Positions 1 through 43,708 of a stretch of 43,708 nucleotides of DNA are shown here, piece after piece; the first letter of the stretch is position 1; every line of letters starts with the position of its first letter. Source of the DNA: Gammaproteobacteria bacterium (GTDB lineage Bacteria > Pseudomonadota > Gammaproteobacteria > Eutrophobiales > Eutrophobiaceae); assembly GCA_026710545.1 (NCBI GenBank), contig JAPOQU010000039.1, positions 1 to 43,708 of the forward strand, read 5' to 3'. The notes under the pieces are model-generated. The model saw only the letters and a list, made by a program, of their open reading frames with translations. It was not told the DNA's origin and ran no database searches. Made by a program: the position numbers and the translations under genes.

Positions 1-237
1 AATTTCATTATACGCCCAAGCATGCCAGTTGGTTGAACATGGTGGTGAGAGATCGGCAATATGAACCGGCAATGTCTGGACCGTCGTATTGACAGCATGG
101 ACTTGCTGGAATCGGAACTGGCAGCCTGGGAGACCCGACGCAACCGGGAGCAGGCCAGTATCAATTGGATGTTTGATGTCGACAAGGCCCGGACCAAACT
201 GCACCGGGCCTATGACAAGTTAACCGGTCAGAATTAA
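1..237 (+). pseudogene. IS630-family transposase, C-terminal remnant, frameshifted
   Basis: The plus strand encodes a typical IS630 transposase C-terminus in two frames. Codons from position 3 read FHYTPKHASWLNMV, the conserved block around the last catalytic region of this family. The continuing reading (EIGNMNRQCLDRR, then a tryptophan-rich end with INWMFDVDKARTKLHR) is in the frame that ends at TAA 235-237. About 2 nt are missing near positions 42-50 compared with the expected V-E-I-E-I-G, and in-frame TGA codons lie at 34-36 and 46-48 of the second frame, so no intact protein can be made from this stretch. The 5' part lies outside the window. The stop is only 12 nt from the end of the convergent VWA gene, so an insertion once landed at the edge of this catabolic region. 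Confidence 0.82.
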
Positions 238-249
238 ATTGAAAGGGTA

Positions 250-1458
250 CTAGTGCCAGAGCGTACGCAGGAGTCTGGTCGCCTCTGACAGGCTTTCCAG
301 GTTATGCACCGGGAGGAAGTGGTCCAGGAAGGGCAGGGCTGTTTGCATTCCTTTACACAGGGGCTGGTAGTTGGCATTGCCCAGCAACGGGTTCAGCCAG
401 ATAATCTTGTTGACACGCCGGCGCAGTTGTTCCATTTCACTACGCATCAGGTCGGCGTCGCCCTGGTCCCAGCCGTCGCTCAGGATCACGGCGACAGTAT
501 GGGAACTCAGCATCTGGTGGGCCTGTTGTTCATTCAGTTCACGCAGGCAGCCGCCGATATTCGTGCCGCCGGCCCAGTCGTGCACCTGGTCCGACATCTG
601 CTTAATGACTTCATCAATATCCTTGCGGTTCAGGTAAGGCGTAATACTGGTCATGCGGGTCGAGAATACCGCGACTTCGATATTAGAGATCTTCGCGCCC
701 ATGGCGCAGATGAGTTGAATCAGGAACCGGCTGTAGCGCTCCATCGAACCGCTCACGTCGCAGAACAGGATGAGCTTGTTCTTTTTCAGCCGGTGGGTTT
801 TATAGGACAGTTTCAGGCAGTACTCCCCGTAAGGCATACTGCGCCGGAATATCTTCCTGAAATCAAGTTGTTGTCCCGATTTGGCCGGGCTGAAGCGCCG
901 GCTCTTGCGGTTGGCCAGGATGGCAATCAATTCGGCAATGATCTTGCGGGCCTCATCCAGTTCCTTGTCAGTCATCCCGTCTATGTCTTTCTTCACCAGT
1001 AATTCACGGCTCGAATAACCGGTTTGTTCCGGGTCGCCATCGTGTTCTTCGGCATCACCCGGCGCTTCCCCATCCGCAGGCTGAAGCTGTTTTTGCAATT
1101 GCCGGGCTTCTCCCGCACCGTTGCCGTTTTTCTCTTCGCTGGCGGGGAATTCGTCTTCAAATGGAATTTCCCGGTTTTGCCAGTACTCACGGAACAGCAG
1201 GGAGAACAACTCCATGTCTTCCCTGTTGATGATCAGGGTTGCCAGGGCCGCCGCGTAGAAGTCATCGTAATTGGCAATGTCGATATATAACAGGCTGCGG
1301 CTCAGGTCTATCAGGTTGGATGGGTTGACATCTATCCCTGCGTCATGCAGCTTCCTGCCAAACTGGACAATATGCGTGATCAACGGCACTGATGCACCGT
1401 CATCTCCCCGCTGCGATACCGCGTCATTACTGTGCATGTTCATCCCCGCATGCCGCAA
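250..1458 (-). CDS. VWA domain protein, CoxE-like
   Basis: A 402-residue protein with a C-terminal von Willebrand A domain of the CoxE type. The MIDAS motif DVSGS is at residues 234-238, the later threonine is in GGTNIGG and the aspartate in LSDGWDQGD. The middle (about 100-150) is acidic and low in complexity. CoxE-type proteins pair with a MoxR/CoxD ATPase and help mature molybdenum hydroxylases; in CO dehydrogenase, CoxD and CoxE help build the active site. The MoxR gene lies just upstream in the same orientation (43-nt gap), and molybdenum-hydroxylase subunits lie about 8 kb away. The start may be Met6 or Met8 rather than Met1, since the first residues look unconserved. The metal-site chaperone role is inferred from family and neighbourhood. 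Confidence 0.88.
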   Translation of the reverse strand: MRHAGMNMHSNDAVSQRGDDGASVPLITHIVQFGRKLHDAGIDVNPSNLIDLSRSLLYIDIANYDDFYAAALATLIINREDMELFSLLFREYWQNREIPFEDEFPASEEKNGNGAGEARQLQKQLQPADGEAPGDAEEHDGDPEQTGYSSRELLVKKDIDGMTDKELDEARKIIAELIAILANRKSRRFSPAKSGQQLDFRKIFRRSMPYGEYCLKLSYKTHRLKKNKLILFCDVSGSMERYSRFLIQLICAMGAKISNIEVAVFSTRMTSITPYLNRKDIDEVIKQMSDQVHDWAGGTNIGGCLRELNEQQAHQMLSSHTVAVILSDGWDQGDADLMRSEMEQLRRRVNKIIWLNPLLGNANYQPLCKGMQTALPFLDHFLPVHNLESLSEATRLLRTLWH

Positions 1459-1501
1459 GCATGGGCCGGAACCAGGTAACGCACGTTCATAATCCCGCCG
1501 T

Positions 1502-2425
1502 TCAGTTTATACTCCCCTGTGCGCTTACCCCGGGGCCGCCCTTGAAGTTCTTGGTGACCGCCAGGGCTTTATCCAGGCTTTCTCCGCTCAACTTATCCTG
1601 GTCTTGCTTATACTTAAGTATGCAACTTAAAGTAGTTTCTATAGTTCCCTGGTCAAGTTCGTCTATGCCCAGTGACAGCAGGGCATTGGCCCAGTCCAGG
1701 GTTTCGGCAATGCCGGGCCGTTTGTAGAAGTCCTCCCGGCGCAACAATTCCATGAATTTGCAGATCTGGGTGGACAGGGTTTCCTTGATTTCCGGCACCT
1801 TGGTCAGGACGATATTGAGTTCCTTTTCCAGGGTGGGGTAATCAATCCAATGGTACAGGCAGCGGCGCTTGAGGGCGTCGTGCATTTCGCGGGTCCGGTT
1901 CGAGGTCAAAACCACGATGGGAGGTTGTTCAGCCTTGATGGTGCCTACTTCGGGTATGGTGATCTGAAAATCCGACAGCACTTCAAGCAGGAACGCTTCG
2001 AACTCATCGTCCGAGCGGTCAATTTCATCTATCAGCAGGACAGGACGCTTGCCGGCGGATTGTATGGCTTGCAGCAGCGGCCGCTTCAGGAGGAACTGTT
2101 CTTCGAAAATATTGTTGCCAATCTCGTCTTTATCAACGCCGCGCGCCTCCTGCAGCCTGACCTCAAGCATTTGCCTCAGGTAATTCCATTCGTAAAGCGC
2201 CAGGTTGGTATCCAGACCTTCGTAACACTGCAGGCGGATCAGGTCGGTATCAAGGCTCTTTGCCAGGACCTTGGCCACTTCGGTTTTACCGACTCCCGGT
2301 TCCCCCTCCAGGTACAGCGGTTTTCCCAGCGATGTCGCCAGGTAAACCGTAGTCGCCAGGTGGCGGTCGGCGATATAACCCTGGGTTGCAAACTGCTGCT
2401 CTATTTCTTCGATTGAATGAAACAT
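1502..2425 (-). CDS. MoxR-family AAA+ ATPase, CoxD-like
   Basis: A 307-residue AAA+ ATPase. Walker A GEPGVGKT is at residues 41-48 and Walker B LIDEID at 131-136. TSNRTREMHDALKRRC carries sensor 1 and the arginine-finger region. The length and the ERF-type C-terminal lid fit the MoxR family and its CoxD branch. MoxR proteins work with VWA proteins to insert or remodel metal cofactors, and the VWA partner is directly downstream. The molybdopterin-binding protein gene lies 79 nt upstream, so all three form one leftward accessory operon. The likely client is the molybdenum hydroxylase encoded at 9207-12908, which is inference from context. Confidence 0.92.
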   Translation of the reverse strand: MFHSIEEIEQQFATQGYIADRHLATTVYLATSLGKPLYLEGEPGVGKTEVAKVLAKSLDTDLIRLQCYEGLDTNLALYEWNYLRQMLEVRLQEARGVDKDEIGNNIFEEQFLLKRPLLQAIQSAGKRPVLLIDEIDRSDDEFEAFLLEVLSDFQITIPEVGTIKAEQPPIVVLTSNRTREMHDALKRRCLYHWIDYPTLEKELNIVLTKVPEIKETLSTQICKFMELLRREDFYKRPGIAETLDWANALLSLGIDELDQGTIETTLSCILKYKQDQDKLSGESLDKALAVTKNFKGGPGVSAQGSIN

Positions 2426-2504
2426 TTTAATGGACCTTTTTAAATTGTCTGCTGCTCTTCCCGACGAACCGAAGCGGCAGGCGGTTGTAAAATTATAGAG
2501 GGCT

Positions 2505-3482
2505 TCACTTTATATAACCACCGGCCCCCATCAGCATGATATCTTCCCGGGTGATGGGCAGGCCCGCCAGCAACCGTTCCAGCACCCAGTCAAACCCGTT
2601 TACGGCAGGGGAGCGCGCACACCCGGGCATGACTATGACGGGGCGCTCATCCGGGAATTCGCCCAGTACCAGCAGGTTGCCCGGTTCCACCGGCATCCCC
2701 AGGTGCGTGATGCCACCGCCGGCGGCTTCGATTGCAAGAGGAATCACGTCGCGGCGGTCGGCGGTCGCACTGGCGCCGGCTATAAGGATGATGTTGCAGC
2801 CTCCCTCCAGCAATTTGTTGAACGCATCCGTGATGGCATCCTCATGGTGTTCGCAACGTTCCTCCACGATCACCTTGCTGCTTCCCAGGCGCCGCAATCT
2901 CTCATCAAGTATCTTGCGGGTCTTGTCCAGGATGGTTTGTTTCATGCCCTGGTAAAACGTTTGTACCAGGCCGATATCGAGCTCGTTGAATACGGTGGCG
3001 CGCAGCAGGGGCGGCAGGTGAGGATGCATCTGTTCGATACGTCTTATAATCTGTTCATCCACACCGTAGGGAATGATTTTTATCGTCGCCACGGCTTGTC
3101 CGGATGCAACCACGGAATAGGGCGGCAGCGCGGCAATTGTTACCGCCTCGCTCACCAGGTTAAACCTGTCCAGTTCAGCGGCTTCGTAGACGAGCACACC
3201 GGGAACCCGGGAAATAATATTGCTTCTACCGGCACTGGGGCGTTGGCTTCCGGTATTTTCGCCGGATATGCACACGGCAATACGCCGCGCCGCTTCATTT
3301 TCGTCCAGGTCGGTTTCTTCCAGGCGTGCTATTACCACTGACTCACAACCGGCCCGGGCCAGCAGTCTGATATCTTCCGTTGACAAAACCGCGCCTTTCT
3401 TCAGGTTTATGCTGCTGTATTTAACGGAATGGGCGAGGATGCCGCCTGCGGCGTTCGCGACCGGTGTTCGACCGAATTGCAT
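2505..3482 (-). CDS. Molybdopterin-binding (MoCF-domain) protein
   Basis: A 325-residue protein related to MoeA/MogA-type molybdopterin-binding proteins. The C-terminal half holds the MoCF-biosynthesis fold, with ILIAGASATADRRDVIPLAI matching the usual GG(T/S)G-like loop, then GMPVEPGNLLVLGE and VIVMPGCARSPAVNGFDWVLERL. In many aerobic molybdenum-hydroxylase clusters this domain is fused to a MobA-like nucleotidyltransferase that makes MCD; here that part is absent and the N-terminus (about 1-150) is a different small domain. It probably binds or hands over the molybdenum cofactor during hydroxylase assembly. It is the first gene of the leftward trio and diverges from the UbiD-type gene across 124 nt. 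The start fits an isolated ATG at 3480-3482. Exact activity is not shown by the sequence. Confidence 0.78.
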   Translation of the reverse strand: MQFGRTPVANAAGGILAHSVKYSSINLKKGAVLSTEDIRLLARAGCESVVIARLEETDLDENEAARRIAVCISGENTGSQRPSAGRSNIISRVPGVLVYEAAELDRFNLVSEAVTIAALPPYSVVASGQAVATIKIIPYGVDEQIIRRIEQMHPHLPPLLRATVFNELDIGLVQTFYQGMKQTILDKTRKILDERLRRLGSSKVIVEERCEHHEDAITDAFNKLLEGGCNIILIAGASATADRRDVIPLAIEAAGGGITHLGMPVEPGNLLVLGEFPDERPVIVMPGCARSPAVNGFDWVLERLLAGLPITREDIMLMGAGGYIK

Positions 3483-3555
3483 ATGCTATGGAGACTGGCT
3501 TCGAATGAAAGTTGCTGCCTGGTTTGTTAATAAAACGGCGCTACATAGTGCATAA

Positions 3556-3582
3556 TATCAATAATTTTGTAAATAATCGTCT
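3556..3582. promoter_or_regulatory. Weak TATCGAT-type dyad, possible operator
   Basis: Between the divergent MoCF-domain and UbiD-type genes, TATCAAT is followed by exactly 13 AT-rich nucleotides and then ATCGTCT. Spacing and half-sites resemble the two better dyads at 15790 and 16964 (6/7 match on the left arm, 4/7 on the right). It lies 24 nt before the UbiD-type start codon. Because the right arm is poor, this may be coincidence in AT-rich sequence. Confidence 0.3.
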
Positions 3583-3606
3583 GAAATAACATACAGGAAC
3601 GGCCAG

Positions 3607-4926
3607 ATGCGTGAATATATCGAAAAATTGTTAACGCGCGGTGAGATGCACGTGGTGGAACGGGAAGTAAACCCGCAATTTGAACTCGCCGCGGTGGTTG
3701 GGCGTTCCCAACTGGAGAGTGAAAAGCCGGTTTTATTCAATAACGTAACGGGAACTGGCCTGCCTGTTATTTCCAATATATACGGCAGCCATGACCGTCT
3801 GTGCGAGATCATCGGCACGCACAAGGGCAATTTCTGCCGTCACTGGCAAACCATCATCGATGACCAACTGCCCGGACCTGGCGAGTATACCGAACTGGTT
3901 GACGCCGCTGACGGTGTCATTGACGGGAAGGTCAGCGACCTGCCGCATATAACCTATTTTGAGCACGACGCCGGGCCTTATATAACGGCCGGTGTGTTCC
4001 TGGCCAAAGAGCCGGACACGGGTGTCCCGAACCTGTCATTCTGCCGCTCCATGATGGTTGACGACGCTGAACTGCGCGTACGCCTGGCGCCGCCCCATGA
4101 CATCACCCAGTACCAGAAGAAGGCCGAAGCAAGAGACGAACCCCTGGAAGTGGCGATACTCATCGGGCCGCCGCCGGAAGTGTTCATGGCGGCCTGCGCG
4201 TCCGTGCCCATAGAACAGGATGAAATGGCTATCGCCGCGCAGATAAAAGGGGCTCCCATCAGGATGCGCCAGTGCCTGCATATCGATATGCAGGTCCCGG
4301 CAGAGACCGAGATCGTGATAGAGGGCCGCATTCTCCCGCACCAGCGTAAACCGGAAGGGCCGTTCGGCGAGTTCCAGGGTTACTACGTCAAACGCACGGA
4401 CAATCACGTGTTCGAAGTTTTAAACGTGAGCCGGCGCGAGGGGGCATATTTCCACGGCCTGCTGTGCGGTTACATGGAAGATTTGCGCGCACTGGAGGTC
4501 GCATTTGCGACCCGCACTTACCGGCACGTCTCAGCGGGCATGCCCAGTGTGCTGGACGTGAGTTGTTACCCGATGCCGATGCATACAATCGTCCAGCTCA
4601 GGCCGGAATACGAGGGCCATGCGAAACATGTCATGATGAAAGTCTTCAGCTCCCACCTCCAGTACAACAAGGTATGCATAGTGGTGGATGAGGATGTGGA
4701 TATCCATAATTTTCAGGATGTTTGGTGGGCAGTGATGACCCGCGGCCGTATCGAGAAAGACATCATGATAGTTGAAGGTGTCCCGGGGTTTTTCCGTGAT
4801 CCCGCCGGGGTCTATACGGGACGGCTCGGCATCGACGCCACCAAGCCTTTCGACATGCGCGAGAACTACGACAGGAAGCGCGTGCCCGGACTGTACGAGG
4901 TTGACCTGAAGGACTATTTCACCTGA
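3607..4926 (+). CDS. UbiD-family prenylated-FMN decarboxylase
   Basis: A 439-residue UbiD-family enzyme, which reversibly decarboxylates aromatic, heteroaromatic or alpha,beta-unsaturated acids with prenylated FMN, Mn2+ and K+. The catalytic set is visible: Arg147 in NLSFCRSM, and Glu250 and Glu255 in EGPFGEFQGYY, matching the Arg-Glu-Glu triad of Fdc1/UbiD. The C-terminal DEDVDIHNFQDVWWA segment is also typical. No UbiX-like prenyltransferase is in the window, so the cofactor must come from elsewhere in the genome. It could decarboxylate a product of the nearby hydroxylase and amidohydrolase route, or make a phenol or catechol for the phenol hydroxylase module. The sequence does not fix the substrate. 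It does not look like housekeeping UbiD of ubiquinone synthesis, which is longer and sits in another context. Confidence 0.92.
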   Translation: MREYIEKLLTRGEMHVVEREVNPQFELAAVVGRSQLESEKPVLFNNVTGTGLPVISNIYGSHDRLCEIIGTHKGNFCRHWQTIIDDQLPGPGEYTELVDAADGVIDGKVSDLPHITYFEHDAGPYITAGVFLAKEPDTGVPNLSFCRSMMVDDAELRVRLAPPHDITQYQKKAEARDEPLEVAILIGPPPEVFMAACASVPIEQDEMAIAAQIKGAPIRMRQCLHIDMQVPAETEIVIEGRILPHQRKPEGPFGEFQGYYVKRTDNHVFEVLNVSRREGAYFHGLLCGYMEDLRALEVAFATRTYRHVSAGMPSVLDVSCYPMPMHTIVQLRPEYEGHAKHVMMKVFSSHLQYNKVCIVVDEDVDIHNFQDVWWAVMTRGRIEKDIMIVEGVPGFFRDPAGVYTGRLGIDATKPFDMRENYDRKRVPGLYEVDLKDYFT

Positions 4927-4959
4927 AGCAGGAGGGCGCTCCCGGCTGTGCTGCACTGA

Positions 4960-5184
4960 TCACGCAGCCTTGTTCTTGCTGTCGATTAATTGCCGGTACC
5001 GGGGCATGGCGATATCGACGCGCTGCTGGCCGGTCAGCCACGCGCCCGGTTTGGCAAGACGGCGCCAATAGCGGTTATGAGCGGCGGCAAAATCATCGCG
5101 CACCGGGTAGGGCGCGCCGGCATAGTTGATCGGGCCTGAGTCCATTATCGCATTATACAGTACGTAACCCGCTGGATAAATCAA
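4960..5184 (-). pseudogene. Truncated CMD/AhpD-related N-terminal fragment
   Basis: A 74-residue frame 4 nt downstream of the CobW gene. Its core, AAHNRYWRRLAKPGAWLTGQ followed by QRVDIAM, resembles the N-terminal lead-in of carboxymuconolactone decarboxylase or peroxidase-related proteins, where a similar H-R-W-RL-PGxWxTGxxRV-IA block precedes the catalytic cysteine domain. Here the frame ends about 15 residues later and the convergent UbiD-type gene follows at once, so the catalytic domain is missing. The translated start is probably Met14 (MDSGPINYAG). I read it as a gene cut by deletion, though a short functional protein cannot be excluded. The family match is from memory of the motif. 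Confidence 0.5.
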
Positions 5185-5188
5185 CTGT

Positions 5189-6220
5189 TCAGGGACGGCG
5201 GAGTATGTTGATAACTGCTTCGGTCATCGGATTGGCGGCCAGGGTTGCGGGGGCGTCGAGGCAGGCATTGAAACGATCGTCCAGGTCTTCATCATCCATG
5301 CTGTCTCTTGCGCCGATGGCAACTACCTGTGATGCGGGCGCTGTCGCGCCCCAGGGTTCGCCTTTGGCCAGGGTCACGCGCTTGCCCGTCATTTGCAGTA
5401 TGACCCGCTTGTCCGGTACCTCACGGATATGGAGGATACCCTTGCAGCGGAATACGGATACGGGCAGCGACTGGAATGCCAGGTAAACGGTTTCAAATCC
5501 AAGCGGCTTGGCGTGTTGCCAGGAATAACTGGAGTAAGTGTGTTCGTGATGCGCATGCGTGCCGTGCCCCTGTTCTGAAACTTTGCCGGTATTTCTGTCC
5601 ATCAGCGCGGGCGGATCTGCATGTAACGACAGTCCGAGGATTAATTGCAGGGACACTTTGGCATGAAATGTCTTGATAATACGTGATTGTGGCGCTATCT
5701 CCTTCGTAAATGCGGCAACTTGCTCAATGGTTGCATCTGTTACAAGGTCGGCTTTATTAATGATGGTGATATCGGCTACGGCTATCTGGTCTTCAGCCAG
5801 TTTCCCGTTTACCTCGTCGAGTTCAAGTAATTCACTGGCATCGATAACGGTGATGATGGCATCGAGTTGCGTTACCGCGGCAAGACGGGTAGACATGACG
5901 ACGGCCATTGCCGCCGCCTTCGGGTCGGACACGCCGCTGGTTTCGACGACGATCATGTCGGGACGGGGCTCCAGTTCCAGCAGTTGTTCGATTGCGCCGA
6001 CCAGGTCGTCCCGGATGCTGCAACAGACACAGCCGTTGGTCAGGCTGATGGTATCTCCTTCCACACGGCTGATGAGTTGGGAGTCGATATTGATTTCACC
6101 GAAATCGTTCACCAGAACGCCGATGCGCCGGCCGTGTTCACCATTCAGGATATGGTTCAGCAGCGTTGTTTTGCCGGCGCCGAGAAAACCGGCGATAAGA
6201 CTGACCGGAGTTTTAGCCAT
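5189..6220 (-). CDS. CobW/COG0523-family GTPase, putative metallochaperone
   Basis: A 343-residue G3E GTPase. Walker A GFLGAGKTT is at residues 11-19, the metal-binding CxCC motif at Cys64, Cys66 and Cys67 (GCVCCSI), the switch-type VETSGVSDP and base-recognition NKAD follow, and a histidine-rich linker (HGTHAHHEH) lies near 215-225. The CobW C-terminal domain fills the rest. Such proteins deliver or store Zn2+, Co2+ or other metals. It diverges from a Zn-type cyclic amidohydrolase gene across 179 nt, so loading that enzyme is one guess; service to the corrinoid pathway at 25-31 kb is another. The ATG start follows a plausible leader with a TATAAT-like box on the minus strand near 6256-6261. 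Confidence 0.9.
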   Translation of the reverse strand: MAKTPVSLIAGFLGAGKTTLLNHILNGEHGRRIGVLVNDFGEINIDSQLISRVEGDTISLTNGCVCCSIRDDLVGAIEQLLELEPRPDMIVVETSGVSDPKAAAMAVVMSTRLAAVTQLDAIITVIDASELLELDEVNGKLAEDQIAVADITIINKADLVTDATIEQVAAFTKEIAPQSRIIKTFHAKVSLQLILGLSLHADPPALMDRNTGKVSEQGHGTHAHHEHTYSSYSWQHAKPLGFETVYLAFQSLPVSVFRCKGILHIREVPDKRVILQMTGKRVTLAKGEPWGATAPASQVVAIGARDSMDDEDLDDRFNACLDAPATLAANPMTEAVINILRRP

Positions 6221-6271
6221 AAGCCTTGTTCGGATTGTAAACCATATTATTAATGATTATACTTTGGGGAA

Positions 6272-6393
6272 AATTAGGAATTAGGAATTACGAATTAGGA
6301 ATGGATGCGTAAAGTCCGGTATTAAGTTCTATTACAATTTATTTTATCAATAATCCAATCAAGCCTATTCATTTTAATTCGTAATTCCTAATT
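6272..6393. repeat. Heptamer repeats forming a 19-bp inverted pair
   Basis: The left side has four tandem 7-mers (AATTAGG, AATTAGG, AATTACG, AATTAGG, 6272-6299). A 19-bp arm AATTAGGAATTACGAATTA (6279-6297) returns as its exact reverse complement at 6375-6393, leaving 77 nt between the arms. The right arm ends 6 nt before the amidohydrolase ATG and leaves no room for a normal Shine-Dalgarno sequence. It looks like a small non-coding mobile or slippage-derived repeat in the CobW/amidohydrolase promoter region. Confidence 0.85.
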
Positions 6394-6399
6394 GAAATC

Positions 6400-7791
6400 A
6401 TGACCTGCGAGTTACTCATCCGTAACGGCACCATTGTAACGCCGGAGAAATCTTTCCCGGGATATATCGCCGTCAACCAGGGCAGGATAGTTGCCGTCGG
6501 CGCCGGGGACGCTTCAATCAGTGCGGCAAGACAAATCGACGCGCGCGGTCGCCATGTTCTGCCCGGGGTCATCGACCCCCATGCGCACCTGGGTTACATG
6601 GATACGCTGGAAGCGGTAGAGACTGAGACCAGGGCCGCGGCCTGTGGCGGCGTCACTACCCTCGGTGTTTATATCCTGGCGCTGAAGGAAGGCGTATTGA
6701 GGCAGTTCGACCGTTTTAAAAGCACCTTCGAAGGTAAAAGTTTTATAGACGGGTTCTGGCACCTCATGGTGATTGACGCCATTACCACCAGTGAAATAGC
6801 GACCTGTCCGGCTGAAATCGGCCTGACGTCGTTCAAGTTCAATATGGGCTACAAGGGACCCCATGCGGACCTGATCGGCATCACCGCAACCGATGACGGG
6901 GCGGTGTACAAGGGGTTCCGCCTGATCAACAGGTCCGGACCTCCCAGTCTCGCTGCCTGTCATACCGAGAACATTGATATTCACCTGATGCTCAGGGATG
7001 AATTGATTGCCCAGGGCCGTAATGATTTCGCGGTCTGGAACGAGTCGCGTCCGCCGTTCGTGGAGGCAGAATGCATGCGCCGGGCGATTTACCTGGCGGA
7101 GAGCGCCGGCTGCCCCTTGTACATACCTCATATAACCATTGCCGAGGGCGTGGATATTATTGCCGATGCGCGCAGGAAAGGTATTGAAGTAACCGGTGAG
7201 ACCTGCCCGCAATACCTGACCCATAACGGGGAGGAGCCGGCGCAGGTATTGCTGGACCATCCGGCCTGCGCCTGTGTCAACCCGCCGCTCAGGGACAAGG
7301 CGGCCAACGAAAGGCTGTGGCAAGGGATTGCTGAAGGGATCATACAATGTGTGGGTTCCGACCTGGCGCCCACCACCCTGGAAATGAAGGGCGAGGATAT
7401 CTGGAACGCGCCCATGGGACTGGGCAACACCTCGGAACTGTTATTGCCCGTCATGCTGAGTGAAGGCGTCAACAAGGGCCGCATCAGCCTGGAGAAAGTT
7501 ACCGAGATATGCGCGCTGAACCCGGCCACAGTCTTCGGGCTTGCTCCCAGGAAAGGCCGGCTTGCAGTCGGCGCCGACGCGGATATCGTCATCGTTGACC
7601 TGGACAAGGAAGTCACGGTGAAAACGGAAAACCTGCGCAGCATGTGCGACTGGAGCATTTATGACGGCTGGACCCTGAAAGGCTGGCCGACCCATACCAT
7701 ACTGCGCGGCCAGGTCATCGTCGAAGACGGGGAACCCGGCGAGCGCCAGGCAGGACAGGGCAGCTATATTTCCCGCAATGACATACAGTAA
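6400..7791 (+). CDS. Cyclic amidohydrolase (dihydropyrimidinase/hydantoinase-like)
   Basis: A 463-residue amidohydrolase-superfamily enzyme of the dihydropyrimidinase, hydantoinase and allantoinase group. Metal ligands are visible: His61 and His63 in DPHAHLG, a carboxylatable lysine in TSFKFNMGYKG (Lys146 or Lys152), His188 in CHTEN, His244 in PHITIAEG and Asp321 in GSDLAPTT. It should hydrolyse a cyclic amide, imide or ureide at a binuclear zinc site. Most relatives have DHAP where this has DLAP. It begins the operon that continues with a nitrilase-like hydrolase and molybdenum-hydroxylase genes, so its substrate is probably a lactam or imide made by the hydroxylase. No Shine-Dalgarno is visible because an inverted-repeat arm reaches to 6 nt before ATG. 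The start is supported by LLIRNGTIVTP, the standard family N-terminus. Confidence 0.9.
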   Translation: MTCELLIRNGTIVTPEKSFPGYIAVNQGRIVAVGAGDASISAARQIDARGRHVLPGVIDPHAHLGYMDTLEAVETETRAAACGGVTTLGVYILALKEGVLRQFDRFKSTFEGKSFIDGFWHLMVIDAITTSEIATCPAEIGLTSFKFNMGYKGPHADLIGITATDDGAVYKGFRLINRSGPPSLAACHTENIDIHLMLRDELIAQGRNDFAVWNESRPPFVEAECMRRAIYLAESAGCPLYIPHITIAEGVDIIADARRKGIEVTGETCPQYLTHNGEEPAQVLLDHPACACVNPPLRDKAANERLWQGIAEGIIQCVGSDLAPTTLEMKGEDIWNAPMGLGNTSELLLPVMLSEGVNKGRISLEKVTEICALNPATVFGLAPRKGRLAVGADADIVIVDLDKEVTVKTENLRSMCDWSIYDGWTLKGWPTHTILRGQVIVEDGEPGERQAGQGSYISRNDIQ

Positions 7792-7809
7792 GTATTGAAT
7801 GCGACCGCG

Positions 7810-8700
7810 ATGATCCCGGAACAGTACCGGCAGTACGAGGATACGGTCACCCTGGGCTGCGTGAACTACGGCAGTATCTGGAATGACAAGGCAGCCAGTA
7901 TCGGCAAGGTCAAAACACTGATCGGCGAAGCCGCGGACCAGGGGATTAACATCCTGGTATTTCCCGAGTTGTCGCTGAGTGGTTACGAATCAAACGAGGA
8001 CAACACCATGCATCGGGAATTTGCCGAGACCATTCCCGGGCCTGCCACTGAAGAAATTGCCGCACTGACGAAACAACTGGATATCTACGTGATCCTGGGG
8101 ATGCCGGAACGCGACCCCGGTGACGCCGCTACCTGTTACATCTCCTGCCCGCTGCTCGGGCCGGAAGGGTTTATCGGCAATTACCGAAAACTTCACCTGG
8201 GTACGCCGCCGTTGTTCAGGGAGAGTTTATGCTTCACGGGCGGCGACAGCGTGCCGGTATTTGCCACGCGCTACGGCCCTATAGGGATACAGATCTGTGC
8301 CGATTTCTGGGTGTTCCCGGAACTTTCCCGCATCCTGATGCTGAAAGGCGCACGTATCATTGTCAACAGCACCGCCAGCATGTCCATGCCGGGGAGGCCG
8401 TTTTATATCACCTCCATGACCGCGGCCCGGGCAACTGAAAATATGGTGTATACGGCCAGCGCCAACCTCGTCGGCAAGGAGCGCACGCTTTCGTATTACG
8501 GTTGCAGTACCATCGCCGGACCTTCCTACCCGCGTTTTTCCCATATCCATGCGCAGGCGGAAGACAAGGAAGAGATCGTCAGCGCCACGCTGAGTTTCGA
8601 CAAGTTGCACCGGTTTCGCGAGGCGGTATCGCTGGACAAGCTCAGGCGTTCTGACGTCATACGGAATGAATTTAACCAACTGGATACAAGCAGGAATTAG
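7810..8700 (+). CDS. Nitrilase-superfamily amidase or carbamoylase
   Basis: A carbon-nitrogen hydrolase with the Glu-Lys-Cys triad: Glu in VFPELSLSGYES, Lys in NYRKLHLG, and nucleophilic Cys in GIQICADFWVFPE. Length (296 residues from ATG 7810) fits aliphatic amidases, N-carbamoyl-amino-acid amidohydrolases and omega-amidases rather than true nitrilases. A TTG at 7795 would add five residues; I prefer the ATG, though neither has a clear ribosome site and coupling to the upstream stop (7789-7791) is likely. After ring opening by the amidohydrolase this enzyme would cleave the exposed amide or carbamoyl group and release ammonia. The C-terminal part (about 250-296) is family-variable. The substrate is not readable from sequence. 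Confidence 0.88.
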   Translation: MIPEQYRQYEDTVTLGCVNYGSIWNDKAASIGKVKTLIGEAADQGINILVFPELSLSGYESNEDNTMHREFAETIPGPATEEIAALTKQLDIYVILGMPERDPGDAATCYISCPLLGPEGFIGNYRKLHLGTPPLFRESLCFTGGDSVPVFATRYGPIGIQICADFWVFPELSRILMLKGARIIVNSTASMSMPGRPFYITSMTAARATENMVYTASANLVGKERTLSYYGCSTIAGPSYPRFSHIHAQAEDKEEIVSATLSFDKLHRFREAVSLDKLRRSDVIRNEFNQLDTSRN

Positions 8701-8711
8701 CAGGGGGCAAC

Positions 8712-9173
8712 ATGCCGGAGATCAGCAAGGAAATTATCGTCAATGCGCCGCTGCAAAAGACCTGGGAACTGGTCAGCGACATGGAACGGTTCAGCCTGTG
8801 CATCCCCGGGTGCAAGGAAGTCAGGACGGTAAGCGAAACGGAATTCGACTGGAAACTGGAGACCAAAGTACTGCGCACCACGCGCAAGGCTACCGCCAGG
8901 ACCACGGCGGTGAAGATGGAACCGCCGACCCACGCGGAATTCGTCGGAGAGGGGAGATTGTTCGAACGTTCCAACCACTACAAGCTGACGATAACGGGTA
9001 CAACCGACCTTGAAACACTGGCACAGGACAGGACCCGGATAGTTTTCTCCGGTGATGTCAGGGCCAGCGGCCTGGGCGGCGCTATCATCGAGAAAGTGGC
9101 GGCCGGACAAATGGGTGGTTTGTTTGATGAATTTGAGCAGAATATCAAGAAGGCGTTAGCAGATGGCGGCTAA
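8712..9173 (+). CDS. CoxG-like SRPBCC protein
   Basis: A 153-residue SRPBCC/CoxG-family protein. It has the family start (EISKEIIVNAPLQKTWELVSDMERFSLCIPGCKEV) and ending (GGLFDEFEQNIKKAL), with no catalytic motif. In aerobic CO dehydrogenase systems CoxG anchors the enzyme at the membrane and carries or contacts quinone, so electrons reach the respiratory chain. This copy lacks the long C-terminal tail of some CoxG proteins and is the lipid-binding-fold core only. A strong Shine-Dalgarno (AGGGGG) lies just before ATG. It sits 11 nt after the nitrilase-like gene and 33 nt before the FAD subunit gene, so it very likely serves the molybdenum hydroxylase. Electron transfer to quinone is inference. 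Confidence 0.87.
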   Translation: MPEISKEIIVNAPLQKTWELVSDMERFSLCIPGCKEVRTVSETEFDWKLETKVLRTTRKATARTTAVKMEPPTHAEFVGEGRLFERSNHYKLTITGTTDLETLAQDRTRIVFSGDVRASGLGGAIIEKVAAGQMGGLFDEFEQNIKKALADGG

Positions 9174-9206
9174 CTGCAACAAGCGAATGATTATGAGGAA
9201 CAACTG

Positions 9207-10073
9207 ATGGAATACTACAGTCCGACGGACCTCAACGAGGCCTACGCCTTGCTGGATAAATACGGCGAGGACGCCATTCCCATCGCCGGGAGTACATTTT
9301 ACATGGGCCACCGGGAAGAACTGTTCGATGAGGTGGAAGCGGTGATCAACATCAAGCAACTGGGCTTGAGTTATATCAGGCAGGACGGTGATGGCCTGCA
9401 TATCGGCGCCACGACCACGTTGAATGAGATATTTGCCCATGGTCTTACCCGCAAGGGTCCGTTCGGCATCCTGGCAACAACCGTACAGGAGTTGAATATC
9501 AATGAAGTGAGAAACATGGCGACCATCGGCGGCGAGGTATGCATCGCCGGCGAGGTGGACATGCCGACAACCCTGCTGGCCTATGATGCCGATATCGTCA
9601 TCGGCGGCAGCAAGGGAGTACGCCGGATGTCCATGGCTGATTTCCATATCGGCTACCTGAACAATGCCCTGGAACCGGGCGAGATGGTGCTTGAAGTCCA
9701 GCTTCCGCAGCCGCCCGCAAACACCGGCGGGGGATTTGCAAAGTTCGAAAGAACTGCGGCAGACCTGCCCATCGTCAACGTGGCGACCCGGATATCGCTG
9801 GATGACGCCGGGGTCTGTACGGACGCAAGAGTGGTTGCCGGAGCGGCCACCCTGTCCGGCATACCCGAACGCTCCGGCGCAGCGGAAGCCGCGCTGCTCA
9901 ACCAGGTGATTGACGCTGCGCTGATTGAAGCGGCCGCTGCTGCGTCCGCTGATGTAGCGTGTATCAATGATTTTCGCGTGTCTGCGGAAATCCGTAGTCT
10001 CTGGGTGAAGTGCGGCATCGAAGACGCGTTAAAACGGGCTTTTGCAGCAGCCCGGCAGGGAGAACAGTCGTGA
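9207..10073 (+). CDS. Molybdenum hydroxylase FAD subunit (CoxM-like)
   Basis: A 288-residue medium subunit of a xanthine-oxidase-family hydroxylase. The FAD-binding fold shows IPIAGSTFYMG near 30-40 and ATIGGEVCIAGEVDM near 110-125, the counterpart of the usual TIGGN loop, then the CO_deh_flav_C-type C-terminal domain from about 180. It passes electrons from the [2Fe-2S] subunit to the final acceptor. Upstream SD-like GAGGAAC precedes ATG. Its stop TGA overlaps the GTG start of the next subunit gene (10070-10073), a classic translational coupling that supports equal subunit production. Confidence 0.92.
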   Translation: MEYYSPTDLNEAYALLDKYGEDAIPIAGSTFYMGHREELFDEVEAVINIKQLGLSYIRQDGDGLHIGATTTLNEIFAHGLTRKGPFGILATTVQELNINEVRNMATIGGEVCIAGEVDMPTTLLAYDADIVIGGSKGVRRMSMADFHIGYLNNALEPGEMVLEVQLPQPPANTGGGFAKFERTAADLPIVNVATRISLDDAGVCTDARVVAGAATLSGIPERSGAAEAALLNQVIDAALIEAAAAASADVACINDFRVSAEIRSLWVKCGIEDALKRAFAAARQGEQS

Positions 10074-10549
10074 ATGCGATCAATTTGAAGATAAACAAAG
10101 AGCACTATGATGTGCTGGTAAAACCGCACTGGTCCCTGGCCTACGTCATCAGGGAAAAGGTAGGGTTAACCGGGACAAAAACCGGTTGCGAGATGGGTAC
10201 CTGCGGTTCATGCACCCTGCTGCTGGACGGCAAACCGGTCTTTTCCTGCCTGAGGATGGCCATTGACGCACAGGGTTGCGACATACGCACCATCGAAGGA
10301 GTGGAAGAGGAAAATAATGGCGAACTGCACCCCCTGCAGGAAGCCTTTGTCCAGGACCACGGTATGCAATGCGGGTTCTGCACGCCCGGAATGATTATCG
10401 CAGCCAAGCACCTGCTGGAGCACAACCCGGACCCCACCGAACAGGAGGTGCGCGAAGCCATAGGCGGGCATTTGTGCCGTTGCGGCACCTATATCAGGAT
10501 TGTGCGTTCCATATTGAACGCTGCTGCAGTGATGCGTGCCGGCAGTTGA
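10070..10549 (+). CDS. Molybdenum hydroxylase [2Fe-2S] subunit (CoxS-like)
   Basis: A 159-residue two-cluster small subunit. Starting at GTG 10070, the plant-type cluster ligands are Cys40, Cys45, Cys48 and Cys60, and the C-terminal helical cluster ligands are Cys101, Cys104, Cys136 and Cys138 (QCGFCTPG and HLCRCGTY). The GTG is chosen because the family N-terminus begins here, because the SD GGGAG lies 6-10 nt upstream, and because it overlaps the previous stop. A longer reading back to 10010 would intrude on the FAD subunit. It relays electrons from molybdopterin to FAD. The neighbouring large subunit starts 52 nt downstream. Confidence 0.93.
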   Translation: MNAINLKINKEHYDVLVKPHWSLAYVIREKVGLTGTKTGCEMGTCGSCTLLLDGKPVFSCLRMAIDAQGCDIRTIEGVEEENNGELHPLQEAFVQDHGMQCGFCTPGMIIAAKHLLEHNPDPTEQEVREAIGGHLCRCGTYIRIVRSILNAAAVMRAGS

Positions 10550-10601
10550 AAAAGACGGCCAAGGTTTGAAATATCACAATTAGAGACAGGGGTAGTAAAA
10601 G

Positions 10602-12908
10602 ATGACAACTGAAACGTCCGTGATCGGCAAAAGTTTACCCATGCTGGATGCTTACGAAAAAGTAACCGGCAAGTTGAAATACGCCGGTGACATGCCGGCG
10701 CACCATCGCATGCACTATGCCAAGGTGCTGCGCAGTCCTTATGCACATGCGCGGGTCGTCTCGATCGATACCTCTGCAGCAGAGGCGTTGCCGGGGGTCA
10801 GTGCGGTGATCACCCACCAGGACGATATTACCGGCAAACAAAAGACCTGCGGCACGCCCTGGGTGGATCCCAGTTTCAATTTTCGCGGCCCCATGATTTC
10901 AGAGGAGGTCTGTTTTGTCGGTGACGAGGTTGCAGCCGTATCGGCAGTGGACGAAGACGTCGCCAGGGAAGCCCTGAAATTAATCGAGGTGGAGTACGAG
11001 GAACTGCCGGCGGTGTTCGACCTGGAAGAAGCCATGCGCGCAGACGCGCCGCAGGTCCGTCCCTGGGGCCCCAATACCCTGCCGCCGTCGTTATTCGAGT
11101 GGGGCGACATCGAGCAGGGTTTTGCCGAGGCGGACATGATCCTCGAAAACCGGGTAACCATGGGCAACCAGCAGCATGCGCCGCTGGACCGGAATGCCTG
11201 TATTGCCAGCTGGGAGGGAGACAGGCTCTCTGTCTGGACTTCAACCCAGGCGCTGTTCTGGATGCGGGATGCACTGACTGACTTCTTTGACCTGTCTCCC
11301 AGCAAGGTGCGGGTGTACAGCACGCCCACCGGCGGTTCTTTCGGACTCTGGTGGGGGAACAACTTCATGTTCCTGGCTGCCGCACTGGCGCGCAAGTCGA
11401 AACGCCCGGTACGCCTGGTATTGACGCGGGACGAGGTGCAGACGACCGTGAAGCGGCGCGAACGGCCGCTTATCGACGTGAAGATAGGGCTGACCAAAGA
11501 CGGCCGGATGACCGCCCAGTCATTTCGCCATATCCTGGATAACGGCGCTTACGGCAACAAGTTCGACCCCTACCAGTCCGTCGCGGATATCTATACTACC
11601 GAACATGGCCGGGTGGAGTTTATCGGCGTGGCGACCAACCTGGTGACGGCCGGGTGCATGCGCGGGGTCGGAGACCTGACCCTGGCCTACGCCATTGAAC
11701 AGACTGTGGACATGGCCGCGGAAAAGCTCGATATGGACCCGGTCGAGTTTCACCTGATGAACCACTGGAAGACCGGCGATATCTGCCATACTTCCCAGGA
11801 GGTGGTATTCGCCAAACTGTTGTTCAACAAAAACCCGCAGGTCGAACTGACCAGTTCCGGACTGGCCGAATGTATTACCCGGGGCGCCGATGCCATTGAC
11901 TGGAGCAACAAGTGGAAGGGCTGGGGCAAGCCGTCTTCGGTGGAAGGGCACAAGGTGCGCGGTATCGGCATGGGCATATCAACCCACATCAGCGGTCTGG
12001 CCTTTTTCGGATTTAACGGCATCACCGTCAAGGTCAACCCGGACGGCACCATGGCGTTGACCACGGGTATCGGCCGTATGGGACAGGCCGGCGACACCAC
12101 CCAGGCCATGGTCTGCGCCGAGGTCATGGGGGTGGAACTGGAAGACATTAACGTTATCGACGGCGACTCCGAGGTGTGTGGACATACCATGGTCACCTTC
12201 GGCAGCAACGGGATGCACATGGTTGCCCGCGCCACCAAGGCCGCTGCCGAGCATGCGAGGGAACAATTGCTTGAATACGCGGCTAAACACCTTGAGGCCA
12301 ATGCGGCGGACCTGGATATCAAGGACCGCAGGGTCTTCGTCAAAGGCAGCGAGGAGCGCGGCGTTACCCTCAAGGAACTGATGAGCACGCCTATCTATGA
12401 ATACCTGGCGCCGCCGGAAGTGATAGGCAGCGCTTCGAAGGGGGTAGAGTTCGAGAAGGCGGGCAAAATGATGATGGCGGATTTCGCCGAGGTCGAGATC
12501 GATACCCGCACCGCGCAAATGAAGCTGCTTAAGTTTGTCGCGGTGCATGACAGCGGCACCATCGTCAACCCGGCGGTATGCGAGAACCAGGTCGCCGGCG
12601 GCTACTACCAGTCAATGGGCTTCTCCACCACCGAACACCTGGTATTCGATGATGAGACGGGCGCCATCCTCAACCCGAATTTCATGGATTACAAACTGAT
12701 GGGGCCCCTGGACATGCCCGATCCGGAGATCATGTTCGAAGAAGTATACGATGAACACGGCCCGTTCGGGGCAAAGGGAATCGGCGAAGGCGTTACCTGC
12801 GCGGTGCCGATTGCAATATCGAATGCCGTGTACAACGCCATCGGGGCGCGCATTGACCCACCCATCACACCGGACAAGATACTGCAGGCTCTGAAGCCTA
12901 AAACATGA
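10602..12908 (+). CDS. Molybdenum hydroxylase large subunit, non-CODH type
   Basis: A 768-residue molybdopterin-binding subunit of the xanthine oxidase family. The N-terminal a/b hammerhead domain (about 15-125) precedes the cofactor domains. Visible landmarks are PTGGSFGLWWGN near 242-253, the MRG loop GCMRGVGDL at 351-359, the QAGDT-type segment, and the catalytic-base glutamate Glu729 in GAKGIGEG. The CO dehydrogenase motif AYxCSFR is absent: the aligned position reads CMRGVGD with Gly where the selanylated Cys would be. It should hydroxylate a carbon next to nitrogen in a heterocycle, or an aldehyde or aryl carbon, with water as oxygen source. Its substrate is unknown. An SD-like AGGGG is present. 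The stop overlaps the regulator start (ATGA). Confidence 0.92.
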   Translation: MTTETSVIGKSLPMLDAYEKVTGKLKYAGDMPAHHRMHYAKVLRSPYAHARVVSIDTSAAEALPGVSAVITHQDDITGKQKTCGTPWVDPSFNFRGPMISEEVCFVGDEVAAVSAVDEDVAREALKLIEVEYEELPAVFDLEEAMRADAPQVRPWGPNTLPPSLFEWGDIEQGFAEADMILENRVTMGNQQHAPLDRNACIASWEGDRLSVWTSTQALFWMRDALTDFFDLSPSKVRVYSTPTGGSFGLWWGNNFMFLAAALARKSKRPVRLVLTRDEVQTTVKRRERPLIDVKIGLTKDGRMTAQSFRHILDNGAYGNKFDPYQSVADIYTTEHGRVEFIGVATNLVTAGCMRGVGDLTLAYAIEQTVDMAAEKLDMDPVEFHLMNHWKTGDICHTSQEVVFAKLLFNKNPQVELTSSGLAECITRGADAIDWSNKWKGWGKPSSVEGHKVRGIGMGISTHISGLAFFGFNGITVKVNPDGTMALTTGIGRMGQAGDTTQAMVCAEVMGVELEDINVIDGDSEVCGHTMVTFGSNGMHMVARATKAAAEHAREQLLEYAAKHLEANAADLDIKDRRVFVKGSEERGVTLKELMSTPIYEYLAPPEVIGSASKGVEFEKAGKMMMADFAEVEIDTRTAQMKLLKFVAVHDSGTIVNPAVCENQVAGGYYQSMGFSTTEHLVFDDETGAILNPNFMDYKLMGPLDMPDPEIMFEEVYDEHGPFGAKGIGEGVTCAVPIAISNAVYNAIGARIDPPITPDKILQALKPKT

Positions 12909-13564
12909 GACAAGATATAGACGCTGCTGTAGAACAACTGAAACGGGACATACTCCAGGGACGCTTTGTCCCCGGACAGCGCCTCGTCGAAGTGGACATG
13001 ATGTCCCACCTGGATATAACCCGGGGCAGGGTGCGTGACGTATTTAAACGCCTGCAGGCTGAAGGGATCGTGCAACTGGACAAGAACCGGGGCGCTTCGG
13101 TGAGGAAAGTTTCGCGTGAGGAGGTATACAACATTTTCGAGGTGCTGGAAGAGGTTTCCATCCTGATCATCAGGAAGGTGGGCAGCCGAAGTGAGGATGA
13201 GGAGATGCGCCGGCACCTGGGGGAGTCTCTTGCTGCTGCCCGGAAATTCCATGACCGGTCGGTCAACATCGTCAGGGTGCTCGACTACATGGACGAGAAT
13301 GCCCGGTTCTGGGGGGACCTGGCTGACCTGGCCGGCAACCCGGTGCTGTCGGACATCAGGATACGCCTGCAGGCGCCGTTGTTCAGGCTGGCGATGGAAG
13401 GGTTGACGGTCAGCGGCAACCATGAGCAATGGATCGCCAGGCATGAAGAGATTATTTCCGCCCTGCTCGACAGCAATACCACACAGGCGACGCGTCATGC
13501 GAGGACATCCATGCACGATGTGTGGAAGGCCATCCTGGAGTTGCCGGACAGCGCGTTTGCCTGA
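12905..13564 (+). CDS. GntR-family (FCD-type) transcriptional regulator
   Basis: A 219-residue regulator. An N-terminal winged helix-turn-helix (about 1-75) has the GntR signature LKRDILQGRFVPGQRLVEVDM, then TRGRVRDVFKRLQAEGIV and a wing with RGASVRKVS. The helical FCD-like effector domain follows, with ligand or metal-binding candidates in ENARFWGDL, HEEIISALL and ARTSMHDVW. Its start overlaps the large-subunit stop by 4 nt, so it is co-transcribed with the hydroxylase genes and probably controls them in response to the substrate or a product. The TATCGAT dyads near 15.8 and 17 kb are candidate sites, but the wide half-site spacing is not typical for this family. Confidence 0.9.
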   Translation: MRQDIDAAVEQLKRDILQGRFVPGQRLVEVDMMSHLDITRGRVRDVFKRLQAEGIVQLDKNRGASVRKVSREEVYNIFEVLEEVSILIIRKVGSRSEDEEMRRHLGESLAAARKFHDRSVNIVRVLDYMDENARFWGDLADLAGNPVLSDIRIRLQAPLFRLAMEGLTVSGNHEQWIARHEEIISALLDSNTTQATRHARTSMHDVWKAILELPDSAFA

Positions 13565-13600
13565 GAACCATTCGGTCGGCGCCCGGTAGTTGCCGCGAAT

Positions 13601-14887
13601 TCAGATGGCGTTTGTATAATTATAGATACTGAGCGCCAGAACACAGACGATCAGCATGGTAAACGCATAGCCCAGGTTCCAGCGCATTATCGAAAAGGAA
13701 GATATCCCGAACCGGCCCTGCAGGGTCAGGTTAACCCCGGAAAACGGGGAGGCGACAATGCTGTTCCCCCACATCATCATCATTGCCACGCCCAGCAGGT
13801 TGACGTTGTAAGAGGTATTGATAAGCAGGCTTCCCACGACTGAAATCGTGATGATTGGGTGCACGCCGACCAGTGAAAACAGCATCGCTGCCAGGATAAA
13901 ACCGCCGGCGACCAGCGGTGATACGTCCGCTATGCCAAGAGAGGTGTCGCTGCTGAGCAACAGGGTGGATATGCCGGTGGACATGACCCCTGCGGCCAGG
14001 AACAGCATCAGTTCGCGATATATACTCGGCAGGCCGGTAGCAATGTGCCCCCCAATTTGCCGGATTGCGGTGGACGGGTTGCGGATAACAAGCACCACCA
14101 AGGCGAGCAGGAAGGAAAGGATCGTTATCAGGGTAAGCACGGGAAAAGCCGGAAACAGTTTATTTAACACGATAACTGCTATCGACAGCAGCAAAGGAAT
14201 AAACAACGCCTCGAAGCGAAGGGGATAGCCGCAGGTATCGTGGCTTTCCTCATCTCGCGCCAGTTGCCAGGTAGTAATCAGCAAACCCGCCAAGGCAACA
14301 GGAATACCCGCCAGCACCAGGGTGATGAAGTCGGAACCGGGTGCGTAGACCAGGGCGGTGGCGATGGAGACATAGAACGGCGACCAGTAACAGCCGCTAC
14401 AGAATGATCGGGAAAACAGGATTACCTGCAAGCGGTTGATCTTTGCCGCCTGTTCCATGCGGTTGCCGAATATCATGATCGCTGACAGGTTGATTACCGA
14501 TGCGAACAGGTGCAACCCCCAGGCAGTTTTTACCAGGGCTTTTATTCCCCTGGGGATTGAATCTGTTTCCTGGTCACCCGGTCCTGTTATCAGGCGCAGG
14601 AAAGTTACCGAGGCGATCAGGGCGACCACGTGGATATTCGCCGAAATTGCCCTGGTCAGATCCAGGGAATTGCCGTTCAGTATCACCCAGGCTATGCAAC
14701 CCGACCCGACAGCCAGCATCCCGGAAATCTGGTACACCATGGTCCGGGGCAACTGGTGAAACAACATTACAGCCGCCAGCCAGCCGGCAAGACCGGGCCA
14801 GAGTGGAGAGATCAGGGAAGAGGACGCTGACACGACTGCCAGCACTGCCATGGTAAACAGGAGAGTGCCCGGCAGTTTAGCCTGCAT
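13601..14887 (-). CDS. Multi-pass permease, IT-superfamily-like
   Basis: A 428-residue integral membrane protein with about 10-12 hydrophobic segments from residue 8 onward. The C-terminal half carries GVHPIITISVVGSLL and GNSIVASPFSGVNLTLQGR, re-entrant-loop-like blocks as in ion-transporter superfamily carriers (DASS, DctM, CitMHS). There is no ATP-binding partner or periplasmic receptor nearby, so it probably works as a secondary transporter. It converges on the GntR gene (36-nt gap) and lies upstream of the leftward hydrolase gene's stop. Uptake of the substrate of the hydroxylase pathway is a reasonable guess. I do not recognise a specific family member, and export or ion exchange is possible. 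Confidence 0.72.
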   Translation of the reverse strand: MQAKLPGTLLFTMAVLAVVSASSSLISPLWPGLAGWLAAVMLFHQLPRTMVYQISGMLAVGSGCIAWVILNGNSLDLTRAISANIHVVALIASVTFLRLITGPGDQETDSIPRGIKALVKTAWGLHLFASVINLSAIMIFGNRMEQAAKINRLQVILFSRSFCSGCYWSPFYVSIATALVYAPGSDFITLVLAGIPVALAGLLITTWQLARDEESHDTCGYPLRFEALFIPLLLSIAVIVLNKLFPAFPVLTLITILSFLLALVVLVIRNPSTAIRQIGGHIATGLPSIYRELMLFLAAGVMSTGISTLLLSSDTSLGIADVSPLVAGGFILAAMLFSLVGVHPIITISVVGSLLINTSYNVNLLGVAMMMMWGNSIVASPFSGVNLTLQGRFGISSFSIMRWNLGYAFTMLIVCVLALSIYNYTNAI

Positions 14888-14932
14888 ATTTCACCAGTCT
14901 ACGCCCTGCACTTGTCTTTAGGTGGTATAAGT

Positions 14933-15760
14933 TCAGTCCACTTCAAGCAGAAAATCGGTAACCAGTTTATTGAAACGCTGATTATGCTCAATCTGGGTCC
15001 AGTGGCCGCAGTTGCCGAATATGTGCAGTTGCGAGTTTTTGATGCATTTGAACAACTGTTCCGAGCAGGACACCGGGATGATGCGGTCATCCCGGCCGTG
15101 GACGATCAGGGTCTCATGTGCGATGTTGCTGACGTCGGCTTCGCTGCTGCAGATTTTCCTGATGCCGTCCTGGCGCGGCGCCGGAAACATGGCCGCGTAA
15201 GACTCCTGTACTCCCGGCCGGAGACTGGCTTCATACCTGAGTTGGGCCAGTTCATCAGTGACCAGTTCACGGTTGTAGGCAAACAGGTCCAGCAATCTGC
15301 GCATATTGTCCAGGGAGGGGGTATAACCCCAGGTCAGGTCCAGACCTTCCGTCAACTCGAATTCAAGTCCGACGCTGCCCATCAGCACCAGGCGCGAGAC
15401 CCGTTCGGGCGCATGAACCGCCAGCGCCACCGCCAGCGATCCGCCAAAGGAATTGCCGACCACGTGGGCCTGTTCGATCTCCATGGCGTCCAGGAAATCC
15501 AGCGCGTGCCTGAGCCAGGTTTCCATCTTGTAACGGATATCGTCAGGCCGTTCGGTAAACCCGAAACCGACGATATCAGGTGCGATCACGCGAAAATTGT
15601 CCGCCAGGTGGGGAATGACCAGGCGCCAGTTCGCCCAGGCGCTGACGCCGGGACCTGATCCGTGCAGGAGCAGCACGGGAGCGCCTTGACCCTGGTCATG
15701 GTAGTTGGTAACGATCCCGCCGGAATTGATTGATAAGCCGATTTCAGGAGAGGTAGTCAT
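14933..15760 (-). CDS. dmpD: 2-hydroxymuconic semialdehyde hydrolase-like a/b hydrolase
   Basis: A 275-residue meta-cleavage-product hydrolase (DmpD/XylF/TodF group). Ser104 in VGNSFGGS, Asp225 in HGRDDRIIP and His253 in GHWTQIEHN form the triad; HGSGPGVSAWANWR is the oxyanion-loop signature of C-C hydrolases. It should cleave 2-hydroxymuconic semialdehyde or a methyl homologue to 2-hydroxypenta-2,4-dienoate plus formate or acetate. The gene is divergent from the esterase gene, across a region with an operator-like dyad, and is not in line with the phenol hydroxylase genes as in classical dmp operons. No dmpE, dmpF or dmpG homologue is in the window, so the pathway stops at the dienoate here. 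The symbol reflects family; substrate range is not proven. Confidence 0.85.
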   Translation of the reverse strand: MTTSPEIGLSINSGGIVTNYHDQGQGAPVLLLHGSGPGVSAWANWRLVIPHLADNFRVIAPDIVGFGFTERPDDIRYKMETWLRHALDFLDAMEIEQAHVVGNSFGGSLAVALAVHAPERVSRLVLMGSVGLEFELTEGLDLTWGYTPSLDNMRRLLDLFAYNRELVTDELAQLRYEASLRPGVQESYAAMFPAPRQDGIRKICSSEADVSNIAHETLIVHGRDDRIIPVSCSEQLFKCIKNSQLHIFGNCGHWTQIEHNQRFNKLVTDFLLEVD

Positions 15761-15789
15761 CTCGGTGTCCTTGTTATGGGTTTTTTTTG

Positions 15790-15813
15790 TCGATTATTAT
15801 ATAAAGAATCGAT
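15790..15813. promoter_or_regulatory. Operator-like dyad A (TCGAT-N13-ATCGA)
   Basis: TCGAT (15790-15794) and ATCGA (15808-15812) are separated by exactly 13 AT-rich nucleotides, half-site centres about 18 bp apart. The same layout and near-identical sequence occur at 16964-16990. The site lies in the 110-nt divergent region between the DmpD-like and esterase genes, overlapping an AT-rich box (TATAAT on the minus strand, 15795-15800). A dimeric repressor or activator serving both directions is the likely reading. Confidence 0.6.
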
Positions 15814-15870
15814 ATTCTATCAGTATTGTTTCCATGTTGGGGAACGCAAACAATCCTGAGGCCGACAGCG

Positions 15871-16599
15871 ATGAACAGCACAGACAAGAAACATTTTGTC
15901 CTGGTACACGGCGCCTGGCACGGCGCCTGGTGCTGGGAGAAGGTAACGCCGCTGATTAGCGAGGCAGGGCACGAAGCCCATGTGCTTGACCTGCCGGGAC
16001 TGGGCAATGATCCCACGCCGATTGCCGATATTACCCTGGATTCCTACGTGAACGCCGTCAGGGATTTAATCCTGACGATAGATGATAATGTGATACTGGT
16101 GGGCCACAGCATGGGCGGATTGGTCATCACCCAGACTGCGGAACTGCTTCCCGACAGGATACGCGCCCTGGGTTACCTGGCTGCCTTCTCTCCTGCGGAC
16201 GGTGAATCCCTGTTCCAGCATGCCATGGCCGATACTGAATCCCACGTCACGCGGTTCAACCAGGTAAACGAGGCAGAGGGGTATTTCACCATTCCGCCCG
16301 ACAGGCTGCCGGACTGTTTCTACGGCTTGTGCAGCGAGGAAGACACCCGTAATGCTATCGCGCGGTTGCGCCCGCAACCGTTGGCCCCGTTACTGCAGAC
16401 CGTCAGCATCACCCCGGAAAATTACGGCCGGGTGCGCCGTTGCTATATCGAATGCACCAAGGACCAGGCCCTGACCTGGCCCATGCAGCAGCAGATGCAG
16501 GAAAAGGCCAGGCTGGATGCGTTGCTCACGCTGGAAACGGACCACTCGCCGTTTTATGCCTGCCCTGAAGACCTGGTTGATTGTTTCATGAGGCTGTAA
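15871..16599 (+). CDS. EstC-like a/b hydrolase (esterase/HNL group)
   Basis: A 242-residue small a/b hydrolase from ATG 15871. It has the HGAWHGAWCW oxyanion block (residues 13-22) and nucleophile Ser80 in GHSMGG; the histidine is in ETDHSPFY near the C-terminus, and an aspartate is available in ECTKDQAL. These features match plant-type salicylate esterases, hydroxynitrile lyases and bacterial EstC/PytH-like esterases rather than C-C hydrolases. It may split an aryl or alkyl ester to give a phenol for the adjoining hydroxylase. The chosen start avoids an upstream extension across the operator-like region and has a GAGG-like SD. The next gene begins 2 nt after its stop. Confidence 0.82.
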   Translation: MNSTDKKHFVLVHGAWHGAWCWEKVTPLISEAGHEAHVLDLPGLGNDPTPIADITLDSYVNAVRDLILTIDDNVILVGHSMGGLVITQTAELLPDRIRALGYLAAFSPADGESLFQHAMADTESHVTRFNQVNEAEGYFTIPPDRLPDCFYGLCSEEDTRNAIARLRPQPLAPLLQTVSITPENYGRVRRCYIECTKDQALTWPMQQQMQEKARLDALLTLETDHSPFYACPEDLVDCFMRL

Positions 16600-16601
16600 G
16601 C

Positions 16602-16958
16602 ATGCAGGTTTTACTCATTCTCTGGGAACCCAATGACAAATGGTCAGCCCTGTCGCGTGATGAACAGGCCGGCTACCTGCGTTCCCTGGACGGCGCCATC
16701 AACGAGGCACGCAGTCACGGAGTGATGACGCTGGGCTGGAGCAGGGTGGACCGGACATTGAACAAGGCGCCGAAAGAGGGTTACGTCGGTGTGTTCGCGA
16801 TGAATTCGGCACAGGACATTCACGAACTAGACAGGAACATTCAACAATCACTTTGGTATGATTACTTTGATTCGGTCAATATCAGTATCAGCCTGGAAGG
16901 CGAGACCGAGCCCGAGCCACACCGGGTTTATGCAAAGCTGCTGGGCATGGAGATTTGA
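16602..16958 (+). CDS. Small conserved-looking protein, DUF6616-like
   Basis: A 118-residue soluble protein from ATG 16602, directly after the esterase stop. Features are VLLILWEPNDKWSALS near the N-terminus, an arginine/alanine helix, a GWSRVDRTL turn, GYVGVFAMNSAQDIHELDRNI, and WYDYFDSVNIS. The pattern of a small b-a-b ferredoxin-like unit with WxDYFDxVN resembles the DUF6616 group, which I recall only loosely. No catalytic motif is evident. The tight spacing on the 5' side and the dmpK gene 67 nt downstream place it in the aromatic module, perhaps as an accessory or isomerase-like protein. Function unknown. Confidence 0.68.
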   Translation: MQVLLILWEPNDKWSALSRDEQAGYLRSLDGAINEARSHGVMTLGWSRVDRTLNKAPKEGYVGVFAMNSAQDIHELDRNIQQSLWYDYFDSVNISISLEGETEPEPHRVYAKLLGMEI

Positions 16959-16994
16959 CGATTTATCGATATTATTTAAAAGAATCGATATTTT
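16955..16994 (+). promoter_or_regulatory. Operator-like dyad B (TATCGAT-N13-ATCGATA) before dmpK
   Basis: TATCGAT (16964-16970) and ATCGATA (16984-16990) form a perfect 7-bp dyad with a 13-nt AT-rich spacer. A TTGACG -35-like hexamer overlaps its left side (16955-16960) and TATTTT (16989-16994) follows. Compared with dyad A, the spacing is identical and the spacer is closely related. The placement straight before dmpK suggests regulation of the phenol hydroxylase operon. There is no sigma54 (-24/-12) promoter here, unlike dmp operons controlled by DmpR. Confidence 0.65.
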
Positions 16995-17025
16995 AATCGC
17001 CCGGAGGGATGACAAACGATAAAAT

Positions 17026-17271
17026 ATGGCTATGATGAAGACGCAAAAACGATTTGTGCGCATCACCAGCAGAGACAGGCCCGGTCTGGTCGAGTTTAAT
17101 TTTTCCATCGGCGACCCGTCTCTCTACCTGGAAATGATTTTGCCGGTAAATGCTTTTGATGAATTCTGCCGGTCGAACCAGGTAACGTATCTCACGGATG
17201 AGCAGGCGGAAGCGGTAGCAAGGCAACAGGAAAAATGGCGCAATGGTGAAACTGGTAATATGTGTGTTTGA
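17026..17271 (+). CDS. dmpK: Phenol hydroxylase assembly subunit DmpK
   Basis: An 81-residue member of the Phenol_hyd_sub family. DmpK is not part of the active oxygenase but helps assemble the hydroxylase by aiding iron insertion. The sequence shows RFVRITSRDRPGLVEFNFSIGDPSLYLEMILPV and a Lys-Trp-Arg-rich tail, all typical, with length a little under CF600 DmpK (about 92). The nearest strong SD (GGAGGG, 17003-17008) is 17 nt before ATG 17026, longer than normal; an in-frame TAA at 17020-17022 excludes an earlier start, and ATG 17032 and 17035 are alternatives. It begins the dmpKLMNOP operon. Confidence 0.9.
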   Translation: MAMMKTQKRFVRITSRDRPGLVEFNFSIGDPSLYLEMILPVNAFDEFCRSNQVTYLTDEQAEAVARQQEKWRNGETGNMCV

Positions 17272-17305
17272 CGAACTGTAACGGGAAAGACCCGGGGCTG
17301 ATCAG

Positions 17306-18301
17306 ATGTCCATCGATATTAAAACGACAAAAATAGAACCCAGAAGGGTCACCTTCGACAATGTTGCCGAAAAACTGGGCGAGGGCAAGATACCCAGCCG
17401 TTACCAGGAAGTGATGATTGGCGTGCAACAGGAAGAAGTGTTCCATTACCGCCCTACCTGGGACCCTGAGCATGAGATATTCGATGCGGACCGCACAGCC
17501 ATTAACATGCAGGATTTCGACGACCTGGTTGACCCGCGCCAGTATTATTACGGCACCTACGTCATCCAGCGGTCGAAACAGCAGGAGGCTCTTGAGAAAA
17601 ATTTCTCGGTGGTTGAAAAAAGGGGGCTGCTGACCGCCCTTGATGCCGGTCTTACCGAGCGGATCACAAAAATCATCGTCCCTTTCCGCCATGCGGAGTG
17701 GGGCGCCAACACCAATAACCTGTTCATCGCAGCCTACGGTTTCGGCACACCCATGCCCATCGCTGCGGATTTTCAGGGTATGGACAGGCTCGGCAACGCC
17801 CAGTACATCACGCGTATCGGCCTGATATTGTCAAACAACGACCCGGAGATACTCGATCAGGCCAAAGCGGAATGGCTGGATGAGCCGATGTGGCAACCGT
17901 TACGTAAAATGCTGGAGGACAGCTTCGTGCTCAAGGACTGGTTTGAACTGCACCTGCTGCAGAATTTCCTCCTTGACGGCATACTGCACCCGTTATTGTT
18001 CCAGCACCTTGAAGGAGAGGTTGTGAATAACGGCGGAGCGGCGTTTGCCATGGTCACTGAATTCTTTGTGGACTGGTATGGAGAAGCAACCCGCTGGACA
18101 GACCACACACTTAAAACAGCGGCTGGTGAATCCGCAGAGAACAAGGCCTTGCTGACTGAATGGAGGGACAAATGGTTGCCGGAAGTCAAGAACGCCGCGG
18201 CACCGTTGGCGGAATACATCTTTGCGGACCGCAGCGCAGAGGTGATGAAGCAGATCGCCGACAAGCTTGACACCAGGTCGGGAAAAATCGGTTTGGAGTG
18301 A
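17306..18301 (+). CDS. dmpL: Phenol hydroxylase oxygenase beta subunit DmpL
   Basis: A 331-residue helical beta subunit of soluble diiron phenol hydroxylase. It pairs with DmpN in the (abc)2 oxygenase core. Visible family landmarks are the PRRVTFDNVAEKLGEGKIPSRYQEV N-terminal block, PRQYYYGTYVIQRSKQQEALEKN in the middle, PFRHAEWGANTNN, and the GGAAFAMVTEFFVDWYGEATRW segment. The beta subunit lost diiron ligands, so no metal motif is expected. Full family length. It follows dmpK after 34 nt and the stop TGA is 1 nt from the first in-frame ATG of dmpM, suggesting coupling. Confidence 0.93.
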   Translation: MSIDIKTTKIEPRRVTFDNVAEKLGEGKIPSRYQEVMIGVQQEEVFHYRPTWDPEHEIFDADRTAINMQDFDDLVDPRQYYYGTYVIQRSKQQEALEKNFSVVEKRGLLTALDAGLTERITKIIVPFRHAEWGANTNNLFIAAYGFGTPMPIAADFQGMDRLGNAQYITRIGLILSNNDPEILDQAKAEWLDEPMWQPLRKMLEDSFVLKDWFELHLLQNFLLDGILHPLLFQHLEGEVVNNGGAAFAMVTEFFVDWYGEATRWTDHTLKTAAGESAENKALLTEWRDKWLPEVKNAAAPLAEYIFADRSAEVMKQIADKLDTRSGKIGLE

Positions 18302-18302
18302 G

Positions 18303-18578
18303 ATGATGGCCGAAAACGTATTTATCGCATTGCAGAACAACCCGGACGCCCGGCCGATTATAGAGGCCATCGTTGATGATAATCCTGCCGCGGTGGTGAA
18401 TGATTCCCCGGGAATGGTAAAAATAGATTGCCCGAAACGGCTGGTAATAAGACGCCGGACCGTGGAAGAAAAAATCGGTGGGGAATTCAACCTGCAGGAT
18501 ATCCACCTGACGTTGATTTCCCTGGCGGGAAATATCGAAGAAGATGACGATGAATTCGTTTTGCATTGGAACATTTAA
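18303..18578 (+). CDS. dmpM: Phenol hydroxylase regulatory protein DmpM
   Basis: A 91-residue member of the MmoB/DmpM effector family. The small cofactor-less protein binds the oxygenase, tunes access to the diiron site and raises coupling. Family features are VFIALQNNPDARPIIEAIVDDNP, PGMVKIDCPKRLVIRRRTVEE and LISLAGNIEEDDDEFVLHW. Two adjacent ATGs (18303, 18306) compete; both fit. It begins 1 nt after dmpL and is followed by a strong hairpin (18590-18613) before dmpN, which may affect relative expression. Size is as usual for the family. Confidence 0.92.
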   Translation: MMAENVFIALQNNPDARPIIEAIVDDNPAAVVNDSPGMVKIDCPKRLVIRRRTVEEKIGGEFNLQDIHLTLISLAGNIEEDDDEFVLHWNI

Positions 18579-18589
18579 TTCCCCAACAA

Positions 18590-18613
18590 GGGGACGGATT
18601 TGAATCCGTCCCC
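18590..18613. repeat. GGGGAC palindrome between dmpM and dmpN
   Basis: An 11-bp perfect stem, GGGGACGGATT with its complement AATCCGTCCCC, around a 2-nt centre. A relative of the perfect 24-bp palindrome at 38702-38725. It could fold in mRNA between the effector and oxygenase genes and act as a processing or stability element. It lies 8 nt before the AAGAGG SD of dmpN. No T-run follows, so it is not a classical terminator. Confidence 0.85.
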
Positions 18614-18634
18614 AGTGAATAAGAGGCACATGCT

Positions 18635-20161
18635 ATGGCAGACAAACCCAGACGTCTCAACCTGAACCAGAAATACCAGCTCATGACGCGCGGGCTGGAC
18701 TGGGAGACCACCTACCAGTCAATGGATGACGTATTCCCCTATGACAAGTACGAGGGTATCAAGATCAAGGACTGGGACAAGTGGCAGGACCCGTTCCGCC
18801 TGACCATGGACGCCTACTGGAAATACCAGGCTGAAAAGGAAAGAAAGCTCTACGCCATCCTGGACAGCTTCGCCCAGAATAACAGCCAATTGAATATTTC
18901 CGATGCGCGCTACATGAACGCCGTCAAGATCTGGATGCAGGGCGTCACGCCGCTGGAGTACGCCGCGTTCCGGGGTTACGCCATGCTGGGCCGCGGTTTT
19001 CGCGGCGCCGGCGCCCGGGTTGCCTGCCAGTTCCAGTCCATCGACGAAATGCGCCACTACCAGACGCAGATGCATGCGTTCAGCCATTACAACAAATTTT
19101 TCAACGGGTTCCGGCAATATTCAAGAATACGGGACCGGGCCTGGTACCTGTCCATTCCCAAGAGCTACTTTGAGGATGCCGTTACTGCCGGACCATTTGA
19201 ATTGATCACCGCCATATCGTTCTCCTTTGAGTACGTATTGACCAACCTGTTGTTCATGCCGTTCGTGTCCGGCGCAGCCTATAACGGCGACATGGCGACC
19301 ACCACCTTCGGCTTCTCGGCACAATCCGATGAATCACGCCACATGACGCTGGGTCTCGAGGTCATCAAGTTCATGCTGGAGCAGCACGAAGACAACCTGC
19401 CCATTGTCCAGAGATGGCTGGACAAGTGGTTCTGGCGCGGCTACCGCCTGCTTGGCCTGGTCGGCACCATGATGGATTACATGCTGCCCAAGAAAGTGAT
19501 GTCCTGGCGCCAGGCCTGGGAGATATACTGGGAGGAAAGCGGGATGGCTCTGTTCAATGACCTGTCCCGTTACGGCTTGCGGCCGCCCAAATATCATGAG
19601 GTGGCGACCAAGGAGAAATACCGTATCACCCATGAATTCTGGTCCACCATCTACCAGTTTTCCCATGCAACTGCGTTGTATACCTGGATCCCGACCAACG
19701 AAGAACTGGACTGGTTTTCAGCCGAGTACGGTGAACTGTTCGACACCGTGTACCGTCCGCGCTATGAATACTGGGCTGAACTGCACAAAAACGGTGAACG
19801 TTTCTTTCAGAAACGCCTGCCGGTGGTCTGCAACGTCTGCCAGATCCCCATCTTCCACACCATGCCCGATGACCCGTTGATGAACTGTTGCCTGGTAACG
19901 GAATACAAGGGCACCAAGCACCAGATGTGTTCCCAGGGTTGCAAGGATATATTCGACCATGAGCCGGAGAAATACTGCCAGGCTTATATCCCCCCACAAC
20001 AGATTTACCAGGGGAATTGCGGCGGCGCCACGCTGGAGGCGTATAAAGAGTGGTTGCACATCAAGGAAGAGGAAACCGGTGAGTATTACGGCTCGGAAGA
20101 CCACCGGATGTGGGAAGAATGGAAAGCCCAGGCAGCCGGCACGGCCGTAGCGTCGGCCTGA
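18635..20161 (+). CDS. dmpN: Phenol hydroxylase oxygenase alpha subunit DmpN
   Basis: A 508-residue catalytic alpha subunit with the carboxylate-bridged diiron site. Ligands are Glu108, Glu138 and His141 (DEMRHYQ), Glu199 (FEYVL), Glu233 and His236 (DESRHM). A YHS-type C-terminal zinc-like domain (about 405-450, cysteines in VCNVCQIPIF, MNCC and MCSQGC) is typical of DmpN and TouA. It hydroxylates phenol ortho to the hydroxyl to give catechol, with electrons from DmpP. The SD AGAGG lies 8 nt before ATG 18635; ATG 18630 is out of frame. Length matches the family (about 500-517). Confidence 0.95.
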   Translation: MADKPRRLNLNQKYQLMTRGLDWETTYQSMDDVFPYDKYEGIKIKDWDKWQDPFRLTMDAYWKYQAEKERKLYAILDSFAQNNSQLNISDARYMNAVKIWMQGVTPLEYAAFRGYAMLGRGFRGAGARVACQFQSIDEMRHYQTQMHAFSHYNKFFNGFRQYSRIRDRAWYLSIPKSYFEDAVTAGPFELITAISFSFEYVLTNLLFMPFVSGAAYNGDMATTTFGFSAQSDESRHMTLGLEVIKFMLEQHEDNLPIVQRWLDKWFWRGYRLLGLVGTMMDYMLPKKVMSWRQAWEIYWEESGMALFNDLSRYGLRPPKYHEVATKEKYRITHEFWSTIYQFSHATALYTWIPTNEELDWFSAEYGELFDTVYRPRYEYWAELHKNGERFFQKRLPVVCNVCQIPIFHTMPDDPLMNCCLVTEYKGTKHQMCSQGCKDIFDHEPEKYCQAYIPPQQIYQGNCGGATLEAYKEWLHIKEEETGEYYGSEDHRMWEEWKAQAAGTAVASA

Positions 20162-20177
20162 TACGGGGCAGGGCAAG

Positions 20178-20540
20178 ATGGCGGTAAAGTTCGTCGGTGA
20201 CTCGTACGATTTTCCCTGCGCCAACCGGCAGGAAAATTATGGCGATGACATAAACATATACGTGGTCTGGGACCACCACCTGATCTACTGTGCCCCCAAT
20301 GCCTACCGGCTGCCGCCTGGCATGAAATTCAGGGACTTCCTGGAACAGGTGTTTGCGCCGGATTACCCGCAACATCCCGACACAGCCGGCGTCGACTGGG
20401 ACCAGGGCGTCTGGCAACTCGAGAACGAACCCTGGCAGCCGGACCTGGACAAGTCCTTTACCGAGAACGGCATTGCGCATAATTCGTTCATACGGGTCAC
20501 CACCCCCGGCCTGGAAGGCATGCACGGAGTAGGCAATTAG
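20178..20540 (+). CDS. dmpO: Phenol hydroxylase subunit DmpO
   Basis: A 120-residue gamma subunit of the phenol hydroxylase oxygenase (the P4-type small subunit). It shows FVGDSYDFPCANRQENYGDDINIYVVWDHHLIYCAPNAYRLPP and the ENGIAHNSFIRVTTPGLEGM ending expected of the family. It completes the (abc)2 complex with DmpL and DmpN and has no catalytic residues of its own. It is 16 nt after dmpN and 18 nt before dmpP, all co-directional. Length is as in CF600-type systems (about 119). Confidence 0.93.
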   Translation: MAVKFVGDSYDFPCANRQENYGDDINIYVVWDHHLIYCAPNAYRLPPGMKFRDFLEQVFAPDYPQHPDTAGVDWDQGVWQLENEPWQPDLDKSFTENGIAHNSFIRVTTPGLEGMHGVGN

Positions 20541-20558
20541 CGCCACAAGAGTGCCCAG

Positions 20559-21623
20559 GTGTCGTTCCAGGCAACCATTGAACCTCTTGGGGAAACGATA
20601 GAGGTTGAAGAAGACCAGAAGCTGCTGGATGCGGCGCTGCGCGCCGGGATCTGGTTACCGTACGCCTGTAACCACGGGGTATGCGGCACCTGTAAAGTGG
20701 ACGTACTGGAAGGTGATGTTGACCATAACGAAGCTTCGTCGTTTGCACTGATGGATATCGAGCGCGACGAAGGCAAGACCCTGGCCTGTTGCGCAACCCT
20801 GTCCTCGGATATCGTCATAGAAGCGGACATAGAGGAAGAAGAGGACGCACAAAACCTGCCTGTCAGGGACCATGCCGGCACGGTAGTGCGCATGGAGGAC
20901 CTGACCCCTACCGTCAAAGGAATCTGGCTGGAGGTGCCCGGTGACGGTATTGAATTCCAGGCCGGGCAGTACCTGAACCTGGACATTCCCGGCGTTGACG
21001 TGCCCCGGGCCTTTTCCCTGGCCAACCCGCCCTCCGGGAAGAACGTCATCGAGTTGAACGTGCGCCGCGTTGACGGCGGCCAGGCGACCACTTACCTGCA
21101 TGAGCGCCTCGCAATTGGCGATGAATTGAACTTCACCGCGCCGCTGGGCCGGTTTTTCGTGCGTAAATCCTCGCCTGAGCCGATGGTATTCCTGGCCGGC
21201 GGTTCCGGCTTGTCCAGCCCGAAGTCCATGATCCTCGACCTGCTGGAAAATGGCGACGATCGCGCCATCACCCTCGTATACGGCGCCCGCAACCGGGCCG
21301 AACTGTATTATTTCGACCTGTTCAGCGAACTTGCCCGGCAACATGACAATTTTCACTACCTGACGGCATTATCCGAGCCTGCAGACACCGATGACTGGGA
21401 CGGACCGCGCTGTTTTGTACATGAACTGGCGGAAGAACACTTCGGGAAACGTTTTGAAGGCCATAAGGCCTACCTGTGCGGACCTCCTCCCATGGTCGAC
21501 AGTTGCATCACCAGCCTGATGCGGGGGCGGCTGTTCGAAGAGCATATCTTCATGGAAAACTTTTTCACTGCGGCGGACAGTGCGAAACCGGCACGGCGTA
21601 GCGCCCTGTTCAAAAAGTTTTAA
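20559..21623 (+). CDS. dmpP: Phenol hydroxylase reductase DmpP
   Basis: A 354-residue NADH-dependent reductase with an N-terminal plant-type ferredoxin (Cys37, Cys42, Cys45, Cys77; CNHGVCGTC and CCA) fused to FAD and NAD domains. PRAFSLANPP near 148 is the RxxS FAD motif; FLAGGSGLSSPKSM is the NAD-binding glycine loop, and YLCGPPPMVDS near 310 the conserved C-terminal motif. It sends electrons from NADH to the DmpN diiron site. The GTG start at 20559 is used because the family N-terminus begins here and no earlier in-frame ATG fits. Stop at 21621-21623; dmpQ follows 30 nt later across a repeat-like CAGAGGACACAGAGA stretch. Confidence 0.93.
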   Translation: MSFQATIEPLGETIEVEEDQKLLDAALRAGIWLPYACNHGVCGTCKVDVLEGDVDHNEASSFALMDIERDEGKTLACCATLSSDIVIEADIEEEEDAQNLPVRDHAGTVVRMEDLTPTVKGIWLEVPGDGIEFQAGQYLNLDIPGVDVPRAFSLANPPSGKNVIELNVRRVDGGQATTYLHERLAIGDELNFTAPLGRFFVRKSSPEPMVFLAGGSGLSSPKSMILDLLENGDDRAITLVYGARNRAELYYFDLFSELARQHDNFHYLTALSEPADTDDWDGPRCFVHELAEEHFGKRFEGHKAYLCGPPPMVDSCITSLMRGRLFEEHIFMENFFTAADSAKPARRSALFKKF

Positions 21624-21653
21624 AACAAAGCCGCAGAGGACACAGAGATTTCA

Positions 21654-21989
21654 ATGGTGGCTGAAAAATTTACTATTGCCATTGAAGATTCGGATGAGGC
21701 ATTTACCTGCTCATCCGACCGGAACGTTCTCAAGGCCATGGAGCAGCTCGGCAGGAAGGGGATTCCGGTTGGTTGCCGGGGCGGAGGTTGCGGCGTGTGC
21801 CGGGTGCAGGTCGTGGGAGACGGCCGTTACCGGACCGGCAAGATGAGTCGCGAGCAGGTACCGGTGGATGATGAACGGCAGGGCATCTGTCTTGCGTGCA
21901 AGCTGTTTCCCGAGGCTGACCTGCGCTTGAAAGTTCTGGGAAGATGGCAAAAACATTTTATTACAGGCATGAATCCGGAGGCGGCGTAA
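21654..21989 (+). CDS. dmpQ: DmpQ/XylT-like [2Fe-2S] ferredoxin
   Basis: A 111-residue ferredoxin with the plant-type ligand pattern CRGGGCGVCRVQV and a later ICLACKLFPEADL. DmpQ/XylT proteins reactivate catechol 2,3-dioxygenase by reducing its oxidised Fe(III), letting the enzyme survive substituted catechols. The next gene is that dioxygenase, which fits. ATG 21654 or GTG 21657 could start it. The N-terminal region FTIAIEDSDEAFTCSSDRNVLKAM is typical. Between it and the dioxygenase lie 114 nt holding a repeat arm. Confidence 0.85.
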   Translation: MVAEKFTIAIEDSDEAFTCSSDRNVLKAMEQLGRKGIPVGCRGGGCGVCRVQVVGDGRYRTGKMSREQVPVDDERQGICLACKLFPEADLRLKVLGRWQKHFITGMNPEAA

Positions 21990-22032
21990 AAAACCTGCTT
22001 TTGACCTGTACCAGGTACGGCCGATGAATAGG

Positions 22033-22054
22033 TTTTTACTCTGACCCCAAATAT
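22033..22054. repeat. Solo arm of the GGGGTCAGAGTAAAA repeat
   Basis: TTTTTACTCTGACCCCAAAT (within 22033-22054) matches the right arm of the inverted repeat at 38834-38855. No partner arm is visible upstream. It sits between the ferredoxin and dioxygenase genes, so a dispersed non-coding repeat has entered the operon. Confidence 0.75.
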
Positions 22055-22103
22055 AAAATATACTATTAAGAATTAGCAACATCTATAACTGGAGGAGAAG
22101 ACA

Positions 22104-23027
22104 ATGTCATTTACAGGTGTGATGCGACCCGGTCATGCGGCAATCCGTGTGCTGGATATGGATGAATCAGTTACTTACTACACGGAGCGGATGGGTTTGA
22201 TGAAGACTGACGAAGATGACCAGGGCAGGGTTTATCTCAAGGCATGGGATGAACTGGATTGCTTTTCGATCGTGCTCAGGGAAGCGGACTCGCCGGGAAT
22301 TGACTACACGGGCTACAAGACTTTCTCCCGCGCCGACATGGATGAACTGGTCGGAAAACTGGAGGATTACGGTATCGATATAGAATGGATCGCAGAGGGT
22401 GAACTCAACAACTGCGGCGAACGCGCGCGCTTCCAGACCCCGTCCGGTCATTCGTTCGAGCTGTATTCGGAGAAAAAGCAGATTGGCGACGGCCTCGGCC
22501 GCACCAACCCCAACCCCTGGCCGGAAGGCCTGAAAGGCATGCAGGTATACCGCTTCGATCACGTGTTGCTGTACGGACCCAATATTATCGAAACCACGAA
22601 GATCTTTACGGACGTGCTGGGATTTGACCTGACCGAACGGGTGTTGACTCCGGAAGGTGAAATGAATGTCACCTTTGTCTCCTGTTCCAACAAGGCCCAT
22701 GACCTGGCCTTCGTGGAATACCCGGAGCCGAACAAGTTACATCACGTATCGTTCATGTTGATGACCTGGGAGGAGGTGTTGCGGGCTGCCGATCTCATGA
22801 GCATGCATGACATTTCCATCGACATCGGCCCGACCCGTCACGGCATCACCAGGGGGCGCACCATTTACTTCTTCGACCCGTCAGGCAATCGCAATGAGGT
22901 GTTCTGCGGCGATTACACCTGGTATCCCGACCGGGAACCGATTACCTGGACCGCCGAGGAACTCGGCAGGGCCATCTTCTACCACGACAGGCGCTTGAAT
23001 GAGAACTTCCTGACCGTGGTTACCTGA
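22104..23027 (+). CDS. dmpB: Catechol 2,3-dioxygenase (extradiol)
   Basis: A 307-residue two-domain extradiol dioxygenase of the XylE/DmpB (I.2) group. Fe(II) ligands His153, His214 and Glu265 fall at exactly the XylE positions (FDHVLLYG, LHHVSFML, NRNEVFCG); the catalytic His199 and His246 and Tyr255 are also in place. It cleaves catechol next to the hydroxyls to 2-hydroxymuconic semialdehyde. An SD GGAGGAG precedes ATG. With dmpKLMNOP upstream and the DmpD-like hydrolase gene opposite, it forms the phenol meta pathway down to the dienoate. The next 370 nt have no credible gene. Confidence 0.96.
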   Translation: MSFTGVMRPGHAAIRVLDMDESVTYYTERMGLMKTDEDDQGRVYLKAWDELDCFSIVLREADSPGIDYTGYKTFSRADMDELVGKLEDYGIDIEWIAEGELNNCGERARFQTPSGHSFELYSEKKQIGDGLGRTNPNPWPEGLKGMQVYRFDHVLLYGPNIIETTKIFTDVLGFDLTERVLTPEGEMNVTFVSCSNKAHDLAFVEYPEPNKLHHVSFMLMTWEEVLRAADLMSMHDISIDIGPTRHGITRGRTIYFFDPSGNRNEVFCGDYTWYPDREPITWTAEELGRAIFYHDRRLNENFLTVVT

Positions 23028-23396
23028 AGGAATTGTTTTCCCCCGGAGATCGCAGAGAGAGTGCTTCCGCATTTCCTCTGTGATCTCTGCCTTGACTGCG
23101 CATAAAACCTACCCGGTAACAGACGTTTATTACCCTTTAAATTTATTTTTTTACCCTAAACCGGCAACATGACACGCCTGATGGGTGCTATTCTTTCCCC
23201 CGTCGTTGTCATGAAGCATCTTCATGATCACGGAATAAAGGTTTACAGGAGGCATCATATCTACAGGGTAAAAACAGAAAACTGTGGATGGGGCAGGGCG
23301 CCCATCATTCTCCCCACTCCGTCAGGCTGGTTGGTTACAGAATGACGTGAGGGGCGTCCTGCCCGATCTCCCGCATCACCTCCGTTCACCGCCGGC
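23028..23396. other. Gene-poor stretch with inverted repeat
   Basis: No supported gene. An imperfect dyad, AGATCGCAGAG (23047-23057) against CTCTGTGATCT (23076-23086), matches 10 of 11 bp and follows the dioxygenase stop; without a T-run it is a weak terminator candidate. A second imperfect pair, GGGCAGGGCGCCC (23291-23303) and GGCGTCCTGCCC (23355-23366), sits nearer arfB. A 58-codon open frame at 23169-23345 has no ribosome site and no recognisable motif. Confidence 0.55.
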
Positions 23397-23819
23397 CTAG
23401 TCGCATTCGGTTGCCACTCTCCTTCTCATGTTTTTGAGCAGGCCGCGGCGCGTCTTGCTGTCCAGCCTTTTCTTCCGGGCGGCTTTGGTTGGTTCTGTCG
23501 GCAGTCTCGCTTTCCGCGCCAGCGCAGCCCCCCTGATTAATTTCTGTAACCGTTCAAGTGCATCTGTCCGGTTTTTATCCTGGGACCTGTACTTGCGCGC
23601 CTTGATGACTACAACCCCGTCTTTACTGATACGCCTGTCTCTCAGGTTCAGGAGCCGTTGCTTATACAGGCCGGGCAGTGATGAGGCGTTGATGTCGAAA
23701 CGGAGGTGAATTGCGGAAGACACTTTGTTGACGTTCTGTCCTCCCGCACCGCGCGCGCGTACTGCCGAGATCTCGATCTCATCATCGGCAAGGGCTACAT
23801 TTGCGGAGATATTCAGCAC
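23397..23819 (-). CDS. arfB: Peptidyl-tRNA hydrolase ArfB (ribosome rescue)
   Basis: A 140-residue class-I release-factor-like protein. GGQ at residues 26-28 (RGAGGQNVNKV) catalyses peptidyl-tRNA hydrolysis on stalled ribosomes; the basic C-terminal tail (KAARKKRLDSKTRRGLLKNMRRR) enters the empty mRNA channel, as known for ArfB/YaeJ. There are no codon-recognition domains, which rules out RF1 or RF2. Convergent with the catabolic operon and unrelated to it in function; it marks a return to ordinary genes for a short stretch. Confidence 0.93.
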   Translation of the reverse strand: MLNISANVALADDEIEISAVRARGAGGQNVNKVSSAIHLRFDINASSLPGLYKQRLLNLRDRRISKDGVVVIKARKYRSQDKNRTDALERLQKLIRGAALARKARLPTEPTKAARKKRLDSKTRRGLLKNMRRRVATECD

Positions 23820-23975
23820 GGTTCATGTTTTCTCCATCCGGAAATGTAGCATAGCATCTGTCCTATGGGGTTCGACAAGCGGTTTAACTGCCGTGGTATC
23901 GACATTCGTGACAAACCCTGTATCCTTTTTGCCAGTATTATTGCTGCCGTATTACATATCTATAGGGGGAAGGTC

Positions 23976-25007
23976 ATGAAACAACCGCTGCTCGGGCTGC
24001 TCGCTTTACTACTGGTAATCATTATTTCACTGGGGATAATCAGTTTGTTTGAAGAGGCCACCTTCAGTACCTGGGTCGCCTTCCTGTTCATGTGCTGCGT
24101 TCCGGCGCAAATCGTGTTCGCGCTGGTCTGGCATTGCTCCATACCTGCTGCGGCATCCAGGCTGGCGCAACCGGCCAGGGGGATAGCCCTGACGGTCCTG
24201 ACGGCCCTGATCGGCATGGTTATCGCCGTGCTTACCTATCAACTGGCAGGCAAGGGCCACGGCGTCACGCCCATGCTGATAATGTATTCCATAATGACTG
24301 TCGTGGTGACGTTCTGGTTCGCTGTTCTATGGCAATGCTGGCCTGTCACGTTGCTCAGCAATAATCCACTTGTTATCGGCGCCAGCGCGTTGCTGGTAGC
24401 TTACCTCGGGGCGTACGGCCTGTTTACGGTATTTTTTGATTTCTCATTCCTGCAGGGCGCGCCGGTGTATTTTCCTGGTGCCGATCCGGGCGGCATGTTC
24501 ATGGCCTGGATACCGATGAGTTTTGCCGTAACTACAGTAGCAATGATTTTGACCCTGATACTGTTTGACTTCTGGCCCATTGCCGGTATCCGGAATCAAG
24601 CTGTCAGGGTGCTCGCCGCAACCATTCTGGTGTTAGCGCTGGCAGCCCTTGTGTATTACCTCGGGGTGTGTCTGGCAGGCATGGACAAGGTCCGGTACCT
24701 GTCCCTGGTACCGGTTTCCTATATCTTCGGCATATTTTTGCCGTTAACACTGATGCAGGGAAGCTTGTTCCCCAACCTGGAACAGCCGCTCAAGGGACTG
24801 GCATTAGTGCTGTTCAGTGTCGTCACAGCGGTAGTCCTGCAGAGGTTATACCTGCTCCTGGGCCCGGTCGTATCCGGACCGCTGGTCGCCGGGCCGGAGG
24901 GCCATTACCAGGAAGAATTATGGCTGGCGTCCGCCCTGCTGGGACTGACATTCCCGGTCCTGGTCGTTGTGACGGATTACTTTGACTTCTGGCCTTTGAA
25001 AAGATAA
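23976..25007 (+). CDS. Unrecognised multi-pass membrane protein
   Basis: A 343-residue protein with about ten hydrophobic helices. I choose ATG 23976 because GGGGGAAGG lies just upstream; an in-frame extension to 23865 has no such site and is hydrophilic. FDFWPI and FDFWPLKR occur at the ends of two helix groups, with FWFAVLWQCWPV between earlier helices, hinting at an internal duplication of a helix bundle. There is no transporter or enzyme motif I can name. It converges on the corrinoid-activation gene (38-nt gap), so a link with that pathway is possible but unsupported. Function unknown. Confidence 0.75.
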   Translation: MKQPLLGLLALLLVIIISLGIISLFEEATFSTWVAFLFMCCVPAQIVFALVWHCSIPAAASRLAQPARGIALTVLTALIGMVIAVLTYQLAGKGHGVTPMLIMYSIMTVVVTFWFAVLWQCWPVTLLSNNPLVIGASALLVAYLGAYGLFTVFFDFSFLQGAPVYFPGADPGGMFMAWIPMSFAVTTVAMILTLILFDFWPIAGIRNQAVRVLAATILVLALAALVYYLGVCLAGMDKVRYLSLVPVSYIFGIFLPLTLMQGSLFPNLEQPLKGLALVLFSVVTAVVLQRLYLLLGPVVSGPLVAGPEGHYQEELWLASALLGLTFPVLVVVTDYFDFWPLKR

Positions 25008-25014
25008 ACACCGC

Positions 25015-25038
25015 CCGGCACTACCATCGTGCTGCCGG
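25015..25038. terminator. Weak shared hairpin between convergent genes
   Basis: CCGGCA (25015-25020) pairs with TGCCGG (25033-25038) across a 12-nt loop. It lies between the ends of the membrane gene and the convergent ASKHA gene. No T-run follows on either strand, so only a weak or Rho-assisted role is plausible. Confidence 0.3.
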
Positions 25039-25045
25039 ATGCCGG

Positions 25046-27076
25046 TTAACCCGCTCTGTTGCGCCGGCGGTGTTTACCGGCCCTGGTTGTTGTCTGGACG
25101 GAAACCTGCGCCTGCCTGTCCGGCAGGGTCAAGACGGCCGACAGGTTGGGAAAGGGATCTGTTTTGTGCGGGATGGCCATGGCGTTGACGAAGTAGTCCT
25201 GGAATTTCGGCTCCACCGCGGTTTCGATTTTTTCTATCTGCCTGACGGTGGTTTCTATTTCGTTCCTGGATTCATTGTTCAATAAGGCAATTCTCGCCCC
25301 GGTGCTCGCAGCGTTGCCGACGGATGCGACCTCCGGCAGCGGGCAATCCGGTATCATGCCGAGCGTCATGGCGCGCCTGACGTCAACATGACTGCCGAAT
25401 GCGCCGGCCAGCCGTATCCGGTCCACGGATTTTATCTCCATCCTGTCCATCAACAGTTTCACCCCGGCATACAAGGCTGCCTTGGCGAGTTGTATTTGCC
25501 TGATATCGTTCTGGGTGACGGAAATCGTGGCCGCGCCTTCGTAGAGAATATAGGAGAAAGTACGGCCATCCTGTACGATGCAATCCGCCCTGCCTGCCAG
25601 GGCGCCGCCGATTACGCCGTCGCTGCTCAGGATCCCGCACAGGTACATCTCGGCCACGGCTTCTATGATGCCGGAACCGCATATGCCGGTAACGCCCGTA
25701 TTTGCGATTGACTGTGCAAACTCCGGGTTATCGGACCAGAGGTCGGAGCCGATGACCTTTATCCTTGCCGTCAGGGTATCGGGGTCAATTCGTACCCGCT
25801 CAATGGCGCCGGGAGCGGCGCGCTGGCCGCAGCTTATCTGTGCGCCTTCAAACGCAGGCCCGGTCGGGCTGGAACAGGCCAGCAGGCGTTCCCTGTTCCC
25901 CAGTACAATCTCTGCGTTGGTGCCGATATCAATCAGCAGGCTCACCCCATTGCGGACATGGGGTTGTTCCGAGAGGATGACGGCAGCCGTATCGGCGCCG
26001 ACGTGACCGGCGATGCAGGGGAGAATATAAACGACCCCGCCGGGGTTTATATTGAGATCAAGCTCTGTTGAGCCGGCGTAAACGGAAGCGTCGACTGCCA
26101 GGGCGAAGGGTGCGCTTCCCAGTTCGACGGGACTGATGCCCAGCAGCAGGTGGTGCATGATGGGATTGCCCACCAGCGTGATGCTGACGATATCGTCCGG
26201 GGTAATGCCGGCGGCACTACTGATATTCGAAATGAGTTGATTGATGCCGTCGCGTACCGCCCGGGTCATCTCGCCGGCGCCATCTGGATGCATCATGACG
26301 TAAGACACCCTGCTCATGAGGTCCTCGCCGAAGCGGATCTGCGGGTTCATCATGCCATCCGAAGCAATGACTTCGCCGTTGCTTAAATCGCACAGGTGTG
26401 CGGCGACCGTGGTCGATCCGACGTCCATGGCCAGTCCGTATGCAACGTCCCTGTATCCAGGCCATACTGCGATGATTTCCTTGCCCTGGTGCAGCGCGGC
26501 CGTCACCGACCAGTTGCCCTCCCTCAACGCCTGCTGGATACCGTTCAGAACAGATGAGCGCCAGGTGAGGTCCGCAAACCCCCACTGGCGCCGTAACGCA
26601 TCCATTAACCTGGTCATATCGCTTCCGGCTTCATCCATGTCCGCTTCCCGTACTTCTACGTAATGCAGGTGGACGACAGGATCGAGTGTAATATCCCGCT
26701 GTTCGGCTTCCTTGCGCACAATCTGGCGGTGGATCTGGCTCTCCGGGGGAACGTCGATGAGTACGTCGCCCTGGACGGCAGCGTGGCAACTCAGGCGCCG
26801 TCCGGCCTGCAGCGGCGTTTTCCGCTCCCCGTATTTACGTTCGGTGGCGCTGAAAGGGGAGAGGTGTTCCTTGCTGGAGACAATGCCCAGCTTGCTGAAG
26901 TTGCCCTCGCTGCACAATACCTGGCAACGCCCGCACAGGCCGCGCCCGCCGCAGACGGAGTCTATATCGACACCGAGTTCACGCGCCGCCTCCAGCAACG
27001 GGGTGCCCAGCCGGAACACGCCTCTCCGGCCGGAGGGGGTGAATACAACCTTTGCCGTATTATCGGAATTTTCCAT
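25046..27076 (-). CDS. ASKHA-domain ferredoxin, corrinoid-protein activator
   Basis: A 676-residue RACE/RamA-like protein (DUF4445 ASKHA family). The N-terminal [2Fe-2S] domain has Cys42, Cys48, Cys51 and Cys97 (VCGGRGLCGRC, LSCHA). The rest is an acetate and sugar kinase/Hsc70/actin-fold ATPase with AMDVGSTTVAAHLCD, LLIDIGTNAEIVLG and GICGSGIIEAVAEM. Such proteins reduce inactive Co(II) corrinoid proteins with ATP. A basic tail, GKHRRRNRAG, ends the protein. It is the last gene of the leftward demethylation operon, after 172 nt of repeats. It may act on a corrinoid protein encoded elsewhere, since none is here. Confidence 0.92.
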   Translation of the reverse strand: MENSDNTAKVVFTPSGRRGVFRLGTPLLEAARELGVDIDSVCGGRGLCGRCQVLCSEGNFSKLGIVSSKEHLSPFSATERKYGERKTPLQAGRRLSCHAAVQGDVLIDVPPESQIHRQIVRKEAEQRDITLDPVVHLHYVEVREADMDEAGSDMTRLMDALRRQWGFADLTWRSSVLNGIQQALREGNWSVTAALHQGKEIIAVWPGYRDVAYGLAMDVGSTTVAAHLCDLSNGEVIASDGMMNPQIRFGEDLMSRVSYVMMHPDGAGEMTRAVRDGINQLISNISSAAGITPDDIVSITLVGNPIMHHLLLGISPVELGSAPFALAVDASVYAGSTELDLNINPGGVVYILPCIAGHVGADTAAVILSEQPHVRNGVSLLIDIGTNAEIVLGNRERLLACSSPTGPAFEGAQISCGQRAAPGAIERVRIDPDTLTARIKVIGSDLWSDNPEFAQSIANTGVTGICGSGIIEAVAEMYLCGILSSDGVIGGALAGRADCIVQDGRTFSYILYEGAATISVTQNDIRQIQLAKAALYAGVKLLMDRMEIKSVDRIRLAGAFGSHVDVRRAMTLGMIPDCPLPEVASVGNAASTGARIALLNNESRNEIETTVRQIEKIETAVEPKFQDYFVNAMAIPHKTDPFPNLSAVLTLPDRQAQVSVQTTTRAGKHRRRNRAG

Positions 27077-27095
27077 TATATCCGCAGGTTGCGCT

Positions 27096-27239
27096 GTGAT
27101 TTATCCGCAGATTATGTAGTGATTTATCCGCAGATTACGCAGATGAGCGCAGATAAAATCATTTTTTTAGATATATTACATCTGCGATAATCTGCGTAAT
27201 CTGCGGATAGATCAGCATTTCTGCGTAATCTGCGGATTG
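27096..27239. repeat. ATCCGCAGATTACGCAG direct and inverted repeats
   Basis: ATCCGCAGATTACGCAG at 27126-27142 appears as its reverse complement at 27192-27208 and again at 27221-27237; a degenerate direct copy starts near 27103. These form dyads over most of the 172-nt gap between the methyltransferase and activator genes. Such UCGC-rich units are dispersed non-coding repeats in many proteobacteria. The copy sits inside an operon and may alter the transcript. Confidence 0.88.
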
Positions 27240-27248
27240 AATCTTCTT

Positions 27249-28154
27249 TCAGGCGCGGCGCCGGCGCCGGGGTCTGTCCCTGCGCCCGCCGTTCGCTTCT
27301 GCTGTTGCGCCCGGCTCGCGGTACTGTTTTATCCAGCGGGCGCAATCGGCATCGTGTCCCATCATTACGTCCGCACCCATCACTGCCTGCATCACTTCAC
27401 CGTGCAGGGGGTTGGTGATGGCGGAGGTCATGCCGGCGCCGATGGCCATGGTAAGAAAAGCGCCATTGATGCCGTTCCGGTTCGGTAGTCCGAAACTGAT
27501 ATTGGATGCGCCGCAGGTCGTATTGACTTTCAATTCTCCACGCAGGCGCCTGACAATATGCATGACCTGTCTGCCGGCCTGGTTGATCGCCCCTATGGGC
27601 ATCACCAGCGGATCCACCACCACGTTGCTGTGATGGATGCCGTGGTCCGCGGCCCGTTCAACGATTTTCCTGGCCACTTCAAAACGCACGTCCGGGTCTT
27701 CCGATATGCCTGTCTCGTCGTTGGAGATAGCCACTACCGCCGCGTTGTGCCTGGCAATCAGGGGCAGGACCGATTCCAGCCGCTCCTCTTCGCCGGTAAC
27801 GGAATTGACCAATGCCTTGCCCTGGTACACGTCCAGGCCGGCTTCCAGGGCCGCCACAATGGAAGAATCGATGGACAGTGGGACGTCGGTAACGGATTGC
27901 ACCAGCCTGACAGCTTGCGCCAGGATCGCCGGTTCATCCGCCAGCGGGATACCGGCGTTCACATCCAGCATGTGCGCCCCGGCTTCAACCTGGGCCGCGG
28001 CATCCGCCATAACGCGGCTGTAATCGCCCTGTTTCATCTCTTCCGCGAGGACTTTACGGCCGGTCGGGTTAATGCGCTCGCCGATGATGACGAATGGACG
28101 ATCAAAACCTATGACGACTTCTCTGGTTGCCGAACTGATAACGGTTTCTGTCAT
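27249..28154 (-). CDS. Methyltetrahydrofolate:corrinoid methyltransferase
   Basis: A 301-residue pterin-binding TIM-barrel enzyme of the AcsE/MetH-middle-domain family. Landmarks are IIGERINPTGRKV, AHMLDVNAGIPLADE, NSVTGEEE and NTTCGASNISFGLPNR, the folate-binding loops. It moves a methyl group between THF and a corrinoid protein; with a methylated-amine methyltransferase upstream, the direction is probably from corrinoid to THF. It ends with an arginine-rich tail, GGRRDRPRRRRRA, unusual for this fold. It is 31 nt after MetF in the same operon. A role in methionine synthesis is unlikely because the other MetH modules are missing. Confidence 0.92.
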   Translation of the reverse strand: MTETVISSATREVVIGFDRPFVIIGERINPTGRKVLAEEMKQGDYSRVMADAAAQVEAGAHMLDVNAGIPLADEPAILAQAVRLVQSVTDVPLSIDSSIVAALEAGLDVYQGKALVNSVTGEEERLESVLPLIARHNAAVVAISNDETGISEDPDVRFEVARKIVERAADHGIHHSNVVVDPLVMPIGAINQAGRQVMHIVRRLRGELKVNTTCGASNISFGLPNRNGINGAFLTMAIGAGMTSAITNPLHGEVMQAVMGADVMMGHDADCARWIKQYREPGATAEANGGRRDRPRRRRRA

Positions 28155-28185
28155 TGTCTTTTATCCGGAGCCGGGGCGAATACGC

Positions 28186-29226
28186 TCAGGCCGGCAGGCT
28201 GGCCGGCCTGTTGCCGGGTATTTCAGCCTGGCCCCACCTGTCTATCCCGGGATGCCAAGGTGTCCTGCCCTGCAGGACTCCCGTTGCCTCAACGATCTCT
28301 GCGACCCTGTGCTCCTGCCGGTAGGCCATGATATGAACGCCGTGTACCCCATTGATTTCACGCACCTGGTGAATCATGTCCTTGCAGATATTGACGCCTT
28401 CACCGGCCTGGTCGCTGGCGCCCCGAAGACGTTTGATTACCGTATCCGGTATATGTACGCCGGCAACATGGGTGCGTATCCATTCCGCCGAGCGGGCTGA
28501 AGCCAGGGGTCCCACGCCGGCCAGGATAAATACCTTGTCATGCAGGCCAAGGTCACGGACCCGTTCCATGTACTGCTTGAACATGTCTATGTCAAAGCAA
28601 TACTGGGTCTGGATAAACTGGGCGCCGGCCTTGATTTTCCGCGCCAGGCGTAACGGACGAAAATCATGCGGTGCGGCAAACGGATTGGCCGCGGCGCCCA
28701 GGAATACCTGTGGCGGACTGGTAATCCTGCGGCCGCTGAGAAAGCGGCTGTCATCACGCATGCCGCGCAGCATCTCCAACGCACTCATGCAATCCAGGTC
28801 GAATACCGGTTTTGCCTGGGGATGGTCCCCCGACTGTACGCCGTCACCCGTGAGACAGAGTATGTTTGCCACACCCATTGCCGACGCTCCCAATACGTCC
28901 CCTTGTATGGCTATGCGGTTCCTGTCCCGGCAGGAGACCTGCATGATCATCGCGTAGCCGCGGTGGGTCAGCAGGGAGCACATGGCGACACTGGACATAT
29001 GGCAATTTGCGCCCGAACCATCCGTCGCGTTGATGGCGTCCACGTATCCGTCGAACAGGGCGGCGCGTTCGTATACTTCTGCCGGATCGGCCGAATCCGG
29101 GGGCGCGATTTCAGTTGTGACTGCAAACCCGCCCGCGCGTAATACCCGCTCCAGGCGGCCCGGCGATACGTGCCCCGGGAGTATTGGCAGGTTTTCCCCT
29201 GCTATGGGTTCATCGTCGAAGTACAT
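28186..29226 (-). CDS. metF: Methylenetetrahydrofolate reductase, MetF-type
   Basis: A 346-residue MTHFR with FAD-dependent TIM barrel features: EIAPPDSADP (pterin-binding Glu), VDAINATDGSGA, MQVSCRDRNR, ILCLTGDGV, and FIQTQYCFD. It interconverts methylene-THF and methyl-THF; here it probably oxidises methyl-THF made by demethylation. Unlike E. coli MetF it is encoded beside a separate MetV-like protein, the arrangement seen in bacterial MetFV reductases. The start ATG (29224-29226) is 2 nt after the MetV stop on this strand. A second housekeeping MetF elsewhere is likely but not visible. Confidence 0.92.
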   Translation of the reverse strand: MYFDDEPIAGENLPILPGHVSPGRLERVLRAGGFAVTTEIAPPDSADPAEVYERAALFDGYVDAINATDGSGANCHMSSVAMCSLLTHRGYAMIMQVSCRDRNRIAIQGDVLGASAMGVANILCLTGDGVQSGDHPQAKPVFDLDCMSALEMLRGMRDDSRFLSGRRITSPPQVFLGAAANPFAAPHDFRPLRLARKIKAGAQFIQTQYCFDIDMFKQYMERVRDLGLHDKVFILAGVGPLASARSAEWIRTHVAGVHIPDTVIKRLRGASDQAGEGVNICKDMIHQVREINGVHGVHIMAYRQEHRVAEIVEATGVLQGRTPWHPGIDRWGQAEIPGNRPASLPA

Positions 29227-29228
29227 GT

Positions 29229-29708
29229 CTATCTCAGGGCGTCAGGTTCCGGATGGCCGTGGTGCTGCCTGACCCGTCTCAGCCAGGCCGAGGTGTTTTT
29301 GAGGCGCACATCGACAGGCGGCAGAACAAATCCCATGGCCTGTTCGTGTTTGTTCATGCGCCGGTTGCCTTCCCATGCAAGCACCCACACGCAGGGCATG
29401 TCCGGTTTCACTTCACAGTTGCCGTCGGGGCGCACACCGCCGCAGGGTCCGTTGCGCATGGATTTGGGACAGTTCATCGGGCATGACATGCCGGTATCGC
29501 CCAGGGTGCACTGGCCGCAGGAGCGGGAATCGAAGAGGAAACCTTTCACCGGCTTTTCAACAGCGAGAAAGAACCGATCCAGGCGCTGATAACCGATACG
29601 CAGGTATACGGGATGAAACAGTATGAGAATTTTCTCCCAGGCATTGTAAAGCACGCTGAGCCAGCGGGCATTACGTACCGACCAAAGACGCATTCTGTAC
29701 ATCATCAT
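29229..29708 (-). CDS. MetV-like MTHFR C-terminal domain protein
   Basis: A 159-residue cysteine-rich protein of the MTHFR C-terminal (MetV) family. SCGQCTLGDTGMSCPMNCPK, GPCGGVRPDGNCEV and MPCVWV hold eight or nine cysteines that would bind zinc or Fe-S. An N-terminal part contains basic and hydrophobic residues (about 1-45). MetV is the partner of MetF in acetogen-type MTHFR, where it links to an electron donor. The gene precedes metF with no gap and follows the small PF13769-like gene by 7 nt. The electron carrier used here is not known. Confidence 0.88.
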   Translation of the reverse strand: MMMYRMRLWSVRNARWLSVLYNAWEKILILFHPVYLRIGYQRLDRFFLAVEKPVKGFLFDSRSCGQCTLGDTGMSCPMNCPKSMRNGPCGGVRPDGNCEVKPDMPCVWVLAWEGNRRMNKHEQAMGFVLPPVDVRLKNTSAWLRRVRQHHGHPEPDALR

Positions 29709-29715
29709 TCCTGGT

Positions 29716-30018
29716 TTATTTGGGTGTCTCCCCGTGATTTTTAATCAGTTGCAACAATCGATCATCGGAGTAGGCCGCTTCGATACGTTGCGCCTCCCGC
29801 CGGACAATCGTCTCCAGGTCGTCCGCGTCTTCCAGCAGGGATCTCACTCTTTTCCACTCACTCATGTAAGCGTCACTGTCGTGCTTGCGCGCCCGCATTG
29901 CCGCCCGGTCAATGGCCTCCTGGAAGCGCTGTTTCAATAATGCCTTTTTCTTGTTCCGGCCTTTTTTCACGATCACCTGGGAGGGTATATCACGCCAGTA
30001 AACGATGATCTTTTCCAC
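29716..30018 (-). CDS. PF13769 'virulence factor'-family small protein
   Basis: A 100-residue protein with the family pattern IVYWRDIPSQVIVKKGRNK, then RFQEAIDRAAMRARKHDSDAYMSEWKR, and an arginine-rich middle. The family name is historical; its biochemical role is unknown. It recurs next to MttB-like and MetFV genes in aerobic proteobacteria, so it is probably a pathway accessory. It is 7 nt before metV and 12 nt after the MttB-type gene. No catalytic residue is obvious. Confidence 0.8.
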   Translation of the reverse strand: MEKIIVYWRDIPSQVIVKKGRNKKKALLKQRFQEAIDRAAMRARKHDSDAYMSEWKRVRSLLEDADDLETIVRREAQRIEAAYSDDRLLQLIKNHGETPK

Positions 30019-30030
30019 AGGGATGCCCGC

Positions 30031-31572
30031 TCAGTATTCCTTGTCGGGAAACTGCAACTTGCGCCGTCCGATGTATGCCAGGAGCGCGTCATCGACGGCG
30101 TCGTCCAGTGGCGGCGGCGTGTACTCTTCCAGCATTTTTTTCCAGATGCGGTTGGCGCGCTGTGCGGTATCCAGAGCGCCGTCCTCATGCCACTGTTCAA
30201 AGCTGTTGTTGTCTGCCAGCGGGGACCGGTAGAAGGCTGACTCGAAATTCGCCCGGGTATGGGCGGCCCCCAGGAAGTGATTGCCCGGGCCCACCTCGCG
30301 CAACGCATCCAGCGCCTGGGCATTTTCCGAGGTGTCCACTCCTTGCAGCAACACACCGATCATGTTGGCCTGGTCCGCGTCCATGATGAACTTTTCATAG
30401 CTCATGACCAGTCCGCCTTCCAGCCAGCCGGCCGTATGCAGCATGAAATTGACGCCCGCCAGGGCGGCAGCCTGCAGGGTATTGGCTGACTCGTAGGCTG
30501 CCTGTGCGTCGGGTATCTTTGCCGCGCACAAGCCGCCTCCGCTGCGGAAGGGAACACCCAGTCGCCGCGCCAGGGCAGCGGCGACATAGAGCACCAGGCC
30601 GGGTTCAGGCGTACCGAAGGTGGGCGCACCGGACTGCATGGACATGGAGGAGGAGAAGGTACCGAAAACCACCGGCGCGCCCGGTTTTACCAACTGTATA
30701 AAAGCCATGCCCGCCAGGGCTTCTGCCAGGATCTGGGTGACGGTGCCTGCCACGGTAACGGGCGACATGGCGCCGGCCAGTATGAACGGTGATATGACCG
30801 TGGCCTGGTTGTGGCGGGCGTAGGTTTTTGCCGCCCCCAGCATGGTGGCATCGTAAGTCATGGGTGAGTTTGCATTGATCAGGCTGGTGATGACGGTATT
30901 CTGTTCCACGAATTCATCGCCGAAGACAATCCTGACCATGTCAATACTGTCCCGTGCCCGTTCCGGATGGGTCACGGAGCCCATGAAAGGCTTGTCGCTG
31001 TACTTGATATGGCTGTAGACCATATCGAAGTGGCGTTTATTTACCGGCAGGTCCACAGGTTCGCAAATGGTGCCGCCGGAATGGTGCAGGCCCGGGCTCA
31101 TGTAAGCCAGTTTGACGAAATTGCGAAAGTCTTCGATCGTCGCGTAACGCCTGCCGTCATCCAGGTTGCGAATAAAAGGCGGACCGTAAGCAGGGGCCAG
31201 TACGGTACGGTCGCCGCCGATAATCACGCTCCTTTGCGGGTTGCGCGCATGCTGGGTGAATTCCGCCGGGGCCGATGCGCGGATGACGGCGCGGCACATG
31301 CCCTTTGGAAACCGCACCCGTTCTCCTTGTACGTCTGCGCCGGCGTCCCGTAACAGCGCCAGGGCTTCCGGATCATCACGGAAATCGATGCCGATTTCCT
31401 GCAGCACCACCTCGGCGTTCTCTTCGATTAACGCCAACCCCGCCTCATCCATGAGTTCGTAGTAAGGAATCTTCCGTTCGATAAACGGCGCTTCACGTAC
31501 CAGGGGTCGTTGCCGTTCAGCCCGTTTGGCGTCGCGGCTTCCCGAACGTCTGCGCCTTGATGGTCTGCTCAT
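30031..31572 (-). CDS. MttB-superfamily methylamine methyltransferase (non-Pyl)
   Basis: A 513-residue MttB-family protein. Family blocks are FRDDPEALALLRDAGADVQGERVRFP, YGPPFIRNLDDGRRYATIEDFRNFVKLA, SLINANSPMTYDATMLGAAKTYA, GVPFRSGGGLCAAKIPDAQAAYES, and the GPGNHFLGAAHT ending. The reading frame has no internal amber codon, so it is not the pyrrolysine type that demethylates trimethylamine. Non-Pyl relatives in anaerobes act on glycine betaine, proline betaine or carnitine. It likely moves a methyl group from a quaternary amine to a corrinoid protein, in a probably aerobic bacterium. The N-terminus is arginine-rich (SRPSRRRRSGSRDAKRAERQ). It is the first gene of the leftward operon. Confidence 0.9.
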   Translation of the reverse strand: MSRPSRRRRSGSRDAKRAERQRPLVREAPFIERKIPYYELMDEAGLALIEENAEVVLQEIGIDFRDDPEALALLRDAGADVQGERVRFPKGMCRAVIRASAPAEFTQHARNPQRSVIIGGDRTVLAPAYGPPFIRNLDDGRRYATIEDFRNFVKLAYMSPGLHHSGGTICEPVDLPVNKRHFDMVYSHIKYSDKPFMGSVTHPERARDSIDMVRIVFGDEFVEQNTVITSLINANSPMTYDATMLGAAKTYARHNQATVISPFILAGAMSPVTVAGTVTQILAEALAGMAFIQLVKPGAPVVFGTFSSSMSMQSGAPTFGTPEPGLVLYVAAALARRLGVPFRSGGGLCAAKIPDAQAAYESANTLQAAALAGVNFMLHTAGWLEGGLVMSYEKFIMDADQANMIGVLLQGVDTSENAQALDALREVGPGNHFLGAAHTRANFESAFYRSPLADNNSFEQWHEDGALDTAQRANRIWKKMLEEYTPPPLDDAVDDALLAYIGRRKLQFPDKEY

Positions 31573-31685
31573 GATTGCGAAATAAGTTCACTGCAGGCTT
31601 GTGTTTCTTCGCGTGAAGTCTGGATGAGAACGACACTCCGCGTACATGGCGAAACGACATCCTTAGATGTAAACACGACAGATAG

Positions 31686-31705
31686 AGCGGGAGGTGTTTC
31701 CCGCT
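31686..31705 (-). terminator. Hairpin after hemL
   Basis: AGCGGGA (31686-31692) pairs with TCCCGCT (31699-31705) over a 6-nt loop, 11 nt beyond the hemL stop. No clear T-run follows on the minus strand, so termination would be weak. The other strand is not transcribed here as far as I can see. Confidence 0.4.
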
Positions 31706-31715
31706 GTATCCCGTA

Positions 31716-32993
31716 TCAGCGCAGGGTTTTAAATACGGCCGTGGCGGCTTTCAGGGTCTTTTCAATCTCAAGTGCGCCGTGGGCGCTCGATATAAAGCCG
31801 GCTTCATAGCTGGACGGCGCCAGGTAAACACCGCTATCCAGCATGCCGTGGAAAAACCGGTTGAATAATTCCCTGTTGCACGCCGTCGCCTGTTTGTATG
31901 TGGTTACCTGCGTGTCCCCGGTGAAAAAAAGCCCGAACATGGCGCCGGCCTGGTTGGTGGAGATGGTTATGCCGCTTGAATCCGCTGCTTGTTTCAGGCC
32001 CGAGAGCAGACTGCCCAGGTCGTTCGTAAGGCTGGTAAAAAAATCCGGCTCCGAAACAAGTTCCAGTGTTGCCAGGCCGGCCGTCATCGCAACAGGATTG
32101 CCTGACAATGTCCCCGCCTGGTAAACGGGTCCGTCCGGCGCCAGGTGGTCCATTATCTCTCTGCGTCCGCCGAAAGCGCCTACCGGCATGCCGCCGCCGA
32201 TGACCTTGCCCAGCAGGGTGATATCGGGCGTGATGCCGTATAATGATTGCGCCCCGGCCAGCGCTACGCGAAAGCCTGTCATCACTTCGTCAAAGATAAG
32301 GATACTGCCGTGCCGGTCGCATACCCGGCGCAGCGTATCCAGGAAAACCTGCGAGCCGGGGATGCAGTTCATGTTGCCGGCTACCGGTTCTACGATGACC
32401 GCGGCAACCTGTTCGCCGATACCACGGAAAACATCTTCAACCTGGCCGGCATCGTTAAACGCCAAGGTAACCGTATGGCTTGCCGTATCTGCCGGTACGC
32501 CGGGCGAGGTGGGGACGCCCAGGGTAAGGGCGCCCGAACCTGCCTTGACCAGCAGGGAATCGGCATGGCCGTGGTAACACCCTTCAAATTTTATGATTTT
32601 ATCCCTGCCGGTGACGCCGCGCGCAAGCCGGATTGCGCTCATGGCCGCTTCAGTGCCGGAATTCACCATGCGCACCCTTTCGATGGACGGGATGATTGTG
32701 CAGATCTTTCTTGCGAGGTCGGTCTCCAGCGTGGTCGGCGCGCCAAAACTGAGACCGTTTGCCATGACTTCCTGCACGCGGGCTATAACGACCGGGTGCG
32801 CATGGCCCAGTATCATCGGTCCCCAGGAACCGACATAGTCTATATATGAGCGCCCCTCCACGTCGTACAGGTATGCGCCGCTGCCGCGTGCAAAAAAGAC
32901 CGGGGCGCCGCCCACGGCCTTGAATGCCCGTACCGGCGAGTTGACGCCGCCGGCAATAAATTCTTTAGCTTCTTTGAAGTAGCCGCTACTCAT
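31716..32993 (-). CDS. hemL: Glutamate-1-semialdehyde 2,1-aminomutase
   Basis: A 425-residue PLP enzyme of haem synthesis (C5 route), converting glutamate-1-semialdehyde to 5-aminolevulinate. The Schiff-base Lys263 lies in [27 protein letters not shown] holds the PLP-ring Asp, and [16 protein letters not shown] the family N-terminal block. Length is normal. It starts the leftward core cluster here and lies 143 nt from the MttB-type operon, which it precedes on the map but not in transcription. It is unrelated to the demethylation function. Confidence 0.96.
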
Positions 32994-33022
32994 GGTATTT
33001 TCAGTTCACGATCCGTCATTCC

Positions 33023-33643
33023 CTATTTAACCACATCCATCAACCGGTTGAACTCCTTGACCGTCGAATACGGATCGTCTGCCCGGTAAATGCTGCTGAT
33101 GACCGCAAGCAGATCAGCGCCGGACTCGACCAGCACCCTGCAGTTTGCAGGCGTAATCCCACCTATTGCAACTATCGGCACGGACATCCTTTCCTTTGCC
33201 CGTATTATGATTTCAGGTTCGGCAGTCGCTGTCTTCTGCTTCGACTCGGTCGGATAAAATGAGCCGAAGGCAACATAATCCGCACCGTCGGCAACCGCAT
33301 CCTGTGCCGCTTCCAGTCTGTCGTAACAGGAGACACCGATAATAACATCCTCTCCCAGTTCGTCTCTGGCAGTTTTGCAGTCACAATCATCCCTGCCCAG
33401 GTGTACGCCATCGCTGCCCGTCTCCTTAGCCAGTTGCACGTCGTCATTGATGATAAACAGGCAGTTATGTTCCCCGCACAGTTCCCGCAACCTGTCTGCT
33501 TCGTATCTTCGTTTGTCGTGGTTTCCGGACTTGTCGCGATATTGCAGTGCGGCCACACCGGCCCTGAGAATTTCTTCCGTTACCGGCAGGAGTTCTTGCG
33601 TGGACAGGTTGTCACTGTCTGTAATGGCATAGAGTCCTCTCAT
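33023..33643 (-). CDS. thiE: Thiamine-phosphate synthase
   Basis: A 206-residue TIM-barrel enzyme joining HMP-PP and thiazole phosphate to thiamine phosphate. Features: QYRDKSGNHDKR, LFIINDDVQLAKETGSDGVHLGRDD, IIGVSCYD, VAFGSFYPTESKQKTA and PIVAIGGITPANC. Its ATG overlaps the thiD stop (33640-33643), so the two are co-translated. Length is standard. Confidence 0.95.
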   Translation of the reverse strand: MRGLYAITDSDNLSTQELLPVTEEILRAGVAALQYRDKSGNHDKRRYEADRLRELCGEHNCLFIINDDVQLAKETGSDGVHLGRDDCDCKTARDELGEDVIIGVSCYDRLEAAQDAVADGADYVAFGSFYPTESKQKTATAEPEIIIRAKERMSVPIVAIGGITPANCRVLVESGADLLAVISSIYRADDPYSTVKEFNRLMDVVK

Positions 33644-34425
33644 CGGCAGAACCGGCCGGGGTGTAATTGAGATTTTCCTATCCTTACCGCGTTTTTCAGC
33701 GCCTGCCAGGTATAATCCTGCGCGTTTTCCACCGCAGTCCGTACTGAATCTCCCCGTGCAAGCCGTCCGGCGAGGTGCGCCGACAAGGTGCAGCCGGAAC
33801 CGTGATAAATCCCGGGCAGTTTTTTCCGGTGATAGCTGTGGATTTCACGGTTGTTGTCCATCCAGGTGTTTACTACCTCGTCGCGCCCGTTGCCGTCACT
33901 GGTGATCAAGGCCGTGTGGCAGCCCAGGTCCAGCAATGCGTGCAATGCCTTTGTCGTTTCGTCATAACCGGTAAGCGCAACAGCCTCCTCCAGGTTCGGC
34001 GTGATTACGGTAGTAAGGGGTAATAGTTGTTCGGTCATGCAGGAAACCAGCCCCGGGGCGGTTAAGTCAGCGCCCGTGCCGCTGGCCAGGACCGGGTCCA
34101 GCACGACCGGATACTGCGCATCCCGCAGGTAAGCTGCAATGATCCCTGCCAGTTGACTGCTGCCGATCAAGCCGATTTTACAGGCGTCTACGCGTATATC
34201 ATCCGTCAACAGGTCCAGTTGCTCGCCGAACCGCGCCGGTGGTTGCGGTTCCATGGACCTGAATTCCCGGGTGTTTTGTGCTGTCAGCGATGTGAGGACG
34301 GAAACGCAATGACAACCCGCGCCGGCCAACGCTTCGATATCAGCCTGTATCCCTGCAGCGCCTGACGGGTCGTGGCCGGACAGGGCAAGCACCACGGGTT
34401 TGGCGTTATTCTCCATGGAAGACAT
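33640..34425 (-). CDS. thiD: HMP/HMP-P kinase ThiD
   Basis: A ribokinase-fold kinase that phosphorylates hydroxymethylpyrimidine and its phosphate. ALSGHDPSGAAGIQADIEAL, VLDPVLASGTGADL, VITPNLEEAVALTG and GSGCTLSAHLAGRLARG are family blocks. I place the start at ATG 34425 (or 34416) because the frame further upstream (to 34479) reads unrelated sequence overlapping the hemJ end. It is about 260 residues, as usual. It precedes thiE with overlapping stop and start. Confidence 0.93.
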   Translation of the reverse strand: MSSMENNAKPVVLALSGHDPSGAAGIQADIEALAGAGCHCVSVLTSLTAQNTREFRSMEPQPPARFGEQLDLLTDDIRVDACKIGLIGSSQLAGIIAAYLRDAQYPVVLDPVLASGTGADLTAPGLVSCMTEQLLPLTTVITPNLEEAVALTGYDETTKALHALLDLGCHTALITSDGNGRDEVVNTWMDNNREIHSYHRKKLPGIYHGSGCTLSAHLAGRLARGDSVRTAVENAQDYTWQALKNAVRIGKSQLHPGRFCR

Positions 34426-34456
34426 TGTAAGCCATGATTCAAGTCTGCCGGGGCAG

Positions 34457-34882
34457 TTACAGGGGTTTGTAAACGGCAAGCAGGATGATGGCGATCAGGA
34501 AGATGACCGGGACTTCGTTAAACCAGCGGTACCAGACGTGTGAGCGGGTGTTGCGGTCGTAGTTAAAATCCTTCAGTAATTTACCGCAATAGATATGGTA
34601 TCCCGCCAGCAGCAGCAGTAATACCAGCTTGGCCTTGAACCATGTCTGCTCCATGTACAGGTCCCAGCCGTTGATTACGGCAAGCCAGGCGCCGAATACC
34701 AGGGTCAGTACGGCGCCGGGCGTCATGATGCCGAAATAGAGTTTCCTTTCCATCGTCTTGAACCGGTCAATGCCGGTATCATCACTGCTCATACTGTGAT
34801 AGACAAACAACCTTGGAAGGTAAAACAGGCCGGCGAACCAGGTCACCATGAAGATCAGGTGAAGGGATTTCAGCAGCAACAT
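34457..34882 (-). CDS. hemJ: Protoporphyrinogen oxidase HemJ-type membrane protein
   Basis: A 141-residue four-helix membrane protein of the HemJ (UPF0093) family. SLHLIFMVTWFAGLFYLPRLFVYH (His8, His29) and FKAKLVLLLLLAGYHIYCGKLL with the conserved Lys identify it. It oxidises protoporphyrinogen IX to protoporphyrin IX in the inner membrane. It precedes thiD in transcription and follows the TlpA-like gene by 2 nt. The clustering with hemL fits haem synthesis. Confidence 0.88.
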   Translation of the reverse strand: MLLLKSLHLIFMVTWFAGLFYLPRLFVYHSMSSDDTGIDRFKTMERKLYFGIMTPGAVLTLVFGAWLAVINGWDLYMEQTWFKAKLVLLLLLAGYHIYCGKLLKDFNYDRNTRSHVWYRWFNEVPVIFLIAIILLAVYKPL

Positions 34883-34884
34883 TA

Positions 34885-35409
34885 TTATACGCTGCCCGGC
34901 TGGGCTTCTGTGTGAATCAGGGTTTCGACTTGCCGCCTGAGTTCGACAATATCCATCTCACCGATCTTGTGCTTGATGATCTTCCCGTCCGGCGCAACCA
35001 GAAAAGACGTTGGAGTAAGCATGACGTTGCCGAACGCGGAGGCGAGACCGCCGTCAAGGTCCAGGGCAATGGGGTAGGGCAGTTGCCGTTCAGCGGCCAG
35101 TTCCAGTACCCGGTTGGGGGGGTCATAGCTCATGGCGACGCCAATCAATTCGAACCCGCCGTTCCCGTATTCCTCGTACAACTCGACAAGGTGCGGCATC
35201 TCTTTCAAACAGCCCGGACAGGTGGTCGCCCAGAAGGTGACCAGCACGGGCCGCCCACGCAGTTCCTGCATATTGATTTTCTCACCCTCAAGGGTGGAAA
35301 AGGTCACCTCGGGCGCCCATTTAAGTCCAGACGGACTGGTCCACAACCAGAAAGCCAGGCCGGCTATGGCCAGTATGAATACGACTGCAAGGGTCTCTTT
35401 AATTTTCAT
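34885..35409 (-). CDS. TlpA-like thioredoxin-domain protein
   Basis: A 174-residue membrane-anchored or exported TlpA/ResA-like protein. One N-terminal helix (about 6-24), then a redoxin fold with CPGC at Cys64 and Cys67 (WATTCPGCLKEM) and a cis-Pro loop near MLTPTSFLV. It probably reduces disulfides in the periplasm, for example during cytochrome c or haem-protein assembly. It sits 2 nt upstream of hemJ. The exact partner is not known. Confidence 0.9.
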   Translation of the reverse strand: MKIKETLAVVFILAIAGLAFWLWTSPSGLKWAPEVTFSTLEGEKINMQELRGRPVLVTFWATTCPGCLKEMPHLVELYEEYGNGGFELIGVAMSYDPPNRVLELAAERQLPYPIALDLDGGLASAFGNVMLTPTSFLVAPDGKIIKHKIGEMDIVELRRQVETLIHTEAQPGSV

Positions 35410-35471
35410 AGCCTGATTAACCTGCAGAGTATAAAGAATCTGCTCTCTGCGGTGAAAAATATTATACCTGA

Positions 35472-35933
35472 TCAGAAGATGCCCGCCTCCAGTCCGGCGG
35501 CCATGGTCATACCGAGTTCTTCACATAGTTCGTGAAAACTCTCCTGGTAGTCGCCGCTGCAGATCAGCGGTTCCTGAACCGCTCTCCATGCCAGGCCTTT
35601 GATGATACGTTCAATGCTGGTTTTGGCGCCCAGCCCGTCATTCCCCGCCCTGATGAACAAGGCATAGGGCAGTCCTTCGGTTTTGTCGAGACAAGGATAA
35701 TAGATCCGTTCGAAAAAATCCTTTATGGCGCCGCTCATGTAACCGAAGTTTTCTGTCGTGCCGAGGATAAGGCCATCGGCCCATAACACGTCTTCCACCC
35801 CGGCTTCAAACGGGTTGCGTACGCGCAGGTCCACGCCGCTGATATCTTCATGAGAGGCGCCGCTGACCACCGCATCGGTCATCGCACTGGTATTGACGGA
35901 GGGCACATGGGAAACAATTAAAAGGCGCGGCAT
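35472..35933 (-). CDS. Flavodoxin-like NAD(P)H-quinone reductase family protein
   Basis: A 153-residue flavodoxin-fold protein. RLLIVSHVPSVNTSAMTDAV is the FMN phosphate-binding loop, ADGLILGTTENFGYMSGAIKDFFERIYYPC the second FMN segment. It resembles WrbA-type or flavodoxin-family reductases, but lacks a strong match to either. It diverges from argC across 69 nt with a palindrome. Role unknown. Confidence 0.82.
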   Translation of the reverse strand: MPRLLIVSHVPSVNTSAMTDAVVSGASHEDISGVDLRVRNPFEAGVEDVLWADGLILGTTENFGYMSGAIKDFFERIYYPCLDKTEGLPYALFIRAGNDGLGAKTSIERIIKGLAWRAVQEPLICSGDYQESFHELCEELGMTMAAGLEAGIF

Positions 35934-35934
35934 T

Positions 35935-35949
35935 TGAATATCATATTCA
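35935..35949. promoter_or_regulatory. Palindrome upstream of argC, ARG-box-like
   Basis: TGAATATCATATTCA is a perfect palindrome around a central C, in the argC divergent region. It resembles an ArgR half-site pair (TGAAT and ATTCA) but the spacer is 5 nt, not the usual 4, so the match is imperfect. Regulation of argC by arginine is known in the group. Confidence 0.38.
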
Positions 35950-36002
35950 GATAAGGTTATTATCTCAAATATAACAGGTAGATACTTAAGGTAGTTGTAA
36001 AA

Positions 36003-37034
36003 ATGATTAAGGCAGGCATTGTTGGCGGAACGGGGTATACGGGCGTGGAACTGTTGCGTTTCCTGTCACGGCATCCCGAAGTGGACCTGGCAGCGGCCAC
36101 ATCCCGCACCGAACAGGGCAAGCCTGTTGCCGATATATTTCCGTCGTTGCGCGGCGTAACCGGTCTGGCATTTTCGGATCCGGAAACGACCGCGCTGAAA
36201 CATTGTGACGTGGTATTTTTTGCCACGCCCAGCGGGACCGCCATGCACCAGGCGCCGGACCTGCTGGAGGCCGGGGTCAAGGTCATCGACCTGTCCGCTG
36301 ATTTCCGCCTCCGTGACAAGGATGAATGGGAGCACTGGTACGGCCGGAAGCATGCCTGCCCCGGTTATTTGAGCAGGGCGGTGTACGGCCTGCCGGAAGT
36401 CAACAGGAATGAAATCAGGGCAGCGGAATTAATTGCAAACCCGGGATGCTATCCGACCGTGATCCAGCTTGGTTTTTTGCCATTGCTGGAACAGGACCTG
36501 GTCGAGACGGACAGCCTGATAGCCGATGCAAAATCGGGTGTCAGCGGGGCCGGGCGCAAATTAACGCGTGCTACCCAGTTTTGTGAAGCAGGCGAGTCTT
36601 TTTCCGCCTATTCCGCTGACGGGCATCGCCACCTGCCGGAGATCAAACAAGGCCTTGCCGCGTTTGCTGAAGATGCCCTGGAACTGGTTTTCGTCCCCCA
36701 CCTGTTGCCGATTATCAGGGGCATACATGCCACCCTGTATGCCCGTTTGAAAGAACCCGCTGTGGATGTTCACTCGATATTCAAGCAGCGTTATGCCCAG
36801 GAACATTATGTTGACGTGCTACCGCGCGGCGTCCACCCCGATACTGCCTCCGTGAACGGCTCGAATGTTTGCAGGATGTCTGTTTTTCAACCCCAGAACG
36901 GGGCAACTGTGGTAATCCTGGCGGTCGAGGACAACCTGGTAAAAGGCGCTGCCGGACAGGCAGTACAGAACATGAATATCCTGTACGGACTTGATGAGAC
37001 GACCGGGCTCGACCACGCTGGAATCTGGCCGTAG
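36003..37034 (+). CDS. argC: N-acetyl-gamma-glutamyl-phosphate reductase
   Basis: A 343-residue arginine-biosynthesis dehydrogenase. [17 protein letters not shown] is the NADP-binding loop, Cys149 in ANPGCYPT the nucleophile, SGVSGAGRK and the HLLPIIRGI block are the family signature. It reduces N-acetylglutamyl phosphate to the semialdehyde. Full length. The following DUF6776-like gene starts 32 nt after its stop. Confidence 0.96.
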
Positions 37035-37066
37035 ACCGTAATAACTTCCTCCTGGATGTACCGATA

Positions 37067-37789
37067 ATGCGATACTTTGTCATCAAGCCACGCCGGCCTC
37101 GCCGCCGGTTCGTTTATCTCGCCCTGTTCATACTGTTGGCAGCGCTGTTGCTGACAAGTCCCGGCATCTACCAGTGGCAGGACGGCACATGGGGGATCAG
37201 ATACCCATGGAGCCAGGGCTTGTCCCCCGAAGAGTTACTTGGTGAAAACACTGCACTTCGGGACAAGTTGTTGATACAGGAACAGAACAACCGGATCGAC
37301 AGGCAGGCGACAGCGGCGATGCAGGAGCAGTTAATCGATTCCCAGGAAGAAATTTTTCAATTAAGGAAAGACCTTGAATTTTACCAGGGGATCATCGCTG
37401 CAACAGACGAAACGAACTCTCCCGGAGTACACGGGATCCGGATAAAACCGTTGACCCGTTCCAACGGTTACCGGCTTGAGTTGATATTACTCAATATTGC
37501 AAATACGGGTAAGATGGTGGAAGGTGAGATAGAGATTGTTCTGGAAGGCATTCTGGATAGTGCGACCAAACAGTTGCCCCTGAGTGCCGTCAGCCTTGAC
37601 AAAAACCGGGATTACAATATCAGGTTCAGGAATTTCCAGCGATTTGAAAACAATTTTATTTTGCCGGAAAATTTTGAGCCGCAAAGGGTGTTTGTAACAT
37701 TATCTCCGGATGATCCGGACCAAACCGGATTTGAAAAGATATTTGATTGGCCTGAAACTGACGATGGGGAGACTGCAGATGTGGGGTAA
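37067..37789 (+). CDS. DUF6776-like membrane coiled-coil protein
   Basis: A 240-residue protein with an N-terminal basic segment, one membrane helix (about 17-35), then a coiled coil (about 55-105, glutamine- and glutamate-rich) and a C-terminal b-rich domain. It recurs between argC and bactofilin genes in Gammaproteobacteria; the function is not known. It may link an envelope or cytoskeletal complex with bactofilin, whose start overlaps its stop by 11 nt. The DUF number is from memory. Confidence 0.8.
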   Translation: MRYFVIKPRRPRRRFVYLALFILLAALLLTSPGIYQWQDGTWGIRYPWSQGLSPEELLGENTALRDKLLIQEQNNRIDRQATAAMQEQLIDSQEEIFQLRKDLEFYQGIIAATDETNSPGVHGIRIKPLTRSNGYRLELILLNIANTGKMVEGEIEIVLEGILDSATKQLPLSAVSLDKNRDYNIRFRNFQRFENNFILPENFEPQRVFVTLSPDDPDQTGFEKIFDWPETDDGETADVG

Positions 37790-38195
37790 CACTCGAAAGA
37801 AAAAATCTACGAAAATTGACACCTTGGTTGGTGAGAATACGGAATTGACGGGTGACGTCAACTTCGTTGGCGGACTGCATGTAGACGGTATCGTGAAGGG
37901 AAACATCAGTGCGGATACCGACACCAACTCGCTATTCTCACTCAGTGAGCAGGGTACGATAGAAGGGGAGATAAACGTGCCGTACAACGTCATAGATGGA
38001 ACCGTAATCGGCAATATCTACGGCAGTAAACATGTTGAACTTGAAGCGAAATCCCGTATCACCGGCGACGTTTATTACAACCTGCTGGAAATCGCTTCAG
38101 GCGCCCAGATAAGCGGCCGGCTTGTGCACACGCCGGATGCCGGCGAGGCAGAACCGAAACTCATCGACGATATAACCTCTGACGATTATAACTGA
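37779..38195 (+). CDS. Bactofilin family cytoskeletal protein
   Basis: A 138-residue bactofilin: repeated short b-strands with a hydrophobic core every 5-6 residues form a polymerising b-helix (GENTELTGDVNFVGGLHVDGIVKGNI, GTIEGEINVPYNVIDGTVIGNIYG, ITGDVYYNLLEIASGAQISG). ATG 37779 overlaps the upstream gene by 11 nt, typical of coupling. Such proteins organise the envelope and peptidoglycan enzymes. An M23 peptidase gene lies 3.4 kb downstream, as it often does near bactofilins. Confidence 0.92.
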   Translation: MWGNTRKKKSTKIDTLVGENTELTGDVNFVGGLHVDGIVKGNISADTDTNSLFSLSEQGTIEGEINVPYNVIDGTVIGNIYGSKHVELEAKSRITGDVYYNLLEIASGAQISGRLVHTPDAGEAEPKLIDDITSDDYN

Positions 38196-38236
38196 GCGGA
38201 CGAATAGCATCTCCGTTGCCTGCGCCTGGCTGTCTC

Positions 38237-38296
38237 TTGAAACAACTGCTGTTATCACTTATACTTGTTTAATCATTACCCTCGATTAATGAGAGT
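38237..38296 (+). promoter_or_regulatory. Sigma70 promoter and dyad before erpA
   Basis: TTGAAA (38237-38242), a 17-nt spacer and TATACT (38260-38265) form a near-consensus promoter. Just downstream, ACCCTC (38278-38283) and GAGAGT (38291-38296) form a dyad with a 7-nt spacer, a possible repressor site. It does not match an IscR type 1 box. The position fits erpA. Confidence 0.6.
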
Positions 38297-38325
38297 GTTA
38301 AATTGTATCGGAGATAGTTAAAAAC

Positions 38326-38679
38326 ATGTTGCAGACAATAGAGAAACTGCCGGATCCGCTGGTATTCACGGATTCTGCGGCATCCAAGGTGAAACAATTG
38401 ATCGATGAAGAAGAGAATGAGGCGTTGATGCTCAGAGTCTTCATTTCCGGAGGAGGATGTTCCGGGTTTCAGTACGGGTTCACCTTTGACGAAACCGTTT
38501 CAGACGGTGACACGGTCGTAGAGAAAGAAGGAGTCAGGCTGCTGATAGATCCCATGAGCGTCCAGTACCTGACAGGGGCCGAGATCGATTACTCGGAAAG
38601 CCTGGAAGGCGCGCAATTCGTTATCCGCAATCCCAATGCCCAGACGACCTGCGGTTGCGGTTCTTCATTTTCCGTGTAA
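38326..38679 (+). CDS. erpA: Iron-sulfur cluster insertion protein ErpA
   Basis: A 117-residue A-type Fe-S carrier. The three cluster cysteines are Cys45 (GGGCSGFQ), Cys109 and Cys111 ([11 protein letters not shown]), as in ErpA. It hands [2Fe-2S] or [4Fe-4S] clusters to apoproteins such as IspG and respiratory enzymes. The length is standard and the terminus is closer to ErpA than to IscA. Downstream lie two palindromic repeats. Confidence 0.95.
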
Positions 38680-38701
38680 GCCATATTTGCTGTGTAAATT
38701 C

Positions 38702-38725
38702 GGGGACAGAATTAATTCTGTCCCC
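38702..38725. repeat. Perfect 24-bp GGGGACAGAATT palindrome
   Basis: GGGGACAGAATT followed directly by its reverse complement AATTCTGTCCCC. It is related to the imperfect copy at 18590-18613. It lies downstream of erpA and may act as a transcription-end hairpin. Confidence 0.9.
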
Positions 38726-38776
38726 AGCAAGCTGAGTTAAATGCTGTCGGGGTGTGCAGAGACCTGATCATGAGAG

Positions 38777-38855
38777 TTTGGGGTCAGAGTAAAAATACCT
38801 GATGACAAACCAGCGTCATCTGTCAATCCAACAGTATTTTTACTCTGACCCCAAA
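38777..38855. repeat. 22-bp inverted repeat with inner stem (GGGGTCAGAGTAAAA)
   Basis: TTTGGGGTCAGAGTAAAA continues for 22 bp (38777-38798) and returns as its exact reverse complement at 38834-38855. The 35-nt centre holds a further stem, GATGAC with GTCATC. The second arm stops 2 nt before the anmK stop codon. This looks like a miniature REP/MITE-like element between convergent erpA and anmK, perhaps serving both as terminator. Confidence 0.9.
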
Positions 38856-38857
38856 TA

Positions 38858-39973
38858 TTAACCTCCAATACTACCCGGCTCATATATTGCACCTAGAATA
38901 ACGGGTCTCCTGGCGCCGGTAACTGAAGGCAGGTTTGCCGGTATATTCTCCAGGCGTTGCTGCGCCAGCCATGCGAAGCTTAATGCTTCGACCGCATCCG
39001 GGTTGACGCCGTAATCAGCGGTGGATTTGATGGTGATGGCGGGCAGCAGTCCCTGCAGGCGCTCCATGAGCAGGTTGTTGTGTATGCCGCCGCCACAGGT
39101 CAGGATCTCGTCGGTTTCGGGCGCGCACTCCAGAATTGCGTTGGTAATGCTGGCTGCAGTCAGTTCCAGCAGGGTTTTCTGAATGTCTTCATTACTGTAT
39201 GCCGCCCCGGTTTTTTCCGTGAGAGACGCCAGCCACGCCAGGTTGAAGTCGTCTTTTCCGGTGCTCTTAGGGTGGGGGGCAGAAAAATAGCCGTCAGCCA
39301 GCATCAGCTTGATCAAGTCTTCCCTCACTTTGCCGGAGGCTGCCCATTGACCATGGTCGTCAAAATCGCGGTTCAGGCAGCGCTGGACCCAGGCGTCCAT
39401 AAGGATATTGCCAGGGCCGGTATCAAAACCCGTGACTTCACCCGCACCGGAGGCGGGTAATACAGTGATATTGGCTATCCCGCCTATATTCAGGACAATA
39501 CGGTTACCGGACGGGCTACGGAAGCGCCAGGCATGGAAAGCCGGGGCAAGGGGCGCCCCTTGTCCACCGGCGGCCACGTCCGCCCGGCGGAAGTCCGCCA
39601 CCGTGGTGATGCGGGTCATGCCGGATATCTGGTTGGGGTCGCCGATCTGCAATGTCCGCGGCGGCGTCGCACCGGGCAGGTGCATGATGGTCTGTCCGTG
39701 GCTGCCGATTGCCCTGACCTGCTGGGCCGTTATGGCGTTAACCTCGAGTAACGCCAGGACTGCCTGGCCGAAGTGCCGCCCCAGGCGCACATCCAGTTCG
39801 GTTGTCTTTTCGATTGAAGATGCCAGGTCCGTATCTCTCAGGGACCGCTGTATATCTGTGTCCAGGGGATATTGCCGGTAATCGAGCACCTCCAGGCTGT
39901 CGCCGGAGATGTCGACCAAGGCCGCGTCAATGGCGTCCGCGCTGGTACCTGACATGAGACCGACGTAATACAT
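38858..39973 (-). CDS. anmK: Anhydro-N-acetylmuramic acid kinase
   Basis: A 371-residue ASKHA-fold kinase of cell-wall recycling, converting anhydroMurNAc to MurNAc-6-phosphate. Features: MSGTSADAIDAALVDI, VLNIGGIANITVLP, GFDTGPGNILMDAW and LTCGGGIHNNLLME. Length is standard. Convergent with erpA and transcribed after the M23 peptidase gene (18-nt gap), so one envelope-recycling unit is likely. Confidence 0.95.
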   Translation of the reverse strand: MYYVGLMSGTSADAIDAALVDISGDSLEVLDYRQYPLDTDIQRSLRDTDLASSIEKTTELDVRLGRHFGQAVLALLEVNAITAQQVRAIGSHGQTIMHLPGATPPRTLQIGDPNQISGMTRITTVADFRRADVAAGGQGAPLAPAFHAWRFRSPSGNRIVLNIGGIANITVLPASGAGEVTGFDTGPGNILMDAWVQRCLNRDFDDHGQWAASGKVREDLIKLMLADGYFSAPHPKSTGKDDFNLAWLASLTEKTGAAYSNEDIQKTLLELTAASITNAILECAPETDEILTCGGGIHNNLLMERLQGLLPAITIKSTADYGVNPDAVEALSFAWLAQQRLENIPANLPSVTGARRPVILGAIYEPGSIGG

Positions 39974-39991
39974 GAAGCGTATGGCGCCTGT

Positions 39992-41437
39992 TTAGAACCT
40001 GTTCCCGGAGTCGTACCGTGCCAGCAGCCCCGAATCTGAAGTGTCCAGCAGGGCAAACAGGTACGAAGATTGAACCCTGAAACTGTCCAATTCGGCAGTG
40101 GGAACGTTCTCCGCCGCAGGCAACCTGACCGTCAGCGGGTTGTGATGCTGCTCATTCACGCGGAACTCGTAATGAAGGTGGGGGCCCGTTGCCAGGCCAG
40201 TCTTCCCCACGTAACCGATGACCTGTCCCTGTTTGACCGAACGACCGTGCTTCATGCCCTTCCTGTAACGTGACAGGTGAGCATACAGCGTACTGTATTT
40301 GCCGCCGTGCTTCAAGATGATCGTCTTTCCATAACCTCCCTTGTTACCGATGTGTTGAATTGTCCCGTCACCGGTCGCCTTGATCGGTGTACCGGTGGCT
40401 GCGGCATAGTCCACTCCTTTGTGCGCCCTGATCCTGTTTAACACCGGATGTTTGCGCCTCAGATTGAAATGTGAGCTTATCCTGCTGAAATTCAAAGGGT
40501 TACGCAGGAAGGCCTTGCGCAGATTAGTGCCAGCGGGGGTGTAATAGTCAATATCGCCGTTTTCGTGTTCAAACCTGACTGAGCGGATTTTCCTGTCCTG
40601 GTTATTGAACTCGGCGGCAAGCACGGGGCCCCCGGCGACCTTTTCCCCGAGTTTATATTTCTCTTCAAAGATGACCTTGAAACTGTCGCCCTTGCGAATA
40701 TCCAGCCTGAAATCAATATCCCACCCGTATATGCCAATCAGTTGCATGATGAGTTGGTCCGGCAGACCGGCGGCTTGTCCTGCCAGGAACAGGGATTCGT
40801 TGATAACGGCCTGTGCCTGTCTGACCCGGGTTTCCAGTTCGACCGTAATAATCTCGCTGGAAAATGAACCGGCCTGTTTCCTTGCCAACAAGGTCCGGGT
40901 CAGGTCCAGATCGAACCTGAGTGCGAGCAAACGGCCGTCATCTACCTGCAAGGAGATGATCTGGCCGGGCCGTAACTGTTTCAGCGCCGGTGCGAGTTCA
41001 TGTGAATTCAGAATTTCATGCAGGTCTCGGGGGGACAGCCCGCGACGTTTGAAGATGTCGGCCATGTTATCGCCCGTCTTGATGTCGATATCGATCCAGT
41101 CGGTTGCCGCTTCCGCATCGCTGCCGGGCTGTTTGTGGGTAATCAGGTCAGAGAATTTGCCGGCAAATTGTTCAGAATTGGCCGGGCCGGTGTTGTCCCG
41201 GTCTGCCGGCTCGTCTTTCGGGTAAGGTGTTACGGAAGATGTAAAGCTACGGGGTTGTAGTGCATTATCCATGATTTCCGTATCGGGTTCCCCGGGACCC
41301 GCAAACCAGATAAAAGCAAGCAGGAGCGGGACAGCCGCCAACAACAGCCAGTAACCCGGGCGCCGGCCCCGGGTTGCCGGTTTACCCCAAACGATCTCTG
41401 GTTTATAGTCGTTTTTTATATATACTCTGTAGGCCAT
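39992..41437 (-). CDS. M23 peptidase with OapA/LysM-like region (MepM-type)
   Basis: A 481-residue murein endopeptidase. A short cytoplasmic start, one membrane helix (about 28-47), an OapA/LysM-like middle (about 110-190, DIKTGDNMADIFKRRGLSPRDLHEIL) and a C-terminal LytM domain with HKGVDYAAATGTPI and HLHYEFRVN zinc ligands. It resembles E. coli MepM/YebA in layout. It would cut peptide crosslinks during growth. It diverges from tyrS across 80 nt. Confidence 0.93.
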   Translation of the reverse strand: MAYRVYIKNDYKPEIVWGKPATRGRRPGYWLLLAAVPLLLAFIWFAGPGEPDTEIMDNALQPRSFTSSVTPYPKDEPADRDNTGPANSEQFAGKFSDLITHKQPGSDAEAATDWIDIDIKTGDNMADIFKRRGLSPRDLHEILNSHELAPALKQLRPGQIISLQVDDGRLLALRFDLDLTRTLLARKQAGSFSSEIITVELETRVRQAQAVINESLFLAGQAAGLPDQLIMQLIGIYGWDIDFRLDIRKGDSFKVIFEEKYKLGEKVAGGPVLAAEFNNQDRKIRSVRFEHENGDIDYYTPAGTNLRKAFLRNPLNFSRISSHFNLRRKHPVLNRIRAHKGVDYAAATGTPIKATGDGTIQHIGNKGGYGKTIILKHGGKYSTLYAHLSRYRKGMKHGRSVKQGQVIGYVGKTGLATGPHLHYEFRVNEQHHNPLTVRLPAAENVPTAELDSFRVQSSYLFALLDTSDSGLLARYDSGNRF

Positions 41438-41517
41438 GATATCTGCTTGATCCGTGACCTGGAAAAGTAGCCATTATTTTATGAATAGTCAATCGGCAGA
41501 AAAACCCTTGGTGGAAT

Positions 41518-42729
41518 ATGCCTGAACTGGAGGCGGCGCTGGGACTGATACGCCGGGGCGCAGACGAAATTATCCGGGAAGACGAGTTGCGCGCCAGGCT
41601 GGAGCGGGGCAGGCCGTTGCGGGTGAAAACCGGCTTTGACCCCACCGCTCCCGACCTGCACCTGGGGCACACGGTATTGATCAATAAAATGCGTCATTTC
41701 CAGGAACTGGGGCACCACGTCATGTTCCTCATCGGTGACTTTACCGGGCTGATCGGCGATCCTTCCGGGCGTGACGTCACGCGTAAACCTTTAACGCCTG
41801 AACAACTTGCAGAAAATGCCGAGACCTATAAGCAGCAGGTATTCAAGATTCTTGACCCTGAGAAAACGGAAATCTGTTTCAACTCCGAGTGGGGTAATGC
41901 GCTCGGGTCTACGGGAATGATCAAGCTGGCATCCAGTTACACGGTCGCGCGCATGCTGGAGCGGGACGATTTCAAGAAGCGATATGCCGGCAACCAGCCT
42001 ATCTCGATCCACGAGTTTCTCTACCCGCTGATGCAGGGTTATGACTCGGTTGTCATGCGCGCCGACGTTGAACTGGGTGGCACCGACCAGAAGTTCAACC
42101 TGCTGGTCGGCAGGGAGTTGCAAAAACAGGAAGGACAGGAAGCCCAGGTAGCCCTCACCATGCCTATCCTCGAAGGGTTGGACGGGGTCAGGAAAATGTC
42201 TAAATCCCTGGAGAATTACGTGGGGATTGATGAGCCGGCAAATGAAATGTTCGGGAAATTGATGTCCATATCGGATGAGTTGATGTGGCGCTATTACGAG
42301 CTGCTCAGTTTCCGGTCCTTGAGCGAGGTGCAGCGCTTGCGCAACGAGGTGAAAGACGGCGGGAACCCGAGGCAGGCCAAGGTTGAACTGGCGCTGGAAA
42401 TCGTTGCGCGGTTTCACGATGGAAAAGCGGCAAAAAAAGCTGAAGATGAATTCAATGCGCGCTTCCGGAAGGGAGAAATGCCGGCCGATATTGAAGAAAA
42501 ACAGGTCGTAATTGAAGGAGAGACGATACCTGTTGCCGGCTTGTTGAAAAAAAGCGGCCTGGTGGCAAGCACGTCGGACGGCATTCGCATGCTGAAACAG
42601 GGTGCGGTACGCATTGATTCCGAAAGAGTTGAAGACGGCGCGATGGCTATCCATGCAGGATCCTCCCATGTATACCAGGTCGGCAAGCGCAGGTTTGCCC
42701 GGGTTACGGTGATGAAATCTGAAGCCTGA
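41518..42729 (+). CDS. tyrS: Tyrosyl-tRNA synthetase (class I, TyrRS-z type)
   Basis: A 403-residue class I synthetase. HLGHT at residues 48-52 is the HIGH motif, KMSKS at 226-230 the KMSKS loop, and a C-terminal S4 RNA-binding domain (about 335-400) is present. The sequence is of the KMSKS type (TyrZ-like) rather than the KFGKT type. It charges tRNA-Tyr. The rrn promoter follows 157 nt after the stop, an arrangement common in Gammaproteobacteria. Confidence 0.96.
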
Positions 42730-42885
42730 AAATAGAGGAAACGCTATGCTCATGCTACGGTATTGTTCCGCCGTCTTGCCGTAGAAGGGGATTCTCAAGA
42801 GGTAGAAACCACACTGTTATACACCCTGACAGGTCATGCGCTGCAAGCGCAGACATATAATATTTCCTCTTGTTATAAATATATG

Positions 42886-42913
42886 TTGACGGGCAATGTT
42901 TCCGGTGTATAAT
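42886..42913 (+). promoter_or_regulatory. rrn sigma70 promoter
   Basis: TTGACG (42886-42891), a 16-nt spacer and TATAAT (42908-42913). AT-rich sequence (TTATAAATATATG) upstream resembles an UP element, and CCCC follows the -10, a stringent-type discriminator. The 42730-42885 stretch holds no gene. Confidence 0.85.
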
Positions 42914-42924
42914 CCCCATCCTTC

Positions 42925-42960
42925 GACCAGGTTCTTCCTGGTCACAGTTCTTTAACAATC
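42925..42960 (+). promoter_or_regulatory. rrn antiterminator: boxB-like hairpin and boxA
   Basis: GACCAGG (42925-42931) pairs with CCTGGTC (42937-42943), a boxB-like hairpin. It is followed by AGTTCTTTAACAATC (42946-42960), matching boxA of rrn leaders. These let NusB/S10 protect rRNA transcription from Rho. Confidence 0.8.
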
Positions 42961-43073
42961 CAGATCAAGATATTTGTGTGGGCGCTTACGTCGATGATTG
43001 TGTCACCATTTGATTTTCGGTGGATACAGGATTTGACATAGCGTCAAACCTTGTAATTACCGAGCCAAGATTT

Positions 43074-43143
43074 GCTCCGTCACTGATCGCTTCGGCGTTT
43101 CAGTGGGATCGATTAAACCCGTATTCGGATTTAATGTCGGAGC
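43074..43143 (+). other. 16S leader stem-loops (processing)
   Basis: GCTCCG (43074-43079) pairs with CGGAGC (43138-43143). An inner CACTGA/TCAGTG stem (43081-43086, 43100-43105) and an ATTAAA/TTTAAT stem lie inside. This is the folded leader just before mature 16S, probably an early part of the RNase-III-type processing region; its 3' partner is outside the window. Confidence 0.55.
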
Positions 43144-43153
43144 AGAAGGATAT

Positions 43154-43708
<555 letters not shown>

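Follow-up and report, generated by a model that had tools for sequence, protein, structure and literature searches.

Two paired sites in a phenol degradation locus of an uncultured gammaproteobacterium are probable operators of an AphS/BphS-type GntR repressor encoded elsewhere in the genome

The window, a stretch of 43,708 nucleotides from a Gammaproteobacteria bacterium of the Eutrophobiaceae (contig JAPOQU010000039.1 of assembly GCA_026710545.1), carries genes for a meta-cleavage hydrolase, an esterase, a multicomponent phenol hydroxylase and a catechol 2,3-dioxygenase. Its genome is designated G000, and its relatives carry the numbers from G001 upwards. The features that surround the two sites under study are as follows:

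12905 to 13564, plus strand: gene of a GntR/FCD regulator, rejected below as binder of the sites
14933 to 15760, minus strand: gene of a DmpD/HsaD-like meta-cleavage hydrolase, divergent from the esterase gene (Pfam; NCBIfam below the cut-offs)
15785 to 15798, no strand: AphS-type box 1a, with a degenerate outer arm and the core TCGAT at 15790 to 15794
15804 to 15817, no strand: AphS-type box 1b, AAGAATCGATATTC; G001 and G006 retain this pair in front of the esterase gene
15871 to 16599, plus strand: gene of an alpha/beta hydrolase (esterase) behind operator pair 1 (Pfam; start chosen by comparison with G006)
16581 to 16958, plus strand: DUF6616 gene between the esterase gene and dmpK (Pfam)
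16961 to 16974, no strand: AphS-type box 2a, ATTTATCGATATTA
16980 to 16993, no strand: AphS-type box 2b, AAGAATCGATATTT, 19 bp from box 2a
17026 to 17271, plus strand: dmpK, assembly subunit of phenol hydroxylase, the first gene behind pair 2 (PF06099)
17306 to 21989, plus strand: dmpLMNOP and a dmpQ-like ferredoxin gene, multicomponent phenol hydroxylase (Pfam)
22104 to 23027, plus strand: catechol 2,3-dioxygenase gene (TIGR03211, above its cut-off)

An open reading frame of eight codons (ATGACAAAC...TGA) at 17009-17035 ends with a stop codon that overlaps the start region of dmpK. Similar eight-codon frames precede dmpK in G001 and G006, none was seen in G002 and G004, and both a leader and a chance occurrence are possible. 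The genes at 25046-31572 encode a RACo-type reactivase, MTHFR, a pterin-binding protein and an MTTB-family methyltransferase, which suggests corrinoid-dependent demethylation.

The original prediction had described two matching motifs in promoter positions, and both were recovered exactly: the core TCGAT-N13-ATCGA at 15790-15812 (TCGATTATTATATAAAGAATCGA) and the longer TATCGAT-N13-ATCGATA at 16964-16990 (TATCGATATTATTTAAAAGAATCGATA). The core is present twice in the window, compared with 0.00 occurrences expected from 100 dinucleotide shuffles. The first site lies between the DmpD-like hydrolase gene, whose start codon on the minus strand ends at 15760, and the esterase gene on the plus strand with its probable ATG at 15871; the second site is followed 35 bp downstream by the ATG of dmpK (17026). 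Instead of a dyad around a 13-bp spacer, each site is better taken as a pair of palindromes, AwATATCGATATwT, each about 14 bp long and with their centres 19 bp apart. Since a third, weaker box follows after another 19 bp in G002 (C109:1278) and G004 (C1:1065299), the tandem-box description replaces that of a plain dyad. Readings of the 19-bp repeat as a direct repeat of the AraC/XylS kind or as a LysR motif of the form T-N11-A were dropped, because the palindromic box matches the published operator of GntR proteins and is linked to a GntR gene.

AphS is a phenol and BphS a biphenyl repressor, and both are GntR/FCD proteins. A survey of these regulators (PMC6449761) gives their operator as the palindrome AwATATCGATATwT, refined to AAATmTCGAkATTT and usually present in several copies, and the gel-shift consensus of AphS is TATCGTAT (PMC3063778). 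The same palindrome is present in the window: boxes 2a and 2b agree with it at 12/14 positions and box 1b at 11/14, box 1a is weaker, and other boxes in the genus reach 13/14.

Pattern and model searches of the whole genome (4.43 Mb in 129 contigs) located TATCGAT-N13-ATCGATA, with at most one mismatch, at six places, compared with none for the reversed control pattern:

C39:15788, in the window: before the esterase gene
C39:16964, in the window: before dmpK
C45:106682: 17 bp upstream of a gene with a TonB plug domain; SnoaL/CDGSH and Rieske oxygenase genes come next
C114:51780: flanked on one side by a GST-HbpS-aldehyde dehydrogenase operon and on the other by a GntR/FCD gene, after which a TonB receptor gene follows
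C10:30255: between a MarR gene and the gene of an HsaA-like protein with the acyl-CoA dehydrogenase fold, probably a flavin monooxygenase
C31:9655: 24 bp before the gene of a VanA-like Rieske oxygenase

All six pairs have AT-rich spacers, lie upstream of genes and precede genes of aromatic catabolism, uptake or regulation; a motif common at random genome positions, the objection that had been foreseen, is therefore not what is found. The occurrence of several boxes before aromatic-catabolism genes and the regulator's own gene agrees with the operator definition of the survey (PMC6449761). The loose core TCGAT-N13-ATCGA occurs 11 times in the genome, and several of these occurrences are G+C-rich and probably due to chance. 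Among the 28 matches of ATCGAT-Nk-ATCGAT with k from 3 to 33, five have k = 13, four of which belong to the six sites. The predicted regulon, with six sites spread over five genomic places, would be larger than the window shows. The TonB-receptor gene behind the exact pair on C45 (L007:5227-6015) encodes a plug domain only (262 aa), and a short remnant lies behind it in a different frame; the gene appears truncated.

The sites are conserved among close relatives. DmpN is present with at least 88% identity in five other members of the genus and one family relative, and with 63% in another relative. G001, G002, G004 and G006 retain the pair in front of dmpK, which makes it present in all five genus members in which this region is readable, the corresponding stretch of G003 consisting of N. 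The esterase pair is retained in G001 and G006 and missing in G004, while its region is not fully readable in G002 and G003. A symporter-like gene has its place between the DmpD-like and the esterase gene in G001 and G006 (L032:3400-4960, L133:2373-3617), and the persistence of the pair despite this intervening frame indicates that the operator goes with the esterase. The pair between the GntR gene and the GST operon is conserved in G001, G002 and G004, with a weaker version in G003. Across 53 genomes of the family, the exact pair is found in five of seven genus members and in one of 46 others, where it lies inside a large open reading frame. A sequence-only site model (R1), built from 15 sites, retrieved additional sites, which in G001, G003 and G004 lie immediately upstream of the orthologues of the C31 Rieske gene (84-89% identical). 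None of these sites had been among the 15 used for building, and their recovery is the strongest independent check. The model also has a weak match (E about 0.02) at 3550-3579 of the window, upstream of a UbiD-like decarboxylase gene at 3607, which could represent either a degenerate box or a chance match.

The GntR gene on contig C114 (G000:C114:51904-52596), which has an operator pair of its own next to it, encodes a protein of 231 aa with the domains PF00392 (GntR) and PF07729 (FCD). It is linked to the pair in G000, G001, G002 and G004, and to a weaker one in G003. Homologues with 50-63% identity are found near phenol hydroxylase operons of G014, gammaproteobacterial clam symbionts, Nevskia, Acetobacteraceae and others. 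The protein is 44% identical to the GntR protein that heads the bph operon of the Polaromonas CJ2 plasmid pPNAP01 (BphS; PMC6449761 names BphS of Polaromonas CJ2) and 49% identical to that of a canonical aphRS locus of Ideonella, which comprises a sigma-54 activator, a GntR and a phenol hydroxylase. In the regulator tree, whose rows are without the sequences of AphS TA441 and BphS KKS102, it groups with Polaromonas BphS, the Ideonella aphRS protein and GntR proteins near dmp operons; it combines the GntR and FCD domains with a position among AphS/BphS homologues. The regulator is present in G000-G004 and G014, with a partial 42% match in G031. Regulator, dmpN and pair were all not found in G005; in G006 the pairs are present and the GntR gene was not detected in an assembly that is 77% complete. 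Very probably, this AphS/BphS-type GntR/FCD repressor is the protein for which the two sites in the window, on a different contig, serve as paired operators. The proposal that a single regulator is common to the esterase and phenol hydroxylase units is supported, as is the placement of the operators in the promoters.

The box spacing recurs outside the genus. A TCGA-N15-TCGA pair, corresponding to the 19-bp step, precedes 12 of 17 AphS homologues at a distance of no more than 500 nt, whereas shuffles average 0.1 and do not exceed 2; because five genus orthologues and two close relatives are among the twelve, the independent number is about seven. The step is also found at Sphingobium AntQ-1 and in Paracoccus. 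It was not seen at two aphRS loci (Ideonella, Achromobacter), in Tistrella or in Rhizobium, and its absence from the two canonical aphRS loci examined documents that the doublet is not universal in the AphS/BphS family. On a plasmid of Paracoccus zhejiangensis, an intergenic region (L188, 3259-3471) flanked by FAD monooxygenase and AphS-like genes contains several CGA cores at 19-bp steps.

At the genus sites, the 19-bp step places a -35-like TCGATA and a -10-like TATWWT 17 bp apart. TCGATA agrees with TTGACA at 4/6 positions, and some sites have TCGATT with 3/6. A perfect TATAAT occupies the -10-like position in three of four GST promoters; the -10-like hexamers of the window are weak (TATTTT, TATTCT), and the promoter hexamers are poor at some other sites. 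A general promoter scan did not list the dmpK promoter. Matches to the -10 element amount to 65/90 in the direction of the genes versus 53/90 in the opposite direction, and part of the promoter fit comes free because the box itself is AT-rich. The position of two boxes over -35 and -10 suggests promoter occlusion, by analogy with BphS of KKS102 (PMC11448139).

In many bacteria the dmp enzyme operon is controlled by sigma-54-dependent activation through DmpR, XylR or MopR. A profile search of whole genomes found no XylR_N domain (PF06505) in G000, G001, G002, G004, G005 and G006; the same search was positive in G003, G014 and G034. The complete XylR_N genes of G003 and G014 do not lie beside dmp, and that of G003 adjoins an unrelated gene. 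The pattern TGGCA-N6-TTGCW, with at most one mismatch, has three matches in the window and none near dmpK, and a sigma-54 promoter of dmpK was dropped on these grounds. The absence of both DmpR/XylR and a -24/-12 promoter had been noticed from the outset, together with the conclusion that control differs from classical dmp operons, and both statements stand. A likeness to the classical systems is seen in the family relative G014, where a second gene of this kind, that of a DmpR/MobR-like sigma-54 activator cut by the contig end (G014:C273, L036:2-1033), directly precedes the esterase-dmpK operon; an AphS homologue is located downstream of that operon. According to the survey, Betaproteobacteria with AphS always have AphR (PMC6449761). 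Such dual control by AphS and AphR, usually from an aphRS operon, was not found here, and the wiring thus represents a variant.

A possible reading, though less likely than not, is that the phenol hydroxylase operon is under the unlinked AphS-type repressor alone, with sigma-70 promoters whose -35 and -10 regions are covered by boxes. It is also possible, if somewhat unlikely, that the AphS-type protein binds the boxes and caps the action of an activator from a different family, such as one of the AraC/XylS or LysR type, instead of acting by simple occlusion. The constant company of AphR in Betaproteobacteria and the additional action of AphT, BenR or PhcT (PMC6449761, PMC3063778) speak for such a partner, as do the imperfect predicted core promoters. 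Against it stand the missing XylR_N domain in G000, G001, G002 and G004, the missing -24/-12 promoter near dmpK and the action of BphS as a repressor on pE (PMC11448139).

Two other proteins might bind the pairs in place of the C114 regulator. The MarR-family protein beside the C10 pair (L005:4694-5185) is encoded divergently from the HsaA-like gene with the pair between them. A divergent gene with an intervening operator is the arrangement typical of autoregulating MarR proteins. Nevertheless, this candidate is very unlikely: it has no match in the other loci compared, among them four sister loci in which the pair adjoins the GntR gene, the box is identical with the operator published for the GntR group, and the pair is linked to the GntR gene in five genus members. 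Even slightly less probable is the GntR/FCD protein of the window, the one that the original prediction had chosen for binding assays. Its gene is only about 2.2 kb away from the sites, and its G001 orthologue is also near the DmpD-like gene, but the tree places it on a very long branch among unrelated rows, remote from the AphS/BphS clade, with at most 28% identity to any row. Moreover, the gene lacks a preceding pair and directly follows a molybdenum-hydroxylase gene cluster, which it more likely controls. It was rejected as the regulator; the AphS/BphS homologue is the other GntR/FCD protein, encoded on C114. A resemblance of the two short, AT-rich sites by chance or recent duplication is practically negligible given zero expected occurrences in the window, six pairs versus none for the control in the genome, and their retention at orthologous promoters although the neighbouring sequence diverged.

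The reading as AphS/BphS-type operators is based on computed sites, their conservation, the genes they precede, and the kinship and linkage of the regulator to its own site; that the repressor binds the boxes directly and occludes the promoter is what we infer, as are the inducer and the sign of control. Each of the two adjacent boxes probably takes one repressor dimer. Without substrate, two dimers would lie over the -35-like TCGATA and the -10-like TATWWT and block the sigma-70 promoter. BphS of KKS102 represses the promoter pE via operators that overlap the start site and is relieved by the ring-cleavage product HOPDA (PMC11448139); likewise, a pathway metabolite, most likely a ring-cleavage product, would release the repressor. 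The esterase gene, the operon from dmpK to the catechol 2,3-dioxygenase gene, the other pair-bearing catabolic genes and the repressor gene itself would then be switched on.

The regulons of AphS in Comamonas testosteroni TA441 and other Betaproteobacteria (PMC6449761, PMC3063778) share with the present system a GntR/FCD protein, several ATATCGATAT-type boxes before phenol hydroxylase genes and the regulator's own gene, and phenol hydroxylase plus catechol 2,3-dioxygenase as target. In contrast to them, neither an AphR/XylR-type partner nor a -24/-12 promoter was found here, the regulator gene lies on another contig beside the GST-HbpS-aldehyde dehydrogenase operon, the boxes form a 19-bp doublet, and Rieske oxygenases and a TonB receptor gene belong to the predicted regulon. 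BphS of Acidovorax sp. KKS102 and the Tn4371 family (PMC11448139, PMC10282184) is likewise a GntR/FCD repressor with several boxes overlapping a catabolic promoter and is related to the C114 protein, to judge by the 44% identity of Polaromonas BphS; its target is one bph operon, whereas phenol hydroxylase and other genes at five genome places are concerned here.

The sites belong to a known operator family, and their wiring is a variant of some evolutionary interest. The analysis assigns a predicted regulator and regulon to phenol degradation in an uncultured genus of Gammaproteobacteria from sequence alone, and it indicates AphS-type control without the sigma-54 activator that is its constant partner in the Betaproteobacteria of the survey (PMC6449761). 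The 17-bp promoter spacing provides a testable geometric reason for the fixed 19-bp spacing of the boxes, which is common to several AphS/BphS homologues in other Proteobacteria. If control by the repressor alone were true, the loss of the sigma-54 activator in the genus would have made a formerly local brake the switch for aromatic catabolism across the whole genome, and a general rule might follow, according to which 19-bp doublets mark repressor-only promoters and single boxes mark promoters shared with AphR.
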